Position numbers and translations under genes: made by a program. This document shows positions 1 through 64,000 of a DNA stretch of 64,000 nucleotides, in pieces. Every line of letters starts with the position of its first letter. The stretch's first letter is position 1. Source of the stretch: Flavobacterium swingsii (GTDB lineage Bacteria > Bacteroidota > Bacteroidia > Flavobacteriales > Flavobacteriaceae); assembly GCF_900111965.1 (NCBI RefSeq), contig NZ_FOJT01000005.1, forward strand, positions 186,001 through 250,000. Direction: 5' to 3'. The notes under the pieces were generated by a model that saw nothing but the letters and a program-made list of their open reading frames with translations, ran no database searches and was not told where the DNA came from.

Positions 1-110
1 GAGGCTTAAAAGATTTAGAATTTAACCTCGGTGAAACTCTATTTTCTCTGTGAATCTCTGTGTAATAAATAAAACTTTGTTAATTAATTTCTTACTTTCC
101 TAAGATGCTT

Positions 111-118
111 TAAGTTTG
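111..118 (+). promoter_or_regulatory. Putative -7 box upstream of the DUF5686 gene
   Basis: TAAGTTTG matches the Bacteroidota -7 consensus TAnnTTTG and lies 22 bases before the ATG at 141. No convincing TTG -33 element is seen at the usual spacing. The bases before it (about 1-110) hold no gene and include two similar CTCTGTG-type words, as in decayed flavobacterial intergenic repeats. Confidence 0.45.
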
Positions 119-140
119 CATCAGCTAATAAAAAAGCATT

Positions 141-2615
141 ATGAAAAAAAATATTTTGTTCGTCGTTTTGTTATTTTCATTTATTTCTAACGCCCAAATA
201 AAAGGATTGGTAACTGATGACAAAAACGGATCACTTCCGTCAGTCACTATTTTTATCGAAAATTCTTATAACAATACTTCGACAAACGAAAAAGGTTTTT
301 ATGAATTGAATATAAAAAAAACAGGAAAATATGTAGTTGTTTTTCAATATTTAGGTTTCAAAACCAAAAAAATTCCCATCACCATTGATGCTTTTCCTTA
401 TGAATTGAATGTCAAAATGGTTGAAGAAAATTTTGCTTTAAAGGAAGTTGTTATAAACAATCAGGATAATCCAGCCAATCAAATTATACGCAATGCCATC
501 GCTGCAAAAAAAATAAACGCTGAAAAAACTGCAAAATACAATGCCGATTTTTACTCTCGCGGACTCATGAGAATAAAAGATGCTCCCAAGAAAATTTTAG
601 GACAAGAGATTGGTGATTTTGATGGAGCTTTAGATTCTACCCGAACTGGAATTTTATATTTATCGGAAACAGTTTCGAGATTAAATTTTCAGAAACCAGA
701 CAAGATGAAAGAAACTATAATCGCATCAAAAGTTAGCGGAAAAGACAATGGTTTTAGTTTCAACAATGCGGCTGGTGTCGATTTCGATTTTTATGAAAAT
801 TATTTGCCTTTCGAAGTTAATGTAATTTCGCCACTTAGCGATAATGCTTTCAATTATTATAAATTTAAAATAGAAGGCAGTTTTTATAACGAAGACAAGC
901 AACAAGTAAACAAAATAAAAGTAATTGCACGCCGTGACACCGAACCCGTTGTAGAAGGTTATATATATATTGTAGAAGATTCGTGGGCAATTTATGCGGT
1001 TGACGTTGATGTGAAAGGTTACCGAATGCAAACTCCTGCGCTTGATAATCTAATTCTAAAACAAAGTTTTAGTTATAATAAAACGGATAATATTTGGACA
1101 AAAAACACACAAAGCATCGATTTTATGGCTGGAATGTTAGGAATTAATGTATCTGGTCGTTTCACTTATGTATACAGTAATTTTGAATTCGAACCAAAAT
1201 TTGACAAAAAAACATTTACTCGCGAAGTACTTACTTTCGAAAAAGATTCGAACAAAAAAGAAGACAGTTTCTGGAATACCATTCGACCAATTCCTTTAAC
1301 AGTAGAAGAAAGTACTGATTATGTTAAGAAAGACAGTATTCAAACCTTAAGAAAATCGAAAACATATCTGGATTCGATAGATAAGAAAGAAAATAAGTTT
1401 AAATTACAACAAATTTTATCGGGTTATATTTATAAAAACTCGTACAGAAATACAACTATAAATTATAGCGGACCACTAACTTCATTGAGATTTAACACCG
1501 TTCAGGGTTATACTTTATCGGCAGGATTGTCTTATACGAAACGAAAGACAGAAGATAGAACTTACATGAATTTCGAGACAAAATTTAATTATGGTTTTGC
1601 CGAAACTAAATTAAGAGCGATAGCCAATTTTTCTAAAAAATTCAACAATCATAACAATGCTTTGTTAGCTGTTTCTGCAGGAAGCGAAGCAACTCAGTTT
1701 AACGATAAAAAACCAATTTCAGATATTGTAAACACTGTTAGTACTTTGTTTTTTAAGGATAATTACATGAAATTATTTGATAAAAATTTTGTTAAGTTAA
1801 GTTATAGTCAAGAAGTTGTAAACGGTTTTTCGGTTTATACCAATTTCGATTATTCCGAAAGAAAACCATTGTTTAACAATACAGATTATACAGCAGTCAA
1901 AAATGACGATTTGTACACTTCAAATAATCCGTTATTGCCTTCTGATAATTTGACTCCAGCTATTGCAAAACACAATTTGATAAAAGGAAAAATAACTGGA
2001 AAAATAAACTTTGGTCAAGAATATTGGACACGTCCTGATGGAAAATTTAATATTCCAAATGATAAATATCCAGCATTGTATGTTACTTACGAAAAAGGAT
2101 TCGGCGGAAGCCAAAAAGTATATAATTTCGATTATTTAGGAGCAAAAATCACGCAAGATTTTGCATTAGGAAACAAAGGACATTTGGGTTTAAATGTGAC
2201 TGCTGGAAAATTCTTCGGTGCAGATAATATTTCCTTTGTAGATTACAAACATTTTGCAGGAAACCAGACTAGAATTGGGCAATCGGACAACTATTTGAAT
2301 GTTTTTAACTTGATGCCTTATTATACAAATAGTACCAATAATGCTTTTTTTGAAACTCATTCAGAATATGATGACAAAGGATTTATCATTAATAAAATAC
2401 CGTTATTAAATAAGTTGAAATCGAATTTGATTTTGGGTTATCATAATCTTTCAGTTCCTAACAGAACACCTTATCATGAGTTTTCTGCAGGATTAGATAA
2501 TTTAGGTTTCGGTAAATTTAAAATTTTCAGATTAGATTATGTTCGTTCCTATCAGAATGGTTTTCAAACCGATGGTGTTATTTTTGGATTGAAATTTTTG
2601 AATGTTTTGGATTAA
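141..2615 (+). CDS. DUF5686 outer-membrane protein with carboxypeptidase-like regulatory domain
   Basis: An 824-residue exported protein. Residues 1-18 are a signal peptide ending SNAQ. Residues about 20-95 form a CarboxypepD_reg-like beta-sandwich (IKGLVTDD, then NEKGFYELN and VVFQYLGFKTK), as at the N-terminus of many Bacteroidota TonB-type receptors. The rest matches the DUF5686 family, rich in alternating aromatic strands, which suggests an outer-membrane barrel; it ends in an amphipathic strand. There is no TonB-receptor plug motif, so it is not an ordinary SusC-like receptor. Its substrate is unknown. It is a single gene, convergent with the TSUP permease gene only 10 bases downstream. 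Confidence 0.85.
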   Translation: MKKNILFVVLLFSFISNAQIKGLVTDDKNGSLPSVTIFIENSYNNTSTNEKGFYELNIKKTGKYVVVFQYLGFKTKKIPITIDAFPYELNVKMVEENFALKEVVINNQDNPANQIIRNAIAAKKINAEKTAKYNADFYSRGLMRIKDAPKKILGQEIGDFDGALDSTRTGILYLSETVSRLNFQKPDKMKETIIASKVSGKDNGFSFNNAAGVDFDFYENYLPFEVNVISPLSDNAFNYYKFKIEGSFYNEDKQQVNKIKVIARRDTEPVVEGYIYIVEDSWAIYAVDVDVKGYRMQTPALDNLILKQSFSYNKTDNIWTKNTQSIDFMAGMLGINVSGRFTYVYSNFEFEPKFDKKTFTREVLTFEKDSNKKEDSFWNTIRPIPLTVEESTDYVKKDSIQTLRKSKTYLDSIDKKENKFKLQQILSGYIYKNSYRNTTINYSGPLTSLRFNTVQGYTLSAGLSYTKRKTEDRTYMNFETKFNYGFAETKLRAIANFSKKFNNHNNALLAVSAGSEATQFNDKKPISDIVNTVSTLFFKDNYMKLFDKNFVKLSYSQEVVNGFSVYTNFDYSERKPLFNNTDYTAVKNDDLYTSNNPLLPSDNLTPAIAKHNLIKGKITGKINFGQEYWTRPDGKFNIPNDKYPALYVTYEKGFGGSQKVYNFDYLGAKITQDFALGNKGHLGLNVTAGKFFGADNISFVDYKHFAGNQTRIGQSDNYLNVFNLMPYYTNSTNNAFFETHSEYDDKGFIINKIPLLNKLKSNLILGYHNLSVPNRTPYHEFSAGLDNLGFGKFKIFRLDYVRSYQNGFQTDGVIFGLKFLNVLD

Positions 2616-2625
2616 ATACCAATAA

Positions 2626-3396
2626 CTAGTGTTTAAAAAACACATCGTATCCAAAACGAATCAAAGTTCCAATTACTACGATTAAAAAGAAAATTCGGAT
2701 AAAACCATTTCCTTTTTTTAAAGCTGTTTTTGCACCCAACCAACCACCAAAAGCATTGCAAAAAGCCATAGGAATTGCAATGAGCCAAATGATTTTTCCT
2801 TTCAGAATAAATAAAGTAATCGAGCCAATATTAGAAGCAACATTCACCATTTTTGCATTGGCAGAAGCGTGCAAAAAATCGAAACCAAGAATGGTAATAA
2901 ATGCTACGACAAGAAAACTTCCCGTTCCGGGACCAATAAATCCGTCATAAAAACCAATAAAAGAACTGATAATAATACCCAAAAATATCATCTTAGTTTC
3001 TGTCAATTCTTTGATTTGATGTTGCCCAAAATCTTTTTTTATAAAAGTATAAATGGCTAATAAAATTAGAATTCCAAACAACAAAGGTTTCATAAAATCA
3101 TTACTTACCATCGTTAATAACTCGGATCCTAAAAAGGCAAATCCGCAAGAAAATAGAGCCATGATGACTAATAATTTCCAATTCATGGTTACATTTTTCA
3201 AGTAGTGAAAAGCAGCAACGCTCGTGCCACTAATTCCAGGGATTTTTAGCGAACCTGTTATTGACGCAATAGGGAAATTAGGTAATAATATTAATGCAAT
3301 TGGTGTTTGAATTAATCCGCCGCCACCAACTACTGCATCTACAAATCCAGCAAAAAATGATGCAACACAAAGTAAAATTATAATGTAGGTTTCCAT
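2626..3396 (-). CDS. TSUP family permease (TauE/SafE, YfcA-like)
   Basis: A 256-residue integral membrane protein with about eight hydrophobic segments. The N-terminal motif FAGFVDAVVGGGGLIQTP, with its glycine run in the first membrane segment, is the hallmark of the TauE/SafE (TSUP) family, and the second half repeats it as FIGFYDGFIGPGTGSF. Members export or import small anions such as sulfite, sulfoacetate or other organosulfur compounds; the substrate cannot be read from sequence. No sulfur-metabolism gene is adjacent. It is a full-length single gene. Confidence 0.88.
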   Translation of the reverse strand: METYIIILLCVASFFAGFVDAVVGGGGLIQTPIALILLPNFPIASITGSLKIPGISGTSVAAFHYLKNVTMNWKLLVIMALFSCGFAFLGSELLTMVSNDFMKPLLFGILILLAIYTFIKKDFGQHQIKELTETKMIFLGIIISSFIGFYDGFIGPGTGSFLVVAFITILGFDFLHASANAKMVNVASNIGSITLFILKGKIIWLIAIPMAFCNAFGGWLGAKTALKKGNGFIRIFFLIVVIGTLIRFGYDVFFKH

Positions 3397-3442
3397 ATTT
3401 AAAAAGTAAATCCCAAAGCAAACGCAATGGGATTTGTTAGTG

Positions 3443-3814
3443 TTATATACGCCATGGTGGGCTTTTTCTATTTTCCCCAGCGTTATAAATTATAATGATA
3501 TTATTGTCTAAATCTTTCAATCTTGCTTCTCGCCATAACCATGGTTTATCTTCTGGAAGTTCATCTATGATAAAATCATTTTCTAGAAGTTCATTTATTT
3601 TAATATCAACATTGTCAACTTCAAAATAAATCCAAGTTCCGTTATTAGCTTCTTCATTTCTATGTAAGGAAAAAGTAGCATCACCACCATCGATACATTC
3701 AAATCTTGCATAGTCTGGCAAAGATTTTACAATGAGATTTAAACCCAATTTCTGGTAAAATTCAATAGATTTTTCTACATTTTTAACTGAAATTGTAACT
3801 TGATTTAAATTCAT
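3443..3814 (-). CDS. VOC-fold (glyoxalase/bleomycin-resistance-like) protein
   Basis: A 123-residue single-module VOC protein: MNLNQVTISVKNVEKSIEFY at the start and the beta-alpha-beta-beta-beta pattern ending in LKDLDNNIIIIYNAG. The usual first metal ligand (His in a DHV-type motif) is replaced by Gln (NQV), so it may not be a metal-dependent lyase. The start directly follows the murA stop (adjacent bases), so it is probably the last gene of a DUF493-DUF4290-murA-VOC transcript. Substrate unknown. Confidence 0.8.
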   Translation of the reverse strand: MNLNQVTISVKNVEKSIEFYQKLGLNLIVKSLPDYARFECIDGGDATFSLHRNEEANNGTWIYFEVDNVDIKINELLENDFIIDELPEDKPWLWREARLKDLDNNIIIIYNAGENRKSPPWRI

Positions 3815-5122
3815 TTATTCTCTTACAATTTTTGCACCAATAGCTCTTAAACGTTCGTCAATTCTTTCGTATCCACGATCTATTTGTTCAATATTCTGGA
3901 TTATACTTGTTCCTTTTGCAGTAAGCGCAGCAATTAGTAAAGATATTCCTGCTCTAATATCTGGCGAAGACATTGTGGTTGCTTTGAGTTGTGATTCAAA
4001 ATTATGCCCCATAATTACGGCTCTGTGCGGATCGCAAAGCATAATTTTTGCACCCATATCTATTAGTTTGTCTACAAAAAACAAACGACTTTCGAACATT
4101 TTTTGGTGTATCAGAACATCTCCTTTTGCCTGTGTTGCAACTACAAGAATAATGCTCAATAAATCGGGAGTTAATCCTGGCCAAGGCGCATCGGCAATGG
4201 TAAGAATAGAACCGTCGATATCGGTTTTTATTTCATAATTTTCGTGAGTAGGAATATAAATATCATCGCCTCTTTTTTCTAAAGTAATTCCTAATTTTCT
4301 AAAAGTATTTGGGATAATTCCCAAGTTGTCCCAAGACACATTTTTAATCGTAATTTCGCTTCTTGTCATAGCTGCAAGACCAATCCAAGAACCAATTTCG
4401 ATCATATCTGGTAAAATTCTGTGCTCACAACCACCAAGAGAATCTACTCCTTCAATAGTTAATAAGTTCGAACCAACACCAGAAATTTTTGCGCCCATTG
4501 AGTTTAACATCTTACACAATTGTTGTAAGTATGGTTCGCAAGCAGCATTGTATATTGTGGTTATTCCTTCGGCAAGAACTGCTGCCATTACAATATTTGC
4601 AGTTCCTGTTACCGATGCTTCGTCGAGTAACATATAAGCACCTTTTAGTTTACCTTCACATTCTACACCATAAAAATGGTCTTCTCTTTCGTATCTAAAT
4701 TTTGCGCCAAGATTTATAAAACCTTCAAAGTGTGTGTCTAGTCTTCTTCTTCCTATTTTGTCTCCACCTGGTTTAGGAATATAGCCACAACCAAATCTTG
4801 CTAAAAGCGGACCAACAATCATGATAGAACCACGAAGTGAACCACCTTCTTTTTTGAAAGCTTCGGTTTTTAAATAATCAATATTTACTTCGTCAGCCTG
4901 AAAAGTATAATCTCCAGGGCCATTTTTTTGAATTTTTACACCTAAGTTTCCAAGTAAAACAATGAGTTTGTTTACATCAATAATATCTGGAACATTAGTT
5001 ATTCTAACTTTTTCAGAAGTTAATAATGCTGGACATAAAACTTGTAATGCTTCGTTTTTTGCTCCTTGTGGTGTGATTTCTCCTTTTAGTCGGATACCGC
5101 CTTCTATTTTGAATGTGCCCAT
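3815..5122 (-). CDS. murA: UDP-N-acetylglucosamine 1-carboxyvinyltransferase MurA
   Basis: A 435-residue EPT-fold enzyme that transfers enolpyruvate from PEP to UDP-GlcNAc in the first committed step of peptidoglycan synthesis, in the cytoplasm. GGIRLKGEITPQGAKNEAL at the N-terminus carries the conserved Lys-Asn of the family. The active-site loop reads KPGGDKIGRRRLDTH: the Cys of the E. coli enzyme (C115) is Asp here (D121, codon at 4760-4762). Cys-to-Asp MurA proteins are known to be fosfomycin-insensitive in Mycobacterium and Chlamydia. Full length, one copy in the window, in the same orientation as DUF4290 and VOC. Confidence 0.96.
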   Translation of the reverse strand: MGTFKIEGGIRLKGEITPQGAKNEALQVLCPALLTSEKVRITNVPDIIDVNKLIVLLGNLGVKIQKNGPGDYTFQADEVNIDYLKTEAFKKEGGSLRGSIMIVGPLLARFGCGYIPKPGGDKIGRRRLDTHFEGFINLGAKFRYEREDHFYGVECEGKLKGAYMLLDEASVTGTANIVMAAVLAEGITTIYNAACEPYLQQLCKMLNSMGAKISGVGSNLLTIEGVDSLGGCEHRILPDMIEIGSWIGLAAMTRSEITIKNVSWDNLGIIPNTFRKLGITLEKRGDDIYIPTHENYEIKTDIDGSILTIADAPWPGLTPDLLSIILVVATQAKGDVLIHQKMFESRLFFVDKLIDMGAKIMLCDPHRAVIMGHNFESQLKATTMSSPDIRAGISLLIAALTAKGTSIIQNIEQIDRGYERIDERLRAIGAKIVRE

Positions 5123-5129
5123 TTTTTAT

Positions 5130-5224
5130 AAGGTTCTAAGTTTCATAGGAACTGAGGTTCTAAGGTTTAAAAAAAAGCACCTGTTTTTACTTTGTGCCTT
5201 TGCATCTTAGTGCCTTAGTACCTT
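5130..5224. repeat. Decayed intergenic repeat between DUF4290 and murA
   Basis: The direct words GGTTCTAAG at 5132 and 5157 are followed by CTTAGTACCTT at 5214-5224, which is nearly the reverse complement of AAGGTTCTAAG at 5130-5140. Phrases like CTTAGTGCCTTAGTACCT recur between flavobacterial genes and behave as degenerate long palindromes. It lies inside the presumed operon and could weaken read-through into murA. No ORF of note. Confidence 0.5.
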
Positions 5225-5225
5225 T

Positions 5226-5942
5226 TTATTTTGGATTGTTATTTTTTTTTACAAAAGGTTTTGGTTTGCCATTTTTTACAATTTTTGGTTTACCATTAGT
5301 GCTATTTGTCTGAATTTTGTTCGACATGCGTTTGTTAGTTCGCATCAAATCGTTCGAGTTTAATAACTCTTCTGTGCTTTGAGTCAAGTTTATTTTTCCG
5401 TCAGACAGTTCTAATAAATGTTCGAAAATCACTTCGTCAGTTACCGTGTCTTTGTTCCAACTCAAATAAGATTTCTTCATGTGCGTAGCAATCACTTTGC
5501 ACAAAGCGTTTTTTAGTTCGCCTTCTTCCCATTTGTTTGCCACATCAATCATGTACTTAATATTGTTTCCGTAGAAACGATATTTAGGAAAATTTTGAGG
5601 ATACTTTAACGGGTCAGGACGCATTTTTAAAACCTCACGCGACGGAATAGGATACGGAGAATCGACATCTAATTTAAAATCAGACATGATAAATATTTGA
5701 TCCCATAACTTGTGCTGAAAATCTAAAACATCACGTAAATGCGGATTCAAATTCCCCATTACCGATATGATATATTTAGCCGCTTTGTTGCGTTCTGTTC
5801 TGTCTTCGATAGCCGTTGCTTGGTCTATTAAAACATGTAAATACCTACCATATTCAGGAATAATAAGCGGTTTTCTTTCCGAATTATATTCTAAATACTG
5901 CACCACATCACCAGCAATTTCTTTTGTATATTTTGTATTCAT
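5226..5942 (-). CDS. DUF4290 domain protein
   Basis: A 238-residue soluble protein of the Bacteroidota-restricted DUF4290 family; the segment RKPLIIPEYGRYLHVLIDQA near residues 18-37 is typical. The C-terminal 35 residues are basic and low in complexity (KPKIVKNGKPKPFVKKNNNP), probably disordered, perhaps nucleic-acid or partner binding. The start lies 2 bases after the stop of the DUF493 gene, so the two are cotranscribed, and murA follows 103 bases later. Function unknown; conservation next to murA is recalled from flavobacterial genomes and was not tested here. Confidence 0.88.
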   Translation of the reverse strand: MNTKYTKEIAGDVVQYLEYNSERKPLIIPEYGRYLHVLIDQATAIEDRTERNKAAKYIISVMGNLNPHLRDVLDFQHKLWDQIFIMSDFKLDVDSPYPIPSREVLKMRPDPLKYPQNFPKYRFYGNNIKYMIDVANKWEEGELKNALCKVIATHMKKSYLSWNKDTVTDEVIFEHLLELSDGKINLTQSTEELLNSNDLMRTNKRMSNKIQTNSTNGKPKIVKNGKPKPFVKKNNNPK

Positions 5943-5944
5943 AT

Positions 5945-6229
5945 TTATAGGGAAACGATACCTTTTATAGTACCTACTTCTTGGTATTTGTCAATTATTT
6001 CTTGAGCATCTTTCATAGTCACATCAACAGATATGCTGGTAAATTTTCCCGTTTTAGACTTTGTAGTTTTTATCACTGCGCCCAAACAATTAAAAGCGTT
6101 TTCAACACGTGCCACATTATCATCAACCGTAGGAACAATAAATTTAAACAAATATTCCGCAGGCCAAGTATTACTATTATCTAATTCTACCTTCAATCGT
6201 TCGTAGAATTCCTCAACTTTCTTATCCAT
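5945..6229 (-). CDS. DUF493 family protein (YbeD-like)
   Basis: A 94-residue protein of the DUF493/YbeD family, an ACT-like ferredoxin fold of unknown role. WPAEYLFKFIVPT followed by KFTSISVDVTMKDAQEIIDKY fits the family strand-helix order, and the length is usual. It heads the run DUF493-DUF4290-murA-VOC. A CAAATATA on the plus strand at 6250-6257 (minus-strand TATATTTG) is a suitable -7 box 21 bases before the ATG. Confidence 0.85.
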   Translation of the reverse strand: MDKKVEEFYERLKVELDNSNTWPAEYLFKFIVPTVDDNVARVENAFNCLGAVIKTTKSKTGKFTSISVDVTMKDAQEIIDKYQEVGTIKGIVSL

Positions 6230-6249
6230 TCTTCAACTTAAAATAATAG

Positions 6250-6257
6250 CAAATATA
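6250..6257 (-). promoter_or_regulatory. Putative -7 box for the DUF493-DUF4290-murA run
   Basis: Reads TATATTTG on the minus strand, matching TAnnTTTG, 21 bases upstream of the DUF493 start. No clear -33 TTG lies at 16-20 bases. Confidence 0.4.
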
Positions 6258-6342
6258 CAATTTTAGATTTAGGAATTACGATTTAAAAAGTAGGTTTTTT
6301 TGAAGCGAATCGTTCGGGTATTTTTGCCATCGCAATTCCTGC

Positions 6343-6393
6343 TGCTGGAAGTCGCTTTCTCCGAAAAGGAGAAGAGCTCCAACAATTCCAGCA
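6343..6393. repeat. Compound hairpin, possible REP-like element
   Basis: Outer arms TGCTGGAA (6343-6350) and TTCCAGCA (6386-6393) are perfect complements and enclose a second hairpin TTCTCC / GGAGAA (6357-6362 / 668-73 of the same block, i.e. 6368-6373). It is followed by ATCAGGGCTAG, resembling the ATCGGGGCTA end of the elements at 28414 and 37550, so it may be a diverged copy. It lies in the 266-base gap between the DUF493 and DUF4256 genes, which holds no gene. Confidence 0.5.
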
Positions 6394-6434
6394 TCAGGGC
6401 TAGTTGGGATTTTGGATTACTTATTTGGAAACGC

Positions 6435-6469
6435 TAGACCTGTCAGGTTTCAAAAACCTGACAGGTCTA
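6435..6469. repeat. Perfect 16-bp palindrome (GACCTGTCAGG type)
   Basis: Arms 6435-6450 and 6454-6469 are perfect reverse complements around a 3-base loop, with the core GACCTGTCAGG. The same core is, from memory, a frequent intergenic palindrome in flavobacteria. It lies 26 bases beyond the end of the DUF4256 gene and could also serve as its RNA 3' hairpin. Confidence 0.65.
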
Positions 6470-6495
6470 AAAATTTACAAAAAAAACGATTAAAA

Positions 6496-7053
6496 CTAAA
6501 TTCTTAACGACCCGCGAAACCCTCTGGCAGCATAATAAGAATCAGCACCATTATGATACACAAAAACATTTTCGTAGCGAAAATCCGCAAAGATAGCGCC
6601 ACCAAGTTTCCTGATTTCAGGAGGTGTTTCTATCCAGCTCGATGTTTTCGTATCGAAATTTCCAAATTGTTGCAACGCTCGATATTGTTCTTCGGTCAGA
6701 AGTTCAATTTCCATAGCAGTAGCTACATCAATAACATTATTTTCGGGCTTATGTTCTTTCCTTGATTCTAGTGCTTGGCGGTCGTAACAAAAACTTCTGC
6801 GACCTTTAGGACTTTCGGTCGAACAATCATAAAAAATATATTCATCAGTTTTTTTATCAAAACTCACAACATCTGGTTCGCCACCAGTTCTTTCCATTTC
6901 GTTAAGTGACCACATTTTCTGTTTATTAGCTTCCAGTTTTGCTTGCACTTTATTCCATTCAACGTCATTATGGCGATTTTGGTTTTTTTCAAAACGGTCT
7001 TTTAATACTTCAATTAGTGTCAAATGTTGTTCTGCTGATAGCTCTTTTTTCAT
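6496..7053 (-). CDS. DUF4256 domain protein
   Basis: A 185-residue soluble protein matching the DUF4256 family over its whole length: WSLNEMERTGGEPDVV, FYDCSTESPKGRRSFCYDRQ and a C-terminus YHNGADSYYAARGFRGSLRI. The biochemical role of the family is unknown. It is a single minus-strand gene flanked by repeat-bearing DNA on its 3' side and a divergent ATPase gene on its 5' side. Upstream, TATATTTG on the minus strand at 7113-7120 could be its -7 box. Confidence 0.88.
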   Translation of the reverse strand: MKKELSAEQHLTLIEVLKDRFEKNQNRHNDVEWNKVQAKLEANKQKMWSLNEMERTGGEPDVVSFDKKTDEYIFYDCSTESPKGRRSFCYDRQALESRKEHKPENNVIDVATAMEIELLTEEQYRALQQFGNFDTKTSSWIETPPEIRKLGGAIFADFRYENVFVYHNGADSYYAARGFRGSLRI

Positions 7054-7219
7054 GATGCGTTATTATAATTAGCGTCCAAATATCTTAAGCTTAACTTGTT
7101 TTATTACTAATTCAAATATACAAAAAGCAATTTTAATTTTGTTTCCCTTGTTATGATTCCTTATATTTTGTGATTAATTATTTTCAATAAAAAACTTTTC
7201 AAATCCCAATAACTTTAAG

Positions 7220-7227
7220 TACTTTTG
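7220..7227 (+). promoter_or_regulatory. -7 box that decides the start of the NadR-like gene
   Basis: TACTTTTG fits TAnnTTTG. It covers the TTG at 7225, so that TTG cannot be the translation start if this box is used; initiation at GTG 7246 leaves a leader of about a dozen bases. Confidence 0.5.
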
Positions 7228-7245
7228 CCCCTTATTTCTAAAAAA

Positions 7246-7779
7246 GTGCAAAAAGAAATCGTTGTAATCATAGGCGGACCAGGAACTGGCAAAACCACAA
7301 TCATAGATGGTTTGCTGGCAAAGGGTTATTGCTGTTATCCCGAAATTTCGCGTGAAGTTATTCTTGAAGCAAAAAAAGAAGGAATCGAGCAATTGTTTCT
7401 AGAAAATCCTTTGCTTTTTAGCGAATTATTACTTGAAGGAAGAAAAAAACAATTTGTAAACGCACAAAACGAACCTCACGATGTTGTCTTTCTTGACCGA
7501 GGAATTCCAGATGTTTTGGCTTATATGCATTATATAGGCGATAGTTATCCTGCTTTTTTTGACACTGCTTGTCGCAACAATACTTATACTAAAATATTTA
7601 TTTTACCGCCTTGGGAAGATATTTATATTGCTGATAATGAACGTTATGAGAATTACGAACAAGCAAAACTTATTTACAATCACCTTGTAGAAACCTACGA
7701 AAAATACGGTTATAATCTTATTGAAGTTCCAAAAGATAGTGTAGATAATAGAATTCTTTTTATCTTAGAGCAAATTTAG
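7246..7779 (+). CDS. NadR/Ttd14-like AAA ATPase (P-loop nucleotide kinase fold)
   Basis: About 177 residues. A P-loop GGPGTGKTT lies a few residues from the start, followed by YPEISREVI and VVFLDRGIPDVLAY, the pattern of the AAA_28 family (NadR kinase domain and Ttd14-like proteins). It lacks the NadR adenylyltransferase and helix-turn-helix domains, so a role in NAD synthesis cannot be assumed. The ORF is open from TTG 7225, but that lies in a promoter-like box, so GTG 7246 is chosen. It precedes recQ by 75 bases. Confidence 0.82.
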   Translation: MQKEIVVIIGGPGTGKTTIIDGLLAKGYCCYPEISREVILEAKKEGIEQLFLENPLLFSELLLEGRKKQFVNAQNEPHDVVFLDRGIPDVLAYMHYIGDSYPAFFDTACRNNTYTKIFILPPWEDIYIADNERYENYEQAKLIYNHLVETYEKYGYNLIEVPKDSVDNRILFILEQI

Positions 7780-7854
7780 ATTTTAATAAATCTAAATTCC
7801 AAACTCTAACCCGAGCCTGAAAGAGCGAACTGGCGAAGCAAATCTAAACTTTAA

Positions 7855-9747
7855 ATGCAAAGAGCATTACAAATTCTTCAAAAATATTGGCATCATGATA
7901 CTTTTCGACCAATTCAGGATACAATAATCCAATCGGTTCTTGAAGGAAATGATACTTTCGGACTTCTGCCAACTGGCGGAGGAAAATCGTTGTGTTTTCA
8001 AGTTCCAGCAATGGTTAACGATGGTTTGTGTTTGGTAATTTCGCCTTTGGTTGCCTTAATGAAAGACCAAGTAAACAATTTACAATCTCGTGACATAAAA
8101 GCCATTGCGTTAACAGGTGCTATAAAGGCTGATGAGTTAATAAATTTACTAGACAATTGTCAGTTTGGTAATTACAAATTTCTGTATTTATCTCCTGAAA
8201 GATTAGAACAAGATTGGGTTCTTGACAGAATAAAGGCTTTGCCAATTTCACTTATTGCTATCGACGAAGCGCATTGTGTATCGCAATGGGGACATGATTT
8301 TAGACCTTCTTATTTAAAGATTAAAAATCTAAAATCTAATTTTCCTAAAATTCCGTTTGTGGCACTTACGGCATCGGCAACACCACAAGTTAAGGACGAT
8401 ATTATTGCATTATTAGGATTAGAAAATCCAAAAGTTTTCCAACAATCGTTTGCCCGAAATAATTTGGGCTATTTTATTATTCCTGCCGAAGACAAAATAT
8501 ACAAACTGAATCAGATTTTACAAAAAAATCCAGAATCGGCTATTATATATGTACGAAACAGGAAAAATTGCCACGAATATGCTTCTCATTTAGAAGTTTT
8601 AGGTCATAAAACCACTTTTTACCACGCAGGTTTATCTGTAAAAGAGAAAGAAAATAATATGAATTCTTGGATGCGTGACGAGAAAACGGTCATGATTGCC
8701 ACGAGTGCTTTCGGAATGGGAATAGACAAACCCAATGTAAAAACGGTTATACACATTAATTTACCTGAAAATCTAGAAAGTTACTACCAAGAAGCTGGAA
8801 GAGCTGGACGAAACGGAGAAAAAGCTTTTGCTATTTTAATAAGTTCTCCTTCGGATATTATTATGGCCGAAAGCCAGTTTATAGCTGTTTTGCCTGATAC
8901 TATTTTCCTAAAAGATGTTTTTATAAAACTATGTAATTATTTTCGAATCGCTTACGGAGAGGGAATTAACGAAGAATTTTCATTCAATTTGAATCAATTT
9001 TGTAGTTATTATAAGTTACCAATTCTAAAAACGTATAACGCACTTCAGTTTCTGAACAGGCAAAGTATTATTTCGCTTTCGCAAGAATTTTCAGAGAAAG
9101 CACAAGTTCAGTTTTTAATAGAATCTAAAGAGGTAATCAGATATTCTAGTTTAAATCCTGACGATGAACCTATTGTTTCGACAATTTTAAGAACTTATCC
9201 GGGAATTTATGATTTGCAAACGAATATCAATACCGATTTTATTGCAAAAAAATCGAATTCAACCGAGGCGAAAGTATTAATTTTGCTAGAGAAGTTGCAA
9301 AAAATGGAAATTATCGATTATTTTTCACAAAAGAACGAATCGAAAATAACATTTCTCGAAGTTCGTGAAGATGACAGAACCATCAATAGAATTTCGAAGC
9401 ATTTAGAAAAACAAAATTTAGTCAAGAAAAATCAATTGCAATCGGTTGTAAACTATGTTTCTAACAAAGATACTTGCAAGAGCAAAATGCTTTTACAATA
9501 TTTTGGAGAAACGATTGCTAATGATTGTGGCGTTTGTTCCTATTGTTCAAATAAAAATACAAAGTCATATAATTCTGAAGAAATTAGAAATAAGATCGTT
9601 CAATTATTGACTGAAAATCCAATGAATTCGAGAGCATTAATCGAAACATTACATATAGAAGAATCTGAAATATTAAAAGTGTTGAAGCAATTGTTGGAAC
9701 ACGACATGATTGGCATCAATACAAAAAATCAATATATAATAAAATGA
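7855..9747 (+). CDS. recQ: ATP-dependent DNA helicase RecQ
   Basis: A 630-residue superfamily 2 helicase that unwinds DNA 3' to 5' in recombination repair. Walker A TGGGKS at residues 40-45, DEAH at 137-140 within IDEAHCVSQWG, motif V/VI in GMGIDKPNV and QEAGRAGRNG, then an RQC zinc module with CGVCSYC and a winged helix at the C-terminus. A canonical HRDC domain is not apparent. The protein is slightly shorter than E. coli RecQ plus HRDC but complete for helicase and RQC. fmt follows after 82 bases in the same direction. Confidence 0.93.
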   Translation: MQRALQILQKYWHHDTFRPIQDTIIQSVLEGNDTFGLLPTGGGKSLCFQVPAMVNDGLCLVISPLVALMKDQVNNLQSRDIKAIALTGAIKADELINLLDNCQFGNYKFLYLSPERLEQDWVLDRIKALPISLIAIDEAHCVSQWGHDFRPSYLKIKNLKSNFPKIPFVALTASATPQVKDDIIALLGLENPKVFQQSFARNNLGYFIIPAEDKIYKLNQILQKNPESAIIYVRNRKNCHEYASHLEVLGHKTTFYHAGLSVKEKENNMNSWMRDEKTVMIATSAFGMGIDKPNVKTVIHINLPENLESYYQEAGRAGRNGEKAFAILISSPSDIIMAESQFIAVLPDTIFLKDVFIKLCNYFRIAYGEGINEEFSFNLNQFCSYYKLPILKTYNALQFLNRQSIISLSQEFSEKAQVQFLIESKEVIRYSSLNPDDEPIVSTILRTYPGIYDLQTNINTDFIAKKSNSTEAKVLILLEKLQKMEIIDYFSQKNESKITFLEVREDDRTINRISKHLEKQNLVKKNQLQSVVNYVSNKDTCKSKMLLQYFGETIANDCGVCSYCSNKNTKSYNSEEIRNKIVQLLTENPMNSRALIETLHIEESEILKVLKQLLEHDMIGINTKNQYIIK

Positions 9748-9829
9748 AACGCCCACGACAATTATTATGGAAACGAAAGAATTATGGTAGGCGTTCCATC
9801 TTCCAATAAAAAAAAACAGAAAAATACAG

Positions 9830-10780
9830 ATGAAAGCATTACGAATCGTTTTTATGGGAACACCAGAATTTGCAGTAGGAATTCTCGACGCCATTGTAAA
9901 ACAAAATCAACACGAAATAGTAGGTGTAATCACTGCTGCCGACAAACCAGCAGGAAGAGGGCAGAAGATAAAATATTCGGCAGTTAAAGAATATGCTTTA
10001 GAAAACAAGCTGACTTTATTGCAACCAACGAATTTAAAAGACGAAGCTTTTTTAGAAGAATTAAAATCATTAAACGCAAATCTTCATATAGTTGTTGCTT
10101 TTAGAATGTTGCCAAAAGTAGTTTGGGCGATGCCAGAATTAGGAACATTTAATTTACATGCTTCACTTTTGCCAAATTACCGTGGTGCAGCGCCTATAAA
10201 TTGGGCTATTATAAATGGTGAAACAAAAACAGGAGTTACCACTTTTTTTATAGATGATAAGATAGATACTGGCGCTATGATTTTGAGTAAGGAATTAGAA
10301 ATTTCCGAATCTGAAAACGTTGGCGAATTGCATGATAAATTGATGGTTTTGGGTTGCGATGCAGTTCTAGAAACTTTAGATAAAATTGCTGAAGGAAATG
10401 TAAAAACTACAATTCAGGAGGATACTTCAGATATAAAAACTGCCTATAAACTAGATCGTGATAATTGCAAAATAGATTTCACGAAAAACGTAACAGAAGT
10501 TTATAATCTAATTCGTGGTTTGAGTCCGTATCCTTCGGCTTGGTGTAATTTTAAAGACGGAGAACACGAATTTAGCATCAAAATATACGATACAAAACAA
10601 GAAGTCCTGTTGCACGATTATGCAATAGGAAGTGTGATTACGACCAAAAAAGAAATGAAAATCGCAGTTCTTGGCGGTTTTATACATGTTTTATCGCTTC
10701 AATTCCCCGGAAAAAAGAAAATGTTGGCTCATGAATTACTAAATGGAGTTACGTTTTCGGAGTTAGCAATGGTATTTTAG
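9830..10780 (+). CDS. fmt: Methionyl-tRNA formyltransferase
   Basis: A 316-residue enzyme that formylates initiator Met-tRNA with 10-formyl-THF. The N-terminus RIVFMGTPEFAV is the Rossmann start; FNLHASLLPNYRGAAPINWAI carries the catalytic Asn-His-Asp region and the SLLP motif; a C-terminal OB-like domain begins near residue 205. Normal length. The gene follows recQ and precedes the HU gene, which has its own promoter. Confidence 0.96.
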   Translation: MKALRIVFMGTPEFAVGILDAIVKQNQHEIVGVITAADKPAGRGQKIKYSAVKEYALENKLTLLQPTNLKDEAFLEELKSLNANLHIVVAFRMLPKVVWAMPELGTFNLHASLLPNYRGAAPINWAIINGETKTGVTTFFIDDKIDTGAMILSKELEISESENVGELHDKLMVLGCDAVLETLDKIAEGNVKTTIQEDTSDIKTAYKLDRDNCKIDFTKNVTEVYNLIRGLSPYPSAWCNFKDGEHEFSIKIYDTKQEVLLHDYAIGSVITTKKEMKIAVLGGFIHVLSLQFPGKKKMLAHELLNGVTFSELAMVF

Positions 10781-10851
10781 GTTTGTAAAGAGCTATTTGT
10801 CAACAAAAAAGCAAAGTTATTAACAAAATAAACAAAAAAACAGCTTAACTG

Positions 10852-10881
10852 TTGTGAGAATAGGAAATCCTATTAAATTTG
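10852..10881 (+). promoter_or_regulatory. Promoter of the HU gene
   Basis: TTG at 10852-10854, 19 bases, then TAAATTTG at 10874-10881: a near-perfect Bacteroidota -33/-7 promoter, 46 bases before the HU ATG. The flanking GGAAATCC is a short palindrome between the two boxes. Confidence 0.7.
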
Positions 10882-10927
10882 TATGTATAAGTTATAAATT
10901 ATTAACCAATCAATTAATACAATTATT

Positions 10928-11203
10928 ATGAACAAATCAGATTTAATCGATGCAATGTCAGCTTCTGCTGGAATTACAAAAGCTGCTGCTAAATTAGCTT
11001 TAGAATCATTCTTAGGTAATGTTGAAGGAACTTTGCAAAAAGGTGGAAGAGTTTCTCTAGTTGGATTTGGATCTTGGTCAGTATCTAACAGAGCTGCAAG
11101 AGACGGAAGAAACCCACAAACAGGGAAAACTATTAAAATTGCTGCTAAAAACGTAGTGAAATTTAAAGCAGGTGCTGAATTAGAAGGATCAGTAAATAAA
11201 TAA
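10928..11203 (+). CDS. HU-family DNA-binding protein
   Basis: A 91-residue histone-like protein: MNKSDLIDAMSASAGITKAA with the helical dimerisation body, the GFGSWSV turn and the arm RNPQTGKTIKIAAKNVVKFKAG with the DNA-intercalating proline. It probably forms homodimers that bend and compact the nucleoid. It has its own strong promoter and a strong terminator, so it is a monocistronic, abundant transcript. Codons are regular and the gene is complete. Confidence 0.96.
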   Translation: MNKSDLIDAMSASAGITKAAAKLALESFLGNVEGTLQKGGRVSLVGFGSWSVSNRAARDGRNPQTGKTIKIAAKNVVKFKAGAELEGSVNK

Positions 11204-11222
11204 TATTTTATTACCGAATATT

Positions 11223-11250
11223 AAAGCCACGCATTGCGTGGCTTTTTTTA
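11223..11250 (+). terminator. Rho-independent terminator after the HU gene
   Basis: AAAGCCACGC (11223-11232), loop ATT, GCGTGGCTTT (11236-11245) and a T-run: a perfect 10-bp stem 20 bases after the HU stop. Confidence 0.9.
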
Positions 11251-11318
11251 TGTTTTTTAACGATTATATTTGGTTTATAAACATATTTTTTGTTAAATTT
11301 AAATAAAAATCTAACATT

Positions 11319-11879
11319 ATGATAGCTGTAAAACCAAAAAAAGGAAATTTGTTAGTAGCAGAGCCTGCTATAACAGGGGATTTATCTTTCAATAGATCTG
11401 TAGTTTTATTGGCAGATCATAATGAAGAGGGTTCGGTCGGATTTATTTTAAACAAACCTCTAGGTTACACCATCAGAGATTTAATTCCTGAAATATCGGC
11501 GACATTCAAAGTGTATAACGGAGGACCTATCGAGCAAGACAACTTATATTTTATACACAACATACCACAATTAATACCAAATAGCATCGAAATTGCCGAA
11601 GGCATTTATTGGGGAGGTTGTTTCGATTCGACTCGGGATTTAATAAACCAAGGAAAAATTACCAGAAATAATATTCGTTTTTTTCTGGGGTATTCTGGTT
11701 GGGATGCAGAACAATTACAAGAGGAATTAGAATCTAATTCTTGGATTATTTCTGAAAACGAACTTCATAACAAGATTATAGGGAAATCATCGACCGATTT
11801 TTGGCGTGAAAAAATAATGGAACAAGGTGGTGACTACTTAATATGGTCTAATGCACCCGAAAACCCTATGTTTAATTAA
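11319..11879 (+). CDS. YqgE/AlgH family protein
   Basis: A 186-residue protein with the family N-terminus KKGNLLVAEPAITGDLSFNR and VGFILNKPLG, then GGPIEQDNLYFIH and GYSGWDAEQLQEEL. The family (UPF0301) is widespread, with a solved fold but no secure function; the AlgH name comes from alginate regulation in Pseudomonas and should not be carried over. Full length. Its 3' end overlaps the convergent aminotransferase gene by 4 bases. Confidence 0.92.
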   Translation: MIAVKPKKGNLLVAEPAITGDLSFNRSVVLLADHNEEGSVGFILNKPLGYTIRDLIPEISATFKVYNGGPIEQDNLYFIHNIPQLIPNSIEIAEGIYWGGCFDSTRDLINQGKITRNNIRFFLGYSGWDAEQLQEELESNSWIISENELHNKIIGKSSTDFWREKIMEQGGDYLIWSNAPENPMFN

Positions 11880-12670
11880 TCCAATCTAATTTTTGTATTT
11901 AATTTTATAAGAAGTTGGTTGACAATATTCGATTGAAATTCTTTTTTTCGATATTTTGTTATTGGCTGAATTCCTGTAATAACATTGGTTATAAACAATT
12001 CATCTGCTTTTTGCAAATCGAAAGGGGAAATTACAGCTTCTATTACTTCAATATTTTCGAGTGTTTTTGCTAAAGCCAAAATTTGTTTTCGCATGATTCC
12101 GTTCAAGCAACCTTCAGATATGGGTGGCGTAGATAAAACACCATCTTTTAGCATAAAAATATTTCCGTTTAATGCTTCAATCACATTTTTAGCTTCATTA
12201 ATTAAAATACAATTGTCTAAGCCATTTTCGTTTGCATAAATACTTCCTGTAATGTTTATTAATTTATTGGTCGTTTTTAGTGTAGAAATGAGCTGTTTCG
12301 AGATATAAAAATCTTTGTATAAATCGACTTCATAATTAGATTTTTGAATTGTATATAACGGTTTTTCAATTTTTGAAACCGCAATCTCATAAGCTACATT
12401 ATTATTTTCGGGTAAATAATAACCGCCATCTTTTCTGTAAACAGTAATTCTAGCTCTTGCTGATGCTTCGATATTTTCTGTTTTCGCTTTCGATAGTAAT
12501 TCGTTTTCAAAGAATTCCATAGTAAAATTCATAGGAATTTCCATTCTTAGAATTCGCATCGAAGACATTAACCGGAAATAATGGTCTTCTAAAAATAGAA
12601 TTTTGTTGTCTAAAATTTTGACAGTTTCAAAAACTGCATCACCATATAAAAAAGCACGATTATTTTGCAT
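11876..12670 (-). CDS. Aminotransferase class IV (IlvE/PabC fold), N-terminally short
   Basis: A 264-residue PLP enzyme. The fold-type IV signature is clear: NRAFLYGDAVFETVKIL, the Lys region STLKTTNKLINI (probable Schiff-base Lys in LKTTNK), NGNIFMLKDGVLSTPPISEGCLNGIMR and a C-terminal ELFITNVITGIQPI. It is a branched-chain aminotransferase or 4-amino-4-deoxychorismate lyase type enzyme; substrate undecided. It starts at MQNNRAF, some 15 residues later than usual relatives, which begin with an extra strand (INGxxxx). An in-frame stop 13 codons upstream rules out a longer start. Its promoter overlaps the terminator of the upstream gene. Confidence 0.85.
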   Translation of the reverse strand: MQNNRAFLYGDAVFETVKILDNKILFLEDHYFRLMSSMRILRMEIPMNFTMEFFENELLSKAKTENIEASARARITVYRKDGGYYLPENNNVAYEIAVSKIEKPLYTIQKSNYEVDLYKDFYISKQLISTLKTTNKLINITGSIYANENGLDNCILINEAKNVIEALNGNIFMLKDGVLSTPPISEGCLNGIMRKQILALAKTLENIEVIEAVISPFDLQKADELFITNVITGIQPITKYRKKEFQSNIVNQLLIKLNTKIRLD

Positions 12671-12703
12671 AAAAAAAGCCCTGAAAAATTCAGGGCAAAT
12701 ATA
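12671..12703 (-). promoter_or_regulatory. Overlapping terminator and promoter between START-like and aminotransferase genes
   Basis: On the minus strand, TATATTTG (12703-12696) is a -7 box whose last base begins the hairpin GCCCTGAA / TTCAGGGC (12696-12689 and 12685-12678, 3-base loop), followed by seven T and directly the ATG at 12670. The hairpin with its T-run would terminate the START-like transcript, while the box would start aminotransferase mRNA inside the hairpin with a leader of about 20 bases. Confidence 0.6.
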
Positions 12704-12723
12704 AGTTTAATATTTTTTAGAAA

Positions 12724-13116
12724 CTATACAGATCCTATAACATGTTTTAAATCTGAAACCTGATTTTCCCATAATAGTTTCGATTCTTCAACATCATCTG
12801 CCTCAGCATAATCGACTACCATAAGAGAAACATCTTTAGTGATTTCGTCGACAAGAATTCTTAATTCAAAATAATATTCAGTGTCTTTATTATCGTCGTC
12901 CATCCATTTGAACTTGATTTTTTCGCCTGTTTTTTTAGAATATAATCTTGCTTTTTCTTCGGAATCATTCCAAATAAAAGTGTAAAATTCGCCACGAGAG
13001 TTTACATTATCTGCAAACCATTCTTGTAGCCCTGAAGGAGTTGAAATATATTGATATAATAACTGTGGAGATGAGTTTATGGGGAATTCTAATTCGTATC
13101 GTATTTTGCTTTCCAT
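12724..13116 (-). CDS. START-like domain protein
   Basis: A 130-residue protein of the START/SRPBCC (AHSA1-like) superfamily: KIRYELEFPINSSPQLLYQY, GLQEWFADNV, then a run of beta strands and a long C-terminal helix DDVEESKLLWENQVSDLKHV. This cytoplasmic version is common in Bacteroidota; its ligand is unknown. The preceding intergenic carries the tRNA-Met promoter on the other strand. Confidence 0.85.
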   Translation of the reverse strand: MESKIRYELEFPINSSPQLLYQYISTPSGLQEWFADNVNSRGEFYTFIWNDSEEKARLYSKKTGEKIKFKWMDDDNKDTEYYFELRILVDEITKDVSLMVVDYAEADDVEESKLLWENQVSDLKHVIGSV

Positions 13117-13198
13117 TGTTTGTAATTTTGGTGTAATATATATAATTATGGTTTGAAAAAAAAATTATTTTAATAATAATATTTTTCTTAAAAAATAT

Positions 13199-13228
13199 TT
13201 GCACTCTTTAAATATAGTGTTATATTTG
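13199..13228 (+). promoter_or_regulatory. Promoter of tRNA-Met
   Basis: TTG at 13199-13201, 19 bases, TATATTTG at 13221-13228. This is a full match to the Bacteroidota housekeeping promoter and lies 34 bases before the tRNA 5' end. Confidence 0.75.
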
Positions 13229-13262
13229 CACCCGCATTGAGAGATGTAAACCGAAACAAAAT

Positions 13263-13336
13263 GGCGAGATAGCTCAGTCGGTTAGAGCGCAGGATTCATA
13301 ACCCTGAGGTCACGGGTTCAACTCCCGTTTTCGCTA
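13263..13336 (+). tRNA. tRNA-Met (anticodon CAT)
   Basis: A 74-base cloverleaf: acceptor GGCGAGA / TTTCGCT with a G-T pair at 1-72, D arm with AGCTCAG and GGTTAGAGC, anticodon CAT at 13297-13299 within AGGATTCATAACCCT, and T arm ACGGG TTCAACT CCCGT. CCA is not encoded (CAA follows). The imperfect 1-72 pair resembles an initiator feature, but the anticodon stem lacks the three G-C pairs of initiators, so it is probably elongator Met. Confidence 0.93.
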
Positions 13337-13339
13337 CAA

Positions 13340-13376
13340 AAAAAAAGTTCAAAACTGTGTTTTGGACTTTTTTTAT
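13340..13376 (+). terminator. Terminator after tRNA-Met
   Basis: AGTTCAAAAC (13346-13355), loop TGT, GTTTTGGACT (13359-13368) with one G-T pair, then a T-run. It separates the tRNA from the LytTR gene 45 bases further on. Confidence 0.85.
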
Positions 13377-13420
13377 ATAATTATCTGAACATTAAATTTT
13401 TTAATTTAGAACTCCTCTTA

Positions 13421-14179
13421 ATGTTAATACCAAAAGTCGGTTTACTAGACGATAACAAGGAACAATTACTCATAAATCAGAATATTTTAGAATCTACTGG
13501 TTTAGCAACTATCGTTTCTGCTTGTACAAAAGCGGAGGTTTTCCTGAAAGATGTAGTAAATACACAGCCAGAAATTTTATTTCTTGACCTTAATCTTGGA
13601 GATTCCTATATGACGGGTATGGAAGTGGCTTTTAAACTCAAGTTACCAGTTTTGTTTGTAAGTAGCAACTCGGCAGAATATATAAAAGACATTGAAAAGT
13701 TAAAAAGAGATTATGATTTGTGTGTTGATCACATTACGAAACCTTTTACTGAAGAAGAGTTTATAAAAACAACCAAACGGTTTTTAAAAGAAGTAGCTTT
13801 TTTTAAGAAAGAAAATTTTATTTATTTAGATTTCAAGTCCTCAAAAAGAAATAAAATCGCAATAGATAGTATTGTTTATTTTTCTGCGGATAAAGCAAAT
13901 GGTTCGGACTCAAATAACAAGCAAATTCACTTTACCAATAGAAAATCGGAAACCCTAATTGATTTCTCGTTTTCTAAAATGGAAGAAAAAGGACTTTTGA
14001 AATCAAATTTCATTACCATTCACAAATCATTTCGTGTAAACTCAAATCACATTAAAGCCTACCATAAAAAAACGGAATCAATTGAAGTTGAAGTTTTTAC
14101 CGAACAAGGTAAATTAGAATCCAAAAACCTTCAAGTTTCAGAGAATTACCAATATTTGGTAAAACAAATAAAAAAATAA
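13421..14179 (+). CDS. Orphan response regulator, REC plus LytTR DNA-binding domain
   Basis: A 252-residue protein. Receiver domain, residues 1-125: acidic pair D10-D11, phospho-acceptor D56 in ILFLDLNLG, Ser in LFVSSNS, Lys in HITKPF; all canonical. LytTR domain, about residues 135-250: FIYLDFKSSKRNKIAIDSIVYF and ITIHKSFRVNSNHIKAY. LytTR proteins bind pairs of direct repeats about 21 bp apart as dimers and act on transcription; such repeats lie directly downstream of this gene before the ATPase gene. No histidine kinase gene is adjacent, so its signal is unknown. No good promoter is seen for it. Confidence 0.92.
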   Translation: MLIPKVGLLDDNKEQLLINQNILESTGLATIVSACTKAEVFLKDVVNTQPEILFLDLNLGDSYMTGMEVAFKLKLPVLFVSSNSAEYIKDIEKLKRDYDLCVDHITKPFTEEEFIKTTKRFLKEVAFFKKENFIYLDFKSSKRNKIAIDSIVYFSADKANGSDSNNKQIHFTNRKSETLIDFSFSKMEEKGLLKSNFITIHKSFRVNSNHIKAYHKKTESIEVEVFTEQGKLESKNLQVSENYQYLVKQIKK

Positions 14180-14186
14180 ACCGCTC

Positions 14187-14215
14187 TTGTTACTTTTTTA
14201 AAGCCTTTTGTTACT
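14187..14215 (+). promoter_or_regulatory. Putative LytTR operator: two direct repeats 21 bp apart
   Basis: TTGTTACT occurs at 14187-14194 and exactly again at 14208-14215, a 21-bp period (two helical turns). This is the spacing used by LytTR activators such as AgrA and ComE, and the GTTA core resembles the general LytTR half-site. The second copy lies 26 bases before the -7 box of the ATPase gene, where an activator would replace the missing -33 element. Binding is an inference. Confidence 0.6.
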
Positions 14216-14241
14216 AACAATAAGGTAATATTATCCTACAT

Positions 14242-14249
14242 TATTTTTG
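14242..14249 (+). promoter_or_regulatory. -7 box of the AAA ATPase gene
   Basis: TATTTTTG fits TAnnTTTG and gives a leader of about 40 bases to the ATG at 14297. No TTG is found 16-20 bases upstream, consistent with an activator-dependent promoter. Confidence 0.5.
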
Positions 14250-14296
14250 CTCTAACTTTCTATTGAGATTTACTGTATCAAAATCTAAAAACAAAA

Positions 14297-15367
14297 ATGA
14301 TACAAGCTAAATCAACCAAAAACAATCGTCAAAACAATACTACTTTTGGCAAAACTTCTTTAGAAGATTACATTATCGAATTGATTAAAAATAACATTGT
14401 TGTTATCGAAAAAGACGTCGAAAAAAAAATCTATGCAGATATTAAAGAAAGACTAAAAATCGATTTTGTTCAACAAGAAAACAATTTCAAAAACAGCAAC
14501 CAATTAGTTAATGATAAATTAATTGCTTTAAATAGACGTATTGGAAGTGCCGAAGGAAATCTTAAAGCAGAATTAAAGAAACTTAAAGAAGAAATTGATG
14601 CAAAGAAGAATAAAAAGACGATTGATATTGTTGTAAAAAAAGGAAACAAATCTATTGATTTAGGTACACAACATATTCAATTTGAAAATTTATTGAAATA
14701 CGTGCAAGCCAAAGTCAATGTATATTTAGTAGGTTCAGCGGGTTCAGGGAAAACAACGGCGGCAAAAAATATTGCCAAAGCTTTAGATATTCCTTTTTAT
14801 TTCACAGGAGCTATTGCAAGCGAATTCAAACTAACAGGATTTATTAATGCACAAGGAAATATTGTTTCTACAGAATTTAGAAAAGCGTATGAAAGTGGTG
14901 GATTGTTTTTGTTTGATGAAATAGATGCGAGTTATCCGCAAGCTATTTTAGCTTTTAATGCAGCTTTAGCTAATGATTTTATGGATTTTCCAGATAAAAA
15001 AATAGAGCGTCATAAAGATTTTTATTGCATTGCTGCGGCAAATACTTATGGTTCAGGTGCGGATAGAGAATATATTGGAAGAAACCAGTTAGATGCAGCA
15101 TCTTTAGACCGTTTTGTGTTTTTTGATTGGAACATCGATGAAGATTTAGAAAGAGAATTAGCTAATAACGATGACTGGGTAAACTATGTTCAGAAAGTAA
15201 GAAAATCAGCAAAGAAATTAGGAATACGTTTTGTTATTAGCCCAAGAGCTTCATTTTATGGAGCAACTTTATTAGAAGTTGGAATAGATAGAAAAGAAGT
15301 AGAGAAAAATGTGTTGTGGAAAGGATTAGACTTGGCAACAGTACAACAAATAAAAAATAATTTGTAA
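14297..15367 (+). CDS. MoxR/CobS-like AAA+ ATPase with N-terminal coiled coil
   Basis: A 356-residue protein. Residues 1-110 are charged and helical (coiled coil about 60-105). The AAA+ module (AAA_5/dynein-related type) follows: Walker A GSAGSGKT at 146-153, Walker B LFLFDEID at 203-210, sensor 1 Asn in AAANT near 249, arginine finger candidate R272 in SLDRF and sensor 2 Arg in SPRAS near 317. This is the clade of MoxR, CbbQ, CobS and GvpN, which usually work with a VWA-domain partner encoded next door. The downstream gene begins one base after the stop and has a VWA-like segment. No metal-chelatase or gas-vesicle gene is near. Confidence 0.88.
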   Translation: MIQAKSTKNNRQNNTTFGKTSLEDYIIELIKNNIVVIEKDVEKKIYADIKERLKIDFVQQENNFKNSNQLVNDKLIALNRRIGSAEGNLKAELKKLKEEIDAKKNKKTIDIVVKKGNKSIDLGTQHIQFENLLKYVQAKVNVYLVGSAGSGKTTAAKNIAKALDIPFYFTGAIASEFKLTGFINAQGNIVSTEFRKAYESGGLFLFDEIDASYPQAILAFNAALANDFMDFPDKKIERHKDFYCIAAANTYGSGADREYIGRNQLDAASLDRFVFFDWNIDEDLERELANNDDWVNYVQKVRKSAKKLGIRFVISPRASFYGATLLEVGIDRKEVEKNVLWKGLDLATVQQIKNNL

Positions 15368-15368
15368 A

Positions 15369-16187
15369 ATGAACAAACATTTAATATTCGAAGACTTGCA
15401 CGAATTCTGGGAGTTTTCTTTTAGAGAAAGCAAAGCAAATAATAGAGGGTCAAGGGACTCTCCTAATTACTGGAGTGGTGGTCTAGATTGGAATGAATCC
15501 AAAAGATTAGCATTAATGGGTTGGCAAAAAGGATTAGTTGAAATAGATAAATTTCAAGCTAAAGTAAATGAGTTAATTACTAGCAAAATAGTAAGGCATA
15601 AACCTATCTATGCAGTAGCAGGGAATTATATTGATATTGGAAATTATCTTTCAAATGATCCAGAATGTTTCGTTGCAAAAGAGTACGATGAGAACAATCA
15701 AAAAGGTAAAATAATTACAATAGTATGTTCAATTTCATTTTCAGCTGCCATAAGCCCAGAAACAATAATCCAAAGAGGAGCTATGGTTTGCGCATTAATT
15801 GACGCTATTGAATATGCTGGATATAGAGCAGAGGTAATTTGCAATGAAACAAGTTCAAAATTCGCTTCAAATCGTGACGGAAACAATAAAGAAAGAGGTT
15901 GGTTTGAAATAGATGTTGTCATTAAAAAGGCAAACCAACCATTAAATAGAATTGAATTAGCATTTTGTCTAGCACATCCAGCAATGTTAAGAAGAGTAAT
16001 GTTTTCCGTTGCAGAAATTGAAGGATGGTCAGATTTCACATATGGCTATGGGTGTCCATCTAAAGCAACTAATAAAGGAGATATTTACATTGAAGAAGTT
16101 TTTAGCGGGGTTGTTTCTGATGATAAAGCAATACATTGGATAGTAACAGAATTACAAAAATTAGGTATTACAATAGAACAAGATTAA
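15369..16187 (+). CDS. Uncharacterised partner of the AAA+ ATPase, with VWA-like segment
   Basis: A 272-residue protein with no confidently recognised family (it recalls phage and actinobacterial proteins labelled DUF7192; not checked). Residues 34-52, YWSGGLDWNESKRLALMGW, look like a conserved N-terminal motif. Residues 114-160 read like the first half of a VWA fold: strand ITIVC, then SISFS where a MIDAS DxSxS would stand (Asp replaced by Ser121), a helix RGAMVCALIDAIEYAG and strand YRAEVIC. This parallels CobT, the VWA partner of CobS. Start is one base after the ATPase stop: translational coupling. It has no signal peptide and probably acts in the cytoplasm with the ATPase. Confidence 0.7.
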   Translation: MNKHLIFEDLHEFWEFSFRESKANNRGSRDSPNYWSGGLDWNESKRLALMGWQKGLVEIDKFQAKVNELITSKIVRHKPIYAVAGNYIDIGNYLSNDPECFVAKEYDENNQKGKIITIVCSISFSAAISPETIIQRGAMVCALIDAIEYAGYRAEVICNETSSKFASNRDGNNKERGWFEIDVVIKKANQPLNRIELAFCLAHPAMLRRVMFSVAEIEGWSDFTYGYGCPSKATNKGDIYIEEVFSGVVSDDKAIHWIVTELQKLGITIEQD

Positions 16188-16248
16188 AAAATAAAATGCG
16201 GTAGCTGAAAAGCAAAAAGAGTAGGTGAAAAATAATAAATCAAACAAA

Positions 16249-16356
16249 ATGAGTAATCCAAAACCAGCACAAAAACCGAATCCACAATGGCCAAGCAAAA
16301 CAGGAAATCCTTCAGGAGGGAGTAGAGGAAACAATCCGCCAAAGCCAAAGAAGTAA
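16249..16356 (+). CDS. Small proline-rich peptide (35 residues)
   Basis: An ATG at 16249 opens 35 codons: nine Pro, many Asn, Gly and Lys and one Trp (NPQWPSKTGNPSGG). It has no hydrophobic segment and is probably disordered. It lies 61 bases after the ATPase partner gene and before the shared terminator, so it could be the last gene of the module. I have an impression of similar PNPxWPSxTGNPSGG peptides in other Bacteroidota, which supports a real gene, but this is unverified. Two similar 11-base words (GTAGCTGAAAA / GTAGGTGAAAA, 20 bases apart) sit upstream at 16201-16231. Confidence 0.5.
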   Translation: MSNPKPAQKPNPQWPSKTGNPSGGSRGNNPPKPKK

Positions 16357-16443
16357 AAAAAACGTTATAAAATAGATATGTTGTATTTCAAAAACACTCC
16401 TTAGCTAACGCTTCAAAAAAAATGAAACCTAAATTATTAAAAA

Positions 16444-16474
16444 ATGCCACTCAAAATTTGAATGGCATTTTTTA
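16444..16474. terminator. Bidirectional terminator between the module and rny
   Basis: ATGCCA-C-TCAAA facing TTTGA-A-TGGCAT (16444-16468) with one C-A mismatch, A-run on the left and T-run on the right. It can end both the plus-strand module and minus-strand rny. Confidence 0.75.
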
Positions 16475-16493
16475 ATTTTATCTAAAAAAATAT

Positions 16494-18056
16494 TTACTTA
16501 GCAATATTTACCGCTCTAGTTTCTCTAATAACGGTAACTTTTACCTGACCTGGATAAGTCATTTCTGTTTGAATTTTTTGTGAGATTTCAAATGATAAAT
16601 TAGCGGCATTATCGTCGCTTACTTTTTCGCTTTCTACAATAACACGTAGTTCACGACCCGCTTGGATAGCATAAGCACTTTTTACACCAGTAAACCCATA
16701 AGCAACTTCTTCTAAGTCTTTTAGACGTTGTATGTATGAATCTAAAACTTGACGACGGGCGCCTGGTCTTGCGCCAGAAATAGCATCACAAACCTGAACG
16801 ATTGGAGATAGTAAAGATTTCATTTCTATCTCATCGTGATGTGCTCCAATAGCGTTGCAAACTTCTTCTTTTTCTCCGTACTTCTCGGCCCATTGCATTC
16901 CTAAAAGGGCGTGTGGTAAATCGCTTTCTGTGTCTGGAACTTTCCCAATGTCATGAAGTAATCCAGCTCTTTTAGCCAGTTTTACATTCAATCCTAATTC
17001 AGCTGCCATGATTCCACAAAGTTTAGAAACTTCGCGTGAGTGTTGTAATAAATTTTGCCCGTAAGAAGAACGATATTTCATACGTCCTACTACTTTTATC
17101 AATTCTGGATGCAAACCGTGAATTCCTAAATCGATTACTGTACGTTTTCCTACTTCGATAATCTCATCATCAATTTGTTTTGTGGTTTTTGCCACAACTT
17201 CTTCGATACGAGCTGGGTGAATACGACCGTCAGTTACTAATTTATGTAATGCCAAACGGGCAATTTCTCTACGAACTGGGTCAAAACAAGAAAGGATAAT
17301 GGCTTCAGGCGTGTCATCTACAATGATTTCGACACCAGTCGCTGCTTCAATAGCGCGAATGTTACGACCTTCACGACCAATAATTCTACCTTTTACATCA
17401 TCAGATTCGATGTTAAAGACTGAAACGCAATTTTCTACTGCTTCTTCAGTTCCTACACGTTGTATGGTGTTGATGATTATTTTTTTGGCTTCTTGTTGCG
17501 CTGTAAGTTTGGCTTCTTCAATAGTTTCTTGAATGTGAGCCATAGCTTGCGTTTTTGCTTCGCCTTTTAAACCTTCAATTAATTGATTTTTTGCTTCTTC
17601 AGTAGATAAACCAGAAATTACTTCCAGTTGTTGCAACTGACTTTTGTGCATTTTTTCTACTTCAACTTGCTTTTTTTCAAGTATTTCGATTTTTGAATTG
17701 TATTCGTTAGTTTTTGCTTCAAAATCGTCGTTTATTTTCTTTGCTTTCGACAATTCTCCAGAAATTTGAGATTCTTTATCACGAACTCTTTTTTCTACTT
17801 CGGCAACTTTACGATCACGAGTTAAGATAACTTGCTCGTGTTCAGATTTTAGTTCGATAAATTTTTCTTTAGCTTGAAGAATTTTATCTTTTTTTATGTT
17901 TTCTCCTTCAAGATTTGCGTCTTTTAAAATAGAAGAAGCTTCTTTTTTAGCGTTTTTTACTAAGTTAGAAACGTTCTTTTTTTCTATAAATTTTGAGATT
18001 CCGAATCCACCGCCTATTCCAGCAATTGCTGAAATTATTATTGTTAAAATGTCCAT
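16494..18056 (-). CDS. rny: Ribonuclease Y
   Basis: A 520-residue membrane-anchored endoribonuclease that starts mRNA decay. Residues about 3-22 are a transmembrane helix ([16 protein letters not shown]); a long coiled coil runs to about 190; a KH domain carries [15 protein letters not shown]; the HD domain has HSREVSKL and LLHDIGK near residue 363. The length is normal for the family. Gene order on the minus strand is coiled-coil gene, zapA, 6S-like RNA, rny; the T-run after the 6S-like hairpin may limit read-through into rny. Confidence 0.95.
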
Positions 18057-18076
18057 ATTTGTTTAAGTTTATATAT

Positions 18077-18238
18077 AAAAAAACCTACATCAGAAGGTAT
18101 TGCATAAACTCGGAATGACAAGTTTTGAGCTAACTCGTTGTTCAAGCTTCCAAACTAAATTGGCTTGCTATAGTTACGATGATTTGCTCATTTTAATTTG
18201 TTAGTGTTGAGTTTATCAAATAGGTACTAATGTAGGTA
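18077..18238 (-). ncRNA. ssrS: Probable 6S RNA
   Basis: The two ends of this gap fold on each other: CCTACAT (18084-18090) pairs with ATGTAGG (18230-18236), and ATAAACTC near 18103-18111 pairs with GAGTTTAT near 18209-18217, with TATT/AATA pairing between. This gives an interrupted rod of about 28 bp with a large central bubble, the shape of 6S RNA, which mimics an open promoter and binds RNA polymerase. On the minus strand the rod is followed by seven T. zapA is immediately upstream, the classical 6S neighbour. About 160 nt, within the 6S range. No ORF competes. Confidence 0.7.
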
Positions 18239-18264
18239 GTATTTTAGTGTATGTTAAGAACGTA

Positions 18265-18558
18265 TTATTTATCTAGATATTCGCCTAATAATTCATTTAA
18301 TTTTCCAAGTTTTAGCATAGTAGTTTCCTCTATTGTCGACTTGTCAATTTGTTTTTGTTCTACTTGAGAAGCAAATTGTAAGGCACACATGGCCAAAACG
18401 TCTTGTTTGTCCCGTACTTCATAATTTTGTTCGAACTGCTTTATCATAGCATCAATCTTTTTAGAAGCACTTCTTAGCCCTTCTTCCTGACTTATATCTA
18501 CCGTTAGTGGGTAAACTCTGTCTGCAATCGATATTTTTATTTTTAGTTTTTCACTCAT
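18265..18558 (-). CDS. zapA: Cell division protein ZapA
   Basis: A 97-residue ZapA: an N-terminal beta-strand head (LKIKISIADRVYPLTVD, EEGLRSASKKIDAMI) and a C-terminal coiled coil with DVLAMCALQFASQVEQ. ZapA crosslinks FtsZ filaments at the septum. It lies 8 bases downstream of a coiled-coil gene and immediately upstream of the 6S-like RNA. Normal size. Confidence 0.92.
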   Translation of the reverse strand: MSEKLKIKISIADRVYPLTVDISQEEGLRSASKKIDAMIKQFEQNYEVRDKQDVLAMCALQFASQVEQKQIDKSTIEETTMLKLGKLNELLGEYLDK

Positions 18559-18566
18559 TATGCTTT

Positions 18567-18857
18567 CTAATCAGAAAGTTGCGCAATACAATAATCTATT
18601 TCTCTAATTAATGAATTTATTTTAAGCTTTGTATCTCTTTTGTATTCGTCACTACCAAGTAATGAATTTGTAATTTTTATCGAGTCAAAATTAGCTTTTA
18701 TAGCTTTAATTTCTTGGTTTTGATTTGAAATAAATCGCTCAGATTCTTCCAGTTTCATTGACAAAATTCGATTTACCTCTTGCAAATCTTCCATTCTTTT
18801 TAAAAACTTTTGAAACCTAATTTCAAGAGAATCAACAATTTCTCCAATCTCACTCAT
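18567..18857 (-). CDS. Coiled-coil protein upstream of zapA (possible ZapA partner)
   Basis: A 96-residue protein that is almost entirely helical: EIVDSLEIRFQKFLKRMEDL, then EVNRILSMKLEESERFISNQ with heptad leucines, and a C-terminal RDTKLKINSLIREIDYCIAQL. Small coiled-coil proteins (ZapB in enterics, ZauP in Caulobacter) pair with ZapA at the division site; position and fold suggest the same here, but there is no close sequence similarity I can point to. It heads the transcript with a good promoter. No membrane segment. Confidence 0.8.
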   Translation of the reverse strand: MSEIGEIVDSLEIRFQKFLKRMEDLQEVNRILSMKLEESERFISNQNQEIKAIKANFDSIKITNSLLGSDEYKRDTKLKINSLIREIDYCIAQLSD

Positions 18858-18885
18858 TGCAATAAAAATTCATTACATAACTTCA

Positions 18886-18916
18886 CAAAGTTACTATTCC
18901 TAATCAATTATCGCAA
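18886..18916 (-). promoter_or_regulatory. Promoter for the coiled-coil gene, zapA and 6S-like RNA
   Basis: On the minus strand TTG (18916-18914), 20 bases, TAACTTTG (18893-18886), 29 bases before the start codon at 18857. Confidence 0.6.
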
Positions 18917-19044
18917 TAACTTTTATAAAAAAAATAATATTTCTTAGTTTTAATTTATAAATCCTTTATAATGTTAGTGTTATCAATATGTTTAAGCACA
19001 ATTTTTATAAAACTATTTTGTTATATTAGCACAAATGTTTTTTT

Positions 19045-20736
19045 ATGAGAATTCTTATTGTTTTTTTATTTGTTTTTAATGTTGTTTTTGCTCAAGATAA
19101 ATATCCAAAAGATTATTTCAGATCACCTTTAGATATCCCTATAGCCATTGCTGGTTCTTTTGGAGAATTAAGACCCAATCATTTTCATTCTGGAATCGAT
19201 TTTAGAACCCAAAAAAAAGAAGGTTTCCCAATTTATGCTACTGCTGATGGTTTTATTTCTCGTATTAAAATTTCTACTGGAGGTTACGGAAAATCAATAT
19301 ATATAGACCATCCCAACGGATATACTACGGTTTATGGTCATTTACAAAAAACTGCGCCTAGAATTCAAAATATCTTGAATGCCGAACATTATTCGAAAGA
19401 AAGCTATGAAATAGAAATTTTCCTCAAACCAAATGAAATTTCTGTCAAGAAAGGAGATTTAATAGGATATTCGGGAAATACAGGAAGTTCTGGGGGACCA
19501 CATTTACATTTTGAAATTAGAGATACAAAAACCGAATATATAATAAATCCTTTGTTTTTTGGCTATGATTCCAGTTTTATTGATACAAAAGCACCACAAA
19601 TTTCAGAGCTTTTGGTTTATCCGTTATCTGATGCATCTCAGGTGAATGGTTCTCCGAATCCAATAGTCATTAGTCTTTCTTTACAAAAAGACGGCACTCA
19701 TTTAGCTAGTAAAATTATTGCAAGAGGCAAAATAGGATTTGGGATAAATGCCTACGATATTTCAGAAAATAATTATGGAAAAAATGGAATTTACAAACTA
19801 AATGCTTGTCTAAACGGAATGCCTTACTATAGTTATGAGTTCGATTCTTTTTCGTTTGATGAAACAAAACATATTAATGATTTTATAGATTACCCGAGAT
19901 ATAAATCTCAAAATCAGCGTTTTCAGAAACTTTTTGTAGGTTATCTGTATTCAAATAATATTGTGAAGAGTACTAAAAATAATGGAATCGTAGACGTTTC
20001 TTCAAATTTTACTATGAACTACAAAATCGTTTTACAAGATTTTCATGGAAATGAAACCATTATAAATATCCCTATTTCTTATGAATATTTGCCATCGATA
20101 TTTGCCAGTAAAGCTATAGAAACGCCTTATTTCCTTAAAGCACGTAATGAGAATAGTTATGCAAAAGATGGAGTTTCAGTGTTTATTCCAGAAAACACTT
20201 TTTATGAAGATTTTTATTTAAAATTTGATGTAAAAAATAATGAACTTTTCCTTCACGATAATTTTGTTGCGGTAAATGAGTATATGACAATCACTTTCGA
20301 TGCTACAAAAATTCCTGTTATTGAAAGAGAAAAAATGTTTATTGCTAATTTAAATGGCACGAGAACAGAATACAATATGACATCAAAAAACGATAGTTTA
20401 TTTACTATTAAAACAAAAAAGCTAGGAAAATTCTTTTTAGCTAAAGATACAATTGCACCACTTATTTACAAACCAAATTTTACTGATGGCTCAAATTTAG
20501 ACAAACAGCAAACATTAAAAATTTCAATTTCTGATGATTTGTCAGGAATTGCATCATACAATGCCTATCTAAACGGAAAATGGATTCTTATGGAATACGA
20601 AAATAAATTAAATAGACTCACACATAGTTTATCGGATAATCTATATATAAATGGAAATAATAAATTTAAAATTATTGTGAAAGATAATTTGGGAAATTCT
20701 ACTACTTTTGAATCCAATTTTAATAAAACAAAATAA
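19045..20736 (+). CDS. M23 family metallopeptidase
   Basis: A 563-residue exported protein. Signal peptide to about residue 17 (VVFAQDKYP). The LytM/M23 domain lies at about 25-185: NHFHSGIDFRT provides the first zinc ligands and HLHFEI the last. Such enzymes cut peptidoglycan stem peptides or crosslinks. The remaining 370 residues are beta-rich, with an Ig-like repeat around DDLSGIASYNAYLNGKWIL, as in flavobacterial relatives. The gene is 6 bases upstream of the TonB receptor gene and probably cotranscribed with it. Confidence 0.92.
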   Translation: MRILIVFLFVFNVVFAQDKYPKDYFRSPLDIPIAIAGSFGELRPNHFHSGIDFRTQKKEGFPIYATADGFISRIKISTGGYGKSIYIDHPNGYTTVYGHLQKTAPRIQNILNAEHYSKESYEIEIFLKPNEISVKKGDLIGYSGNTGSSGGPHLHFEIRDTKTEYIINPLFFGYDSSFIDTKAPQISELLVYPLSDASQVNGSPNPIVISLSLQKDGTHLASKIIARGKIGFGINAYDISENNYGKNGIYKLNACLNGMPYYSYEFDSFSFDETKHINDFIDYPRYKSQNQRFQKLFVGYLYSNNIVKSTKNNGIVDVSSNFTMNYKIVLQDFHGNETIINIPISYEYLPSIFASKAIETPYFLKARNENSYAKDGVSVFIPENTFYEDFYLKFDVKNNELFLHDNFVAVNEYMTITFDATKIPVIEREKMFIANLNGTRTEYNMTSKNDSLFTIKTKKLGKFFLAKDTIAPLIYKPNFTDGSNLDKQQTLKISISDDLSGIASYNAYLNGKWILMEYENKLNRLTHSLSDNLYINGNNKFKIIVKDNLGNSTTFESNFNKTK

Positions 20737-20742
20737 ATAATT

Positions 20743-23199
20743 TTGAGGACTAAATTCACACTACTCTTATTCATATTTACCCTATTTTCTTTTGCGCAAA
20801 CAGCAAGAGTAAAAGGTATTGTTCTTGACGAATATAACCAACCTATCGAAGGTGTCAATGTTACTTTTCAAGAAAATAAAACCACTACAAATGCCAATGG
20901 TTTTTACAGTTTGACCATTCCGTGCAACGTAAAATCTAATTTAAAGTTTTCGCACATATCGCTAAAAGCAGCTGTAGTTTCATTAGAATTAAAACCCAAT
21001 GAAGACTACGAGTTTAATATTATTTTAAATAATAATGTCGAACAAATGGGGGAGGTTATTATTACAAATAATAGTCGAAAAAGGGTAGAAGGTATTACCA
21101 CAATTTCACCCAGAGCCGTTCGATTAATTCCTGGCGCAAATGCTGGTGTCGAAAATATTCTGAAAACATTACCTGGTGTTTATTCTAACAATGAATTGAG
21201 TACACAATACGCCGTTCGTGGCGGAAATTACGACGAAAATCTAGTTTATGTAAACGAAGTCGAAGTATATCGTCCGTTTTTAATTCGTTCAGGACAACAA
21301 GAAGGTTTGAGTTTTACCAATACTGATTTGGTTCAGAATATCGATTTTTCTGCTGGAGGTTTTCAAGCAAAATATGGCGATAAATTATCGTCGGTTTTAG
21401 ATATTACGTATCGAACACCTAAAAAATTTGGCGCCTCGCTCGAAGCTAGTTTCCTTGGCGGAAGTATGGCTGTAGAAACGGCTTCAAAAAACCAAAAATG
21501 GACAACGATAACAGGTGTTAGATACCGTGACAATGCACTTTTGGTTAAAAGCCAAGAAACAGAAACCAATTTTAAACCACGTTTTTTAGATGTGCAATCC
21601 TACATCACATTTACACCCAATACAAAATGGCAATTTAGCTTTTTAGGAAATGTCGCTCAAAATAAATACGATTATATTCCGTTATCACGTCAAACAAACT
21701 TTGGAACAATTAGTGATCCTATTGCGCTTTTAGTAGAGTATGAAGGTCAAGAAAAAGATAGGTATAATACACTTTTTGGTGCTTTCAAAACTACTTATAC
21801 AGTAAATGAAAATTTTAATTTAAAATTAATAACATCAGCTTACCACACTACCGAACAAGAATATTTCGATATTTTGGCCGAATACCGTTTGGGAGAAGTA
21901 GATTCTAATTTAGGTTCGGATACTTTTGGAGATGTCAATTTTTCACAAGCTATCGGTTCACAACTTACTCATGCTCGAAACGATTTAGATGCTCTAATCG
22001 TAAATACCGAAGTAAAAGGTTTTCATAAAAAAAATGAAGATCAAATAGAATGGGGAATTAAATATACTCGTGAAAGTATTCGTGATCGATTAATAGAGTG
22101 GGAAGTGATAGATTCGGCTGGATTTTCTATAAATCCACCTATCGTAATGCCAAGAAATGAGCAACCATATAGTCCTTATTACGGACCGCTCGTGCCTTAT
22201 CATAATGCAAGAGCCACAAATTATGTAAATATCTCTAGATTTTCGGGTTACGGACAATGGAACCGACGTGTAAAATGGGGAGCTCACGATGTTTTTACCA
22301 ATATTGGTGTTCGTGCTCACCAGTGGCAAGTAAGCGACGAAAATATTTCTGGTAAAAGTCAAATAACCTTTAGTCCGAGAGCACAATTTGCTATAAAACC
22401 TGATTGGGATAAGGATATGTTATTCAGAATTTCGGGCGGATTGTATCACCAACCACCATTTTATAGAGAATTACGAAATGCTGATGGTCAGGTTGTTCCT
22501 AATGTAAAAGCCCAACAATCGGTACATATTGTGTTAGGAAACGATTATAGTTTTAAGATGTGGAATAGACCTTTTAAACTAGTTACCGAAGCATATTATA
22601 AATCACTAACCAATGTAAATTCATACACGTTAGATAATGTGCGAATAAGATATGAAGCCGATAATAATGCCAAAGCTTATGCACAAGGATTAGATTTGCG
22701 ATTAAATGGCGAGTTTGTTCCCGGAACTGAATCTTGGTTGAGTTTTGGATATTTAAAAACCGAAGAAAACATTGACAATCGTGGTTATATTGCAAGACCA
22801 ACAGACCAACGATTGAAGTTTGGAATCCTTTTTCAGGATTATGTGCCTAACATTCCAACATTCAAAATGTATTTGAATTTAGTCTATAATACAGGTTTGC
22901 CAGGTGGTTCGCCATCGTATGCTGATCCGTACGATTACCAGTTGCGTTTGCGTGATTATCGTCGTGCCGATTTGGGTTTTTCGTATGTATTTACAGACAG
23001 GGCTAGAGCCAAAGAAGATGGACATTGGTTAAAAAAGTTTAAAGATTTATCACTCGGATTAGAGATTTTCAATATGTTTAATAACCAAAATACCATCACA
23101 AATACTTGGGTTCGTGATGTATATACAAAATCGCAATACGGTGTGCCTAATTATTTGACAACTCGTGTGTTTAGTTTGAAACTGAATGTAAAGTTGTAA
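20743..23199 (+). CDS. TonB-dependent receptor with carboxypeptidase-like N-terminal domain
   Basis: An 818-residue outer-membrane receptor starting at TTG 20743, the only start that keeps the signal peptide (RTKFTLLLFIFTLFSFAQ). CarboxypepD_reg-like domain about 20-105; plug domain about 115-235 with ENILKTLPGVYSNN, AVRGGNYDENLVYVNEVEVY and FSAGGFQAKYGDKLSS; barrel to the C-terminus, ending TTRVFSLKLNVKL. It takes up an unidentified ligand using TonB energy. It is not SusC-like and has no SusD partner. Coupled to the M23 peptidase gene 6 bases upstream. Confidence 0.92.
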   Translation: MRTKFTLLLFIFTLFSFAQTARVKGIVLDEYNQPIEGVNVTFQENKTTTNANGFYSLTIPCNVKSNLKFSHISLKAAVVSLELKPNEDYEFNIILNNNVEQMGEVIITNNSRKRVEGITTISPRAVRLIPGANAGVENILKTLPGVYSNNELSTQYAVRGGNYDENLVYVNEVEVYRPFLIRSGQQEGLSFTNTDLVQNIDFSAGGFQAKYGDKLSSVLDITYRTPKKFGASLEASFLGGSMAVETASKNQKWTTITGVRYRDNALLVKSQETETNFKPRFLDVQSYITFTPNTKWQFSFLGNVAQNKYDYIPLSRQTNFGTISDPIALLVEYEGQEKDRYNTLFGAFKTTYTVNENFNLKLITSAYHTTEQEYFDILAEYRLGEVDSNLGSDTFGDVNFSQAIGSQLTHARNDLDALIVNTEVKGFHKKNEDQIEWGIKYTRESIRDRLIEWEVIDSAGFSINPPIVMPRNEQPYSPYYGPLVPYHNARATNYVNISRFSGYGQWNRRVKWGAHDVFTNIGVRAHQWQVSDENISGKSQITFSPRAQFAIKPDWDKDMLFRISGGLYHQPPFYRELRNADGQVVPNVKAQQSVHIVLGNDYSFKMWNRPFKLVTEAYYKSLTNVNSYTLDNVRIRYEADNNAKAYAQGLDLRLNGEFVPGTESWLSFGYLKTEENIDNRGYIARPTDQRLKFGILFQDYVPNIPTFKMYLNLVYNTGLPGGSPSYADPYDYQLRLRDYRRADLGFSYVFTDRARAKEDGHWLKKFKDLSLGLEIFNMFNNQNTITNTWVRDVYTKSQYGVPNYLTTRVFSLKLNVKL

Positions 23200-23220
23200 T
23201 TTAAAAAATCCTTATATTTG
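23194..23220 (+). promoter_or_regulatory. Promoter of the EF-hand lipoprotein gene
   Basis: TTG at 23194-23196, 16 bases, TATATTTG at 23213-23220, 17 bases before the ATG at 23237. The spacing is at the short end of the range; the -33 overlaps the receptor stop. Confidence 0.5.
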
Positions 23221-23236
23221 ATATAAATTTTTAAAC

Positions 23237-23968
23237 ATGAAAAAGCTCTCAATATATATTTTCCCAATACTAATCCTATTAGTAAGTTGCAAAGAAGAAT
23301 CTAAAAAACCAAAGGTGATTTATGAAGATGCAAAAGCTGTTGTTGCACCCGTAAAAAAGGATTCGACACAAATAAAAATTGCCGATTTACCCATTCATAT
23401 GGAAGGAACTCCTTTTTTAATTCATCCGATGGGAGAATATAGTATGACCGATGGAATATCTAAAGTTAATTCAGGTTCAGCATCATCATCTTATGATAAA
23501 GAAGAAAGTTTTAAGGTTTCTAATTATAATGAATACGAAATAACTGGTTACATAAGCAATTTTAAATTTCAGAAAATAGGTTCCGATTCGCTACATTTAT
23601 TAACAGAAAAACCAGTTCTTATAGAAACAGTAACTTACTTAAAAACAGTTTCAGACAAAGCAAAACAACAAGTGTTGGTTTACACATTAGCTGATATGGA
23701 TACCAATAAAGATGGAAAAATAAATTCGAACGATATAAAAACTATTTATTTAAGTGATATTAGCGGAAGCAGATTTACTAAAATTGCTGCCGATTTTCAG
23801 GAACTTATAGATTGGAATTTGATTGAATCTAACAGCCGTTTGTATTTTAGAACTATCGAAGATATAAACAAAAATGGTGGCTTCGATAAGACAGACAAAG
23901 TGCATTATCATTTTGTAAACTTGCAAAACAAGGATTGGAAAGTTGAAGAATATTCACCAATAGACTAA
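23237..23968 (+). CDS. Lipoprotein with EF-hand-like calcium loops
   Basis: A 243-residue protein. Lipobox LLVSC with Cys18, so membrane anchored after signal peptidase II. A dockerin/EF-hand-like loop DTNKDGKINSND sits near residues 155-166, and a second, weaker one (DINKNGGFDKTD) near 216-227. The rest is a beta-rich domain I do not recognise. Calcium binding is inferred from the loop. It is a single gene, ending 4 bases into the convergent DUF2971 gene. Confidence 0.78.
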   Translation: MKKLSIYIFPILILLVSCKEESKKPKVIYEDAKAVVAPVKKDSTQIKIADLPIHMEGTPFLIHPMGEYSMTDGISKVNSGSASSSYDKEESFKVSNYNEYEITGYISNFKFQKIGSDSLHLLTEKPVLIETVTYLKTVSDKAKQQVLVYTLADMDTNKDGKINSNDIKTIYLSDISGSRFTKIAADFQELIDWNLIESNSRLYFRTIEDINKNGGFDKTDKVHYHFVNLQNKDWKVEEYSPID

Positions 23969-24666
23969 ATCAAAATATCACTTTCTAAATCTGATTTTTC
24001 AATTTCAAAATCGAAACCCAATTGAGTTACTAATTCGATTACTAATTTTTTGTACCAGTTTTCAGATTTAGGATGAATGTATATTTTTTCGATTAATGCA
24101 TTAATATCTACATTAATTTTCAGTCCGTCGTTTATCGAAATATTTTGTTCCGTAACATCGGTAATAATTCTAACTTCACGTTCGTACTGAAAACTTTTTC
24201 GTTTGAATAAGAAAGGAAAAAAATTATCATCAAACGGAATGTATTCTTTTTTGTAATCAATATAATTTACTTCTCCTATATATTGTTTTGTATGTTTTTC
24301 GGGCTGTAAAGCTTCTTTTAATCTCCCAATTGTCGATTGTATGGCCAAACCTTCTTGGTTTTTGGTAAAAATTTGCCACATAGCAAAACTCTCATATTCG
24401 TTCGTGTGCCAACTGCTTATAGCAACTTTCTCACGATGTGATTTGTAATAATCTAAAAACTCAGGATTACTGGCTGCAATTTTTTTAATTTCTTCAAAAG
24501 TAGGTTCGCTAAATGTGCCTTCGTATTGGTCTTCGAATTTATCCGAACGAGACATAAACATTTTTTTCGACAATAATAAATCCAAAAATTTAGACAAGTC
24601 TAAGTATTTCCAAACAATAGTATCTGGATTTTCTGGAAGATTAATATTGTTGTGGTTTATGTACAT
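23965..24666 (-). CDS. DUF2971 domain protein
   Basis: A protein of about 233 residues. WKYLDLSKFLDLLLSKKMFM and RSDKFEDQYEGTF followed by SSWHTNEYESFAMWQIF match DUF2971, found scattered in bacteria and often in defence or mobile contexts, function unknown. The reading frame stays open up to a GTG at 24711, but that codon lies inside a perfect palindrome, so the ATG at 24666 (MYINHNN) is the better start. The DNA upstream is the 34-bp inverted repeat. Confidence 0.82.
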   Translation of the reverse strand: MYINHNNINLPENPDTIVWKYLDLSKFLDLLLSKKMFMSRSDKFEDQYEGTFSEPTFEEIKKIAASNPEFLDYYKSHREKVAISSWHTNEYESFAMWQIFTKNQEGLAIQSTIGRLKEALQPEKHTKQYIGEVNYIDYKKEYIPFDDNFFPFLFKRKSFQYEREVRIITDVTEQNISINDGLKINVDINALIEKIYIHPKSENWYKKLVIELVTQLGFDFEIEKSDLESDILI

Positions 24667-24706
24667 TTTTGTTATAAAATATTTTACTTGAAACTCATAT
24701 TTTTTA

Positions 24707-24778
24707 ACCACGAATTACACAAATTAACACGGATTTTATTTACTAATAAAATCCGTGTTAATTTGTGTAATTCGTGGT
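24707..24778. repeat. 34-bp perfect inverted repeat
   Basis: Arms 24707-24740 and 24745-24778 are exact reverse complements around the loop TACT. The arm words (ACCACGAATTACAC, AATTAACACGGAT) are typical of the long palindromes dispersed through flavobacterial genomes. It lies between the DUF2971 gene and the end of the exporter gene and can also act as a transcriptional stop. Confidence 0.9.
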
Positions 24779-24857
24779 AAACTTTTTCAATTGTATATAT
24801 GTTCATAGTTTTCGAATCATATTTTTTAAAATCTAAGAAGTCTAACAATCTAAATAT

Positions 24858-26672
24858 CTATTCAAAACTTTGCATGGTTACCAAGTTAGAATAAGTTCCG
24901 TTTAGTGCTAAAAGCTCTGTATGTGTTCCTTGTTCTACAATTTCTCCTTTTTTCATAACAATAATATTATCCGCTTTTTGAATAGTAGATAATCTGTGTG
25001 CAATCACAATCGACGTTCTGTTTTGCATCATGTTTTCTAGTGCAATTTGTACAAACTTTTCACTTTCTGTATCCAAAGCTGAAGTAGCTTCGTCGAGAAT
25101 CATAATTGGAGGATTTTTTAATACCGCACGAGCAATTGACAAACGTTGTTTTTGTCCGCCAGAAAGTTTGTTTCCGGCATCGCCAATATTGGTTTCCATT
25201 CCGTTTGGCAAATTCATTACAAATTCATAAGCATTTGCAATTTTTAATGCTTCTAAAACTTCTTCATCAGCAGCATTTTCCTTACCTAATAGAATATTGT
25301 TTTTTATAGTATCGTTAAAAAGGATTGAATCCTGTGTAACCAATCCCATCAAACCGCGAACTGATTCGAGTTTCATGTCTTTTATATCAATACCATCAAT
25401 AGTAATTGTGCCTTCATTTACATCGTAAAAACGCGTTAACAAATTGGCAATCGTACTTTTTCCTGAACCAGATTGTCCGACCAAAGCAATTGTTTTTCCT
25501 TTTGGAACTGTAATTGTAAAGTTCTTTAAAACATTTTCTTCCTCATAACGGAAGTTGATATTTTTGATTTCAATTTTGTCTTCAAAAGTGTTTTTATCAA
25601 TGGCATTTTCTTTCGATGTGATTGGGTTTTCGTGTTCTAAAATCACCAAAACTCTTTCTGCCGCCGCCATACCAGCTTTAACAGAATAAGAAGCTTTCGA
25701 AATCGCTTTTGCAGGAGTTAATATGTTGTAGGCTAATGCCATATAAACTATGAAAACTGCGCCTTCTAAAGTGTGATCTACTAAAACCATTTTACCACCA
25801 TACCATAATAAAATGGCAATAGTTACGATTCCTAAAAATTCGCTTAATGGTGATGCTAAATTATTTTTATTTCCAATACTGTAAGATAATTTTATCATCC
25901 TCATTATCGAATCTTTAAATTTTTTGGCAAATATATTCTCGGCATTATAGCTTTTTACCACTTTCATTCCTCCTAAAGTTTCTTCAAGAATGGATATGAA
26001 AAAACCTGATTCCGCTTGTGCTTTATTAGATTTGCTTTTTAAGTTTTTTCCTAATCTTGATATAATAAATCCTGAAATTGGGATGAAGACAAAAACAAAC
26101 AATGTCAACTTCACACTAATGTTAAACATTGCAATAATCGTGAATAATATAGTTAGTGGTTCTCTAACGATAAGCTCTAAAACTACAAAAAAAGTATTTT
26201 GAAATTGGCCTACATCGCCTAACATTCTAGACATTACATCTCCTTTGCGTTGTTCTGAATAAAAGCCAATAGGCAGTGAAATAATTTTTTCAAAAAGCTG
26301 AATTCTCATATCTTTCAATACATTATTTTGCAAATGCATCATGTGATAAGAAGCTAAATAATTAAAAATATTCTTAAAGAAAAAAGTAAAAATAATTAGA
26401 ATAATTACTAAAATTAAAGCGTCTTTTTTGTCTAAAAGAGTAATGCTATAGTATAAATATTCTTTTCCGTAAGAAGTTATATTCCAAATATCAGTCCAAA
26501 CAGGTTTTTTATTTACTGCTTTTGTAGTTTCAAAAAGCACCTGCATCATGGGCATTAAGGCAATAAATGAAAGTGTACTAAACAAAGCGTAAAGAATATT
26601 ATAGAAGATATTCCAAACAACATGTTTTTTGTAAGGTTTTACAAAAGGAATTATTTTTTTTATGTTTTCCAT
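24858..26672 (-). CDS. MsbA-like ABC exporter (fused membrane and ATPase domains)
   Basis: A 604-residue half-transporter that works as a homodimer in the inner membrane. Six membrane helices in residues 15-320, then the nucleotide-binding domain with Walker A GQSGSGKST, signature LSGGQKQRLSIARA, Walker B IMILDEATSALD and switch His in VIAHRLST. Lipid A-core flippase (MsbA) or a related lipid/drug exporter are the likely roles. Its ATG overlaps the stop of the phosphohexomutase gene (TAATG), so they are cotranscribed. Confidence 0.92.
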   Translation of the reverse strand: MENIKKIIPFVKPYKKHVVWNIFYNILYALFSTLSFIALMPMMQVLFETTKAVNKKPVWTDIWNITSYGKEYLYYSITLLDKKDALILVIILIIFTFFFKNIFNYLASYHMMHLQNNVLKDMRIQLFEKIISLPIGFYSEQRKGDVMSRMLGDVGQFQNTFFVVLELIVREPLTILFTIIAMFNISVKLTLFVFVFIPISGFIISRLGKNLKSKSNKAQAESGFFISILEETLGGMKVVKSYNAENIFAKKFKDSIMRMIKLSYSIGNKNNLASPLSEFLGIVTIAILLWYGGKMVLVDHTLEGAVFIVYMALAYNILTPAKAISKASYSVKAGMAAAERVLVILEHENPITSKENAIDKNTFEDKIEIKNINFRYEEENVLKNFTITVPKGKTIALVGQSGSGKSTIANLLTRFYDVNEGTITIDGIDIKDMKLESVRGLMGLVTQDSILFNDTIKNNILLGKENAADEEVLEALKIANAYEFVMNLPNGMETNIGDAGNKLSGGQKQRLSIARAVLKNPPIMILDEATSALDTESEKFVQIALENMMQNRTSIVIAHRLSTIQKADNIIVMKKGEIVEQGTHTELLALNGTYSNLVTMQSFE

Positions 26673-28399
26673 TAATTAAGGTTCATTGAAACAATGATAT
26701 TTTTTATTTTGTTATCCAAATGATTTTCCGCTTCGGTAACTTCTGAAGCGTTTTGTATGGCGCAATTTACGCTAAAATAAAATTTAATTTTAGGTTCGGT
26801 TCCGCTTGGTCTTGCACAAATTTTGCTTCCGTCTTCAAGGTAGTAAATTAATACATTCGATTTTGGAATGTTTAATATTTCTATTTCATCGGTAAATAAA
26901 TTTTTTGCGGTCGAATTTTGATAATCTTCAATAAATACAACACGTTCGCCGTTTATTTCCTTCAAAGGATTCTCACGTAAATCAACCATCATTTGTTTAA
27001 TTTCGTTCGAACCTTCTATTCCTTTTTTGGTAATAGAAATTAAATGTTCTTTATAAAAACCAAAATCGACATACATTTGAAGCAATTCTTCATATAACGA
27101 ACTTCCTTTTTCTTTGGCTTGAGCTGCAATTTCGCAAACTAAAAGTGTAGCTGCCACAGCATCTTTGTCACGAACGGCATCACCAACCATAAATCCAAAA
27201 CTTTCTTCACCACCACCAATAAATTTCTGATTAGGAAAATCTTTAATAAACTTGGCAATCCATTTAAAACCAGTCAGTCCAACTTTACATTCAACACCGT
27301 AAGCAGAAGCTAATTCTAGCATCATTGGCGTAGAAACTATCGTCGAACCTATAAATTCATTTCCAGTAATTTTATTTTGTTTTTTCCATTGTTCTAACAG
27401 GAAATTAGTCATTACAACCATGGTTTGGTTTCCGTTAAGCAAAATCATTTCACCTTTGGTATTCCTCACGGCAACGCCTAATCTGTCTGAATCTGGATCG
27501 GTTCCTACCACAATATCGGCATTTGTTTTTTCTGCGAGTGCCATTGCCATTGTTAGAGCTTCTGGTTCTTCAGGATTTGGCGATTTTACAGTCGGGAAAT
27601 TTCCGTCTGGAATAGCTTGTTCGGGAACAATTTGTACATTTTTGTATCCTGCTTTTTCTAAAACATCTGGAATCAATTTTATCGAAGTTCCGTGTAACGA
27701 TGTAAAAACAATTTTTAAGTTTTCTTTGGCTGTTGCCGATGTGTTAAAGCTGGCGTTTTCTATAGTCGAATTGATAAAAGCTTGATCAACTTTCAAATCA
27801 ATGTATTCGATTAAATTTTCGTTGGCTTCAAATTTTATTTGATCATAATTCAAAGCATCAATCACCTGAATAATTTCGTTATCCTGTGGCGGAACAAGCT
27901 GTCCGCCGTCTTCCCAATACACTTTGTAACCGTTATATTCTGGCGGATTATGAGAAGCTGTGAGCACAATTCCGGCTTTGCAACCCAAATGTTTTACAGC
28001 AAAAGACAATTCAGGCGTAGGTCGCATGTCCGAAAATAAGAAAACTTTAATCCCATTTGCCGAAAAAACATTGGCAACAACCTTCGCCAACGTGTCGCTA
28101 TTATGGCGACAATCGTAAGCAATAGCTACTTTTATTTCTTGGTTCGGGAACGATTTGTGTAAATAATCCGACAAACCTTGCGTATTTTTTCCTAACGTAT
28201 ATTCGTTTATTCTATTGGTTCCAACACCCATAACGCCACGCATTCCGCCTGTCCCAAATTCGAGATTTTTATAAAAACTATCTTCTAATTCTTTAGGAGA
28301 AGAAGTCATCATTTCTTTAATTGTCTCTTGCGTTTTATTGTCAAATGTTGGCGTAAGCCAAATATTTACTGCGTCTAATATGTTTTGAGGTATGTGCAT
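26672..28399 (-). CDS. Phospho-sugar mutase (phosphoglucomutase/phosphomannomutase family)
   Basis: A 575-residue four-domain alpha-D-phosphohexomutase. Phosphoserine loop TASHNPPEYNGYK near residue 145, metal loop DPDSDRLG near 300, sugar-binding loop GGEESFGF near 395 and C-terminal phosphate site RPSGTEPKIKFY. The length (575) and N-terminus FGTGGMRGVMG fit the PgcA-like group, which interconverts hexose 1- and 6-phosphates for envelope and storage sugars. Coupled to the downstream exporter. Confidence 0.92.
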   Translation of the reverse strand: MHIPQNILDAVNIWLTPTFDNKTQETIKEMMTSSPKELEDSFYKNLEFGTGGMRGVMGVGTNRINEYTLGKNTQGLSDYLHKSFPNQEIKVAIAYDCRHNSDTLAKVVANVFSANGIKVFLFSDMRPTPELSFAVKHLGCKAGIVLTASHNPPEYNGYKVYWEDGGQLVPPQDNEIIQVIDALNYDQIKFEANENLIEYIDLKVDQAFINSTIENASFNTSATAKENLKIVFTSLHGTSIKLIPDVLEKAGYKNVQIVPEQAIPDGNFPTVKSPNPEEPEALTMAMALAEKTNADIVVGTDPDSDRLGVAVRNTKGEMILLNGNQTMVVMTNFLLEQWKKQNKITGNEFIGSTIVSTPMMLELASAYGVECKVGLTGFKWIAKFIKDFPNQKFIGGGEESFGFMVGDAVRDKDAVAATLLVCEIAAQAKEKGSSLYEELLQMYVDFGFYKEHLISITKKGIEGSNEIKQMMVDLRENPLKEINGERVVFIEDYQNSTAKNLFTDEIEILNIPKSNVLIYYLEDGSKICARPSGTEPKIKFYFSVNCAIQNASEVTEAENHLDNKIKNIIVSMNLN

Positions 28400-28413
28400 T
28401 TTTCTATTTTTTA

Positions 28414-28495
28414 GGAGCTATTCCCGCTTTTCGTTTCAATCTTTTATCTCGTTCCAAAAAACGAGACAAAAGGATTTTCACTGCAATCGGGGCTA
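28414..28495. repeat. Dispersed compound-hairpin repeat, copy A
   Basis: Starts AGCTATTCCCGC and ends ATCGGGGCTA; inside, TTTTATCTCGTT pairs with AACGAGACAAAA, followed by AGGATTT. The copy at 37550-37629 has the same borders and layout with another inner stem. It sits between the GT2 and phosphohexomutase genes, both on the minus strand. Confidence 0.75.
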
Positions 28496-28521
28496 GTAGC
28501 CGTATATTTTAAACCTAATTT

Positions 28522-29481
28522 TTATAAATTTATCTCTTTCGAAATCTTATATCTTTCTTCGTTATTTTTTGTTCTCAAAATAATTTCCCCAAGAAAACCT
28601 GCTAGAAATAATTGAGTTCCAATAACCATTGTTGTTAATGCTATATAAAACCAAGGATTGTTAGTTACTAATATGGCTTCTTGTTCTAAATAAAATAGTT
28701 TTATGAGTTTCATAACTCCAATATAACCTGTTGACAAAAATCCTATTAGAAACATAATCGTTCCCAAAGCACCAAAAAGATGCATTGGTCTTTTTCCAAA
28801 TTTAGACAAAAACCAAATCGTAATCAAATCCAGAAAACCATTTACAAAACGACTCATTCCAAATTTAGATTCGCCATATTTTCTAGCTTGGTGAATCACA
28901 ACTTTTTCGCCAATTTTACCAAAACCTGCATTTTTTGCTAAAACAGGAATGTAACGGTGCATTTCGCCCGAAACTTCTATGTTTTTTATAACAATATTTT
29001 TATAGGCTTTCAATCCGCAATTGAAATCATTTAGTTGTACTCCGGAAGTTTTTCTTGCTGCAGCATTAAATAATTTTGAAGGCAAATTTTTGGTAACCGC
29101 ATTGTCGTAACGCTTCTTTTTCCAACCTGAAGCCAAATCGTAATTATCATTTACAATCATATTATACAATCCAGGAATTTCGTCAGGACTGTCTTGCAAG
29201 TCGGCATCCATAGTGATAATAACATCGCCTTGCGCTTTTGCAAAACCTGCATGTAAAGCTTGAGATTTCCCGTAGTTTCTTAAAAAACGAATGCCTTTTA
29301 TAGCAGAATTTTTACTAGATAATTGGTTTATAGTTTCCCAAGAATCATCGGTGCTGCCATCATCGATAAAAATAACTTCATAAGAGAAATTATTTTCAAG
29401 CATGACTTTTTCAATCCAAGAAGTTAATTCTGGCAACGATTCTTGTTCGTTCAGTAAAGGGATTATGATAGATAGGTTCAT
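28522..29481 (-). CDS. Glycosyltransferase family 2, DPM1/GtrB-like, membrane anchored
   Basis: A 319-residue enzyme. GT-A domain: NLSIIIPLLNEQESLPEL, FIDDGSTDDSW, metal motif MDADLQD and a QARKYGESKFG segment. Two C-terminal membrane helices (about 230-255 and 270-295). Family members move a sugar from UDP- or GDP-sugar to polyprenyl phosphate for later transfer to envelope glycans. The ATG overlaps the stop of the DUF4199 gene upstream (TAATG). Confidence 0.9.
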   Translation of the reverse strand: MNLSIIIPLLNEQESLPELTSWIEKVMLENNFSYEVIFIDDGSTDDSWETINQLSSKNSAIKGIRFLRNYGKSQALHAGFAKAQGDVIITMDADLQDSPDEIPGLYNMIVNDNYDLASGWKKKRYDNAVTKNLPSKLFNAAARKTSGVQLNDFNCGLKAYKNIVIKNIEVSGEMHRYIPVLAKNAGFGKIGEKVVIHQARKYGESKFGMSRFVNGFLDLITIWFLSKFGKRPMHLFGALGTIMFLIGFLSTGYIGVMKLIKLFYLEQEAILVTNNPWFYIALTTMVIGTQLFLAGFLGEIILRTKNNEERYKISKEINL

Positions 29482-30017
29482 TATTCTAAATGAGATATTT
29501 TATTTCTAAAAATTAATGCCACAAGTAATCCAATTATTGAATCTCTTAGTAAATATTTTATAGATGAACTAAATCCTTCTATAAATGAAAATGGATTAAA
29601 GGTCTCGTAAGATTTTTTAACATTTTCAATTTCTAAATCAGTAGAGCCATTTTGCTTCATTGTTTTAACTTGAAATTCGATCATATCTTTTTTGATACTC
29701 TCTTTTTTTAAATCGGTTGCAAAGGAACTGAAAAAAAGGAAAAAGAAAATAAAAGACATTATACTTGAAGTAAGAATGGTAGTAAAATAAGCAGAAAAAG
29801 CTTCTCGAAAGGTAATTAAGCCGCCTGTTTTCATTTTAACCATTACAATTGTAATTATTCCTAAGATAACGCCAATGATTATTTTGAACATTCCAATTCT
29901 TAAATCTGTGAATGTGTGTAGATTAGTAGAGAAATATAAATAACAAGTTATTAAAATATTAATAATCCCTAAAATAATTCCTAGAATAAAACCATTTTTC
30001 TTGATAATGGGATTCAT
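29481..30017 (-). CDS. DUF4199 membrane protein
   Basis: A 178-residue integral membrane protein with four hydrophobic segments: two near residues 10-60, one near 75-100 (FSAYFTTILTSSIMSFIFFF) and one at the end (DSIIGLLVALIF). GGLITFREAFSAYF is typical of the Bacteroidota DUF4199 family, which is often encoded next to a GT2 dolichyl-phosphate-type transferase, as here. Function unknown. Confidence 0.88.
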   Translation of the reverse strand: MNPIIKKNGFILGIILGIINILITCYLYFSTNLHTFTDLRIGMFKIIIGVILGIITIVMVKMKTGGLITFREAFSAYFTTILTSSIMSFIFFFLFFSSFATDLKKESIKKDMIEFQVKTMKQNGSTDLEIENVKKSYETFNPFSFIEGFSSSIKYLLRDSIIGLLVALIFRNKISHLE

Positions 30018-30108
30018 TTGATGTTTTTTTTAAATTAATTTACAAATATAAGAATTATACAACACATACAATTAGTTACTTTAAAATGAAAAAAAGTTAC
30101 ACAATTAT

Positions 30109-30137
30109 TTGATTTATAAAAATTAGTTGTACATTTG
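30109..30137 (+). promoter_or_regulatory. Promoter of the L31 type B gene
   Basis: TTG at 30109-30111, 18 bases, TACATTTG at 30130-30137. The start of transcription would be near 30144, leaving a leader of about 95 bases. Confidence 0.7.
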
Positions 30138-30161
30138 CACCCTGAATAAATAAAAAATTAT

Positions 30162-30220
30162 CAACAAAAAGTTGTATTCTATTTATACCTTTTGAAAAAA
30201 AGCAGCAAAATAAATACAAC
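30162..30220 (+). promoter_or_regulatory. Structured leader of the L31 type B mRNA
   Basis: GTTGTATT (30171-30178) can pair with AATACAAC (30213-30220) or, by its first four bases, with CAAC at 30162-30165. The two hairpins exclude one another, as in autoregulatory ribosomal-protein leaders. The leader is long for a Bacteroidota gene. The role is an inference. Confidence 0.4.
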
Positions 30221-30240
30221 CATTTAATAAAAAGAGTACC

Positions 30241-30492
30241 ATGAAAAAAGGAGTTCACCCAGAAAATTACAGATTAGTTGCATTTAAAGACATGTCTAAC
30301 GAGGACGTTTTTATCACTAAATCTACAGTAGAAACTAAAGAAACAATCACACACGAAGGTGTTGAATATCCAGTATTTAAAATGGAGATTTCTAGAACTT
30401 CTCACCCTTTTTATACAGGTAAATCTAAACTTATTGATACTGCAGGACGTATCGATAAATTTAAAACTAAATACGCTAAACACGTTAAATAA
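30241..30492 (+). CDS. rpmE2: 50S ribosomal protein L31 type B (zinc-free form)
   Basis: An 83-residue L31 paralogue: MKKGVHPENYRLVAFKDMSN, then SRTSHPFYTGK. It has no cysteines at all, so it is the zinc-independent type B form, which in other bacteria can replace the zinc form during zinc limitation. Many Bacteroidota carry only this type. It has its own promoter, structured leader and terminator. Confidence 0.95.
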   Translation: MKKGVHPENYRLVAFKDMSNEDVFITKSTVETKETITHEGVEYPVFKMEISRTSHPFYTGKSKLIDTAGRIDKFKTKYAKHVK

Positions 30493-30516
30493 TAACTTGT
30501 TTACCATTATACAAAG

Positions 30517-30545
30517 AAAACCTTCCAATTCGGAAGGTTTTTTTA
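30517..30545 (+). terminator. Terminator after the L31 gene
   Basis: AAAACCTTCC, loop, GGAAGGTTTTTTT: CCTTCC at 30521-30526 pairs with GGAAGG at 30532-30537, with A and T flanks. Confidence 0.88.
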
Positions 30546-30642
30546 TTTTTATCTCTCAAAAAACTTTGTAACTTTGAGTTTAGGTTTGTTCGATATATTT
30601 TATCAAATAACCGAATAAACAAATAACCGAATAAACAACAAA

Positions 30643-31818
30643 ATGAATTATATACTTTTTGACGGAACCGTTCGCAACGCTTTATTGCCATTCACTTTTA
30701 CACGACCAGTTGCCGATATTCGTGTCGGAATTTTAACTATTCGTGAAAAATGGGAAAAATATTTGGGTTCGACCACCACAACTTTAACAGAAGAATATCT
30801 TTCTGAAAAATTTCCAATGGTCGAGTTGGAAGAAAATATAATGATAAACGCATCTTTTTTGCCAAATGATATTTTGTCAGAAATGGTGAGTAATTTAGAA
30901 ATTAATCAAGCAATTTTCAAAGGTGAAGAAGTCATCGCTTTTTTTACACAAGACAGTCAAGAAGAAGTTGATTTTGATACTTACGAAATCATAGAGTATA
31001 ACGATGATTGTCTTACTATCGAGCATACGTGGGATATTTTTCAAAAAAATGACACAGCGATTCGTGAAGATTTTGAGTTAATTACCGAAGGAAGAACATC
31101 GCAACGAATTCCTAAAAGTGTTAATGTAATTTCACCCGAAAATATATTTATCGAAGAAGGAGCAAAGCTAGAATTTGTAACTTTAAATGCGGCTACAGGA
31201 CCTATTTACATTGGAAAAAATGCCGAAATTATGGAAGGTTCCGTAATTCGTGGGCCATTTGCGTTGTGCGAAGAAGCACAGGTAAAATTAGCGACTAAAG
31301 TATACGGAGCAACCACAGTTGGACCGCATTCTCGTATTGGTGGCGAAGTAAATAATTCTGTATTGTTTGGTTATTCTAACAAAGGTCATGACGGATTTTT
31401 AGGAAATTCAGTATTGGGCGAATGGTGCAATATTGGGGCGGATAGTAACAATTCGAACCTAAAAAACAATTACGAAGAAGTAAAACTGTGGAGTTATGAA
31501 ACCGAAGGATTTACTAAAACGGGATTACAGTTTTGTGGACTCATGATGGGCGATCATAGCAAATGCGGAATAAACACCATGTTCAATACAGGAACTGTAG
31601 TAGGAGTGAGCGCGAATATTTTCGGTTCTGGTTTTCCTCGCAATTTTGTGCCAAGTTTTTCTTGGGGCGGAGCCTCTGGATTTACCACTTATATTACTAA
31701 AAAAGCTTTTGAAGTTGCTAAAGTAGTCATGTCACGCCGTCATGTAGATTTCACAGAACAGGACGCTGCGATTTTAGAACACGTTTTTGAGGAAACCAAA
31801 AAATGGAGAAAAGAGTAA
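30643..31818 (+). CDS. GlmU-like sugar nucleotidyltransferase-family protein
   Basis: A 391-residue protein. The N-terminal half resembles nucleotidyltransferases by fold but lacks the usual GGxGTR loop: it begins NYILFDGTVRNALLPFTFTR, as in the Bacteroidota GlmU-family proteins. The C-terminal half (about 180-380) is a left-handed beta helix of hexapeptide repeats (IYIGKNAEIMEGSVIRGPF, VYGATTVGPHSRIGGEV). It probably binds or acylates a sugar nucleotide, but catalysis at the N-terminal site is doubtful. Not the essential bifunctional GlmU by sequence. Confidence 0.85.
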   Translation: MNYILFDGTVRNALLPFTFTRPVADIRVGILTIREKWEKYLGSTTTTLTEEYLSEKFPMVELEENIMINASFLPNDILSEMVSNLEINQAIFKGEEVIAFFTQDSQEEVDFDTYEIIEYNDDCLTIEHTWDIFQKNDTAIREDFELITEGRTSQRIPKSVNVISPENIFIEEGAKLEFVTLNAATGPIYIGKNAEIMEGSVIRGPFALCEEAQVKLATKVYGATTVGPHSRIGGEVNNSVLFGYSNKGHDGFLGNSVLGEWCNIGADSNNSNLKNNYEEVKLWSYETEGFTKTGLQFCGLMMGDHSKCGINTMFNTGTVVGVSANIFGSGFPRNFVPSFSWGGASGFTTYITKKAFEVAKVVMSRRHVDFTEQDAAILEHVFEETKKWRKE

Positions 31819-31824
31819 TAAAAT

Positions 31825-31866
31825 ACAAATTTCACAAATTGATTCGTGAAAATTCCTGAAATTTGT
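31825..31866. repeat. Inverted repeat between GlmU-like gene and mtaB
   Basis: ACAAATTTCA (31825-31834) and TGAAATTTGT (31857-31866) are perfect 10-bp arms around a 22-base middle that contains TTCGTGAAAATT. It begins 6 bases after the stop codon, so it may act as an RNA 3' hairpin; the words resemble the common flavobacterial palindromes. Confidence 0.55.
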
Positions 31867-31903
31867 GTTTATTTTTTGTTTTTTCAAATCAAAATATTCT
31901 ACG

Positions 31904-31911
31904 TAAATTTG
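31904..31911 (+). promoter_or_regulatory. Putative -7 box of mtaB
   Basis: TAAATTTG, 44 bases before the ATG at 31956. No TTG at proper distance is seen. Confidence 0.4.
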
Positions 31912-31955
31912 CACTCTCAATTTTTTGACAACGATTTCATTAATTGAGCTATCTT

Positions 31956-33284
31956 ATGGAAAATAGAAAAAAAGTAGCATTCTACACTTTAGGTTGTAAA
32001 TTAAATTTCTCAGAAACTTCAACCATTGCGAGAAATTTTCAAGACGAAGGTTTCGATCGTGTCGATTTTGAAGAAGTTGCCGATATGTATGTCATCAATA
32101 CTTGTTCAGTAACTGAAAATGCAGACAAACAATTCAAGCAAATTGTAAAAAAAGCAATGAAACTCAACGATAAAGCATTCGTTGCGGCTGTTGGATGTTA
32201 CGCTCAACTAAAACCTGAAGAACTTGCCGCTGTTGATGGTGTAGATTTAGTTCTTGGTGCTACCGAAAAATTTAAAATCACCGATTATATTAATGATTTG
32301 TCCAAAAATGATATGGGCGAAGTGTATTCTTGCGAGATTGAAGAAGCCGATTTCTATGTAGGAAGTTACTCGATTGGCGACAGAACTCGTGCGTTTCTGA
32401 AAGTGCAAGATGGTTGCGATTACAAATGTACATATTGTACCATTCCATTGGCACGCGGAATTTCACGAAGTGATGCTTTAGAAAATGTATTGAAAAATGC
32501 TTCCGATATTTCTAAACAAGGAATCAAAGAAATTGTGTTAACGGGCGTAAATATTGGAGATTACGGAAAAGGAGAATTCGGAAACAAAAAACACGAACAT
32601 ACTTTTCTAGACTTAGTAAAAGCATTAGATGAAGTAGAAGGAATCGAAAGATTGAGAATATCCTCTATCGAACCGAATTTATTGAAAAACGAAACTATCG
32701 ATTTTGTTTCAAAAAGTCGAACTTTTGTACCACATTTTCATATTCCGTTGCAATCAGGAAGTAATGAAATTTTAGGTAAAATGAAACGTCGTTACCAGCG
32801 AGAAGTTTATACTGATAGAGTTGAAAACATTCGCCAAGTCATGCCTCACGCTTGTATTGGTGTCGATGTAATTGTTGGTTTTCCTGGTGAAACCGACGAG
32901 CATTTCCTAGAAACATATAATTTCTTGAATGAGATGGATATTTCTTATTTGCACGTTTTTACCTATTCTGAAAGAGATAATACCGAAGCAGCAATCATGG
33001 AAGGCGTTGTGCCAATGAATGTAAGAAACAAACGTAGTAAAATGTTGCGTGGACTTTCGGTAAAAAAACGTCGTGCTTTTTATGAAAATCAATTGGGAAC
33101 AAACAGAACGGTTCTTTTTGAAAGTGAAAATAAAGAAGGTTACATTCACGGATTTACCGAAAATTATGTAAAAGTGAAAACACCTTGGAATCCTGAATTA
33201 ATCAACACACTACACGAAATAAATCTAACAAAAATTGACGAAGACGGAAGCGTACGAATGGAATTTTTGAGTGTTGAGGTTTAA
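31956..33284 (+). CDS. mtaB: tRNA t6A37 methylthiotransferase MtaB
   Basis: A 442-residue radical-SAM methylthiotransferase that turns t6A into ms2t6A at tRNA position 37. The N-terminal UPF0004 domain has the three cluster cysteines (GCKLNFSETS, NTCSVT, GCYAQ); the radical-SAM cluster is CDYKCTYC; a C-terminal TRAM-like segment follows. GCKLN at the N-terminus fits MtaB rather than MiaB or RimO. The frame opens at TTG 31944, but ATG 31956 (MENRKKV) starts the conserved domain and is chosen. Confidence 0.92.
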   Translation: MENRKKVAFYTLGCKLNFSETSTIARNFQDEGFDRVDFEEVADMYVINTCSVTENADKQFKQIVKKAMKLNDKAFVAAVGCYAQLKPEELAAVDGVDLVLGATEKFKITDYINDLSKNDMGEVYSCEIEEADFYVGSYSIGDRTRAFLKVQDGCDYKCTYCTIPLARGISRSDALENVLKNASDISKQGIKEIVLTGVNIGDYGKGEFGNKKHEHTFLDLVKALDEVEGIERLRISSIEPNLLKNETIDFVSKSRTFVPHFHIPLQSGSNEILGKMKRRYQREVYTDRVENIRQVMPHACIGVDVIVGFPGETDEHFLETYNFLNEMDISYLHVFTYSERDNTEAAIMEGVVPMNVRNKRSKMLRGLSVKKRRAFYENQLGTNRTVLFESENKEGYIHGFTENYVKVKTPWNPELINTLHEINLTKIDEDGSVRMEFLSVEV

Positions 33285-33426
33285 GGGGTTAACGTCCAGG
33301 GACTTGGCGCAGTAGCGGCTGCGTGAACATTTTTTTTGCTAAGATAAGATTTTTCAGCGGAAAAGAGACATGTGGTTTATTGAAAACGCAGCTATTGTGC
33401 TAAAACGCTGTTAGTGGCAGTACTTA
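33285..33426. repeat. Repeat-like intergenic boundary
   Basis: This 142-base gap contains GTTAACGTC near its left end and AACGCTGTTAGTGGC near its right end, with CGCAG / CTGCG (33308-33312 / 33319-33323) and CGCAGCTATTGTGCTAAAACGC between. The same kind of wording flanks accessory genes in other Bacteroidota as I recall. It is more GC-rich than its surroundings. No gene. Confidence 0.35.
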
Positions 33427-34038
33427 TTAATATTTTGGTGTTTTCTCTGTTATTTTTTTATTTATTGCTTTCTGTTTAACGATTGTTTTCAAAAACTTTT
33501 CCTTTTTTGGTAGATTTTCTTTTTGATATTTTTCTATTAACGGAATTGTTAAAACTATTTTTAGAATATTATGATTGTCTTGTATTGAATTTTGTGAATT
33601 AGAGATTTCCTTCACAAGTTCATCAATTTCTTTAGATTGAGAATCATATTTTTCATTACTTTTTTTTATTAAAGCTATAATTCTTTTTTTACTTATACTA
33701 TCAGTAATTTGATTTGCAAACCCTGTTGCATTTCCATAATACTGATTTGATTTTCCGTTATAATTAAAAAAAATATTTTCAGTTTCTGATGGAGTTTCTT
33801 GAAACGTTTCTAGTTCTGTTTCTAGTTTTTTCAATTCAGGATTTATTTCTACTAATTCAGCATAAAGTTCATCAATTAAATTTACACCACGTTTAGTTAA
33901 GCTTTTTAGTTTTATATCATCTTGTAGTGCTTCTGGATTTTGTACTTCGGAATTATTATTTTCATTCTTGCTTCCATTGCAAGAGAATATCAAAAGGATT
34001 GATAAAATTGCTAATAAACTCAATAAATATTTTTTCAT
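33427..34038 (-). CDS. Uncharacterised lipoprotein
   Basis: A 203-residue protein with signal peptide and lipobox LLIFSC (Cys20), followed by an Asn/Glu-rich linker. The mature part is helical and highly charged: LINELYAELVEI-like helices, KLETELETFQ and QKENLPKKEKF. One central segment YNGKSNQYYGNATGFANQI could be a ligand loop. I recognise no family. It is flanked by repeat-like DNA on both sides (33285-33426 and 34039-34191), so it looks like a cassette insertion. Confidence 0.7.
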   Translation of the reverse strand: MKKYLLSLLAILSILLIFSCNGSKNENNNSEVQNPEALQDDIKLKSLTKRGVNLIDELYAELVEINPELKKLETELETFQETPSETENIFFNYNGKSNQYYGNATGFANQITDSISKKRIIALIKKSNEKYDSQSKEIDELVKEISNSQNSIQDNHNILKIVLTIPLIEKYQKENLPKKEKFLKTIVKQKAINKKITEKTPKY

Positions 34039-34191
34039 TTTTCTTTAATTTCAGATTTATGCGTTTTTCAGGTAGTATTGCTTGTAACTCATAAACAAAG
34101 GTTTATCATACAAACGGCTATAATCATTTGTAAATAATTAAAAACGTATTTATTTATCTTTCAAAGATAATAAAATCGGTGGCTAAAAAAA

Positions 34192-34533
34192 TCAATACTT
34201 ATAATGAAATCTAATTTTAGTAATTCTAAAAACCGTTTCGCTGTATTGTTCTAAAAACTCAAACTTATTTCTACCAGGTTCTTCTAAACTAATAATGTTT
34301 TTAGCAGAAATCTCGAAGTACATTTTTTCGCCTTCAAACATAAATCGCTCACCATTATTCCGGTAAGCAGAACGAATGAGTTCAAACTCGGATAAAGTCC
34401 ATGTTATAAAATCAGGATTATTTACTTCTGAATTTGAGTACAAACCTTCGGTGATTTCGGTTTTGCAACCATAATATTTTTCGATATTTTCGAAAAAATG
34501 AATTATTTTTTGGTTTGTTTCTTCTGAAGTCAT
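34192..34533 (-). CDS. Hypothetical protein, 113 residues
   Basis: A soluble, acidic protein: N-terminal helix NQKIIHFFENIEKYYG, then beta strands with YFEISAKNIISLEEPGRNKF and a basic end ITKIRFHYKY. No signal peptide, membrane segment or known motif that I can name. It is a single minus-strand gene followed by repeat-rich DNA; about 150 bases between it and the lipoprotein gene hold no gene. Confidence 0.65.
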   Translation of the reverse strand: MTSEETNQKIIHFFENIEKYYGCKTEITEGLYSNSEVNNPDFITWTLSEFELIRSAYRNNGERFMFEGEKMYFEISAKNIISLEEPGRNKFEFLEQYSETVFRITKIRFHYKY

Positions 34534-34552
34534 ATCGTAAAGATATAATTTT

Positions 34553-34593
34553 TTGCAAAAAAAAAACCATCTCGTTATTTTTAACGAGACGGC
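34553..34593 (-). terminator. Terminator of the small GNAT-like gene (minus strand)
   Basis: On the minus strand CCGTCTCGTTA pairs with TAACGAGATGG (arms 34592-34582 and 34577-34567) with one G-T pair, followed by a run of ten T. Confidence 0.85.
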
Positions 34594-34605
34594 TTCTGTT
34601 ATAAT

Positions 34606-34890
34606 TTATAATCTAATTCCTGGAGGAAGTAATTCTTTATAAACGGGGTTTTTCTTAAAAAACAATACAATTTTTGGCAAAATAGGAACAACTTTTAGTT
34701 TTCGTTCTATAGCAATTGCCATGATGTTTTTTAATAAATCGGAAATAAAATCCTCGTCGGTAAAATTTTCAGGAACATTCAAACGAGTGAGAAATATCTT
34801 TTTTTCTTGAAAAGAATATTCAACTGAAATTAAATGTCCATTTAATGTGGTTTCAAACTGTCGAGAAAACGTATTGTCTTTAATTTCCAT
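34606..34890 (-). CDS. Short GNAT-like protein of the YjdJ/NATD1 type, CoA motif degenerate
   Basis: A 94-residue protein with the layout of the small GCN5-related family (Acetyltransf_CG): strands HLISVEYSFQEKKIFLTRLNVP, a helix and strand LKVVPILPKIVLFFKKNPVYKELL, which matches the end of that family well. The acetyl-CoA loop, normally RGxGxA, reads NFTDEDFISDLLKN here, without glycines. It may thus bind another ligand or be inactive. Its own terminator follows. Confidence 0.7.
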   Translation of the reverse strand: MEIKDNTFSRQFETTLNGHLISVEYSFQEKKIFLTRLNVPENFTDEDFISDLLKNIMAIAIERKLKVVPILPKIVLFFKKNPVYKELLPPGIRL

Positions 34891-34995
34891 ATTTTTTCAA
34901 AAAATAATATTGACTATACTTACAAGTCAATCAAAATGAATTATTTTTATACAAAAATAGGAAAAATAAACCGTTTTTGCTAAATAAATGTTAAA

Positions 34996-35652
34996 ATGAC
35001 TAAAATTCACATATACTTTATGCCTGGTTTGGCAGCGAGTTCTTCCATATTTGAAAAAATAAAATTACCTGAAGATGTTTTCGAAATTCATCTGCTTGAT
35101 TGGATAATGCCTGAAAAGACAGAATTGCTAAAGAATTATGCCGAGCGTATGTCGAAATTTGTAAAACATGACAAAGTAGTTTTAGTTGGCGTTTCTTTTG
35201 GTGGTATTTTGGTTCAGGAAATGGCTCAATTCTTAGATCTTAGGAAATTAATTATTATTTCGAGTGTAAAATCTAATAAGGAATTGCCAAGCCGAATGAA
35301 AATTGCTAAAACTACTAAAGCATACAAACTAATTCCGACAAGTTTACTTTCAAATGTAGAAGCGCTTACAAAATACGCTTTTGGAACAATGATAAAGGAA
35401 AGGGTGAAATTGTATAAAAAATATCTCACTATGAACGATAAAGTCTATTTAGATTGGGCTATTGAGCAAGTTGTGTGTTGGGAAAGAACAATTGAAGATG
35501 ATAATGTGATTCACATTCACGGAGATAACGATAGTGTTTTTCCGGCTCAAAACATTAAAAATTTTATTAATGTAAAAGCGGGAACGCACATTATGATTAT
35601 TAACAGATACAAGTGGTTTAACGAGAATTTGCCGGATATAATTCTGAAATAA
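34996..35652 (+). CDS. Alpha/beta hydrolase
   Basis: A 218-residue single-domain hydrolase: IYFMPGLAASSSIFEKI (oxyanion region), nucleophile elbow GVSFGG around residues 61-66 and IHGDNDSVFPAQ with the acid. A catalytic His is probably in GTHIMI near residue 200. Substrate unknown. No signal peptide. It precedes the lytic transglycosylase gene by 38 bases in the same direction. Confidence 0.85.
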   Translation: MTKIHIYFMPGLAASSSIFEKIKLPEDVFEIHLLDWIMPEKTELLKNYAERMSKFVKHDKVVLVGVSFGGILVQEMAQFLDLRKLIIISSVKSNKELPSRMKIAKTTKAYKLIPTSLLSNVEALTKYAFGTMIKERVKLYKKYLTMNDKVYLDWAIEQVVCWERTIEDDNVIHIHGDNDSVFPAQNIKNFINVKAGTHIMIINRYKWFNENLPDIILK

Positions 35653-35690
35653 AAACATTAATCAATACTTTTACGTCTTACATACAAAAC

Positions 35691-36578
35691 ATGAAAATAA
35701 TAAAAAATATAGTAATTGTTTTTGCAATTATTCTTGCAAGCGGATTTTTAATTTTTGCGACAACATACAATAGAAATTCAAATATTGGGATAAGTAATTT
35801 TCCAAAAGAAATAGATTTTGCTGGCGAAAAAACACCATTGCATATTTATGATGTTAAAGAACGTTTGGATAGAGAAATTTTGATAAATGAGAATCTGCAT
35901 TCATCGACCATATTGATAATGAAAAGAGCCAATAAATTTTTTCCTATTATCGAACCAATTTTGGCAAAATATGGTGTTCCAGATGATTTTAAATATTTAG
36001 CGGTTATCGAAAGTTCCTTAATTACGGCATCGGTTTCAAAAGCTGGAGCCAGCGGAATATGGCAGTTTATGCCAGAAACAGCTCGAGAAAAAGGTATGGA
36101 AGTTTCGGAAACTGTCGACGAGCGTTATCATCTCGAAAAATCGACCGAAGCAGCCTGTAAATATTTGCTTATAGCCAAAGAAAAATTTGGTTCTTGGACA
36201 CTTGCTGCGGCATCTTATAATGGCGGAATGGCGGGTGTTTCGAAACAATTAGAATCGCAGATGGTTTCTGACTATTATGATGTTTTGCTGGTTGAAGAAA
36301 CTTCACGTTATGTTTTCAGAATTTTAGCTTTGAAAGAAATCATGAAAAACCCAATTTCGTACGGTTTTAATATTCAAAAAGAAGAATTATACAGTAGTCT
36401 CCCTACTCGAAAAATAGATATAGATAGTAGTATTTCTAACTTGGCTTTGTTTGCAAAAACACAAGGGATTAATTATAAAATTTTGAAATACCACAATCCT
36501 TGGCTACGCGATAAAAAATTAGACAATCCTACAAAAAAGACATACAAAATCGAAATTCCTACCGAAGGTTATAACTAA
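35691..36578 (+). CDS. Lytic transglycosylase (SLT domain)
   Basis: A 295-residue exported or membrane-anchored protein, hydrophobic segment at 7-24. SLT domain from about 85: catalytic Glu107 in AVIESS, then SGIWQFMPETAREKGM, ERYHLEKSTEAACKYL and AAASYNGGMAGV. It cuts peptidoglycan glycan strands to 1,6-anhydro products. No LysM repeat is present. MltD/MltE-like. Complete. Confidence 0.92.
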   Translation: MKIIKNIVIVFAIILASGFLIFATTYNRNSNIGISNFPKEIDFAGEKTPLHIYDVKERLDREILINENLHSSTILIMKRANKFFPIIEPILAKYGVPDDFKYLAVIESSLITASVSKAGASGIWQFMPETAREKGMEVSETVDERYHLEKSTEAACKYLLIAKEKFGSWTLAAASYNGGMAGVSKQLESQMVSDYYDVLLVEETSRYVFRILALKEIMKNPISYGFNIQKEELYSSLPTRKIDIDSSISNLALFAKTQGINYKILKYHNPWLRDKKLDNPTKKTYKIEIPTEGYN

Positions 36579-36584
36579 TAAATA

Positions 36585-36617
36585 ACATAAAAAAACCACG
36601 CTAAGTAGCGTGGTTTA
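36585..36617 (-). terminator. Terminator of the TPR gene (minus strand)
   Basis: AAACCACGCT (36593-36602) pairs with AGCGTGGTTT (36607-36616). On the minus strand a run of seven T follows; on the plus strand the T-run is short, so it mainly ends the minus-strand gene. Confidence 0.8.
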
Positions 36618-36635
36618 AGGTATGTTTAATAAAAA

Positions 36636-37151
36636 TTAGATTTTTTTCATCTGATCTTTCATCATTTTTATTTGGTCTTTCAGCATATTTTGCTTGTCTA
36701 ATTTTTTAACTTCAGTAAGCAAATTAGTAGCCTCAATTTTACGTCTTCTGCTCAAAGCAATTCCTGCTAAATTTAGTTTTGCAAGAGCCAAATCCTGATC
36801 CATACTCAAACCCAAACTAATTGCTTTCTTAAAATATTTTTCAGCTTGAATCAAATTTGTCTGCGAAAGCATCAAACCATGTAGGTAATTAAAATAACCT
36901 TGTTGTTTTTGAACTAAAGCCGTTTCTGGGTTTTTTATCTTATCCAACCAACTTTTTGCTCCTTCAAAATCTTGTTTTCTCAATTTTAAGAAAGCCAAAA
37001 GAATAAATTCGTTTTTAAAATATAAGAAAATAGGAATTGCAGTCAATAAAATAAGGAAAATTCCGTTTCCAATATTTCCTTCGGTAAATTGCCAAATACC
37101 AGTAAATATAATCAGAGCCGCTATTACAAGCTTAATATTTCTATGAAACAT
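36636..37151 (-). CDS. Membrane-anchored TPR-like protein
   Basis: A 171-residue protein: two N-terminal membrane helices (about 9-25 and 28-46, with GIWQFTEGNIGNGIFLILL between), then helix pairs fitting tetratricopeptide repeats (QKQQGYFNYLHGLMLSQTN, QAEKYFKKAISLGLSMDQDLALAKLNLAGIA without the run written out in full) and a Lys/Met-rich tail. The TPR part probably faces the cytoplasm. Partner unknown. Its upstream region overlaps the rpmH promoter region on the other strand. Confidence 0.75.
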   Translation of the reverse strand: MFHRNIKLVIAALIIFTGIWQFTEGNIGNGIFLILLTAIPIFLYFKNEFILLAFLKLRKQDFEGAKSWLDKIKNPETALVQKQQGYFNYLHGLMLSQTNLIQAEKYFKKAISLGLSMDQDLALAKLNLAGIALSRRRKIEATNLLTEVKKLDKQNMLKDQIKMMKDQMKKI

Positions 37152-37214
37152 AGTAGTGTTTTTATAATGAATGGCAAATATAGTAAAAGAATTAAAATAT
37201 TTTTATAAAACCAC

Positions 37215-37244
37215 TTGCAAGAAAAAAAAATCATTGTATATTTG
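37215..37244 (+). promoter_or_regulatory. Promoter of rpmH
   Basis: TTG at 37215-37217, 19 bases, TATATTTG at 37237-37244, a full consensus promoter 60 bases before the ATG. Confidence 0.75.
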
Positions 37245-37304
37245 CACTCGGTTTGAAAGAAACCTACAACAAGATATTTATACAAGAATTTAAAGATACA
37301 CAAA

Positions 37305-37466
37305 ATGAGCAAAAGAACGTTCCAACCATCGAAAAGAAAAAGAAGAAACAAACACGGATTCATGGACAGAATGGCTTCTGCAAATGGAAGAAAAGTTTTA
37401 GCTCGTCGTCGTGCTAAAGGAAGACATAAATTGACTGTTTCTTGTGAACCAAGACACAAAAAATAA
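37305..37466 (+). CDS. rpmH: 50S ribosomal protein L34
   Basis: A 53-residue basic protein: [19 protein letters not shown], then [20 protein letters not shown], the L34 signature. Small enough to be overlooked by length filters; a longer frame on the opposite strand (37124-37477) is a shadow. It has its own promoter and terminator. The usual dnaA or rnpA neighbours are absent. Confidence 0.97.
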
Positions 37467-37484
37467 TGATTTAACAATCAATAT

Positions 37485-37519
37485 AAAGCCGTTACTTTTA
37501 TTAGTAGCGGCTTTTTTTT
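37485..37519 (+). terminator. Terminator after rpmH
   Basis: AAAGCCGTTAC and GTAGCGGCTTT with one G-T pair around an 8-base loop, then T-run. Confidence 0.88.
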
Positions 37520-37549
37520 AAATCTGTTCATAAATATTAATAAATTTTT

Positions 37550-37629
37550 GAAGCTATTTCCCGCTATTCACTTCAATCTTTTTATTTTTAAAGAAAAAAT
37601 AAAAAGGATTTACGTTTCTATCGGGGCTA
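37550..37629. repeat. Dispersed compound-hairpin repeat, copy B
   Basis: AGCTATTTCCCGCT at the left and TATCGGGGCTA at the right, with TTCAATCTTTTTATTTTT pairing to AAAAATAAAAAGGAT in the middle. Same design as copy A at 28414. It lies between rpmH and carB. Confidence 0.75.
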
Positions 37630-37656
37630 AAACACACAACTAACTACAACTACACA

Positions 37657-40509
37657 ATGCCAAAAGACAATTCAATAAAATCGGTTTTAATTATAGGTTC
37701 AGGACCAATCGTAATCGGGCAAGCTTGCGAATTCGATTATGCAGGATCACAATCAGCACGTTCTATTCGTGAAGAAGGAATCGAAGTAATCCTTATCAAT
37801 TCCAATCCAGCAACCATCATGACCGATCCAACCATGGCGGATCATGTATATTTATTACCACTTACGACCAAATCGATTATTCAAATCCTGAAAGAACATC
37901 CACAAATTGATGCTGTTTTGCCAACAATGGGAGGACAAACAGCATTAAACCTTTGTTTAGAAGCTGACGAAAAAGGAATTTGGAAAGATTTTAATGTAAG
38001 ACTAATTGGTGTCGATGTAAATGCTATCGAAATTACCGAAGACCGAGAAAAATTTAAAAATCTTTTAAATAAAATAGGCATTCCGCAAGCACCAGCAAAA
38101 ACAGCAACTTCATTCTTAAAAGGAAAAGAAATTGCACAAGAATTTGGTTTCCCGTTAGTAATTCGTCCATCATTTACATTAGGAGGAACAGGAGCAGCAA
38201 TTGTTTATAAAAAAGAAGATTTCGACGAAAAACTAACCTACGGATTAGAAATGTCACCAATTCACGAAGTGCTTATCGATAAAGCATTAATGGGTTGGAA
38301 AGAATACGAATTAGAATTACTTCGCGACAAAAATGACAACGTAGTCATCATTTGTACTATCGAAAATATGGATCCAATGGGAATTCATACAGGAGATTCT
38401 ATCACGGTGGCGCCAGCGATGACATTATCGGACACGACATTTCAAAAAATGCGTGATATGGCAATCTTAATGATGAGAAGCATCGGGAATTTTGCGGGAG
38501 GTTGTAACGTGCAATTTGCAGTTTCGCCCGATGATAAAGAAGATATTGTAGCTATCGAAATAAATCCTAGAGTTTCTCGTTCATCAGCATTAGCATCTAA
38601 AGCGACGGGTTATCCAATTGCGAAAATTGCATCAAAATTGGCTTTAGGTTATCATTTAGATGAACTTCAAAATCAAATTACAAAATCTACTTCAGCTTTA
38701 TTCGAACCCACTTTAGATTATGTTATTGTAAAAATCCCTCGTTGGAATTTCGACAAATTTGAAGGAGCCGACAGAACTTTAGGACTTCAAATGAAATCTG
38801 TAGGAGAAGTTATGGGAATTGGTCGTTCGTTTCAAGAAGCATTACATAAAGCAACTCAATCATTAGAAATAAAAAGAAATGGTTTAGGAGCAGACGGAAA
38901 AGGATACAAAAATTACGAGCAAATTATTGATAAACTAACCCATGCAAGTTGGGACAGAGTTTTTGTGATTTATGATGCCATTGCAATGGGAATTCCTTTG
39001 TCACGCATTCACGAAATCACAAAAATAGATATGTGGTTCTTGAAACAATATGAAGAATTATACAGTTTAGAAAAAGAAATTTCTAAATACAAAATAGATA
39101 CTTTGCCTAGAGATTTATTGCTAGAATCTAAGCAAAAAGGATTTGCCGACAGACAAATTGCTCATATGATGGGTTGTTTAGAAAGTCAGGTTTATAAATT
39201 GCGTGAAGAGCAAAATATCAATAGAGTTTACAAATTAGTAGATACTTGTGCTGCTGAATTTAAAGCACAAACACCTTATTATTACTCGACTTTTGAAGCT
39301 GAAATAGAAACGGCAACTGGCGAAAAATATGTTCATAATGAAAGTATTGTAACCAACAAAAAGAAAGTAGTAGTTTTAGGTTCCGGACCCAATAGAATTG
39401 GGCAAGGAATTGAGTTCGATTACTCTTGCGTGCATGGAGTTTTAGCAGCAAAAGAATGTGGTTACGAAACCATCATGATAAACTGTAATCCAGAAACGGT
39501 TTCGACCGATTTTGATACAGCCGATAAATTGTATTTCGAACCTGTTTTTTGGGAGCATATTTATGATATTATCCGTCATGAAAAACCAGAAGGTGTTATT
39601 GTACAATTAGGTGGACAAACAGCTTTGAAACTTGCTGAAAAATTATCTAAATACGGAATAAAAATTCTTGGAACTTCGTTTGATGCTTTAGATTTAGCTG
39701 AAGACAGAGGACGTTTTTCAGAATTATTAACAGAACTTAAAATTCCATTTCCACAATTCGGAATTGCCGAAAATGCAGATGAAGCAAGTGCTTTAGCCGA
39801 TGTTTTAGATTTTCCATTACTCGTTCGTCCTTCGTATGTTTTGGGAGGACAAGGAATGAAAATTGTCATCAACAAACAAGAGCTCGAAGAACACGTTATC
39901 GATTTATTAAAAAATATTCCAGGAAATAAATTGCTTTTAGACCATTATCTTGATGGTGCTATCGAAGCTGAAGCTGATGCCATTTGCGACGGAGAAAATG
40001 TGTACATAATAGGAATCATGGAACATATTGAACCTTGCGGAATTCATTCTGGAGATTCTAATGCGACTTTGCCACCATTTAATTTGGGAGAATTTGTCAT
40101 GCAACAAATAAAAGATCATACGAAGAAAATTGCTTTAGCCCTTAGAACTGTTGGGTTAATAAATATTCAATTTGCGATAAAAGACGATACAGTTTACATC
40201 ATCGAAGCCAATCCGAGAGCATCTAGAACGGTTCCGTTTATCGCAAAAGCATATGGGGAACCTTATGTAAATTATGCAACCAAAGTTATGTTGGGAGAAA
40301 ATAAAGTAACCGATTTTACTTTCAATCCGCAATTAAAAGGTTATGCGATTAAGCAACCTGTTTTCTCTTTTAGTAAATTTAGTAATGTAAATAAAGCACT
40401 TGGACCAGAAATGAAAAGTACTGGAGAAAGCATTTTGTTTATAGATGATTTAAAAGACGACCAGTTTTACGAATTGTATTCTCGACGAAAAATGTATTTG
40501 AGTAAATAA
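37657..40509 (+). CDS. carB: Carbamoyl-phosphate synthase large subunit, without MGS domain
   Basis: A 950-residue synthetase with the two homologous ATP-grasp halves: first half KSVLIIGSGPIVIGQACEFD and RPSFTLGGTGAA, second half VVVLGSGPNRIGQGIEFD and RPSYVLGGQGM. It makes carbamoyl phosphate from bicarbonate, ammonia (from CarA) and two ATP for pyrimidine and arginine synthesis. E. coli CarB is 1073 residues; this one stops just after GPEMKSTGE...RKMYLSK, so the C-terminal methylglyoxal-synthase-like domain that senses UMP, IMP and ornithine is missing. carA is not adjacent. A terminator follows. Confidence 0.95.
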   Translation: MPKDNSIKSVLIIGSGPIVIGQACEFDYAGSQSARSIREEGIEVILINSNPATIMTDPTMADHVYLLPLTTKSIIQILKEHPQIDAVLPTMGGQTALNLCLEADEKGIWKDFNVRLIGVDVNAIEITEDREKFKNLLNKIGIPQAPAKTATSFLKGKEIAQEFGFPLVIRPSFTLGGTGAAIVYKKEDFDEKLTYGLEMSPIHEVLIDKALMGWKEYELELLRDKNDNVVIICTIENMDPMGIHTGDSITVAPAMTLSDTTFQKMRDMAILMMRSIGNFAGGCNVQFAVSPDDKEDIVAIEINPRVSRSSALASKATGYPIAKIASKLALGYHLDELQNQITKSTSALFEPTLDYVIVKIPRWNFDKFEGADRTLGLQMKSVGEVMGIGRSFQEALHKATQSLEIKRNGLGADGKGYKNYEQIIDKLTHASWDRVFVIYDAIAMGIPLSRIHEITKIDMWFLKQYEELYSLEKEISKYKIDTLPRDLLLESKQKGFADRQIAHMMGCLESQVYKLREEQNINRVYKLVDTCAAEFKAQTPYYYSTFEAEIETATGEKYVHNESIVTNKKKVVVLGSGPNRIGQGIEFDYSCVHGVLAAKECGYETIMINCNPETVSTDFDTADKLYFEPVFWEHIYDIIRHEKPEGVIVQLGGQTALKLAEKLSKYGIKILGTSFDALDLAEDRGRFSELLTELKIPFPQFGIAENADEASALADVLDFPLLVRPSYVLGGQGMKIVINKQELEEHVIDLLKNIPGNKLLLDHYLDGAIEAEADAICDGENVYIIGIMEHIEPCGIHSGDSNATLPPFNLGEFVMQQIKDHTKKIALALRTVGLINIQFAIKDDTVYIIEANPRASRTVPFIAKAYGEPYVNYATKVMLGENKVTDFTFNPQLKGYAIKQPVFSFSKFSNVNKALGPEMKSTGESILFIDDLKDDQFYELYSRRKMYLSK

Positions 40510-40512
40510 TAT

Positions 40513-40540
40513 AAAAGTCCCTTGATTGGGACTTTTTTTA
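40513..40540 (+). terminator. Terminator after carB
   Basis: AGTCCC (40516-40521), loop TTGATT, GGGACT (40528-40533), then T-run. Confidence 0.88.
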
Positions 40541-40567
40541 TGAATTAAAATGGTTTAAATTTACTTT

Positions 40568-41524
40568 ATGAAAGTATTTAAAAAAACAAATAAAAATCTT
40601 AAAACAGACAATCAAACTGGTTTTGGAACCAATGCTGCCAATTACGGTGGACGGTTTTTAGCTAAAGACGGATCGGCGAATATAGAAAAAAGAGGATTGC
40701 CTTTTTTTGATCAAATAAGTTGGTTTCACACACTTTTGCGTTTGCCAGCATGGAAATTTCAAATAATAATTTTTTCAGTTTTTATTTTGGTCAACTTTAT
40801 TTTTGCGGCCATCTATTATTTTATTGGAGTTGAACATCTAAATGGGATTGTTGCTAGTTCTGAAATTGAAAAATTCGGGCAAGTTTATTTTTTTAGTGCA
40901 CAAACATTTACAACAGTAGGATATGGACATATAAGCCCTGAAGGATTTTTAACAAGTGCCGTTGCATCTAGTGAAGCGCTAGTAGGACTTTTGGGATTTG
41001 CGTTGGCTACAGGTTTGTTCTACGGAAGGTTTAGTAGACCAAAAGCACATTTAAAATTTTCAGAAAATGCTATAATTGCGCCTTTTCAAGGTGGAAAAGC
41101 ATTGATGATTCGTGTTGCTTCCTATAAAAATACAAATTTGACCGATGCTGAAGCAAAACTAACATTAGCAATGAGAATTGAAGAAAATGGTGTAAATGTA
41201 AATCGATTTTTTCCTTTAGATTTAGAATACAGTACAATAAATTCTTTAACATTAAGCTGGACATTAGTGCACCATATTACAGAAGAAAGCCCATTGTATG
41301 GATATAGCAAAGAAGATTTTACTAATGAAAAAGGTGAGATTTTAGTTTTCGTAAAAGCTTTCGACGAAATGTTTAGCAATACAGTTGCTATTAGAACTTC
41401 CTATATTTTTAAAGAAATTGTATATGGAGTCAAGTTTCTACAAATGTTCGAGCATAGTACTGACAAAACAAAAACGGTCATTCATATAGATAAACTGAAT
41501 TTGTTTGAACAAGCTGAAGTATGA
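40568..41524 (+). CDS. Inward-rectifier-type K+ channel (KirBac)
   Basis: A 318-residue channel. TM1 about 66-86, pore helix and selectivity filter TTVGYGH at 115-121, TM2 about 128-153, then the Ig-like cytoplasmic Kir domain (KAHLKFSENAIIAPFQGGKALMIRVA, and LTLSWTLVHHI). The slide helix before TM1 has WFHTLLRLPAWK. It is a homotetramer in the inner membrane. It is unregulated by any neighbour visible here. Its 3' end nearly abuts the convergent YceI gene. Confidence 0.93.
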   Translation: MKVFKKTNKNLKTDNQTGFGTNAANYGGRFLAKDGSANIEKRGLPFFDQISWFHTLLRLPAWKFQIIIFSVFILVNFIFAAIYYFIGVEHLNGIVASSEIEKFGQVYFFSAQTFTTVGYGHISPEGFLTSAVASSEALVGLLGFALATGLFYGRFSRPKAHLKFSENAIIAPFQGGKALMIRVASYKNTNLTDAEAKLTLAMRIEENGVNVNRFFPLDLEYSTINSLTLSWTLVHHITEESPLYGYSKEDFTNEKGEILVFVKAFDEMFSNTVAIRTSYIFKEIVYGVKFLQMFEHSTDKTKTVIHIDKLNLFEQAEV

Positions 41525-41526
41525 TT

Positions 41527-42069
41527 CTAAAGTAAATTATAATCTAAACTTACTTGTACTCTTTTGGATACTTTATTACTTATAATAAAAGGTAAGTCGA
41601 TGTCAAAATCATCGGTATTCAACGTAAAATTGGAAACGATATTGGTTGTGTTTTCTTTTTTAGAAATCTTTGCCACAACCGAAATGTTTTTAGATTTTCC
41701 GTGTAATTCAATTGTGCCATTTATAACAAATTCTTGCTTTTGAGTTGTTAGTTTCGATACATCAAAATTTTCAATTTTCCCTTTGAAAATGGCTTTTGGA
41801 TATTTGTCGCTTTCAATATAATTTTCGTTAAAATGCTCTTGCATTAAAGCCGATTTAAACTTAAAACTTTTCATCATAGCCACACTCGCAATGTCTCCTG
41901 TTTTTGTGTTTAATAAACAAGCGGAGAGTTTGTTAGTTGCTTTTACTTCTTCAAACGAAGGGACTGAAGCTTCAAAAGTAATTTGACCAGTTTTTGTTAA
42001 AATTTTATCTTGAGCAATTGCGAAGTGGCTCATTAAGATAAGAACGAATATGGAAAATATTTTTTTCAT
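41527..42069 (-). CDS. YceI family periplasmic protein
   Basis: A 180-residue protein with signal peptide ending FAIAQ at about residue 19. The YceI lipocalin-like barrel is seen in KTGQITFEASVP, MMKSFKFKSALMQEHFNENY and ESDKYPKAIFKGKI. YceI proteins bind isoprenoid or other lipids in the periplasm. The start overlaps the cytochrome gene stop (TAATG), so they form one transcript, divergent from the ankyrin-DOMON-DUF5777 genes. Confidence 0.92.
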   Translation of the reverse strand: MKKIFSIFVLILMSHFAIAQDKILTKTGQITFEASVPSFEEVKATNKLSACLLNTKTGDIASVAMMKSFKFKSALMQEHFNENYIESDKYPKAIFKGKIENFDVSKLTTQKQEFVINGTIELHGKSKNISVVAKISKKENTTNIVSNFTLNTDDFDIDLPFIISNKVSKRVQVSLDYNLL

Positions 42070-42437
42070 TAGTTTACAAATCCATCAGTTTGCCATTTGA
42101 TTATTCTGTCGATAGTTTCTTGTGGTAATCTTGTTCCGCCGTTTGGCATCATTCCAGGTGTTCCTTGAGCTCTAGAGATTCTGTCTATTAAACCTCTTGT
42201 AAGGATTGCGTTTTTTACATCATTATAAGTAGTAAGTTGCATTGGTGCACCATTTACTGGAGGAGAGGAGTGGCAACCTAAACAATTTGCGCTTATGATT
42301 GGGGCAATATCAGTACTATATTTAATAGTTGTCGAATTATTTGCTGGAGGAACAGGCATTGTAATGTCCGACGTGCTATCGTTAGAACAAGATGACAATG
42401 TTGCAAACGCGGCTATTATAAAAAGAAGCTTATTCAT
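42069..42437 (-). CDS. Small c-type cytochrome lipoprotein
   Basis: A 122-residue protein. Lipobox LSSC gives Cys17 after a 16-residue signal. One haem motif CLGCH lies near residue 52, and GMMPNGG provides a candidate Met ligand near residue 96, as in class I cytochromes c. It is anchored on the periplasmic face or outer membrane. First gene of the pair with YceI. Electron donor and acceptor unknown. Confidence 0.88.
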   Translation of the reverse strand: MNKLLFIIAAFATLSSCSNDSTSDITMPVPPANNSTTIKYSTDIAPIISANCLGCHSSPPVNGAPMQLTTYNDVKNAILTRGLIDRISRAQGTPGMMPNGGTRLPQETIDRIIKWQTDGFVN

Positions 42438-42545
42438 AATAATTAAAATTTAAGTTAACTAATTTGATTTTTGTCTTAAAATTTATATAAAAATAAATTA
42501 AATTCCGGATTAATATTGTTAAATTTGATATAAACTATTTGTAAA

Positions 42546-43079
42546 ATGAAGCTTTATTTGAAATTTATTTTATTATTTGTGATTTTGATTGCTTTTTCGG
42601 CAAATTCGTTCTCGCAAAATGATGTTTTTAATATAGCACGTTCAGGAACTGTCGAGGGTCTAAAAATATTAATAAATAAAGATTTAGATATAATAAATAC
42701 TAAAAATGAAAATGGTTTTACACCACTAATATTAGCTTGTTATAAAGGAAATGTGGCGGTTGCAAAATTCTTAATAGAAAACAGTAAAACTATTAACACT
42801 TCGAGTGATATGGGAACGCCACTTATGGCTTGTGTAGTGAAAGGCAATAATGTAATTGCGGAATTATTATTACAAAAAGGAGCAAACCCAAATTTAACAG
42901 ATAATAAAGGAACTACCGCATTAATGTACGCAGCGCAATTTCAGAATATTGATGCAATTAAATTATTATTAAAATATAAAGCTGTCATACAAAACAAAAA
43001 CAAGGAAGGGAAAACTGCCTTTGAGTTTGCTGTATTTACTAACAATGAAGAGATTATTAATATTTTAAAAATAAACTAA
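42546..43079 (+). CDS. Exported ankyrin-repeat protein
   Basis: A 177-residue protein with signal peptide (about 24 residues, ending SFSQN) and four ankyrin repeats: NENGFTPLILACYKGNVAVA, GTPLMACVVKGNNVIAELLLQ, GTTALMYAAQFQNIDAIKLLL and GKTAFEFAVFTNNEEIINIL. Periplasmic ankyrin proteins are partner-binding modules; in some bacteria they go with catalase or redox enzymes. TAAATTTG at 42530-42537 lies just before the ATG, so the leader would be nearly absent if used. DOMON gene follows after 1 base. Confidence 0.9.
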   Translation: MKLYLKFILLFVILIAFSANSFSQNDVFNIARSGTVEGLKILINKDLDIINTKNENGFTPLILACYKGNVAVAKFLIENSKTINTSSDMGTPLMACVVKGNNVIAELLLQKGANPNLTDNKGTTALMYAAQFQNIDAIKLLLKYKAVIQNKNKEGKTAFEFAVFTNNEEIINILKIN

Positions 43080-43080
43080 A

Positions 43081-43830
43081 ATGAAAAAAAAATTACTATT
43101 AATTTTAGGAATGACAATTGGATTTACTTCAATTTCGATAGCACAGTTTACAACAGGAGTTGTTACTTTAACTGGGACAAGAACTTTACGAATAGATACA
43201 AGTCCTACGATAGCTACGATGACAATAACAGGTTCAGACACTTCATGGTTAGGAATTGGTTTTGGCGGAAGTACAATGTCAACCGTTAGTGATATGTTTA
43301 TATGGAACGACACAGCAGATAGGGACTTTACTCCCTCAGGTATGCAATCACAACCATCACCTGATGCAGGGCAAAGTTGGACAATTGTTAGCGACAATGC
43401 TTCAGGAGGCACTAGGACTGTTGTTGCCACTAGACCTTTAGTTTCTTCGGGAGATTTTACTTTTGTGAATAATACTTCAAACATAAATATAATTTACAAT
43501 GAAGGTCTTTCTGAAACTTTAGCTTATCATGGCGCTTTTAGTGAGCGTGGTTCACGAATATTAACTAGAACTGCTTTAGGCCTCGAAGAATTTTCTCTAA
43601 ATGCAACCCAAATTTATCCAAATCCTTCAAATGGAAATTTTATGGTAAAAACTAAAACAGGATTGGACAAAATAAATGTGTATTCGCAAGTTGGTGCTTT
43701 TGTAAAAACAATTATGGTAAATAATTTAAATGTTGTTGAGGTTAGTATTAAAGATTTACCTCCAGGAGTTTATTTACTAGAATTATTAAATACAAGTGAC
43801 AAATCTTGGAAAAAAATTATTGTAAATTAA
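43081..43830 (+). CDS. DOMON-like domain protein with T9SS sorting signal
   Basis: A 249-residue secreted protein. Signal peptide to about residue 21. Residues 28-155 look like a DOMON domain (ITGSDTSWLGIGFGG, VSDMFIWND, TRPLVSSGDFTF), a beta-sandwich that binds haem or sugars in extracellular redox proteins. The end (about 170-249) is a type A T9SS C-terminal domain: QIYPNPSNGNFMV, INVYSQVGAFVKT, DLPPGVYLLEL. It is thus exported through the type 9 system. Start is one base after the ankyrin stop. DOMON assignment is by pattern. Confidence 0.82.
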   Translation: MKKKLLLILGMTIGFTSISIAQFTTGVVTLTGTRTLRIDTSPTIATMTITGSDTSWLGIGFGGSTMSTVSDMFIWNDTADRDFTPSGMQSQPSPDAGQSWTIVSDNASGGTRTVVATRPLVSSGDFTFVNNTSNINIIYNEGLSETLAYHGAFSERGSRILTRTALGLEEFSLNATQIYPNPSNGNFMVKTKTGLDKINVYSQVGAFVKTIMVNNLNVVEVSIKDLPPGVYLLELLNTSDKSWKKIIVN

Positions 43831-43841
43831 GAAATATATTT

Positions 43842-44684
43842 ATGAAATACCTCCTTTTATTAACACTACTTACTTTTTCACAGATAATTTTTGCGCAAGA
43901 CGATTTACTTTCACAAATAGACTCAACAGAAACGAATCAGAAAGTGATATCAGCATTTAAAGCAATGAAAATCGTGAATCTCGAATCTACAAAGCTAACT
44001 TCAAAAGGAGAATTGTATTTAGTTATTGCCCATCGTTTTGCTTCGGTAAAAGACGGAATAGATGGCTTTTTTGGGTTAGATAATGCCGTTACACAAATTA
44101 AGTTTGTTTATGGGATTTCAGATAAATTTAATTTAGCAGCTGGAAGAAGCGAACAAGCGTATGATTTTTCGGCAAAATATTTATTAAAATCACAGGTTCA
44201 AGATGGTTTCCCGTTTACAATTGTTGGTTTCAATAGTTTAGGATTTAATAATTTGCTAAAAGAATCCATTTATCCTAAAATGAAGTTTAATAACAGAATG
44301 GTTTATGTAAATCAGTTACTAGTTTCAAGAAAATTTTCGGAGAAGTTATCGTTAGAATTTGCTCCAACTTATTTTCATGAAAATTTTGTTGTAGATGATT
44401 TTCAAGATAACAGTCAGTTTGCATTAGGTTTTGGTGGTCGATATAAATTGTCGAAACGTGTTTCTTTAAATATGGATTATGCGGCACATTTAAACAGAGT
44501 TTCAACATCAATATATAACAACCCGCTTTCGGTTGGTGTTGATATTGATACTGGTGGCCACGTTTTTCAGATGCATTTTACCAATTCGCAAGGAATGCAC
44601 GAGGCTGGATTTTTAGGAAATACAACTGGTGATTGGGGTAAAGGAGATGTTTTCTTTGGGTTTAATCTAGTACGAGTTTTTTAA
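43842..44684 (+). CDS. DUF5777 family beta-barrel protein
   Basis: About 280 residues, outer-membrane barrel of the DUF5777 family. Signal peptide MKYLLLLTLLTFSQIIFAQ from ATG 43842; the frame extends back to TTG 43806 inside the DOMON gene, but that would add a non-signal leader. The segments LYLVIAHRFASVKDGIDGFFGLDNA and FAAGRSEQAYD-like strands are typical (second one reads LAAGRSEQAYD). DUF5777 often occurs with YceI and cytochromes in Bacteroidota, as here. Ends overlapping the thioesterase gene by 4 bases. Confidence 0.85.
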   Translation: MKYLLLLTLLTFSQIIFAQDDLLSQIDSTETNQKVISAFKAMKIVNLESTKLTSKGELYLVIAHRFASVKDGIDGFFGLDNAVTQIKFVYGISDKFNLAAGRSEQAYDFSAKYLLKSQVQDGFPFTIVGFNSLGFNNLLKESIYPKMKFNNRMVYVNQLLVSRKFSEKLSLEFAPTYFHENFVVDDFQDNSQFALGFGGRYKLSKRVSLNMDYAAHLNRVSTSIYNNPLSVGVDIDTGGHVFQMHFTNSQGMHEAGFLGNTTGDWGKGDVFFGFNLVRVF

Positions 44685-45229
44685 GAAATAGCAACCTGAA
44701 CATTGTAATTATTCAAATTTGATAATGCTTCATCAGATTTAAAATCGAAAATTTCTTCGTGTTTTTGTTTCTCTTTTCTAACAGCAATCATTTTTATACA
44801 ATTATAAAAACGACGCACTTCATCAAGATTTGATAAAATGAGTCCTGGAACCAATGCGTTACTTCCATCAATATTTTTAGAAACCATTGTAAAATAACTA
44901 GAATTACAGTGTTTTACAACGCCAGTTCTAATATTTTCGGCTTCTACACGAATACCAATAATCATCGAGCTTTTTCCTACATAATTTACGCTGGCTTTCA
45001 TAGTTACTAATTCACCAACTTCAATAGGATTCAGAAAATCGACCGTATCTACCGAAGCAGTTACACAATAATTTCCTGAAAATTTAGATGCACAAGCAAA
45101 AGCAATTTGATCCAATAAAGACAAAATATAACCACCATGTATTTTGCCCGAAAAATTAGTGTGCGAAGGCAACATTAATTCCGAAATGGTAACTTTGGAT
45201 GCTTTTACGGTTTTAAAAACAGTATTCAT
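44681..45229 (-). CDS. Acyl-CoA thioesterase, hotdog fold
   Basis: A 182-residue YciA/BFIT-like thioesterase: ELMLPSHTNFSGKIHGGYIL with the family Asn-His-Gly and Asp in LSLLDQIAFACASKF, then TASVDTVDFLNPI. Members cut long-chain acyl-CoA in the cytoplasm. An extra 40-residue C-terminal tail (KMIAVRKEKQKHEEIFDFK) is present. 2 bases after the 122-residue membrane protein gene, same transcript as rmuC. Confidence 0.88.
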   Translation of the reverse strand: MNTVFKTVKASKVTISELMLPSHTNFSGKIHGGYILSLLDQIAFACASKFSGNYCVTASVDTVDFLNPIEVGELVTMKASVNYVGKSSMIIGIRVEAENIRTGVVKHCNSSYFTMVSKNIDGSNALVPGLILSNLDEVRRFYNCIKMIAVRKEKQKHEEIFDFKSDEALSNLNNYNVQVAIS

Positions 45230-45231
45230 AT

Positions 45232-45600
45232 TTATCTATTAAGATGTGGTGATTTTTCTTTTTGTACTTCGGTTACAAAATATTTTGTATCCCCCCACCA
45301 AGGAAAAGTTTTGTATCGTTCTATATAAGTCACTTTTACATACTGACCTTGCATATTCTTCATTGCTTCAATTACTTTGGTATCTTTATCTAATACCGAA
45401 AAAGTAAAAATTTTAGCACCTGAAATCCCTTGACTCAATTCGCCTTCATAGGTTTTAAAAATCATTCCTTTACTGCTTATTTTTATTAATTCGCCAGAAC
45501 GAACACCTTCGCTGTAAGTTGCATAATATAAAAAAGTGAAGTAACCAGTAATTCCTAAAATAATGGTTGTAATTAAGATAAAGAAAATTTTTCGTAACAT
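45232..45600 (-). CDS. Small membrane-anchored conserved protein
   Basis: A 122-residue protein: one N-terminal transmembrane helix (4-27), then a small beta domain with SEGVRSGELIKISSKGMIFKTYEGEL split over two strands and GQYVKVTYIERYKTFPWW. I recall close relatives labelled 6-phosphogluconate dehydrogenase in some genomes; nothing here supports that (no Rossmann fold, too short). Function unknown. It lies between rmuC and the thioesterase. Confidence 0.75.
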   Translation of the reverse strand: MLRKIFFILITTIILGITGYFTFLYYATYSEGVRSGELIKISSKGMIFKTYEGELSQGISGAKIFTFSVLDKDTKVIEAMKNMQGQYVKVTYIERYKTFPWWGDTKYFVTEVQKEKSPHLNR

Positions 45601-45606
45601 AATATT

Positions 45607-46956
45607 TTAGTTTAAAAGATTGTTTTCGTTTGTTTCGGCTCTATTTATAATATTTTCGGGTAAGGCTTTTTTTGCTTTTGCACCCATTTTTTTCAATTTT
45701 TCGACACTTGTAATTAAGTTTCCTTTTCCTTCTACTAGTTTATTCATAGCGCCAGAATATTCGACTTTGCTTTCGTCAATTTTCTTTCCAATTTTTATTA
45801 AATCGGAGACAAAACCTTCAAATTTATCATACAAAGCACCAGCTTGACGTGCAATTTCTAATGCGTTTTCTTGTTGTTTTTGATTTGCCCACATACTGTC
45901 AATAGTACGCAATGTAGCTAATAATGTTGATGGTGTAACAATCACAATATTTTTCTCGAAAGCTTTATTATACAAAGTAGTGTCTTCGTTTAGTGCCAAT
46001 GCAAAAGCAGGTTCCATTGGGATAAATAAAAGCACAAAATCGGGGCTTTCTATCTGATATAAATCTTGGTAATTCTTGTCGCCCAATTGCTCTACATGAC
46101 GTTTTATAGCTTGTACATGTTCTTTTAGATGTTGCGATTTTAAATCCTCATCGTCTTCATTTATATAACGTTCGTAAGCGGTTAAAGTCACTTTCGAATC
46201 GACAATCATCTTTTTACCATCAGGTAAATTAATCACCACATCTGGAAAAACTCGATTACCTTCAGTCGTTGTAAAACTTTGTTGTACCTCGTATTCGCGG
46301 CCTTTTTCTAATCCTGATTTTTCTAGTACACGTTCCAACACTAATTCGCCCCAATTCCCTTGCATTTTGCTATCACCTTTTAATGCTTTGGTAAGGTTTA
46401 ATGTTTCCTTGCTCATTTGCGCATTCATTTCGCTTAACCCCAATATTTGCTGACGTAAAGCTGCATGATAGTCGATGCTTTCTTTGTGTGTATCTTCTAC
46501 TTTTTTCTCAAAATGAAGAATTTTGTCTTGTAATGGCGAAAGAATATTTTTCATATTCTCCTTATTTTGCTCGGTAAATTTATTTGTTTTTTCTTCTAGG
46601 ATTTTATTGGCAAGATTCTCAAACTCTTTGGTAAATTTTTCTTGTAATTGCTCGACTTCTTGTTTCTGATCTCTATTTTTTTCTAAAAGAGAATCGAAAT
46701 CGGCTTCTTTTTTTGCTAGTTGAATATTTGCAACTTCTTTTTCGGTGCGAATTTGTTCTTTTTCGGTATTAATTTGAAGCAAATTTTTCTCGAAAGAAAT
46801 CTTCTCAATTTGAGATTGTTCTTTTAATGCATTTAATTTTTCTTCTAAAATATTTTTTTCTGATTGAGATTTTGCCGAAAAAATAATTTTACCAATAAAA
46901 ATTCCAATAGCAAATGCAACAATAAAAATGGATAAGAAAATAAACAAATCTGTCAT
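45607..46956 (-). CDS. rmuC: DNA recombination protein RmuC
   Basis: A 449-residue protein: N-terminal membrane helix (4-24), long coiled coil to about residue 190, then the RmuC nuclease-like domain: MQGNWGELVLERVLEKSGL, VFPDVVINLPDGKKMIVDSKVTL with the PD-(D/E)XK-type DxK and ATPSTLLATLRTID-like segment (VTPSTLLATLRTI). It limits inversion at short inverted repeats in E. coli. Starts the three-gene minus-strand run rmuC, small membrane protein, thioesterase. Confidence 0.92.
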   Translation of the reverse strand: MTDLFIFLSIFIVAFAIGIFIGKIIFSAKSQSEKNILEEKLNALKEQSQIEKISFEKNLLQINTEKEQIRTEKEVANIQLAKKEADFDSLLEKNRDQKQEVEQLQEKFTKEFENLANKILEEKTNKFTEQNKENMKNILSPLQDKILHFEKKVEDTHKESIDYHAALRQQILGLSEMNAQMSKETLNLTKALKGDSKMQGNWGELVLERVLEKSGLEKGREYEVQQSFTTTEGNRVFPDVVINLPDGKKMIVDSKVTLTAYERYINEDDEDLKSQHLKEHVQAIKRHVEQLGDKNYQDLYQIESPDFVLLFIPMEPAFALALNEDTTLYNKAFEKNIVIVTPSTLLATLRTIDSMWANQKQQENALEIARQAGALYDKFEGFVSDLIKIGKKIDESKVEYSGAMNKLVEGKGNLITSVEKLKKMGAKAKKALPENIINRAETNENNLLN

Positions 46957-47036
46957 AAAAATACTTTTTGTAAGTTTGTAAAATTAAACAAAAGTTTTCG
47001 AGTTTTAGGTTCAATATTTAACATAATTTCAAATAG

Positions 47037-47687
47037 ATGGAAAAGCAATCTCAAAATTCTAACACTGTTTTTTTAGCTGTAATTTCTTTAGCTAGCTGGT
47101 TAGCTGTTTTACTACAATTATACCTAATAATTGTAAATCGAGTTGCTTCTATTCTAGAAACAATTGTTCGGTTTTTTAGTTTTTTCACAATACAATCTAA
47201 TATTTTGGTAGCAATTTGCTTTACGGTTCTTTGGTTTAAACCAAAAAATAAATTGGAATTATTTTTTTTAGATAATAAAAGTCTAACAGCAATTACAATG
47301 TATATAACAATTGTAGGGATAGTTTACAATTTAATTTTAAGATTTTTATGGATGCCAACTGGAATGCAAAGAATTACCGATGAAATTTTGCATCTAGTTA
47401 TTCCTATTTTAGTTTTGATATATTGGTTTCAATTTGTTTCTAAAAAATCTTTAGAATATAAGAATGTTTTTCCTTGGCTACTATTTCCTTTCCTATACTT
47501 AATATACACTTTGGTTCGTGGATATTTTTCTGATTTTTACCCATATCCATTTTTAAATGTATCAGTTTTAGGATATACTCCCGTTTTTGTAAATTCATTT
47601 TATATGTTAATTGCTTTTCTTAGTGTTGGATTTTTATTAATATTTAGTAGTAAATTATTAAGTAAAAGAAGCCCGAAAAAAAATTAA
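47037..47687 (+). CDS. Pr6Pr family membrane protein
   Basis: A 216-residue integral membrane protein with six hydrophobic segments. FFSFFTIQSNILVAICF and FLWMPTGMQRITDEILHLVIP (one base short of the full conserved block) match the Pr6Pr (FAR-17a/AIG1-like) family; TDEILH carries conserved acidic and His residues near 115. Relatives in eukaryotes hydrolyse fatty-acid esters; the bacterial role is unknown. The next gene begins 2 bases after its stop. Confidence 0.85.
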   Translation: MEKQSQNSNTVFLAVISLASWLAVLLQLYLIIVNRVASILETIVRFFSFFTIQSNILVAICFTVLWFKPKNKLELFFLDNKSLTAITMYITIVGIVYNLILRFLWMPTGMQRITDEILHLVIPILVLIYWFQFVSKKSLEYKNVFPWLLFPFLYLIYTLVRGYFSDFYPYPFLNVSVLGYTPVFVNSFYMLIAFLSVGFLLIFSSKLLSKRSPKKN

Positions 47688-47688
47688 T

Positions 47689-48282
47689 ATGCATCGACAT
47701 TTTATCATTCACAAACCTTACGGATATTTATCTCAGTTTAAATACGAATTAAAACGCAAGAAAAAACTTTTAGGAGAATTACATGATTTTCCTGAAGGAA
47801 TTATGGCTATTGGTCGGTTAGATGAAGATTCGGAAGGCTTACTTTTATTGACAACCGATGGAAAAATGAGCGAAATAGTTCGTAGTAAAAAAGTCGAAAA
47901 AGAATATTATGTGCAAGTTGATGGCATTATTACGGAGGAAGCTATCGAAAAATTGCAAAACGGAGTAGAAATAGGTTTCGATGGTACAAAATATATGACC
48001 AAACCTTGTAAAGCTTTTATTGTAAATGAAGTTCCTAATTTTGGCGAACGAGGTAAGAAAATTCGTGATGAACGTCATGGGCCAACTTCTTGGGCTTCGA
48101 TTGTTGTAACCGAAGGGAAATTTAGACAAGTAAGAAAAATGACTGCAGCAGTCGGATTTCCTACATTGCGATTGGTAAGAGTTCGTATAGGGAATGTGCA
48201 TTTGAACAATTTGCAAGCAGGAGAAGTTTTAGAAACAAGCGATTTTTCAAAAATCAAAGACAATATCAAAACCAATAATTAA
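47689..48282 (+). CDS. Pseudouridine synthase, RsuA/RluE type
   Basis: A 197-residue synthase lacking an S4 domain. HFIIHKPYGYLSQF starts the catalytic fold; the catalytic Asp is D45 in GRLDEDSEGLLLLT; a segment KFRQVRKMTAAVGFPTLRLVR follows. By size and motif it is like RluE, which modifies U2457 of 23S rRNA in E. coli; the target is inferred. The stop overlaps the TrmL start (TAATG). Confidence 0.9.
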   Translation: MHRHFIIHKPYGYLSQFKYELKRKKKLLGELHDFPEGIMAIGRLDEDSEGLLLLTTDGKMSEIVRSKKVEKEYYVQVDGIITEEAIEKLQNGVEIGFDGTKYMTKPCKAFIVNEVPNFGERGKKIRDERHGPTSWASIVVTEGKFRQVRKMTAAVGFPTLRLVRVRIGNVHLNNLQAGEVLETSDFSKIKDNIKTNN

Positions 48283-48734
48283 TGTTAAACATTGTACTAG
48301 TAGAGCCAGAAATCCCCAACAATACAGGGAATATAGGGCGTTTGTGTGTAGGAACAGGAAATCGTTTACACCTTATTCATCCGTTTGGTTTTGAGATTAA
48401 TGACAAAAATCTAAAACGTTCTGGATTGGATTATTGGGTTCATTTAGATTGGAATCAATATCAAAATTTGCAAGAATGGATAGACCAAATCCCAGATAAA
48501 TCGAGAGTTTTTCTCCTATCTTCTCATGCCCAAAAATCGTATTATGAAGCGGATTTTCAAGAAGGAGATTGGTTGGTTTTTGGTAAAGAAAGTAAAGGAT
48601 TAAGCCAAGAAATTCTGAATTTATTCGAAAATCATCTTACAATTCCTATGTCTGACAAGATTAGAAGTTATAATATTGCGAATTCGGTAGCATTTGTAGT
48701 AGGAGAGGCGAGAAGACAGATTAATTTTAAGTAA
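48282..48734 (+). CDS. trmL: tRNA (cytidine/uridine-34-2'-O)-methyltransferase TrmL
   Basis: A 150-residue SPOUT methyltransferase: LVEPEIPNNTGNIGRLC, GKESKGLSQEIL and IPMSDKIRSYNIANSVAFVV form the trefoil knot with the SAM site. It methylates the wobble ribose of Leu tRNAs. Short length is normal for TrmL (minimal SPOUT domain). Cotranscribed with the pseudouridine synthase and, 4 bases later, a membrane protein gene. Confidence 0.93.
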   Translation: MLNIVLVEPEIPNNTGNIGRLCVGTGNRLHLIHPFGFEINDKNLKRSGLDYWVHLDWNQYQNLQEWIDQIPDKSRVFLLSSHAQKSYYEADFQEGDWLVFGKESKGLSQEILNLFENHLTIPMSDKIRSYNIANSVAFVVGEARRQINFK

Positions 48735-48738
48735 AAAT

Positions 48739-49590
48739 ATGAAAGTTTTAATTAGTGTTGAAAAAGCGATTAATAGAGGTTTATTAATGATTCATATTCC
48801 AATATTAATGATTTTTTTGACTACAGTTTTTCTGCTTTCTTATTTAATTTTAAATAACTATGTAGAACCTTGGTTTACTCCTTTTGGATTGATTTTCGGA
48901 ATTCTATTTCTATTAATTTATAGAAATTTTGCTATCACAAAATGGAGGATTTGGGCATACGAGAATGTAAGGAATATTAATGAATTGAAACAAAAAGCAA
49001 GATTACATAAATTAATTGGCAGAGATGGAAATTTTTTTGAACGTATTGAGATAAGAAGTCAATATCAGAATGAAAAATTAAAAATTTTAGAAAAAAGAAT
49101 TAATGTAAAAGATATTTTCAGAGATGATATTTCTGTTCCTAAAGAAACTAAGATATTTTATGCTAAACATTTAGGAATAGGAGGTTTGTTTGTAGGTATG
49201 TTTTTTTTAGCAACTGGTTTTTATTTGTTATTTGGAAAAGAAAAGTCAATATTTGGTTTATTACCTATTATAGGCTCAATTTTTCCTTTTAAAAAAGGCA
49301 TCAAAATAATTAGAGATAAAAATTATCAAATTTTAATAAATTCGGAAGGAATAAAATTAAAAAATGAGGAATTAATTTCTTGGAAATATATCCAAGAGGC
49401 GAATATGGATTTTGATCCTAATTTTAACCATCATGGATCTCATATTCAGCACTATTTCAGTTTTGTTGTAAACGGGAATGTTGTAAACGTTCCAATAAAT
49501 GAGTTGAATGTTAATCATATTAGATTAAAACATTTACTCCAAGTTTACCGAGTTCGTTATGAAAAGGAAAATAAAGTTAGGTCTATTTAA
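48739..49590 (+). CDS. Membrane protein with PH-like C-terminal domain
   Basis: A 283-residue protein: two membrane helices at about 16-37 and 43-61, a charged soluble loop (WRIWAYENVRNINELKQKAR), two further hydrophobic segments at about 152-185, and a C-terminal beta domain (QILINSEGIKLKNEELISW, FSFVVNGNVVNVPIN) like bacterial PH/STM3941-type domains. No known function. Ends 8 bases into the convergent dienelactone hydrolase gene. Confidence 0.7.
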   Translation: MKVLISVEKAINRGLLMIHIPILMIFLTTVFLLSYLILNNYVEPWFTPFGLIFGILFLLIYRNFAITKWRIWAYENVRNINELKQKARLHKLIGRDGNFFERIEIRSQYQNEKLKILEKRINVKDIFRDDISVPKETKIFYAKHLGIGGLFVGMFFLATGFYLLFGKEKSIFGLLPIIGSIFPFKKGIKIIRDKNYQILINSEGIKLKNEELISWKYIQEANMDFDPNFNHHGSHIQHYFSFVVNGNVVNVPINELNVNHIRLKHLLQVYRVRYEKENKVRSI

Positions 49591-50341
49591 AAATCTCATC
49601 AAAAAAATCTAACATCGCACGCCAAGAACGTTTGTCTGCTTTTTCGTTATAAGCCACACCAGTACTTTTGTTATTTCCAGCGTCTTTGTGGGTAAAAGCA
49701 TGAACAGCATCAGCATAATAAACCATTTGCCAATCGGCTTTTGCAGTGCGCATTTCGTCTTGAAAAGCTTTTATTTCTGCATCCGATTCGAAAAAATCAT
49801 CAGCACCATGAAGTACTAAAACTTTAGGATTAATAGTTTCGATTTTCCTTGAAGCATCTCTGCTTAAACCACCATGAAAAGAGACTACACCATTAACTTT
49901 AAAATTAGTTCGAGCAGCTTCTAATACTCCAGTTCCACCAAAGCAGTATCCAATAACTGCGATTTTATCAGGATTTGCACCAGCTTTTATCAATTGGTCT
50001 AAAGCTAATTGAATCCTTTTCTGATATTCTAAATAATTGGTTTTAAAATAACCTGCCAGTTGACCTGCTTCTTTTGAGTTTGTTGGTCTTTTACCATAAA
50101 TGTCAGCAACAAAAGTTATGTATCCTAATTTTGCTAATTCAGCAGCATTGGTTTTTGCGTTGGTTTCAATTCCCATCCAAGCTGGTAAAACCAAAACTCC
50201 AGCTTTATTTTTTAAAACTTTCTTAGGTTGCGCTAACTGTCCTTCTAATTTTTGATTTCCATCAGTGTAAGAAACAGATTTTAATTGTGCTTGAGAAGAG
50301 ATAACTGTTATGAAGGATAAAATAAGAAATAAGTTTTTCAT
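49583..50341 (-). CDS. Exported dienelactone hydrolase family protein
   Basis: A 252-residue alpha/beta hydrolase with signal peptide (to about residue 18, SSQAQ). The nucleophile is Cys in GYCFGG near residue 127, as in dienelactone hydrolases; LVLHGADDFF carries the Asp and DAVHAFTHKDAG the His. Being periplasmic, it is unlikely to act in chloroaromatic breakdown; substrate unknown. Last of the nine-gene minus-strand run. Confidence 0.9.
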   Translation of the reverse strand: MKNLFLILSFITVISSQAQLKSVSYTDGNQKLEGQLAQPKKVLKNKAGVLVLPAWMGIETNAKTNAAELAKLGYITFVADIYGKRPTNSKEAGQLAGYFKTNYLEYQKRIQLALDQLIKAGANPDKIAVIGYCFGGTGVLEAARTNFKVNGVVSFHGGLSRDASRKIETINPKVLVLHGADDFFESDAEIKAFQDEMRTAKADWQMVYYADAVHAFTHKDAGNNKSTGVAYNEKADKRSWRAMLDFFDEIFK

Positions 50342-50409
50342 TTTAAAAAGGTTTTAATTTTTATAAAATTACAATTATTTATAATGAACAGATGTGAAAT
50401 AAATCTTAA

Positions 50410-51192
50410 TTATTTAAAAATAAATTTCCCTTTTTGGTCATCAAAAACAATATTTTCGTCTTTAAATAAGGTATTAAAAATCCCTTTGCCAATCAAATTG
50501 CATGGTTCGTCTTGTACAACTATTTCACTTGTCATAACCACCATTTCATCACTCAATTGAATTGCTAAATCGATATCATGAGTCGAAAAAAGGATGCATT
50601 TCCCAGTTTCGTGTGTGAGTTTTTTCAGGAGTTTGAATAACGAAACTTTGTGTAATAAATCTAAATGAGTAGTTGGTTCGTCAAGAATAATAAGTGGCGT
50701 ATCTTGGGCTAAAGCTCTTGCTACTAATACTTTTTGTAATTGACCATCGCTAATTTCGAAATGTTTTTTATCTGACAAATGCTCGATATTTGTGAGTTGT
50801 ATGGCTTCGGTTATTTTTTGAATATCAACATCAGAAAGTTTCCCAATCCAGTTAGTATATGGTTGTCTTCCGAGTGCAACTAATTCGTAAACGGTCAAAT
50901 TGCTGGGAGGCAATTTTTCGGTAAGAACCACACTTAAATTTTGAGCTAATGTCTGGTTGTCATAACTTTCAATCGATTTGTCATTTAAAAAAACATCGCC
51001 AGAAATAGGTTTCTGAATTCCGGTTAATGTTCGTAATAATGTCGATTTTCCTATTCCGTTAGCGCCAATTAACGTAATGAGTTTTCCTTCCTGAAAATTT
51101 AAGTTAAGATTTTGAGTAATAGTAATCGTCTCGTTCTTGGTTTTGTAACCAATACTTAAATTTGAAGTAGAAAGGATATTTTTATTAGTCAT
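50410..51192 (-). CDS. ABC transporter ATP-binding protein, FecE/BtuD-like, orphan
   Basis: A 260-residue ATPase. Walker A GANGIGKST near residue 38, signature EISDGQLQKVLVARALAQ (ISDGQ instead of LSGGQ), Walker B LIILDEPTTHLD, H-loop FSTHD. Closest in style to the iron-siderophore/haem/B12 importers. No permease or binding-protein gene is nearby, so the rest of the transporter must be elsewhere. Its start overlaps the PaiB-like stop by 8 bases. Confidence 0.88.
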   Translation of the reverse strand: MTNKNILSTSNLSIGYKTKNETITITQNLNLNFQEGKLITLIGANGIGKSTLLRTLTGIQKPISGDVFLNDKSIESYDNQTLAQNLSVVLTEKLPPSNLTVYELVALGRQPYTNWIGKLSDVDIQKITEAIQLTNIEHLSDKKHFEISDGQLQKVLVARALAQDTPLIILDEPTTHLDLLHKVSLFKLLKKLTHETGKCILFSTHDIDLAIQLSDEMVVMTSEIVVQDEPCNLIGKGIFNTLFKDENIVFDDQKGKFIFK

Positions 51193-51808
51193 GATGTGTT
51201 TTATTCTTCGCCATTTCTTGCGCTATTTGACAAGCATTATAATCTTCGGTTTTTTCTAATTCAGAAATGATGTTTTGGTAATTTTTTTCATCTCGATTTT
51301 GAGATATTTTTTTAACTGCTTCTATCGAAGTGATTTCGATTTGAAAAGCTACAATTCCTCTTGCTTGTCGCATCGTTTTTTCTGATAAATTTTCAATTCT
51401 AATTGGGTTTTCAGAATTAGCTTCGTACTTATCGACTAATTTTTTTAATGAAAATAGGGTTTCTTCATAATTTAAAACTTTCACTTTCCCGTAAACGTGA
51501 ACTGCAATATAATTCCAAGTGGGAACATTTTCGTGATCATACCAAGACGGAGAAATATAGGAATTTGGGCCTGAGAAAATGGCTAAAACTCTGTCGTCGT
51601 TTTCAAAAGTTTTCCATTGCGGATTTTCTTTAGAAATATGTCCTTCTAGAAATTGTTTTCCATCTTCTTTCAATTCAAATTCTAATGGAATATGAGTTGC
51701 TAGAATATTTCCGCTATTTTGATTTATCAAAATTCCGAAACTATTTTTTTGAAGAAAATTGATTACTTCTTCTTGGTTCTCGTTTTTATAAATATCTGGA
51801 ATGTACAT
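51185..51808 (-). CDS. PaiB-type FMN-binding protein
   Basis: A 207-residue flavin-binding split-barrel protein of the PaiB (FMN-binding transcriptional regulator) family: MYIPDIYKNENQEEVINFL, HIPLEFE, GPNSYISPSWYDHENVPTWNY (one short block) and the C-terminal QARGIVAFQIEI. PaiB affects protease and sporulation genes in Bacillus, but no DNA-binding motif is evident here, so regulatory function is uncertain. 2 bases after murB. Confidence 0.87.
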   Translation of the reverse strand: MYIPDIYKNENQEEVINFLQKNSFGILINQNSGNILATHIPLEFELKEDGKQFLEGHISKENPQWKTFENDDRVLAIFSGPNSYISPSWYDHENVPTWNYIAVHVYGKVKVLNYEETLFSLKKLVDKYEANSENPIRIENLSEKTMRQARGIVAFQIEITSIEAVKKISQNRDEKNYQNIISELEKTEDYNACQIAQEMAKNKTHHD

Positions 51809-51810
51809 AA

Positions 51811-52827
51811 TTAAATCACATTGACTTCGGCTTCGATATGAATACCAAACATTTCAAAAACTGTTTTTTGTACATCTTTGGATACATTCAAAATTTCTTG
51901 TCCGGTCGCATTGCCATAATTAACTAAAACTAAGGCTTGGTTTTTGTGAATTCCCGCATCGCCAAAACGTTTCCCTTTGAAACCTGCTTGTTCAATGAGC
52001 CAACCAGCTGGAACTTTTACTTCGGTTTCTGAAATTTCGTAAAATTTCATTTCTGGAAATTTTTTATGAATAGGCTCGAATTCCGATTTTAATACAATAG
52101 GATTTTTAAAAAAACTTCCGCTGTTTCCTAATTCTTTTGGATCGGGTAATTTGCTCTTACGAATGGCTATTACAGCATTGGAAACATCAATTAAACCTGG
52201 AGTTTCGATATTCTTATTGGCTAATTCTAATTTGATGTCGCCATAAGAAATATTTATCTTGTGGTCTTTTTTCGTTAATTTAAAAACTACCGATGTGATT
52301 ATATATTGGTCTTTTACTTCATGTTTAAAAATACTTTCGCGATAGCCAAAATGACATTCGGTGTTTGTGAAAGTTTTCATTTCTTGAGTTGCAATATTCA
52401 TCGCTTCGCAGGAAACAAAAGTGTCTTTTATTTCGGTTCCGTAAGCACCAATATTTTGTACTGGAGTTGTGCCAACATTTCCTGGAATAAGTGACATATT
52501 TTCTAATCCGCCAAAATCTTGGTTGATGGTCCAGAGTACAAATTCGTGCCAGTTTTCGCCAGCTTGACTTTCTATCCAAACAAAATTTTCATCTTCATTA
52601 ATGATTTTTTTTCCTTTTAAGTCGATATGAATAACTAATGCATCAATATCTTGGGTAAGCAACATATTACTTCCGCCACCTAAAACAAACTTTTTTTCTG
52701 TTGAATTTTCTTGTAAAATAGTTTTCAAATCAGCGACAGAATGAACTGCTACAAATTGTTTTGCTTTGGCTTCGATACCAAAAGTGTTGTGTTTTTTTAA
52801 AGAAAAATTAGGAATTATAGTCATCAA
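51811..52827 (-). CDS. murB: UDP-N-acetylenolpyruvoylglucosamine reductase MurB
   Basis: A 338-residue FAD enzyme that makes UDP-MurNAc from the MurA product. FNLKKHNTF-type start (FSLKKHNTFGIEAKAKQFV), FAD motif LGGGSNMLL, PGNVGTTPVQNIGAYG, catalytic Ser in NSGSFFKNP near residue 230 and C-terminal Glu in EAEVNVI. Type I MurB by length. The final MurA-MurB pathway pair is split in this window: murA at 3.8-5.1 kb, murB here. Confidence 0.95.
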   Translation of the reverse strand: MMTIIPNFSLKKHNTFGIEAKAKQFVAVHSVADLKTILQENSTEKKFVLGGGSNMLLTQDIDALVIHIDLKGKKIINEDENFVWIESQAGENWHEFVLWTINQDFGGLENMSLIPGNVGTTPVQNIGAYGTEIKDTFVSCEAMNIATQEMKTFTNTECHFGYRESIFKHEVKDQYIITSVVFKLTKKDHKINISYGDIKLELANKNIETPGLIDVSNAVIAIRKSKLPDPKELGNSGSFFKNPIVLKSEFEPIHKKFPEMKFYEISETEVKVPAGWLIEQAGFKGKRFGDAGIHKNQALVLVNYGNATGQEILNVSKDVQKTVFEMFGIHIEAEVNVI

Positions 52828-52863
52828 AAATCAATTTTATATGCAAAAATAGGATAAAGAATT

Positions 52864-54711
52864 TTAAACAAACTTCTCAAAGTAATTTTTTTGCCAAATA
52901 TGTAACATAAATAATGGCATGATGTAAGGAATTATTTTTTTGTCTCCTTTTTCTATTTGTTCGACAAGTTTTCTGCCATTCAAGTTTTCTAAAAAAGGCA
53001 TGTTGAAAATCTCACTTTTTGCAAAATTTTGCAACTCTTCTCTAAATTTATTATTGGATAACAAATAATTATCCCAAGGCGCACTAAGTCCAATTTTTCT
53101 GAAATTAAGAATTTCTTGCGAGAGTTTGTTTTCCATCGCTGCTTTTAAAATGTATTTTCCTTTTTTACCAGAAAATAACCATTTGTCATCGAGTGTTCCC
53201 AAACCAGCGATTAATCTTTGGTCTAAATATGGTTGGCGACATTCGATAGATGCGCCCATAGTGCAACGATCGTTTCGGTCTAAAAGTGAGCACATATAAG
53301 TATGTTGGTCAAAATATAAAGCTTGTCTTCTTAGATTATCAGGATATAATTCTTGTGCTTCTTTTAGGATTTGATAACGATATTCGTTTTGCGGTTTTAT
53401 TCTTGGTCCATAAAACGAATTAATATCATTAGGATAAATACTGGTTCCATTAAACAAGACTAAATCTGATTCATTGTTAATTTTTGAATACCGAATTAAC
53501 TTATTATACCTCGGATTATTGTTAAAGTAGTCAAGATTACTGACTTGAGCAATAATTTTGAGTAACGAAGGGTTTCTTAAAGCTTTGTAACGAACATAGC
53601 CGCCCATAAGCTCGTCGGCACCTTCGCCAGAAAGTAAAACTTTTACTTTAGGATTAGCTAATTTAGAGACGGCAAGTAAATGCGGCTCATTTAGATGCAT
53701 GATTGGCTCGTCCTGAAAATAGGTAGATTCTAATAAATTATCGAAAAGCGAATCGCCTTCAACTGTTATAGAATTAAACTCATAATCATATTCTTCGGTA
53801 ATATTTTTTGCTAAATAGGACTCGTTGTGTTGTTCTTCCGAAAATCCAATATTAAATGTCTGAATTTTTTTATAATCCTGATGGTATAATGAAGATAAAA
53901 TAGAGCAAGAATCTAATCCGCCACTAAGTAAAATACCAACAGGAACATCGCTTACCATTCGAAGATTTACCGATTCGAAAAAGATTTCTTCAAACCATTT
54001 TTTTGGATTAAGAATGTGGTTGTGATTTTGAATTGTTTCTTTAAGATTCCACCATTTTGTAGTTTTTGAATTTCCATTTTCGTCGATAATCATGTAATGT
54101 CCAGGCAAAAGCTTGTTTATGTGATTGTACAACGTGTTTTCGCCAGCTACAAATCGATTAAAGAAATATTCTTCTAATCCGCTTTCTGATATTTCTATAG
54201 GAATTCCAGCTGCAAAAAGCGCTTTTTGTTCCGATGCAAAGTATAAAGTATTTTGATATAATGCGTAATATAAAGGTTTTACACCCATTCTGTCTCTTAC
54301 CAAAACGAGTTTTTTCTCTTCTTTGTCCCAAATTGCAAAGGCAAACATTCCGTTTAGGCGAGATAACATTTCTAAACCATATATTTCATATAGTTTGAGT
54401 AAAACTTCAGTATCGGAACCAGATTTTAGTGTGATTCCTTTGTCTTTTAGTTCAGGGTAAAAAGATTTGTAATTGTATATTTCTCCATTAAAAACAATGA
54501 TATATCGTCCATTTTCTGAATAAAAAGGTTGGTGTCCTGCGGAAGAAGTATCTATAATAGACAAACGTCTGTGACCCAAACCAATATTATTTTCAATAAA
54601 AATACCAGCGTCGTCTGGACCACGATGTTCGAGAACATCTCGCATTTTTACGAGCTGATTTTTATCGACTAATTTGTCATTAAGATGCAATATTCCGTTT
54701 ATACCACACAT
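52864..54711 (-). CDS. asnB: Asparagine synthase (glutamine-hydrolysing)
   Basis: A 615-residue AsnB-type enzyme. Cys2 (MCGINGIL) is the glutaminase nucleophile; DVLEHRGPDDAGIF and FNGEIYNY are in the Ntn domain; the synthetase domain has the PP-loop LSGGLDSCS and GEGADELMGGY. Because a glycosyltransferase gene adjoins (stop to start 3 bases), it may be a dedicated amidotransferase for a surface polysaccharide instead of primary asparagine synthesis. Both are possible. Confidence 0.9.
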   Translation of the reverse strand: MCGINGILHLNDKLVDKNQLVKMRDVLEHRGPDDAGIFIENNIGLGHRRLSIIDTSSAGHQPFYSENGRYIIVFNGEIYNYKSFYPELKDKGITLKSGSDTEVLLKLYEIYGLEMLSRLNGMFAFAIWDKEEKKLVLVRDRMGVKPLYYALYQNTLYFASEQKALFAAGIPIEISESGLEEYFFNRFVAGENTLYNHINKLLPGHYMIIDENGNSKTTKWWNLKETIQNHNHILNPKKWFEEIFFESVNLRMVSDVPVGILLSGGLDSCSILSSLYHQDYKKIQTFNIGFSEEQHNESYLAKNITEEYDYEFNSITVEGDSLFDNLLESTYFQDEPIMHLNEPHLLAVSKLANPKVKVLLSGEGADELMGGYVRYKALRNPSLLKIIAQVSNLDYFNNNPRYNKLIRYSKINNESDLVLFNGTSIYPNDINSFYGPRIKPQNEYRYQILKEAQELYPDNLRRQALYFDQHTYMCSLLDRNDRCTMGASIECRQPYLDQRLIAGLGTLDDKWLFSGKKGKYILKAAMENKLSQEILNFRKIGLSAPWDNYLLSNNKFREELQNFAKSEIFNMPFLENLNGRKLVEQIEKGDKKIIPYIMPLFMLHIWQKNYFEKFV

Positions 54712-54714
54712 AGA

Positions 54715-55776
54715 TTAATCAGATTTTTGGTTAATTAATTGATGGTATTTGTCTGCTATTTTTTTCATGTTAATAGCATAATTGGCATTTTCTTCTACAA
54801 ATTTTCTGTTTTCTAAAACTGCTTTTTGTCTAACTTCAGAATTTCTGAAAGCCCAAATAATTTCTTCGGCTAGTTTTTTAGTATTTTCAGATTCAATTAA
54901 AATACCGTTCTTTTTTTGTGTAATCCAGCTTTTGTTTCCAGGTAAATTGGTCACAACAGGAAAACAACCACAAGCCATGGCTTCAAATAATGATGCCGAA
55001 ACGCCTTCGGTTGTGGGCATACTTATATAAATGTTTGATTTTTGAAGTAGTTTAGGCAAATCGTTGTTGTTAATTCTTCCTGTAAATATTACATTATTTT
55101 CAATTTGTAATTCTTTTGAAAGTAATTTAAGTGATTTTTGCATGATTCCGTCTCCAACAACTGTTAATTCGAATGGGATATTCTGCATTTTTAGTATTGC
55201 AAAAGCTTTCAAAATAACATCGTGTTTGTATTCGGGGAGTAAAGAACGAGTCACAATGGCTTTGATAATTAATTCGTTACTATTGTCTCGGTATTCGAAA
55301 AAATCTAGATTTATGCCTTTTGGCAAAATCATAACCTTATTCATATTTACACCACTATTTTGCATGTGAGTTGCCATAACTGGTCCCCAAGCGTGTATTA
55401 AATCTGATTTTTTGAAAGCGTAATTTTGAATAATTTTCTTAAAAGGATAAAGCAAAGAATTTTCTGGCCATAAGTCGGTTATACCTTGTTGTGCGATGGC
55501 TATTGGTTTTATTCCTGAAAGTGCTGCAAGAAATCCGTAACTGGTGGTTCTTTCGGCAATAACCATATCGGCATTAAATTTTTTTGCAATACTTCTTATG
55601 GTTAGAAAGGATTTAGATAATTCTACCAGTCTTTTTAGTCTAGAAATACCCGTGCTTTGGGTTTGTAATTCCCAAGTTACGATTTCGAAATCACCAAATT
55701 CCTTCAAACCATTCATCCAAGTAATGGCGTCGGCACGGTAAGTTTCTCCAAGGAAAAGAATTCGTTTTTTTTGCAT
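54715..55776 (-). CDS. Glycosyltransferase family 4
   Basis: A 353-residue GT-B glycosyltransferase: RILFLGETYRADAITWM, donor-site signature PTTEGVSASLFEAMACGCFPV with the E-x7-E pattern, and an N-terminal half with Rossmann repeats (FNADMVIAERTTSYG). Transfers a sugar from a nucleotide sugar; acceptor unknown. It precedes asnB by 3 bases on the minus strand, so the two form a unit within the recF-to-DLH run. Confidence 0.88.
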   Translation of the reverse strand: MQKKRILFLGETYRADAITWMNGLKEFGDFEIVTWELQTQSTGISRLKRLVELSKSFLTIRSIAKKFNADMVIAERTTSYGFLAALSGIKPIAIAQQGITDLWPENSLLYPFKKIIQNYAFKKSDLIHAWGPVMATHMQNSGVNMNKVMILPKGINLDFFEYRDNSNELIIKAIVTRSLLPEYKHDVILKAFAILKMQNIPFELTVVGDGIMQKSLKLLSKELQIENNVIFTGRINNNDLPKLLQKSNIYISMPTTEGVSASLFEAMACGCFPVVTNLPGNKSWITQKKNGILIESENTKKLAEEIIWAFRNSEVRQKAVLENRKFVEENANYAINMKKIADKYHQLINQKSD

Positions 55777-55785
55777 TATAATATT

Positions 55786-56460
55786 TTATTCTTCGGTTTC
55801 TAAAGCTCGGTTTAAAAACTCATTGAGTGGTTTTAAAGCTATTAATTTTTGTGCTATTTTTTTTGAAAAATCTTTGTCTAAAAATAATTTATCATCAATT
55901 TTTTGCGAACAAGTGAAGCTTTTTAATTTTAGAAATTCGATAGCTTCATGATTTGGTTCGTAGCCTTTTGGAGCTTTTTTTAATAAATTGCTTTCTTCAC
56001 GAGTAATTTCCTTGAACTCTTTTTTGAAAGTTGGATTATTCACAATTTTCTCTAAATCATCGTAAAAAAAAGCAATTTCTTTTCTGATGCTTTTTAGCTC
56101 ATTGGCTTCGGGACACCAAACGCCACCAGCGATAAACGAGCTTCCTTTTTCGAAATGAATGTAATAACCAGGACTGTTTTTTCTGTTTTTATTAGTGGTT
56201 AGCCAAAGTGCAATATTGGTTTTGTAAGGTTGCTTGTCTTTAGAAAATCGAATATCACGATTGATTCGGAAAGTACAATTCTTAATTTCTAATAAATCTA
56301 ATGATTTGTCTAAAGGTTTCATTTCTTCCAAAACCGATGCAATAAACTGATGATAGTCTTTTTTGTAACTTTCGTATCGTTTTTTGTTGGCATGCATCCA
56401 CTCGGTATTGTTATTGGCTTTTAGATCGTCAATAAACTGAATTGCTTCTTTGGTAATCAT
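55786..56460 (-). CDS. DUF2461 domain protein
   Basis: A 224-residue soluble protein matching DUF2461 (TIGR02453): AIQFIDDLKANNNTEWMHAN, FRINRDIRFSKDKQPYKTNI and HFEKGSSFIAGGVWCPE. Family is common in bacteria and fungi, role unknown. Start is 1 base after the rhodanese-thioredoxin gene stop. Confidence 0.92.
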   Translation of the reverse strand: MITKEAIQFIDDLKANNNTEWMHANKKRYESYKKDYHQFIASVLEEMKPLDKSLDLLEIKNCTFRINRDIRFSKDKQPYKTNIALWLTTNKNRKNSPGYYIHFEKGSSFIAGGVWCPEANELKSIRKEIAFFYDDLEKIVNNPTFKKEFKEITREESNLLKKAPKGYEPNHEAIEFLKLKSFTCSQKIDDKLFLDKDFSKKIAQKLIALKPLNEFLNRALETEE

Positions 56461-56461
56461 T

Positions 56462-57154
56462 TTACAAATGTTTTTTTAAATCTTCTTCAGTGATATACCC
56501 AATATTTCGCCAGACTTCTTTCCCGTTTTCATAAAGTATAATTACGGGTAAAGTATCTAATTTTAATTTGTCAACCATCGTTTTGTTTTTGTCGGCATCT
56601 AATCTTACGATATTTATTTTGCCTTTCATTTCTTCTTGCATTTTGATGATGTATGGTCCCATTTTTTTGCAAGGAGCACACCATTCTGCATAAAAATTAA
56701 TCATTACTTTTTTGTCGGATTTTAGTAATTCATTAAATTCTTGATCGCATATTCCTATGATTTTGTTGCTTGGTTGCGCCATTCCACTAGCGTTCCATTT
56801 CATAATACCACCATCAAGATTGTATATGGTTGTAAAACCCAATTCGGCTAGTTTTTCGGCTGCTTGACCACTTCTTCCGCCCACTTTACAATACACAAAA
56901 ATGGGTTTTGCTTTGTCGTAATTACTGACTTTAGTTATAAAATCGCTTCCGTTCCAGTTTACATTTGTTGCATTTGTAATATGCTCGACAGTATATTCTT
57001 CGGGTGTTCTAACATCAAGCAATTGAGGTTTTTCGGTCGTTTGTAGTTTTTCTGCAAAAGTTTTTACATCAATAGTTTGTATGGCTTTTGATGTTTGTCC
57101 TTTGCAACTTATAAAAAGTAAACTGATAAGTAGAATAGAAATTATTTTTTTCAT
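56462..57154 (-). CDS. Rhodanese-thioredoxin fusion lipoprotein
   Basis: A 230-residue periplasmic lipoprotein. Lipobox LFISC with Cys17. Rhodanese domain about 28-125 with active Cys89 in CKVGGRS. Thioredoxin domain about 135-230 with WCAPC (Cys159, Cys162), cis-Pro in LDTLPVIIL. It could move sulfane sulfur or reduce persulfide/disulfide in the periplasm. Next to recF 20 bases upstream. Full length, both active sites intact. Confidence 0.92.
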   Translation of the reverse strand: MKKIISILLISLLFISCKGQTSKAIQTIDVKTFAEKLQTTEKPQLLDVRTPEEYTVEHITNATNVNWNGSDFITKVSNYDKAKPIFVYCKVGGRSGQAAEKLAELGFTTIYNLDGGIMKWNASGMAQPSNKIIGICDQEFNELLKSDKKVMINFYAEWCAPCKKMGPYIIKMQEEMKGKINIVRLDADKNKTMVDKLKLDTLPVIILYENGKEVWRNIGYITEEDLKKHL

Positions 57155-57174
57155 TTTTTTAGCTAATATAACAA

Positions 57175-58254
57175 TTAAAGATTAAATATTTTATAACTCT
57201 GATGTGTCGATTTTACAATATTTTCTGTTCGTTCGGAATGTGTATCGGAAATAAATAACTGACCAAAATCGTCATTATTTACCATAGCTACAATTTTTTC
57301 GACACGAGTTTCGTCTAGTTTGTCAAAAATATCATCGAAAAGTAAAATAGGTTTTTCACCACTTTGTTTTTTTACAAATTCAAATTGAGCGAGTTTTAAA
57401 GCAATCAGAAAAGATTTTTGTTGTCCTTGCGAACCAAATTTCTTGATTGGATAATGCTGAATATTAAAAGACAAATCGTCCTTATGAATTCCAACACTTG
57501 TATATTGTAATGCTCTGTCTTTACCAATATTTTCTTGTAAAAGCGATAATAAATCCTGATTTTCTAACTGACTTTCGTATTCCAATTGTACGGTTTCGGC
57601 CGAATTTGAAATATTTTGATAAAATGAATTAAAAATGGGAATAAAATCGGTTAAAAATTGTTTTCTTTTTTCGAAAATATTTTTTCCGAAATCATTCAAT
57701 TGTTCGTTATAAATGTCTAAAGTTCCAGTTTCAAAAACACGATTTACTGCAAAATATTTAAGCAATGCATTGCGTTGACTTAATACTTTTTGGTACAAAA
57801 TTAATTCTTGTAAATATTGATTGTCTAATTGAGAAATTACGCTATCAATGAATTTTCTTCGGGTTTCGCTTCCTTCTCGAATTAAATCCGCATCAGTTGG
57901 TGAGATAATTACTAGCGGAATAAAACCCAAATGATCAGAAAATTTCTCATATATTTTTCCGTTGCGTTTCAGGATTTTCTTTTGTCCTTTCTTTAAACTG
58001 CAAAGAATATTTTCGGCTCTTTCTTGTTTTTCGAATTCACCATCAATCACAAAAAAATCTTCGTCATGTTTTATATTTTGAACTGCTAATGTGTTAAAAT
58101 AGCTTTTTCCGAACGATAAATGATAAATTGCATCGAGCACATTTGTTTTTCCAACACCATTTTTTCCGACAAAACAATTTATTTTGTGTTCAAAATCGAA
58201 ACTAGCGTCGTTAAAGTTTTTAAAATTAAATAAAGAAATTTTTTTTAGATACAT
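57175..58254 (-). CDS. recF: DNA replication and repair protein RecF
   Basis: A 359-residue SMC-like ATPase that helps load RecA at gaps. Walker [17 protein letters not shown] near residue 30, signature [18 protein letters not shown], Walker [16 protein letters not shown]. First gene of the nine-gene minus-strand run. dnaA, dnaN and gyrB, its neighbours in other phyla, are not present; in flavobacteria recF next to ribH-mutL is usual as I recall. Confidence 0.95.
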
Positions 58255-58364
58255 ATAATAGGTAGAAAAGTCCGTTTTAGACTATATATTGTGGGACATT
58301 TCAATTAGGATTGCAAATTATTAAAAATAACCGTAAAACATCTTTTATTTATGAATAAAAATTT

Positions 58365-58372
58365 TATTTTTG
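58365..58372 (+). promoter_or_regulatory. -7 box of the YfgM-like gene
   Basis: TATTTTTG, 23 bases before the ATG at 58396. Intergenic 58255-58395 separates it from divergent recF. No clear -33. Confidence 0.45.
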
Positions 58373-58395
58373 CAACTCATTAAATTAAAATATAA

Positions 58396-59187
58396 ATGGC
58401 AACTTATAATAAAAGAGGATATAAAGCTCCAAAACCTGAAGACGAAAAAGTAGATACTGACGTAAATGATATTGAAAACACAATCAATGTTGATGAAAAA
58501 GACAGTAATGTTGCTAGTGTTTTAAATACATTAGACGATACAGCTTCTAAAACAGAAGAATTTGTAGCAAAAAATCAAAATATCATTTTATCTATTGTAG
58601 GTGGAATTGCGTTGCTTACAGCAGGATATTTATTGTATAATAAATTTGTTTCTGGACCAAAAGAAAGTGAAGCAGCAAGCGATATGTTCCAAGCACAACA
58701 ATATTTTAAGAAAGCTGTAGAAGGAACTGCGAGCGATTCATTATATAACTTAGCGCTAAACGGAGGAGACGGAAAACAAGGTTTTCTTGATATTATCAAA
58801 TCTCATTCAGGAAGTGATGCTGGAAACTTAGCAGAATACTACGCAGGAATGGCTTTTTTAAACACAAAACAATATCAAAAAGCTATTGACCATTTGATGA
58901 AATTCAATACAGATGAGGTTATTACACAAGCTATGGCAATTGGAGCAATAGGTGATGCTTATTCAGAATTGAAAAAGCCAGAACAAGCTTTAGAATTTTA
59001 TGTAAAAGCAGCAGAAAGCAATAAAAATGAGGTTACAACACCACGTTTTTTACTAAAAGCAGGTCAAACAGCAATGTCTTTAGGTAAAAAGGCTGATGCG
59101 TTAAAATATTTTACAGATATTAAAGACAATTTTGATGCAACTCCAGAAGTTCAAAATATAGATGCTTTAATAGGAATGGCACAATAA
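58396..59187 (+). CDS. TPR membrane protein, YfgM-like
   Basis: A 263-residue protein. Acidic, disordered cytoplasmic N-terminus (1-55), one membrane helix (about 62-82, IILSIVGGIALLTAGYLLY), then tetratricopeptide repeats in the periplasm: AEYYAGMAFLNTKQYQKAIDHL-type, IGAIGDAYSELKKPEQALEFY and LLKAGQTAMSLGKKADALKYF. Like YfgM, an ancillary factor of the SecYEG-PpiD translocon complex, by architecture. Precedes ribH by 73 bases. Confidence 0.87.
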   Translation: MATYNKRGYKAPKPEDEKVDTDVNDIENTINVDEKDSNVASVLNTLDDTASKTEEFVAKNQNIILSIVGGIALLTAGYLLYNKFVSGPKESEAASDMFQAQQYFKKAVEGTASDSLYNLALNGGDGKQGFLDIIKSHSGSDAGNLAEYYAGMAFLNTKQYQKAIDHLMKFNTDEVITQAMAIGAIGDAYSELKKPEQALEFYVKAAESNKNEVTTPRFLLKAGQTAMSLGKKADALKYFTDIKDNFDATPEVQNIDALIGMAQ

Positions 59188-59260
59188 TAATTTAAGATTT
59201 AAGAATTAGGATTAAGGATTTAAAATTCATAAATTCGTATTTTAAATTTCTGATTAAATC

Positions 59261-59830
59261 ATGGCTACAGCAAATAAAAATTTATCTAATTACGATAAAA
59301 ACACAATCCCAAACGCGAAAGACTTTCGGTTTGGGATTGTTGTTTCAGAATGGAACGATCATGTTACCGAAGGATTATATTCGGGTGTAATTGAAGCGTT
59401 AACCGATTGTGGTGCGTTGCACAAAAACATTATCCGTTGGAATGTTCCCGGAAGTTTTGAGCTCGTTTACGGCGCAAAAAAAATGATCGAAACACAAAAA
59501 CCTGATGTAGTAATTACAATAGGTTGTGTGATAAAAGGAGAAACCATGCATTTTGAGTTTGTTTGCGAAGGAGTAACACAAGGTGTAAAAGATTTGAATG
59601 TTCTCTCCGATGTGCCTACTATTTTTTGTTTGTTAACCGATAATACCGAGCAACAATCTATCGATAGAAGTGGCGGAAAACACGGAAATAAAGGAACTGA
59701 AGCGGCAATTGCCGCAATAAAAATGGCTTATTTACGACAACAAGCTAATTTGGGTTTTCACCAAAGTGACAAATTATTAAGTGCAAACCAACTGCAAATA
59801 GAAGGTTTGCCTTTGAAGATTGAAGAATAA
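59261..59830 (+). CDS. ribH: 6,7-dimethyl-8-ribityllumazine synthase
   Basis: A 189-residue lumazine synthase, penultimate enzyme of riboflavin synthesis, usually an icosahedral 60-mer. RFGIVVSEWNDHVTEGLY, NVPGSFELVYGAKKM, GCVIKGETMHFEFV (His of the catalytic site) and the C-terminal GTEAAIAAIKMAYL. N-terminal extension of about 20 residues relative to B. subtilis RibH. Terminator follows. No other rib gene is near. Confidence 0.96.
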   Translation: MATANKNLSNYDKNTIPNAKDFRFGIVVSEWNDHVTEGLYSGVIEALTDCGALHKNIIRWNVPGSFELVYGAKKMIETQKPDVVITIGCVIKGETMHFEFVCEGVTQGVKDLNVLSDVPTIFCLLTDNTEQQSIDRSGGKHGNKGTEAAIAAIKMAYLRQQANLGFHQSDKLLSANQLQIEGLPLKIEE

Positions 59831-59850
59831 AGAACTATATCATATAAAAA

Positions 59851-59890
59851 AGAAAAACCTGCTAGATAATTTTAGTAGGTTTTTCTTTTT
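59851..59890 (+). terminator. Terminator after ribH
   Basis: AGAAAAACCTGCTA pairs with TAGTAGGTTTTTCT (one G-T) around a short loop, then T-run. Confidence 0.85.
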
Positions 59891-59929
59891 TTAAGAAACC
59901 TTTAGCAACAAAATACAAAACCTTTTTCT

Positions 59930-59937
59930 TAAATTTG
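59930..59937 (+). promoter_or_regulatory. -7 box of mutL
   Basis: TAAATTTG, 52 bases before GTG 59990. No clear -33 TTG at normal spacing. Confidence 0.4.
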
Positions 59938-59989
59938 TAAGCGATGGTTTCTAATCCGACGCCTAATAACCCAAAACCAATATCCAATA

Positions 59990-61831
59990 GTGTCAAGCAT
60001 TATACAATTACTTCCTGATCATGTTGCTAATCAGATTGCTGCTGGCGAAGTCGTTCAGCGACCAGCATCAGTAGTCAAAGAATTGTTAGAAAATGCTATC
60101 GATGCAGGAGCTTCCGATATTAAACTGATTTGTAAAGAAGCAGGAAAAGTATTGGTTCAAGTCATCGATAATGGTAAAGGAATGTCAGTTACCGATGCTC
60201 GTTTGTGTTTCGAACGTCACGCTACTTCAAAAATCCGCCAAGCAGAAGATTTATTCGATTTGCATACCAAAGGTTTTCGTGGTGAAGCTTTGGCATCTAT
60301 TGCGGCCATTGCTCATGTAGAAATGAAAACCAAGCAAGACCAAGAAGAATTAGGTACTCATATCATCATTGAAGGTAGTAAATTTGTGTCGCAAGATGTT
60401 GCTGTTTTACCTAAAGGAACGTCATTTTTAGTCAAAAATTTATTTTTTAATATTCCAGCTCGTCGAAATTTCTTAAAATCAGATATTGTTGAATTACGTC
60501 ATATTATTGATGAATTTCAACGTGTAGCTTTGGCGCATCACAACATACATTTTACTTTTTATCACAACGGAAGCGAATTATTTAATTTGCCACAATCGAA
60601 TGCGAGACAAAGAATCGTCAATATATTTTCGGGTAAAACCAATGAGAAACTCGTTCCTATTCAGGAAACTACAGATATTGTATCGATACAAGGATTTATT
60701 GGAAAACCAGAATTTGCCAAGAAAAACAAAGGAGAACAATTCTTTTTTGTGAATGACAGATTTATAAAAAGTGGTTATCTGCATCACGCGATTATGAATG
60801 CTTACGAAGGTTTACTTCGCGATGGTTCGCAACCAAGTTACTTTTTGTATTTGAATGTGCCACCACATACTATCGATATCAACATTCATCCCACAAAAAC
60901 AGAAATTAAGTTTGATGACGAACAGGCTTTATACGCCATTTTGCGTTCGGCAGCGAAACATAGTTTGGGACAATTTAATGTCGCTCCAGTTTTAGATTTC
61001 GAAAGAGATTTTAATCTCGATACACCATATAGTTATCAAAATAAAGAAGCGGAAACGCCAACAATTCAAGTAGATAGTAATTTTAATCCATTTCAAGAAG
61101 AAAAAAAACAATCTAATTTTAGTTACAAACCAAAGACAGAAAACTTGCCACATTGGGAAAGTTTATATGTTGGTTTAGATACAAAATCGATGGATATTGG
61201 CGAAATGAGTTTCGAATCGGAGACGGTTACAAGTTCTTTGTTTTCTGATTCGGAAGTAGAAAAAGCACCAACGAAAACGTATCAAATTCATAAAAAATAC
61301 ATTGTAAATCCTATAAAATCAGGCATGTTAATTATAGATCAACAAAGAGCGCACCAACGCATTTTGTATGAGCAGTTTTTAACCAATATCACGATTCATC
61401 AGGCCAATAGTCAACAATTATTATTTCCAATAACTTTATATTTTTCAGGAAACGAAATCGCATTAATACAAGTTATACAACAATCGTTAGAAAGTACGGG
61501 ATTTGTTTTTGAAGCAATAAATAAAGATTCGATTGTTATTTCCGGATTGCCAGTCACGGTTTCAGAAAGTGAAGCTTCGATAGTTTTAGAACAATTAGTA
61601 AGCGATTTGCAAGATGAAGTTCCCGATAGTAGTTTTAGCCAAATGGATAGTATGGCAAAAAGTATGGCGCGAAGTTTAGCAGTAAAAACAGGAACTTATC
61701 TTACGGAAGAAGCACAAGTAAATCTTGTGAATAATTTATTTGCATGCAAAGAAGCGACTGTTTCGCCTTTTAATAAAACAACTTTTATCACGCTAAGTGT
61801 AGAAGATTTAGACAAAAAATTTAGTATATGA
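59990..61831 (+). CDS. mutL: DNA mismatch repair protein MutL, endonuclease motif absent
   Basis: A 613-residue MutL starting at GTG 59990 (VSSIIQLLPDHVANQIAAGE region begins at once). GHKL ATPase: ELLENAIDAGA, DNGKGM, GFRGEALASI. C-terminal dimerisation domain from about 430. The endonuclease motif DQHA-xx-E-xxxx-E reads D450-QQRAHQRILYE, losing the metal-binding His and first Glu, and no CPHGRP or ACR motif is found at the end (FACKEATVSPF). It thus should match mismatch signals but not nick DNA itself. Stop overlaps rhomboid gene start (ATGA). Confidence 0.95.
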   Translation: MSSIIQLLPDHVANQIAAGEVVQRPASVVKELLENAIDAGASDIKLICKEAGKVLVQVIDNGKGMSVTDARLCFERHATSKIRQAEDLFDLHTKGFRGEALASIAAIAHVEMKTKQDQEELGTHIIIEGSKFVSQDVAVLPKGTSFLVKNLFFNIPARRNFLKSDIVELRHIIDEFQRVALAHHNIHFTFYHNGSELFNLPQSNARQRIVNIFSGKTNEKLVPIQETTDIVSIQGFIGKPEFAKKNKGEQFFFVNDRFIKSGYLHHAIMNAYEGLLRDGSQPSYFLYLNVPPHTIDINIHPTKTEIKFDDEQALYAILRSAAKHSLGQFNVAPVLDFERDFNLDTPYSYQNKEAETPTIQVDSNFNPFQEEKKQSNFSYKPKTENLPHWESLYVGLDTKSMDIGEMSFESETVTSSLFSDSEVEKAPTKTYQIHKKYIVNPIKSGMLIIDQQRAHQRILYEQFLTNITIHQANSQQLLFPITLYFSGNEIALIQVIQQSLESTGFVFEAINKDSIVISGLPVTVSESEASIVLEQLVSDLQDEVPDSSFSQMDSMAKSMARSLAVKTGTYLTEEAQVNLVNNLFACKEATVSPFNKTTFITLSVEDLDKKFSI

Positions 61832-62469
61832 TGAACAATATGACACCAACTGTTAAGCAGTTACTGATAATTAATATTATCTTTTTTCTTGGATCACAGA
61901 TTCCAAATATTAAAGAATTAGCATATACTTCATTTTCGCTCTATTCGTTTGGAAGCCCTAACTTTAGAATTTGGCAACTTATAACGCATATGTTTATGCA
62001 TGCTCCTTATCCAAGTTTATCACATATTATTTTCAATATGTTTGCTTTGGTTTCATTTGGCTCGATTTTAGAGAGTTTGTGGGGAAGTAAGAAATTTTTA
62101 TTTTTCTATTTTTCATGTGGATTGGCTGCTGCAATTATGAATAATTTAGTTAATCAATATTATTTTGGAGATATTGTAACATCAGCAGTTGGAGCTTCGG
62201 GTGCAATTTATGGATTGTTAATTGCATTTGCATTTATGTTTCCTAACGCAGAATTAAGTTTGATGTTTATTCCTGTACCAGTAAAAGCAAAATATTTCGT
62301 TCCAATTTACATGTTATTATATGATGGATTATTTGGGATTTTTGGAAATTCTTTTTTCGGAATTAATACAGGAATTGCAAATTTCGCTCATATTGGAGGA
62401 GCATTAATGGGATTTGTTATCATGTGGTATTGGAAGAAAAACTCTTTCAATAACAGACGTTGGAATTAA
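61828..62469 (+). CDS. Rhomboid intramembrane serine protease 1
   Basis: A 213-residue six-helix membrane protease. Catalytic Ser124 in VGASGAIYG and His188 in AHIGGALMG; HIIFNMFALVSFG carries the usual Asn of helix 2. Both catalytic residues intact. Translationally coupled to mutL by a 4-base overlap. Substrates unknown. Confidence 0.93.
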   Translation: MMNNMTPTVKQLLIINIIFFLGSQIPNIKELAYTSFSLYSFGSPNFRIWQLITHMFMHAPYPSLSHIIFNMFALVSFGSILESLWGSKKFLFFYFSCGLAAAIMNNLVNQYYFGDIVTSAVGASGAIYGLLIAFAFMFPNAELSLMFIPVPVKAKYFVPIYMLLYDGLFGIFGNSFFGINTGIANFAHIGGALMGFVIMWYWKKNSFNNRRWN

Positions 62470-62470
62470 T

Positions 62471-62535
62471 AATTTCAATGACAATATTAAAAATCAATTT
62501 CAATATTAAAAATTTCAATGACAATATCAAAAATC
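62471..62535. repeat. Short tandem repeat between rhomboid genes
   Basis: AATTTCAATGACAATATTAAAAATC at 62471-62495, a shortened copy at 62496-62510, and a third at 62511-62535 with one T-to-C change. About 2.6 copies of a 25-base unit; AT-rich, no coding role. Confidence 0.75.
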
Positions 62536-62551
62536 AATAGAAAAAAGTAAA

Positions 62552-63436
62552 ATGAATATTTTAGACGATTTAAAACTGCAATATAAAAATGGCGATATGG
62601 CTACCAAATTGATTTTTTGGAACCTATTGTTATTTGCTATTCCCGAAATTGTATTTGCTGTTTTACAATTGTTTCATATTAATATCAATTATCTTAATTA
62701 TGTAGCATTGTCTAATCATTTTAGTGATTTAGTATGGCAACCTTGGACAATCGTTTCGTATGCTTTTTTTCACGCAGGATTTTTGCATCTTCTTTTCAAT
62801 ATGATTATGCTTCATTTTTCGAGTAGATTGTTTGTTACATTTTTTACACAAAAACAATTATTTGGGTTGTACGTTTTGGGCAGTATATTTGCGGGAATTA
62901 TATACTTAGTTTGTTATACGTTTTTACCATCATTATCTAATCAAAATACGCTTTTGGTTGGAGCTTCGGCATCTGTTATGGCAATACTTTTTGCAACAAT
63001 GACTTACCAACCTTTTATGGATATTCGACTGGCATTAATAGGTTCGGTCAAACTTTGGCATATTGCCACATTGTATTTGGTTGTCGATTTAATTCAATTG
63101 CCTCTCGAGAATACTGGCGGACATCTTGCACATCTTGGCGGAGCATTATTTGGGTTTATTTATATTAAATTATTGCAAAACGGAACTGATTTAACCAAAG
63201 GTTTCAATACAATAATTGATTGGTTTGCCAATTTGTTTTCACCAAAAAAAGAAACATCGTTTAAAAAAATATATCGAAATCCGAAACCTATAAATGTTGT
63301 CAAAACAGCAAGTAAAATTGTAACCAAAGACAAAACACAACAACAAATAGACGAAATTCTAGATAAGATTAGTAAATCTGGTTATGATAGTTTGACTGTC
63401 GATGAAAAAGAATTTTTATTTAAAGCAGGAAAGTAA
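62552..63436 (+). CDS. Rhomboid intramembrane serine protease 2
   Basis: A 294-residue rhomboid with a 70-residue charged C-terminal tail (KETSFKKIYRNPKPINVV onwards) after six membrane helices. Ser139 in VGASASVMA (the usual GxSG is GASA) and His194 in AHLGGALFG; HLLFNMIMLHF in helix 2. The Ser-plus-1 change is common in Bacteroidota copies, so it may still be active. Tail may bind substrate or lie in cytoplasm. Confidence 0.9.
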   Translation: MNILDDLKLQYKNGDMATKLIFWNLLLFAIPEIVFAVLQLFHININYLNYVALSNHFSDLVWQPWTIVSYAFFHAGFLHLLFNMIMLHFSSRLFVTFFTQKQLFGLYVLGSIFAGIIYLVCYTFLPSLSNQNTLLVGASASVMAILFATMTYQPFMDIRLALIGSVKLWHIATLYLVVDLIQLPLENTGGHLAHLGGALFGFIYIKLLQNGTDLTKGFNTIIDWFANLFSPKKETSFKKIYRNPKPINVVKTASKIVTKDKTQQQIDEILDKISKSGYDSLTVDEKEFLFKAGK

Positions 63437-63497
63437 GATTCGAAATTTCTGACAAAAAAATCGTTTATTTGTATTGAAATTCAATAAAATAAGAAAA

Positions 63498-64000
63498 ATG
63501 AAGAACCTATCTTGGTTTAATAAATTAGCTTTTTTTTGTAATATAGTTTTAACTGTATTAACTTTTCTTGCTTATGTTTTACCATTTTTAGCACCCAATT
63601 GGTTTCCATTTTTATCGGTTCTTACACTAATTTTACCTTTATTTTTAATACTAAACGGTTTGTTTTTTGTGTATTGGTTTCTGCAATTCAAGAGGCAAAT
63701 GGTTTTGTCAGGATTAGTACTCGTTTTGGGTATTACATTTATCAGTAAATTTTATAAATTCTCTTCAAAAGACTTAGAAACTTCGGATAAAGATTTTGTA
63801 GTAATGAGTTATAATGTCCGATTATTGAATCTTTTTAACTGGATTCCAAGAGATAATGTGGCACAAGATATTTTGGGTTTTGTAAACGAAAACAACCCAG
63901 ATGTTTTGTGTATTCAGGAATATTCGACTTCTGCAAAAATCGATTTAAAAATATATCCGTACAGTTCTATTTTTATGAAAGGTAAAAAAATTAGAACAGG
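63498..64000 (+). CDS. Endonuclease/exonuclease/phosphatase (EEP) family protein, partial
   Basis: ATG at 63498 opens a frame that runs off the window (167 codons seen). Two or three membrane helices in residues 10-85 (NIVLTVLTFLAYVLPFLAP and LPLFLILNGLFFVYWFL-like), then the EEP domain start VVMSYNVRLLN and NPDVLCIQEY with the metal-binding Asn and Glu. Similar membrane-anchored EEP proteins follow the rhomboids in flavobacteria as I recall. Activity (nuclease or phosphatase) not decided. Confidence 0.85.
   Translation, partial: MKNLSWFNKLAFFCNIVLTVLTFLAYVLPFLAPNWFPFLSVLTLILPLFLILNGLFFVYWFLQFKRQMVLSGLVLVLGITFISKFYKFSSKDLETSDKDFVVMSYNVRLLNLFNWIPRDNVAQDILGFVNENNPDVLCIQEYSTSAKIDLKIYPYSSIFMKGKKIRT

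Follow-up and report, generated by a model that had tools for sequence, protein, structure and literature searches.

A LytTR-linked MoxR AAA+/DUF7192 gene pair of viral type in a probably mobile islet of Flavobacterium swingsii

A small islet of four genes in the genome of Flavobacterium swingsii is, on balance, best regarded as a mobile accessory module that is built on a virus-type MoxR AAA+/DUF7192 pair and carries a LytTR switch, and whose likeliest setting is a conflict of the host with phages or other mobile elements. The islet lies in a stretch of 64,000 nucleotides that was analysed as a whole (the window). Its layout, with a regulator, an ATPase, a partner protein and a small peptide between tRNA-Met and rny, had been predicted from the sequence and was confirmed by ORFs, ARAGORN and Pfam (Table 1). 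As also predicted, no client enzyme adjoins the ATPase and its partner among the islet ORFs.

Table 1. Features of the islet and its immediate neighbours, in window coordinates.
Feature	Position	Strand	Evidence or remark
tRNA-Met (CAT)	13263..13337	+	ARAGORN; left neighbour, outside the module
LytTR response regulator, receiver and LytTR DNA-binding domain, 252 aa	13421..14179	+	PF00072 and PF04397 above cut-off
Direct repeat TTGTTACT ... TTGTTACT, 21-bp pitch, candidate LytTR operator	14187..14215	+	Sequence pattern
MoxR-clade (CobS/CbbQ/NorQ-like) AAA+ ATPase, 356 aa, helical N-terminus	14297..15367	+	phrog_249, 2e-58
DUF7192 protein, putative VWA-fold partner, degenerate MIDAS, 272 aa	15369..16187	+	PF23822, 1.4e-38; phrog_1909, 1.5e-42
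Basic Pro/Gly/Asn-rich peptide, 35 aa	ATG at 16249, end 16356	+	ORF; own small-protein family
Terminator-like hairpin, 19 pairs, common to rny	16436..16476	-	Between the peptide ORF and rny
rny	18056 to 16494	-	Right neighbour

The ATPase matches the Pfam models AAA (1.3e-9) and AAA_5 (2e-7), both above the curated cut-offs, and it matches phrog_249, a CobS-like family named porphyrin biosynthesis. Its fold is nearest to CbbQ (6l1q; Z 20.4, rmsd 2.6, 231 residues aligned) and NorQ (9qh4; Z 19.6, rmsd 2.5, 229 aligned), and by sequence its best single-domain match to a solved structure is CobS (9.7e-19). Walker A K152, Walker B E208, sensor-1 N249, the arginine finger R272 and sensor-2 R317 are present in all 30 aligned sequences, D207 in 29 of the 30; the alignment shows the predicted catalytic residues to be intact across the family. 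The original assignment to the MoxR/CobS/CbbQ clade is thereby upheld, by residues as well as by fold. G181, G187 and T192, likewise found in 30/30, fall in a segment (residues about 179-192) that occupies the position of the helix-2 insert, and we read this segment as that insert. The proposed N-terminal coiled coil stands in so far as helices are predicted at residues 22-81 and 89-104, but with low confidence (pLDDT about 50-65).

The partner belongs to DUF7192, a mostly phage-borne family (133.3 bits against a cut-off of 27), for which a literature search found no paper using that name. Its AlphaFold model (pLDDT 83, pTM 0.80) was compared with solved structures. The best 10 of 50 matches are NorQD (chain G, taken as NorD) and Rea1 or MDN1 MIDAS entries (Z 6.4-8.7, rmsd 3.4-6.1), with the NorD VWA domain of NorQD in first place and Midasin MIDAS domains next. 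Lower down are many integrins, Ku, complement and von Willebrand factor, all of which hold VWA-type domains. In a BFVD search, phage CobT/VWFA proteins follow the DUF7192 matches at 2.6e-5 and weaker. The NorD match has a Z below 9 and an rmsd of 5-6, and a best Z of 7-8 is, according to the tool, typical of models that have no clear match. The Pfam VWA model does not match the partner, and searching solved structures with the DUF7192 sequence gave nothing meaningful and no match to any solved VWA or NorD. The VWA-like segment claimed earlier thus survives as a predicted fold, but not as a Pfam domain. The MIDAS motif DxSxS, which our own alignment places at residues 121-125, is not conserved among 40 DUF7192 sequences: the first position is N in 16, S in 11, D in 6 and another residue in 7, and the last is S in 24/40. 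These moderate scores suggest that DUF7192 is a short VWA-fold adaptor with a degenerate MIDAS. A conserved loop of the partner (about residues 81-101) is modelled at low pLDDT (50-65).

The pair resembles NorQ-NorD and CbbQ-CbbO in its MoxR-clade ATPase fold (Z 19-20), its VWA fold (Z 6.4-8.7) and the place of the helix-2 insert. Unlike NorD and CbbO, the partner is limited to a VWA-like part preceded by a short N-terminal region, and its MIDAS motif is not conserved; unlike NorQD and CbbQO, the islet holds no cNOR or Rubisco client, and there is no sequence match to NorD. A virus-borne ATPase with a VWA protein is also found in the CobS-CobT or AAA-vWA clusters of phages and archaeal viruses, to which the BFVD matches point. 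The viral CobT/vWA partners, as described in the available parts of PMC8651126 and PMC7911831, are longer and carry a MIDAS, whereas the DUF7192 protein of the window is short and MIDAS-degenerate; the first CobT/VWFA-type matches in BFVD have 586-809 residues.

A single base separates the ATPase stop from the DUF7192 ATG, and the two genes are neighbours almost throughout. The ATPase gene lies directly 5' of DUF7192 in 38 of 39 IMG/VR contigs, the remaining one being cut at the contig end; the count combines 36 contigs scored by script with L141 and L142, in which the frame picked was antisense but tblastn places the match immediately after the ATPase. The set of 39 is partly redundant, and its member L117 is a contig of a Tenacibaculum genome. 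Phage records from Staphylococcus, Listeria, Mycobacterium and Tunturiibacter have the same order. In Staphylococcus Kayvirus, Listeria P100 and Mycobacterium Faithunavirus the same two families occur in overlapping or close genes, the partner in P100 matching only weakly (6e-9). In three phages DUF7192 is 27-33% identical to that of the window. No regulator is annotated alongside in five such phage records, where most neighbours are called hypothetical. Distances between ATPases mirror those between DUF7192 proteins (r = 0.90, 0/2000 permutations, 30 pairs). Between the window and L009 the three large genes show dN of 0.06-0.14 and dS of 0.64-1.59; the regulator, ATPase and DUF7192 genes are under purifying selection. 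No conserved third gene adjoins the pair, the largest neighbour family occurring in 5 of 34 non-redundant loci.

The regulator carries a receiver (Response_reg, 2.6e-8, 34.5 bits against a cut-off of 30.2) and a LytTR domain (2.8e-6, 27.9 bits against 22.6), as had been read from the sequence. Among 12 pair-bearing genome handles searched, its close relatives (79% and 65%) were found in L009 and G011, and there only beside the pair. In all three loci the regulator is present and the ATPase gene is preceded by a direct repeat with a pitch of 21 bp. In the window the repeat TTGTTACT has no other match in 64 kb, with 0.01 expected for a pattern that was written after viewing the sequence; its pitch and its place in the gap between regulator and ATPase are unchanged in L009 and G011. 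The pair is probably under LytTR control. The dedicated two-component control of the original prediction thus fits three separate loci, but no close relative of the regulator is present in eight other Bacteroidota genomes carrying the pair.

The 35-residue peptide is only a putative member of the module. The small ORF is real, but its family, recognised by the motif PS(K/T)TGN..SG.GR..NNPP in 5 other genomes of 198 (E 0.003-0.009), is also found away from the pair. By tblastn the peptide was not found in L085 (G011) or in L009, which ends inside DUF7192; in G011 a different small basic ORF of 46 aa takes its place (L007:2314-2454).

A variable locus beside the tRNA had been proposed. The variability is evident, as only two of 299 genomes in the genus carry DUF7192, but the tRNA does not appear to be an integration site: a second copy of the tRNA-Met 3' end is absent from window positions 5001-25000. 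Simple insertion into a conserved stretch between tRNA and rny was also rejected. Both genes are on one contig in 13 of 15 genus members seen in both searches, and in 13/13 of these their relative orientation is opposite to that in the window and they are about 13-22 kb apart. The islet sits where a local inversion joins its surroundings, and the variability of the locus coincides with that junction (alignments to G001, G010, G011 and G014 covered the window block at 0.2-13.35 kb).

The pair reaches beyond Bacteroidota, and most of the relatives found are in phages. The genome samples of phylum, class and family overlap, which precludes adding up their counts; G601 and G702, the genome of L013, appear to be one and the same, as do G1298 and G701, the genome of L012. 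Near relatives are mostly situated in islands, phage-like regions or cassette arrays, although one, L174, sits between genes resembling core genes. We read the neighbours of L175 and L011 as phage-like; PHROGs recognised next to nothing in three tested L175 neighbours, and the L011 contig is listed as viral in IMG/VR. An attC-like model, R1, built from L011-L015, matches before the pair in these five loci and behind it in L012, L014 and L015 (E <= 5e-7) and in L011 (0.0025). The islet of the window is not such a cassette, R1 having no match there at E <= 1. The integron integrase model TIGR02249 found no protein above cut-off in eight genomes; tyrosine recombinases scored below cut-off in 8/8 and in 14/14 controls. 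The islet is probably a rare mobile accessory module.

This distribution bears on two other explanations. The pair might be cargo that serves the replication or assembly of an element; the islet would then be what is left of such an element or a copy acquired recently, with no benefit to the host. The abundance of phage relatives and the surroundings of L175 and L011 agree with this, but selection on all three large genes and retention of the regulator across three loci do not. The near type (DUF7192 53-63% identical to that of the window in bacteria, 86% in L009) is also distinct from that of the phages, and the Tenacibaculum contig is its one occurrence among viral contigs (IMG/VR); the L011 pair itself has attC-like repeats on both sides and may thus be a cassette beside a prophage. 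We regard cargo as possible, though less likely than not. An unlikely alternative is a housekeeping role like that of RavA-ViaA or NorQD, in which the pair, under stress control, would help to mature a host complex encoded elsewhere. The fold match of both proteins to NorQD would suit it, as would the frequent response of LytTR regulators to envelope or signal cues; the rarity of DUF7192 in the genus, the absence of a client gene nearby and the sharing of the pair by distant Bacteroidota at about 60% identity speak against it.

Annotations such as 'porphyrin biosynthesis' (phrog_249) and 'CobS', together with the sequence match to the CobS structure, would assign the pair to metal insertion of the cobaltochelatase type, the role of CobS-CobT. 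For viral CobST, borrowing of the host CobN has been proposed (PMC8651126, in the part available), and CobN is present in one pair-bearing genome, G700. CobN (PF02514) is absent, however, from G000 (this genome) and from 14 of 15 handles searched, which correspond to 14 distinct genomes (G701 and G1298 appear to be one), while the same search was positive in 5 of 14 control genomes. The 272-residue partner with its degenerate MIDAS also differs from the vWA and MIDAS domain of viral CobT (PMC8651126, same part). A chelation role was therefore rejected for this genome, and we consider it most improbable for the pair.

We return to the preferred reading, a mobile module in a conflict between elements and host. 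The ATPase would assemble as a ring, on which DUF7192 would dock as NorD does on NorQ; its conserved loop would come to lie near the pore, and the VWA face would hold a target that ATP hydrolysis would twist or unfold. The regulator, phosphorylated by an unlinked kinase, would bind the candidate repeat and switch the pair on. Most likely the pair would remodel a component of one side where phages or other mobile elements meet the host. Precedents, in the parts of the sources available, are the twisting mechanism of NorQD (PMC13036017), the viral AAA/vWA pairs (PMC7911831 and PMC8651126) and the MoxR-vWA conflict systems (PMC7159879). The latter, ternary systems with VMAP, iSTAND, FtsH or beta-propeller components, have a MoxR and vWA core in common with the window; unlike them, the islet has no third component or effector, only the 35-aa peptide besides.

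A host-kept, LytTR-induced pair of viral type might interfere with the complexes by which incoming phages assemble or take over the cell, and such a role in defence is possible, if not the expected one. Behind the pair in G011 stand MazG-like, Schlafen-group-3 helicase/GIY-YIG and Mrr restriction genes, G601 has a TIR gene nearby, and in G309 a CRISPR-type array of 18 repeats lies about 1.8 kb away; the patchy, mobile distribution and the core of the proposed conflict systems (PMC7159879, in part) were also counted in favour. Against this, the window locus is itself flanked by core genes, and Pfam detects no effector domain in the ATPase or partner. Nor does a crude count show defence genes to be enriched near the pair: at 1e-8, 10 PADLOC models matched in 81 neighbour ORFs from nine loci, compared with 53 (25 shown) in 81 core-region control ORFs. 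This comparison is weak, since the control ORFs, the first 81 of 105, come from the core genome and the counts are of models rather than proteins; 13 of 94 neighbour ORFs were left out (contig edges, short or antisense-looking), and we take several control matches, with names such as DpdF, for housekeeping helicases. In PADLOC itself the ATPase is only weakly IetA-like (2.6e-6) and the partner has no match, and neither protein is known there as a system. More speculatively, and with rather low probability, bacteria may have adopted the viral pair, given it a LytTR switch of its own and turned it into an inducible weapon against phages, one that remodels phage complexes and neither cuts nucleic acid nor kills the cell; in other Flavobacteriaceae the pair would travel as an integron-like cassette.

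A short VWA adaptor would give a structural meaning to DUF7192, a mostly phage family that has had no assigned function, and suggests why phage 'CobS' genes have such a neighbour. The 'porphyrin biosynthesis' annotation is doubtful for such pairs, because nearly all bacterial carriers tested are devoid of CobN. In F. swingsii, the islet would represent a small bacterial version of a machine that is widespread among viruses, together with a candidate operator.

The islet lies on contig C6 of the 2.57-Mb Flavobacterium swingsii genome (handle G000; G handles denote genomes and L handles loci). Rightward from tRNA-Met, its genes encode a 252-aa LytTR response regulator, a 356-aa MoxR-clade AAA+ ATPase, a 272-aa partner protein and a small peptide of 35 aa. 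The regulator and ATPase genes are separated by 117 bases, the partner gene starts one base past the ATPase gene, and rny follows on the opposite strand. Pfam models matched above their cut-offs were Response_reg and LytTR for the regulator, AAA and AAA_5 for the ATPase, and DUF7192 for the partner. In PHROGs, the ATPase matches phrog_249 at E 2e-58, a family named "porphyrin biosynthesis"; the partner matches phrog_1909, listed there as of unknown function, at E 1.5e-42.

Positions of the islet, its surroundings and repeat features of two related loci
Feature	Sequence	Positions	Strand	Remark
Inverted block	window	192-13352
tRNA-Met	window	13263-13337		left neighbour of islet
Islet at inversion junction	window	13352-16425
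ATPase gene	window	14297-15367	+
DUF7192 gene	window	15369-16187	+
Small peptide	window	16249-16356
Hairpin terminator	window	16436-16476		between islet and rny
CRISPR-type array	L087	15150-16571
Repeat	L008	2301-2496
Repeat	L008	5950-6060
Repeat	L008	6780-6890
Repeat	L008	9683-9885
Repeat	L008	10327-10521
Repeat	L008	11639-11834

The ATPase and DUF7192 form a gene pair. Among 39 IMG/VR contigs found via DUF7192 (one of which, L117, is a contig of a Tenacibaculum genome), 38 carry the ATPase gene directly 5' of DUF7192, and the 39th is cut by the contig end. In the 36 contigs measured by script, the overlap of the two genes is at most 199 bases, or the gap between them at most 152 bases, with gene starts as chosen by the script. 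Distances between ATPase cores and between DUF7192 proteins correlate at r = 0.90 over 30 pairs, a value reached in none of 2000 permutations and partly reflecting shared ancestry of the genomes. Clustering of the examined loci having the ATPase, at 85% ATPase identity, gave 34 clusters, 26 from 44 viral or phage loci and 8 from 13 bacterial loci. Named phages with the pair infect Staphylococcus, Listeria, Mycobacterium, Tunturiibacter and Rhizobium; the Listeria phage partner matches DUF7192 weakly (6e-9), and in the Rhizobium phage record two small genes separate ATPase and DUF7192. No DUF7192 was found by tblastn in 72,556 plasmid records.

In the genome samples screened, DUF7192 is rare. 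Counting the window's genome each time, in samples that overlap, it occurs in 2 of the 299 genomes from the genus, 10 of 397 in the family sample (2 near the window's copy and 8 distant, best E 1e-10 to 4e-7), 6 of 395 in the class sample (4 of the near type) and 3 of 395 in the phylum sample. Near relatives come from Flavobacterium, Tenacibaculum, Mesonia, Winogradskyella, Oceanihabitans, a Marinifilaceae MAG and other Bacteroidota; they are 53-63% identical to the window's copy, or 86% in L009, a Flavobacterium sp. record. The G736 contig starts at DUF7192, so that an ATPase gene upstream would fall outside the sequence. Between the window and L009, dN and dS are 0.14 and 1.59 for the regulator, 0.06 and 0.64 for the ATPase, and 0.09 and 1.15 for DUF7192 (208 codons held in L009); against G011, dS is saturated at 1.9-4.5.

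The catalytic residues of the ATPase are conserved, and its model resembles CbbQ (Z 20.4) and NorQ (Z 19.6). When its sequence profile was compared with solved structures, Midasin ranked best (2.2e-43, summed over several domains), while the best single-domain match was CobS (9.7e-19), followed by CbbQ (2.5e-9) and NorQ (6.2e-7). Two stretches, residues 22-81 and 89-104, form long helices in the model, at pLDDT about 50-65.

On its predicted model, the DUF7192 partner is a VWA-fold adaptor. The AlphaFold model, built with 40 natural sequences as input, reached pLDDT 83 and pTM 0.80. In a structural alignment against the PDB, NorQD entries (chain G, taken to be NorD on its residue numbering) ranked 1-4, 6 and 10, and Midasin/Rea1 MIDAS domains took ranks 5 and 7-9, with rmsd 3.4-6.1 and Z 6.4-8.7; the tool warns that a best Z of 7-8 is typical for models without a clear match. 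Integrins, Ku, complement and von Willebrand factor make up many of the lower rows. Foldseek alone also put five NorQD entries on top, none reaching E 0.001. In a comparison with predicted viral proteins, the 12 leading matches comprised 7 named DUF7192 and 5 without a name; phage CobT and von Willebrand proteins came next, among some unnamed rows (E 2.6e-5 to 8.8e-4). The MIDAS motif is degenerate, with Asp at the first position in just 6 of 40 sequences, and the loop preceding the first VWA strand holds an invariant segment (G85 and P98 in 40/40). In PMC13036017, a finger of the VWA part of NorD is described as inserting into the NorQ pore. From their order in the chain, we infer that the constant loop, modelled at low confidence, may correspond to this finger.

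The original prediction had the regulator standing without a kinase, and indeed none adjoins it among the ORFs of the window. The regulator's close relatives, at 79% and 65% identity, were found only in G698, at L009, and in G011, each immediately 5' of the ATPase gene; other matches were 21-34% identical. This search covered 12 handles of genomes that carry the pair, equal to 11 genomes (G601 and G702 have identical places), with G926, G748 and G736 outside it. The usual target of LytTR regulators is a pair of direct repeats spaced by about two turns of the helix. In all three regulator-ATPase gaps (window, L009, G011) the same place is occupied by a direct repeat of TTRTTAYT at a 21-bp pitch, and much of the remaining gap differs in G011. 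The pattern, written after the sequence was seen, occurs once in the 64-kb window against 0.01 expected.

Both searches, for rny and for the tRNA-Met block, detected 15 genus relatives. In all 13 of these whose single contig holds both, their relative orientation is opposite to that in the window, and other genes separate them. The window's block, up to about 13.35 kb, is inverted relative to rny, as aligned for four relatives, and the 3-kb islet occupies the junction. A second copy of the tRNA-Met 3' end, marking another islet end, was not found within positions 5001-25000.

The small peptide could be viewed as a mere passenger of the islet. Relatives occur in 5 of 198 other family genomes (E 0.003-0.009), and the family, with members in the window, L181, L183 and L189-L194, shares a clear motif, PS(K/T)TGN..SG.GR..NNPP(K/R). 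Consistent with a passenger, G011 carries a different small ORF at its place, G1070 has the peptide and no DUF7192 match, and in G1073 and G1170 the two are on different contigs. However, four of the five peptide genomes (G1073, G1087, G1112, G1170) are among the eight with distant DUF7192, the peptide lies about 3 kb from it in G1087 and G1112, and L181 holds a further copy.

Neighbourhoods of related pairs are diverse. MazG-like, Schlafen-group-3 helicase (with GIY-YIG) and Mrr genes follow the pair in G011; a TIR gene and a weakly matching 458-aa tyrosine-recombinase-like ORF lie near it at L013 (G601); an HTH_17 protein (5.2e-13) precedes the regulator in L009; and core-like genes flank the pair in L174. 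At L087 (G309) a CRISPR-type array of 18 repeats lies about 1.8 kb from the pair, and beyond it a helicase resembling GajB (match at 5.8e-11). The neighbours in L175 and L011 are read as phage-like; PHROGs recognised next to nothing in three L175 proteins tested. A crude count of defence genes beside pairs, compared with a core control, gave no support for enrichment.

At L011-L015 there are large arrays of ~147-nt attC-like repeats (TAACACCG...CGTTAGC) with single genes between them. One element ends immediately 5' of the ATPase gene in all five loci, and a second lies behind the pair in L012, L014 and L015, and more weakly in L011; L015 has the array on one side and a weakly matching 405-aa tyrosine-recombinase-like ORF on the other. 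Matches number 144 in G703 (150 candidates scored), 63, 57, 54 and 52 across G700, G601, G704 and G701, 2 in G000 and none in G011 and G697. Tyrosine recombinases below the integron integrase model cut-off share the array contigs G703:C6, G700:C29 and G704:C23. These look like chromosomal integron arrays in Flavobacteriaceae. The IMG/VR contig IMGVR_UViG_2802429608_000001 (L117/L018) appears to be a Tenacibaculum dicentrarchi genome contig; since attC-like repeats flank its pair, its viral label may stem from its other genes. In L008 the pair is one unit among single genes separated by a second repeat family of about 115-174 nt, at whose places the attC-like profile built from L011-L015 had no match.

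Distant DUF7192-like proteins (335-337 aa in four printed) mark a recurrent mobile-looking Flavobacteriaceae region, L180-L187, present in three copies in G1374. Seven of the eight loci have an ATPase of 315-316 aa, the single one tested being phrog_249; L184 and L185 share a 1420-aa protein, and L185 also has a protein weakly matching terminase large subunit. In L177 and L178 a 436-439 aa ATPase adjoins the distant gene, alongside a DNA-methyltransferase-like gene in L177.

Among the papers searched, none names DUF7192 and none joins MoxR, VWA, phage and CobS; PMC7159879, PMC8651126, PMC7911831, PMC11705849 and PMC8618304 were also drawn on. The module's parts fit an ATP-driven remodelling machine of the NorQD type. 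Cobalt insertion is an unlikely role for the pair, because CobN is lacking in 14 of the 15 handles searched, the window's included (13 of 14 genomes, as G701 and G1298 appear identical). For a viral gene pair that sits in mobile settings within bacteria, with its own regulator alongside, a candidate role in phage-host conflict is the most economical reading.
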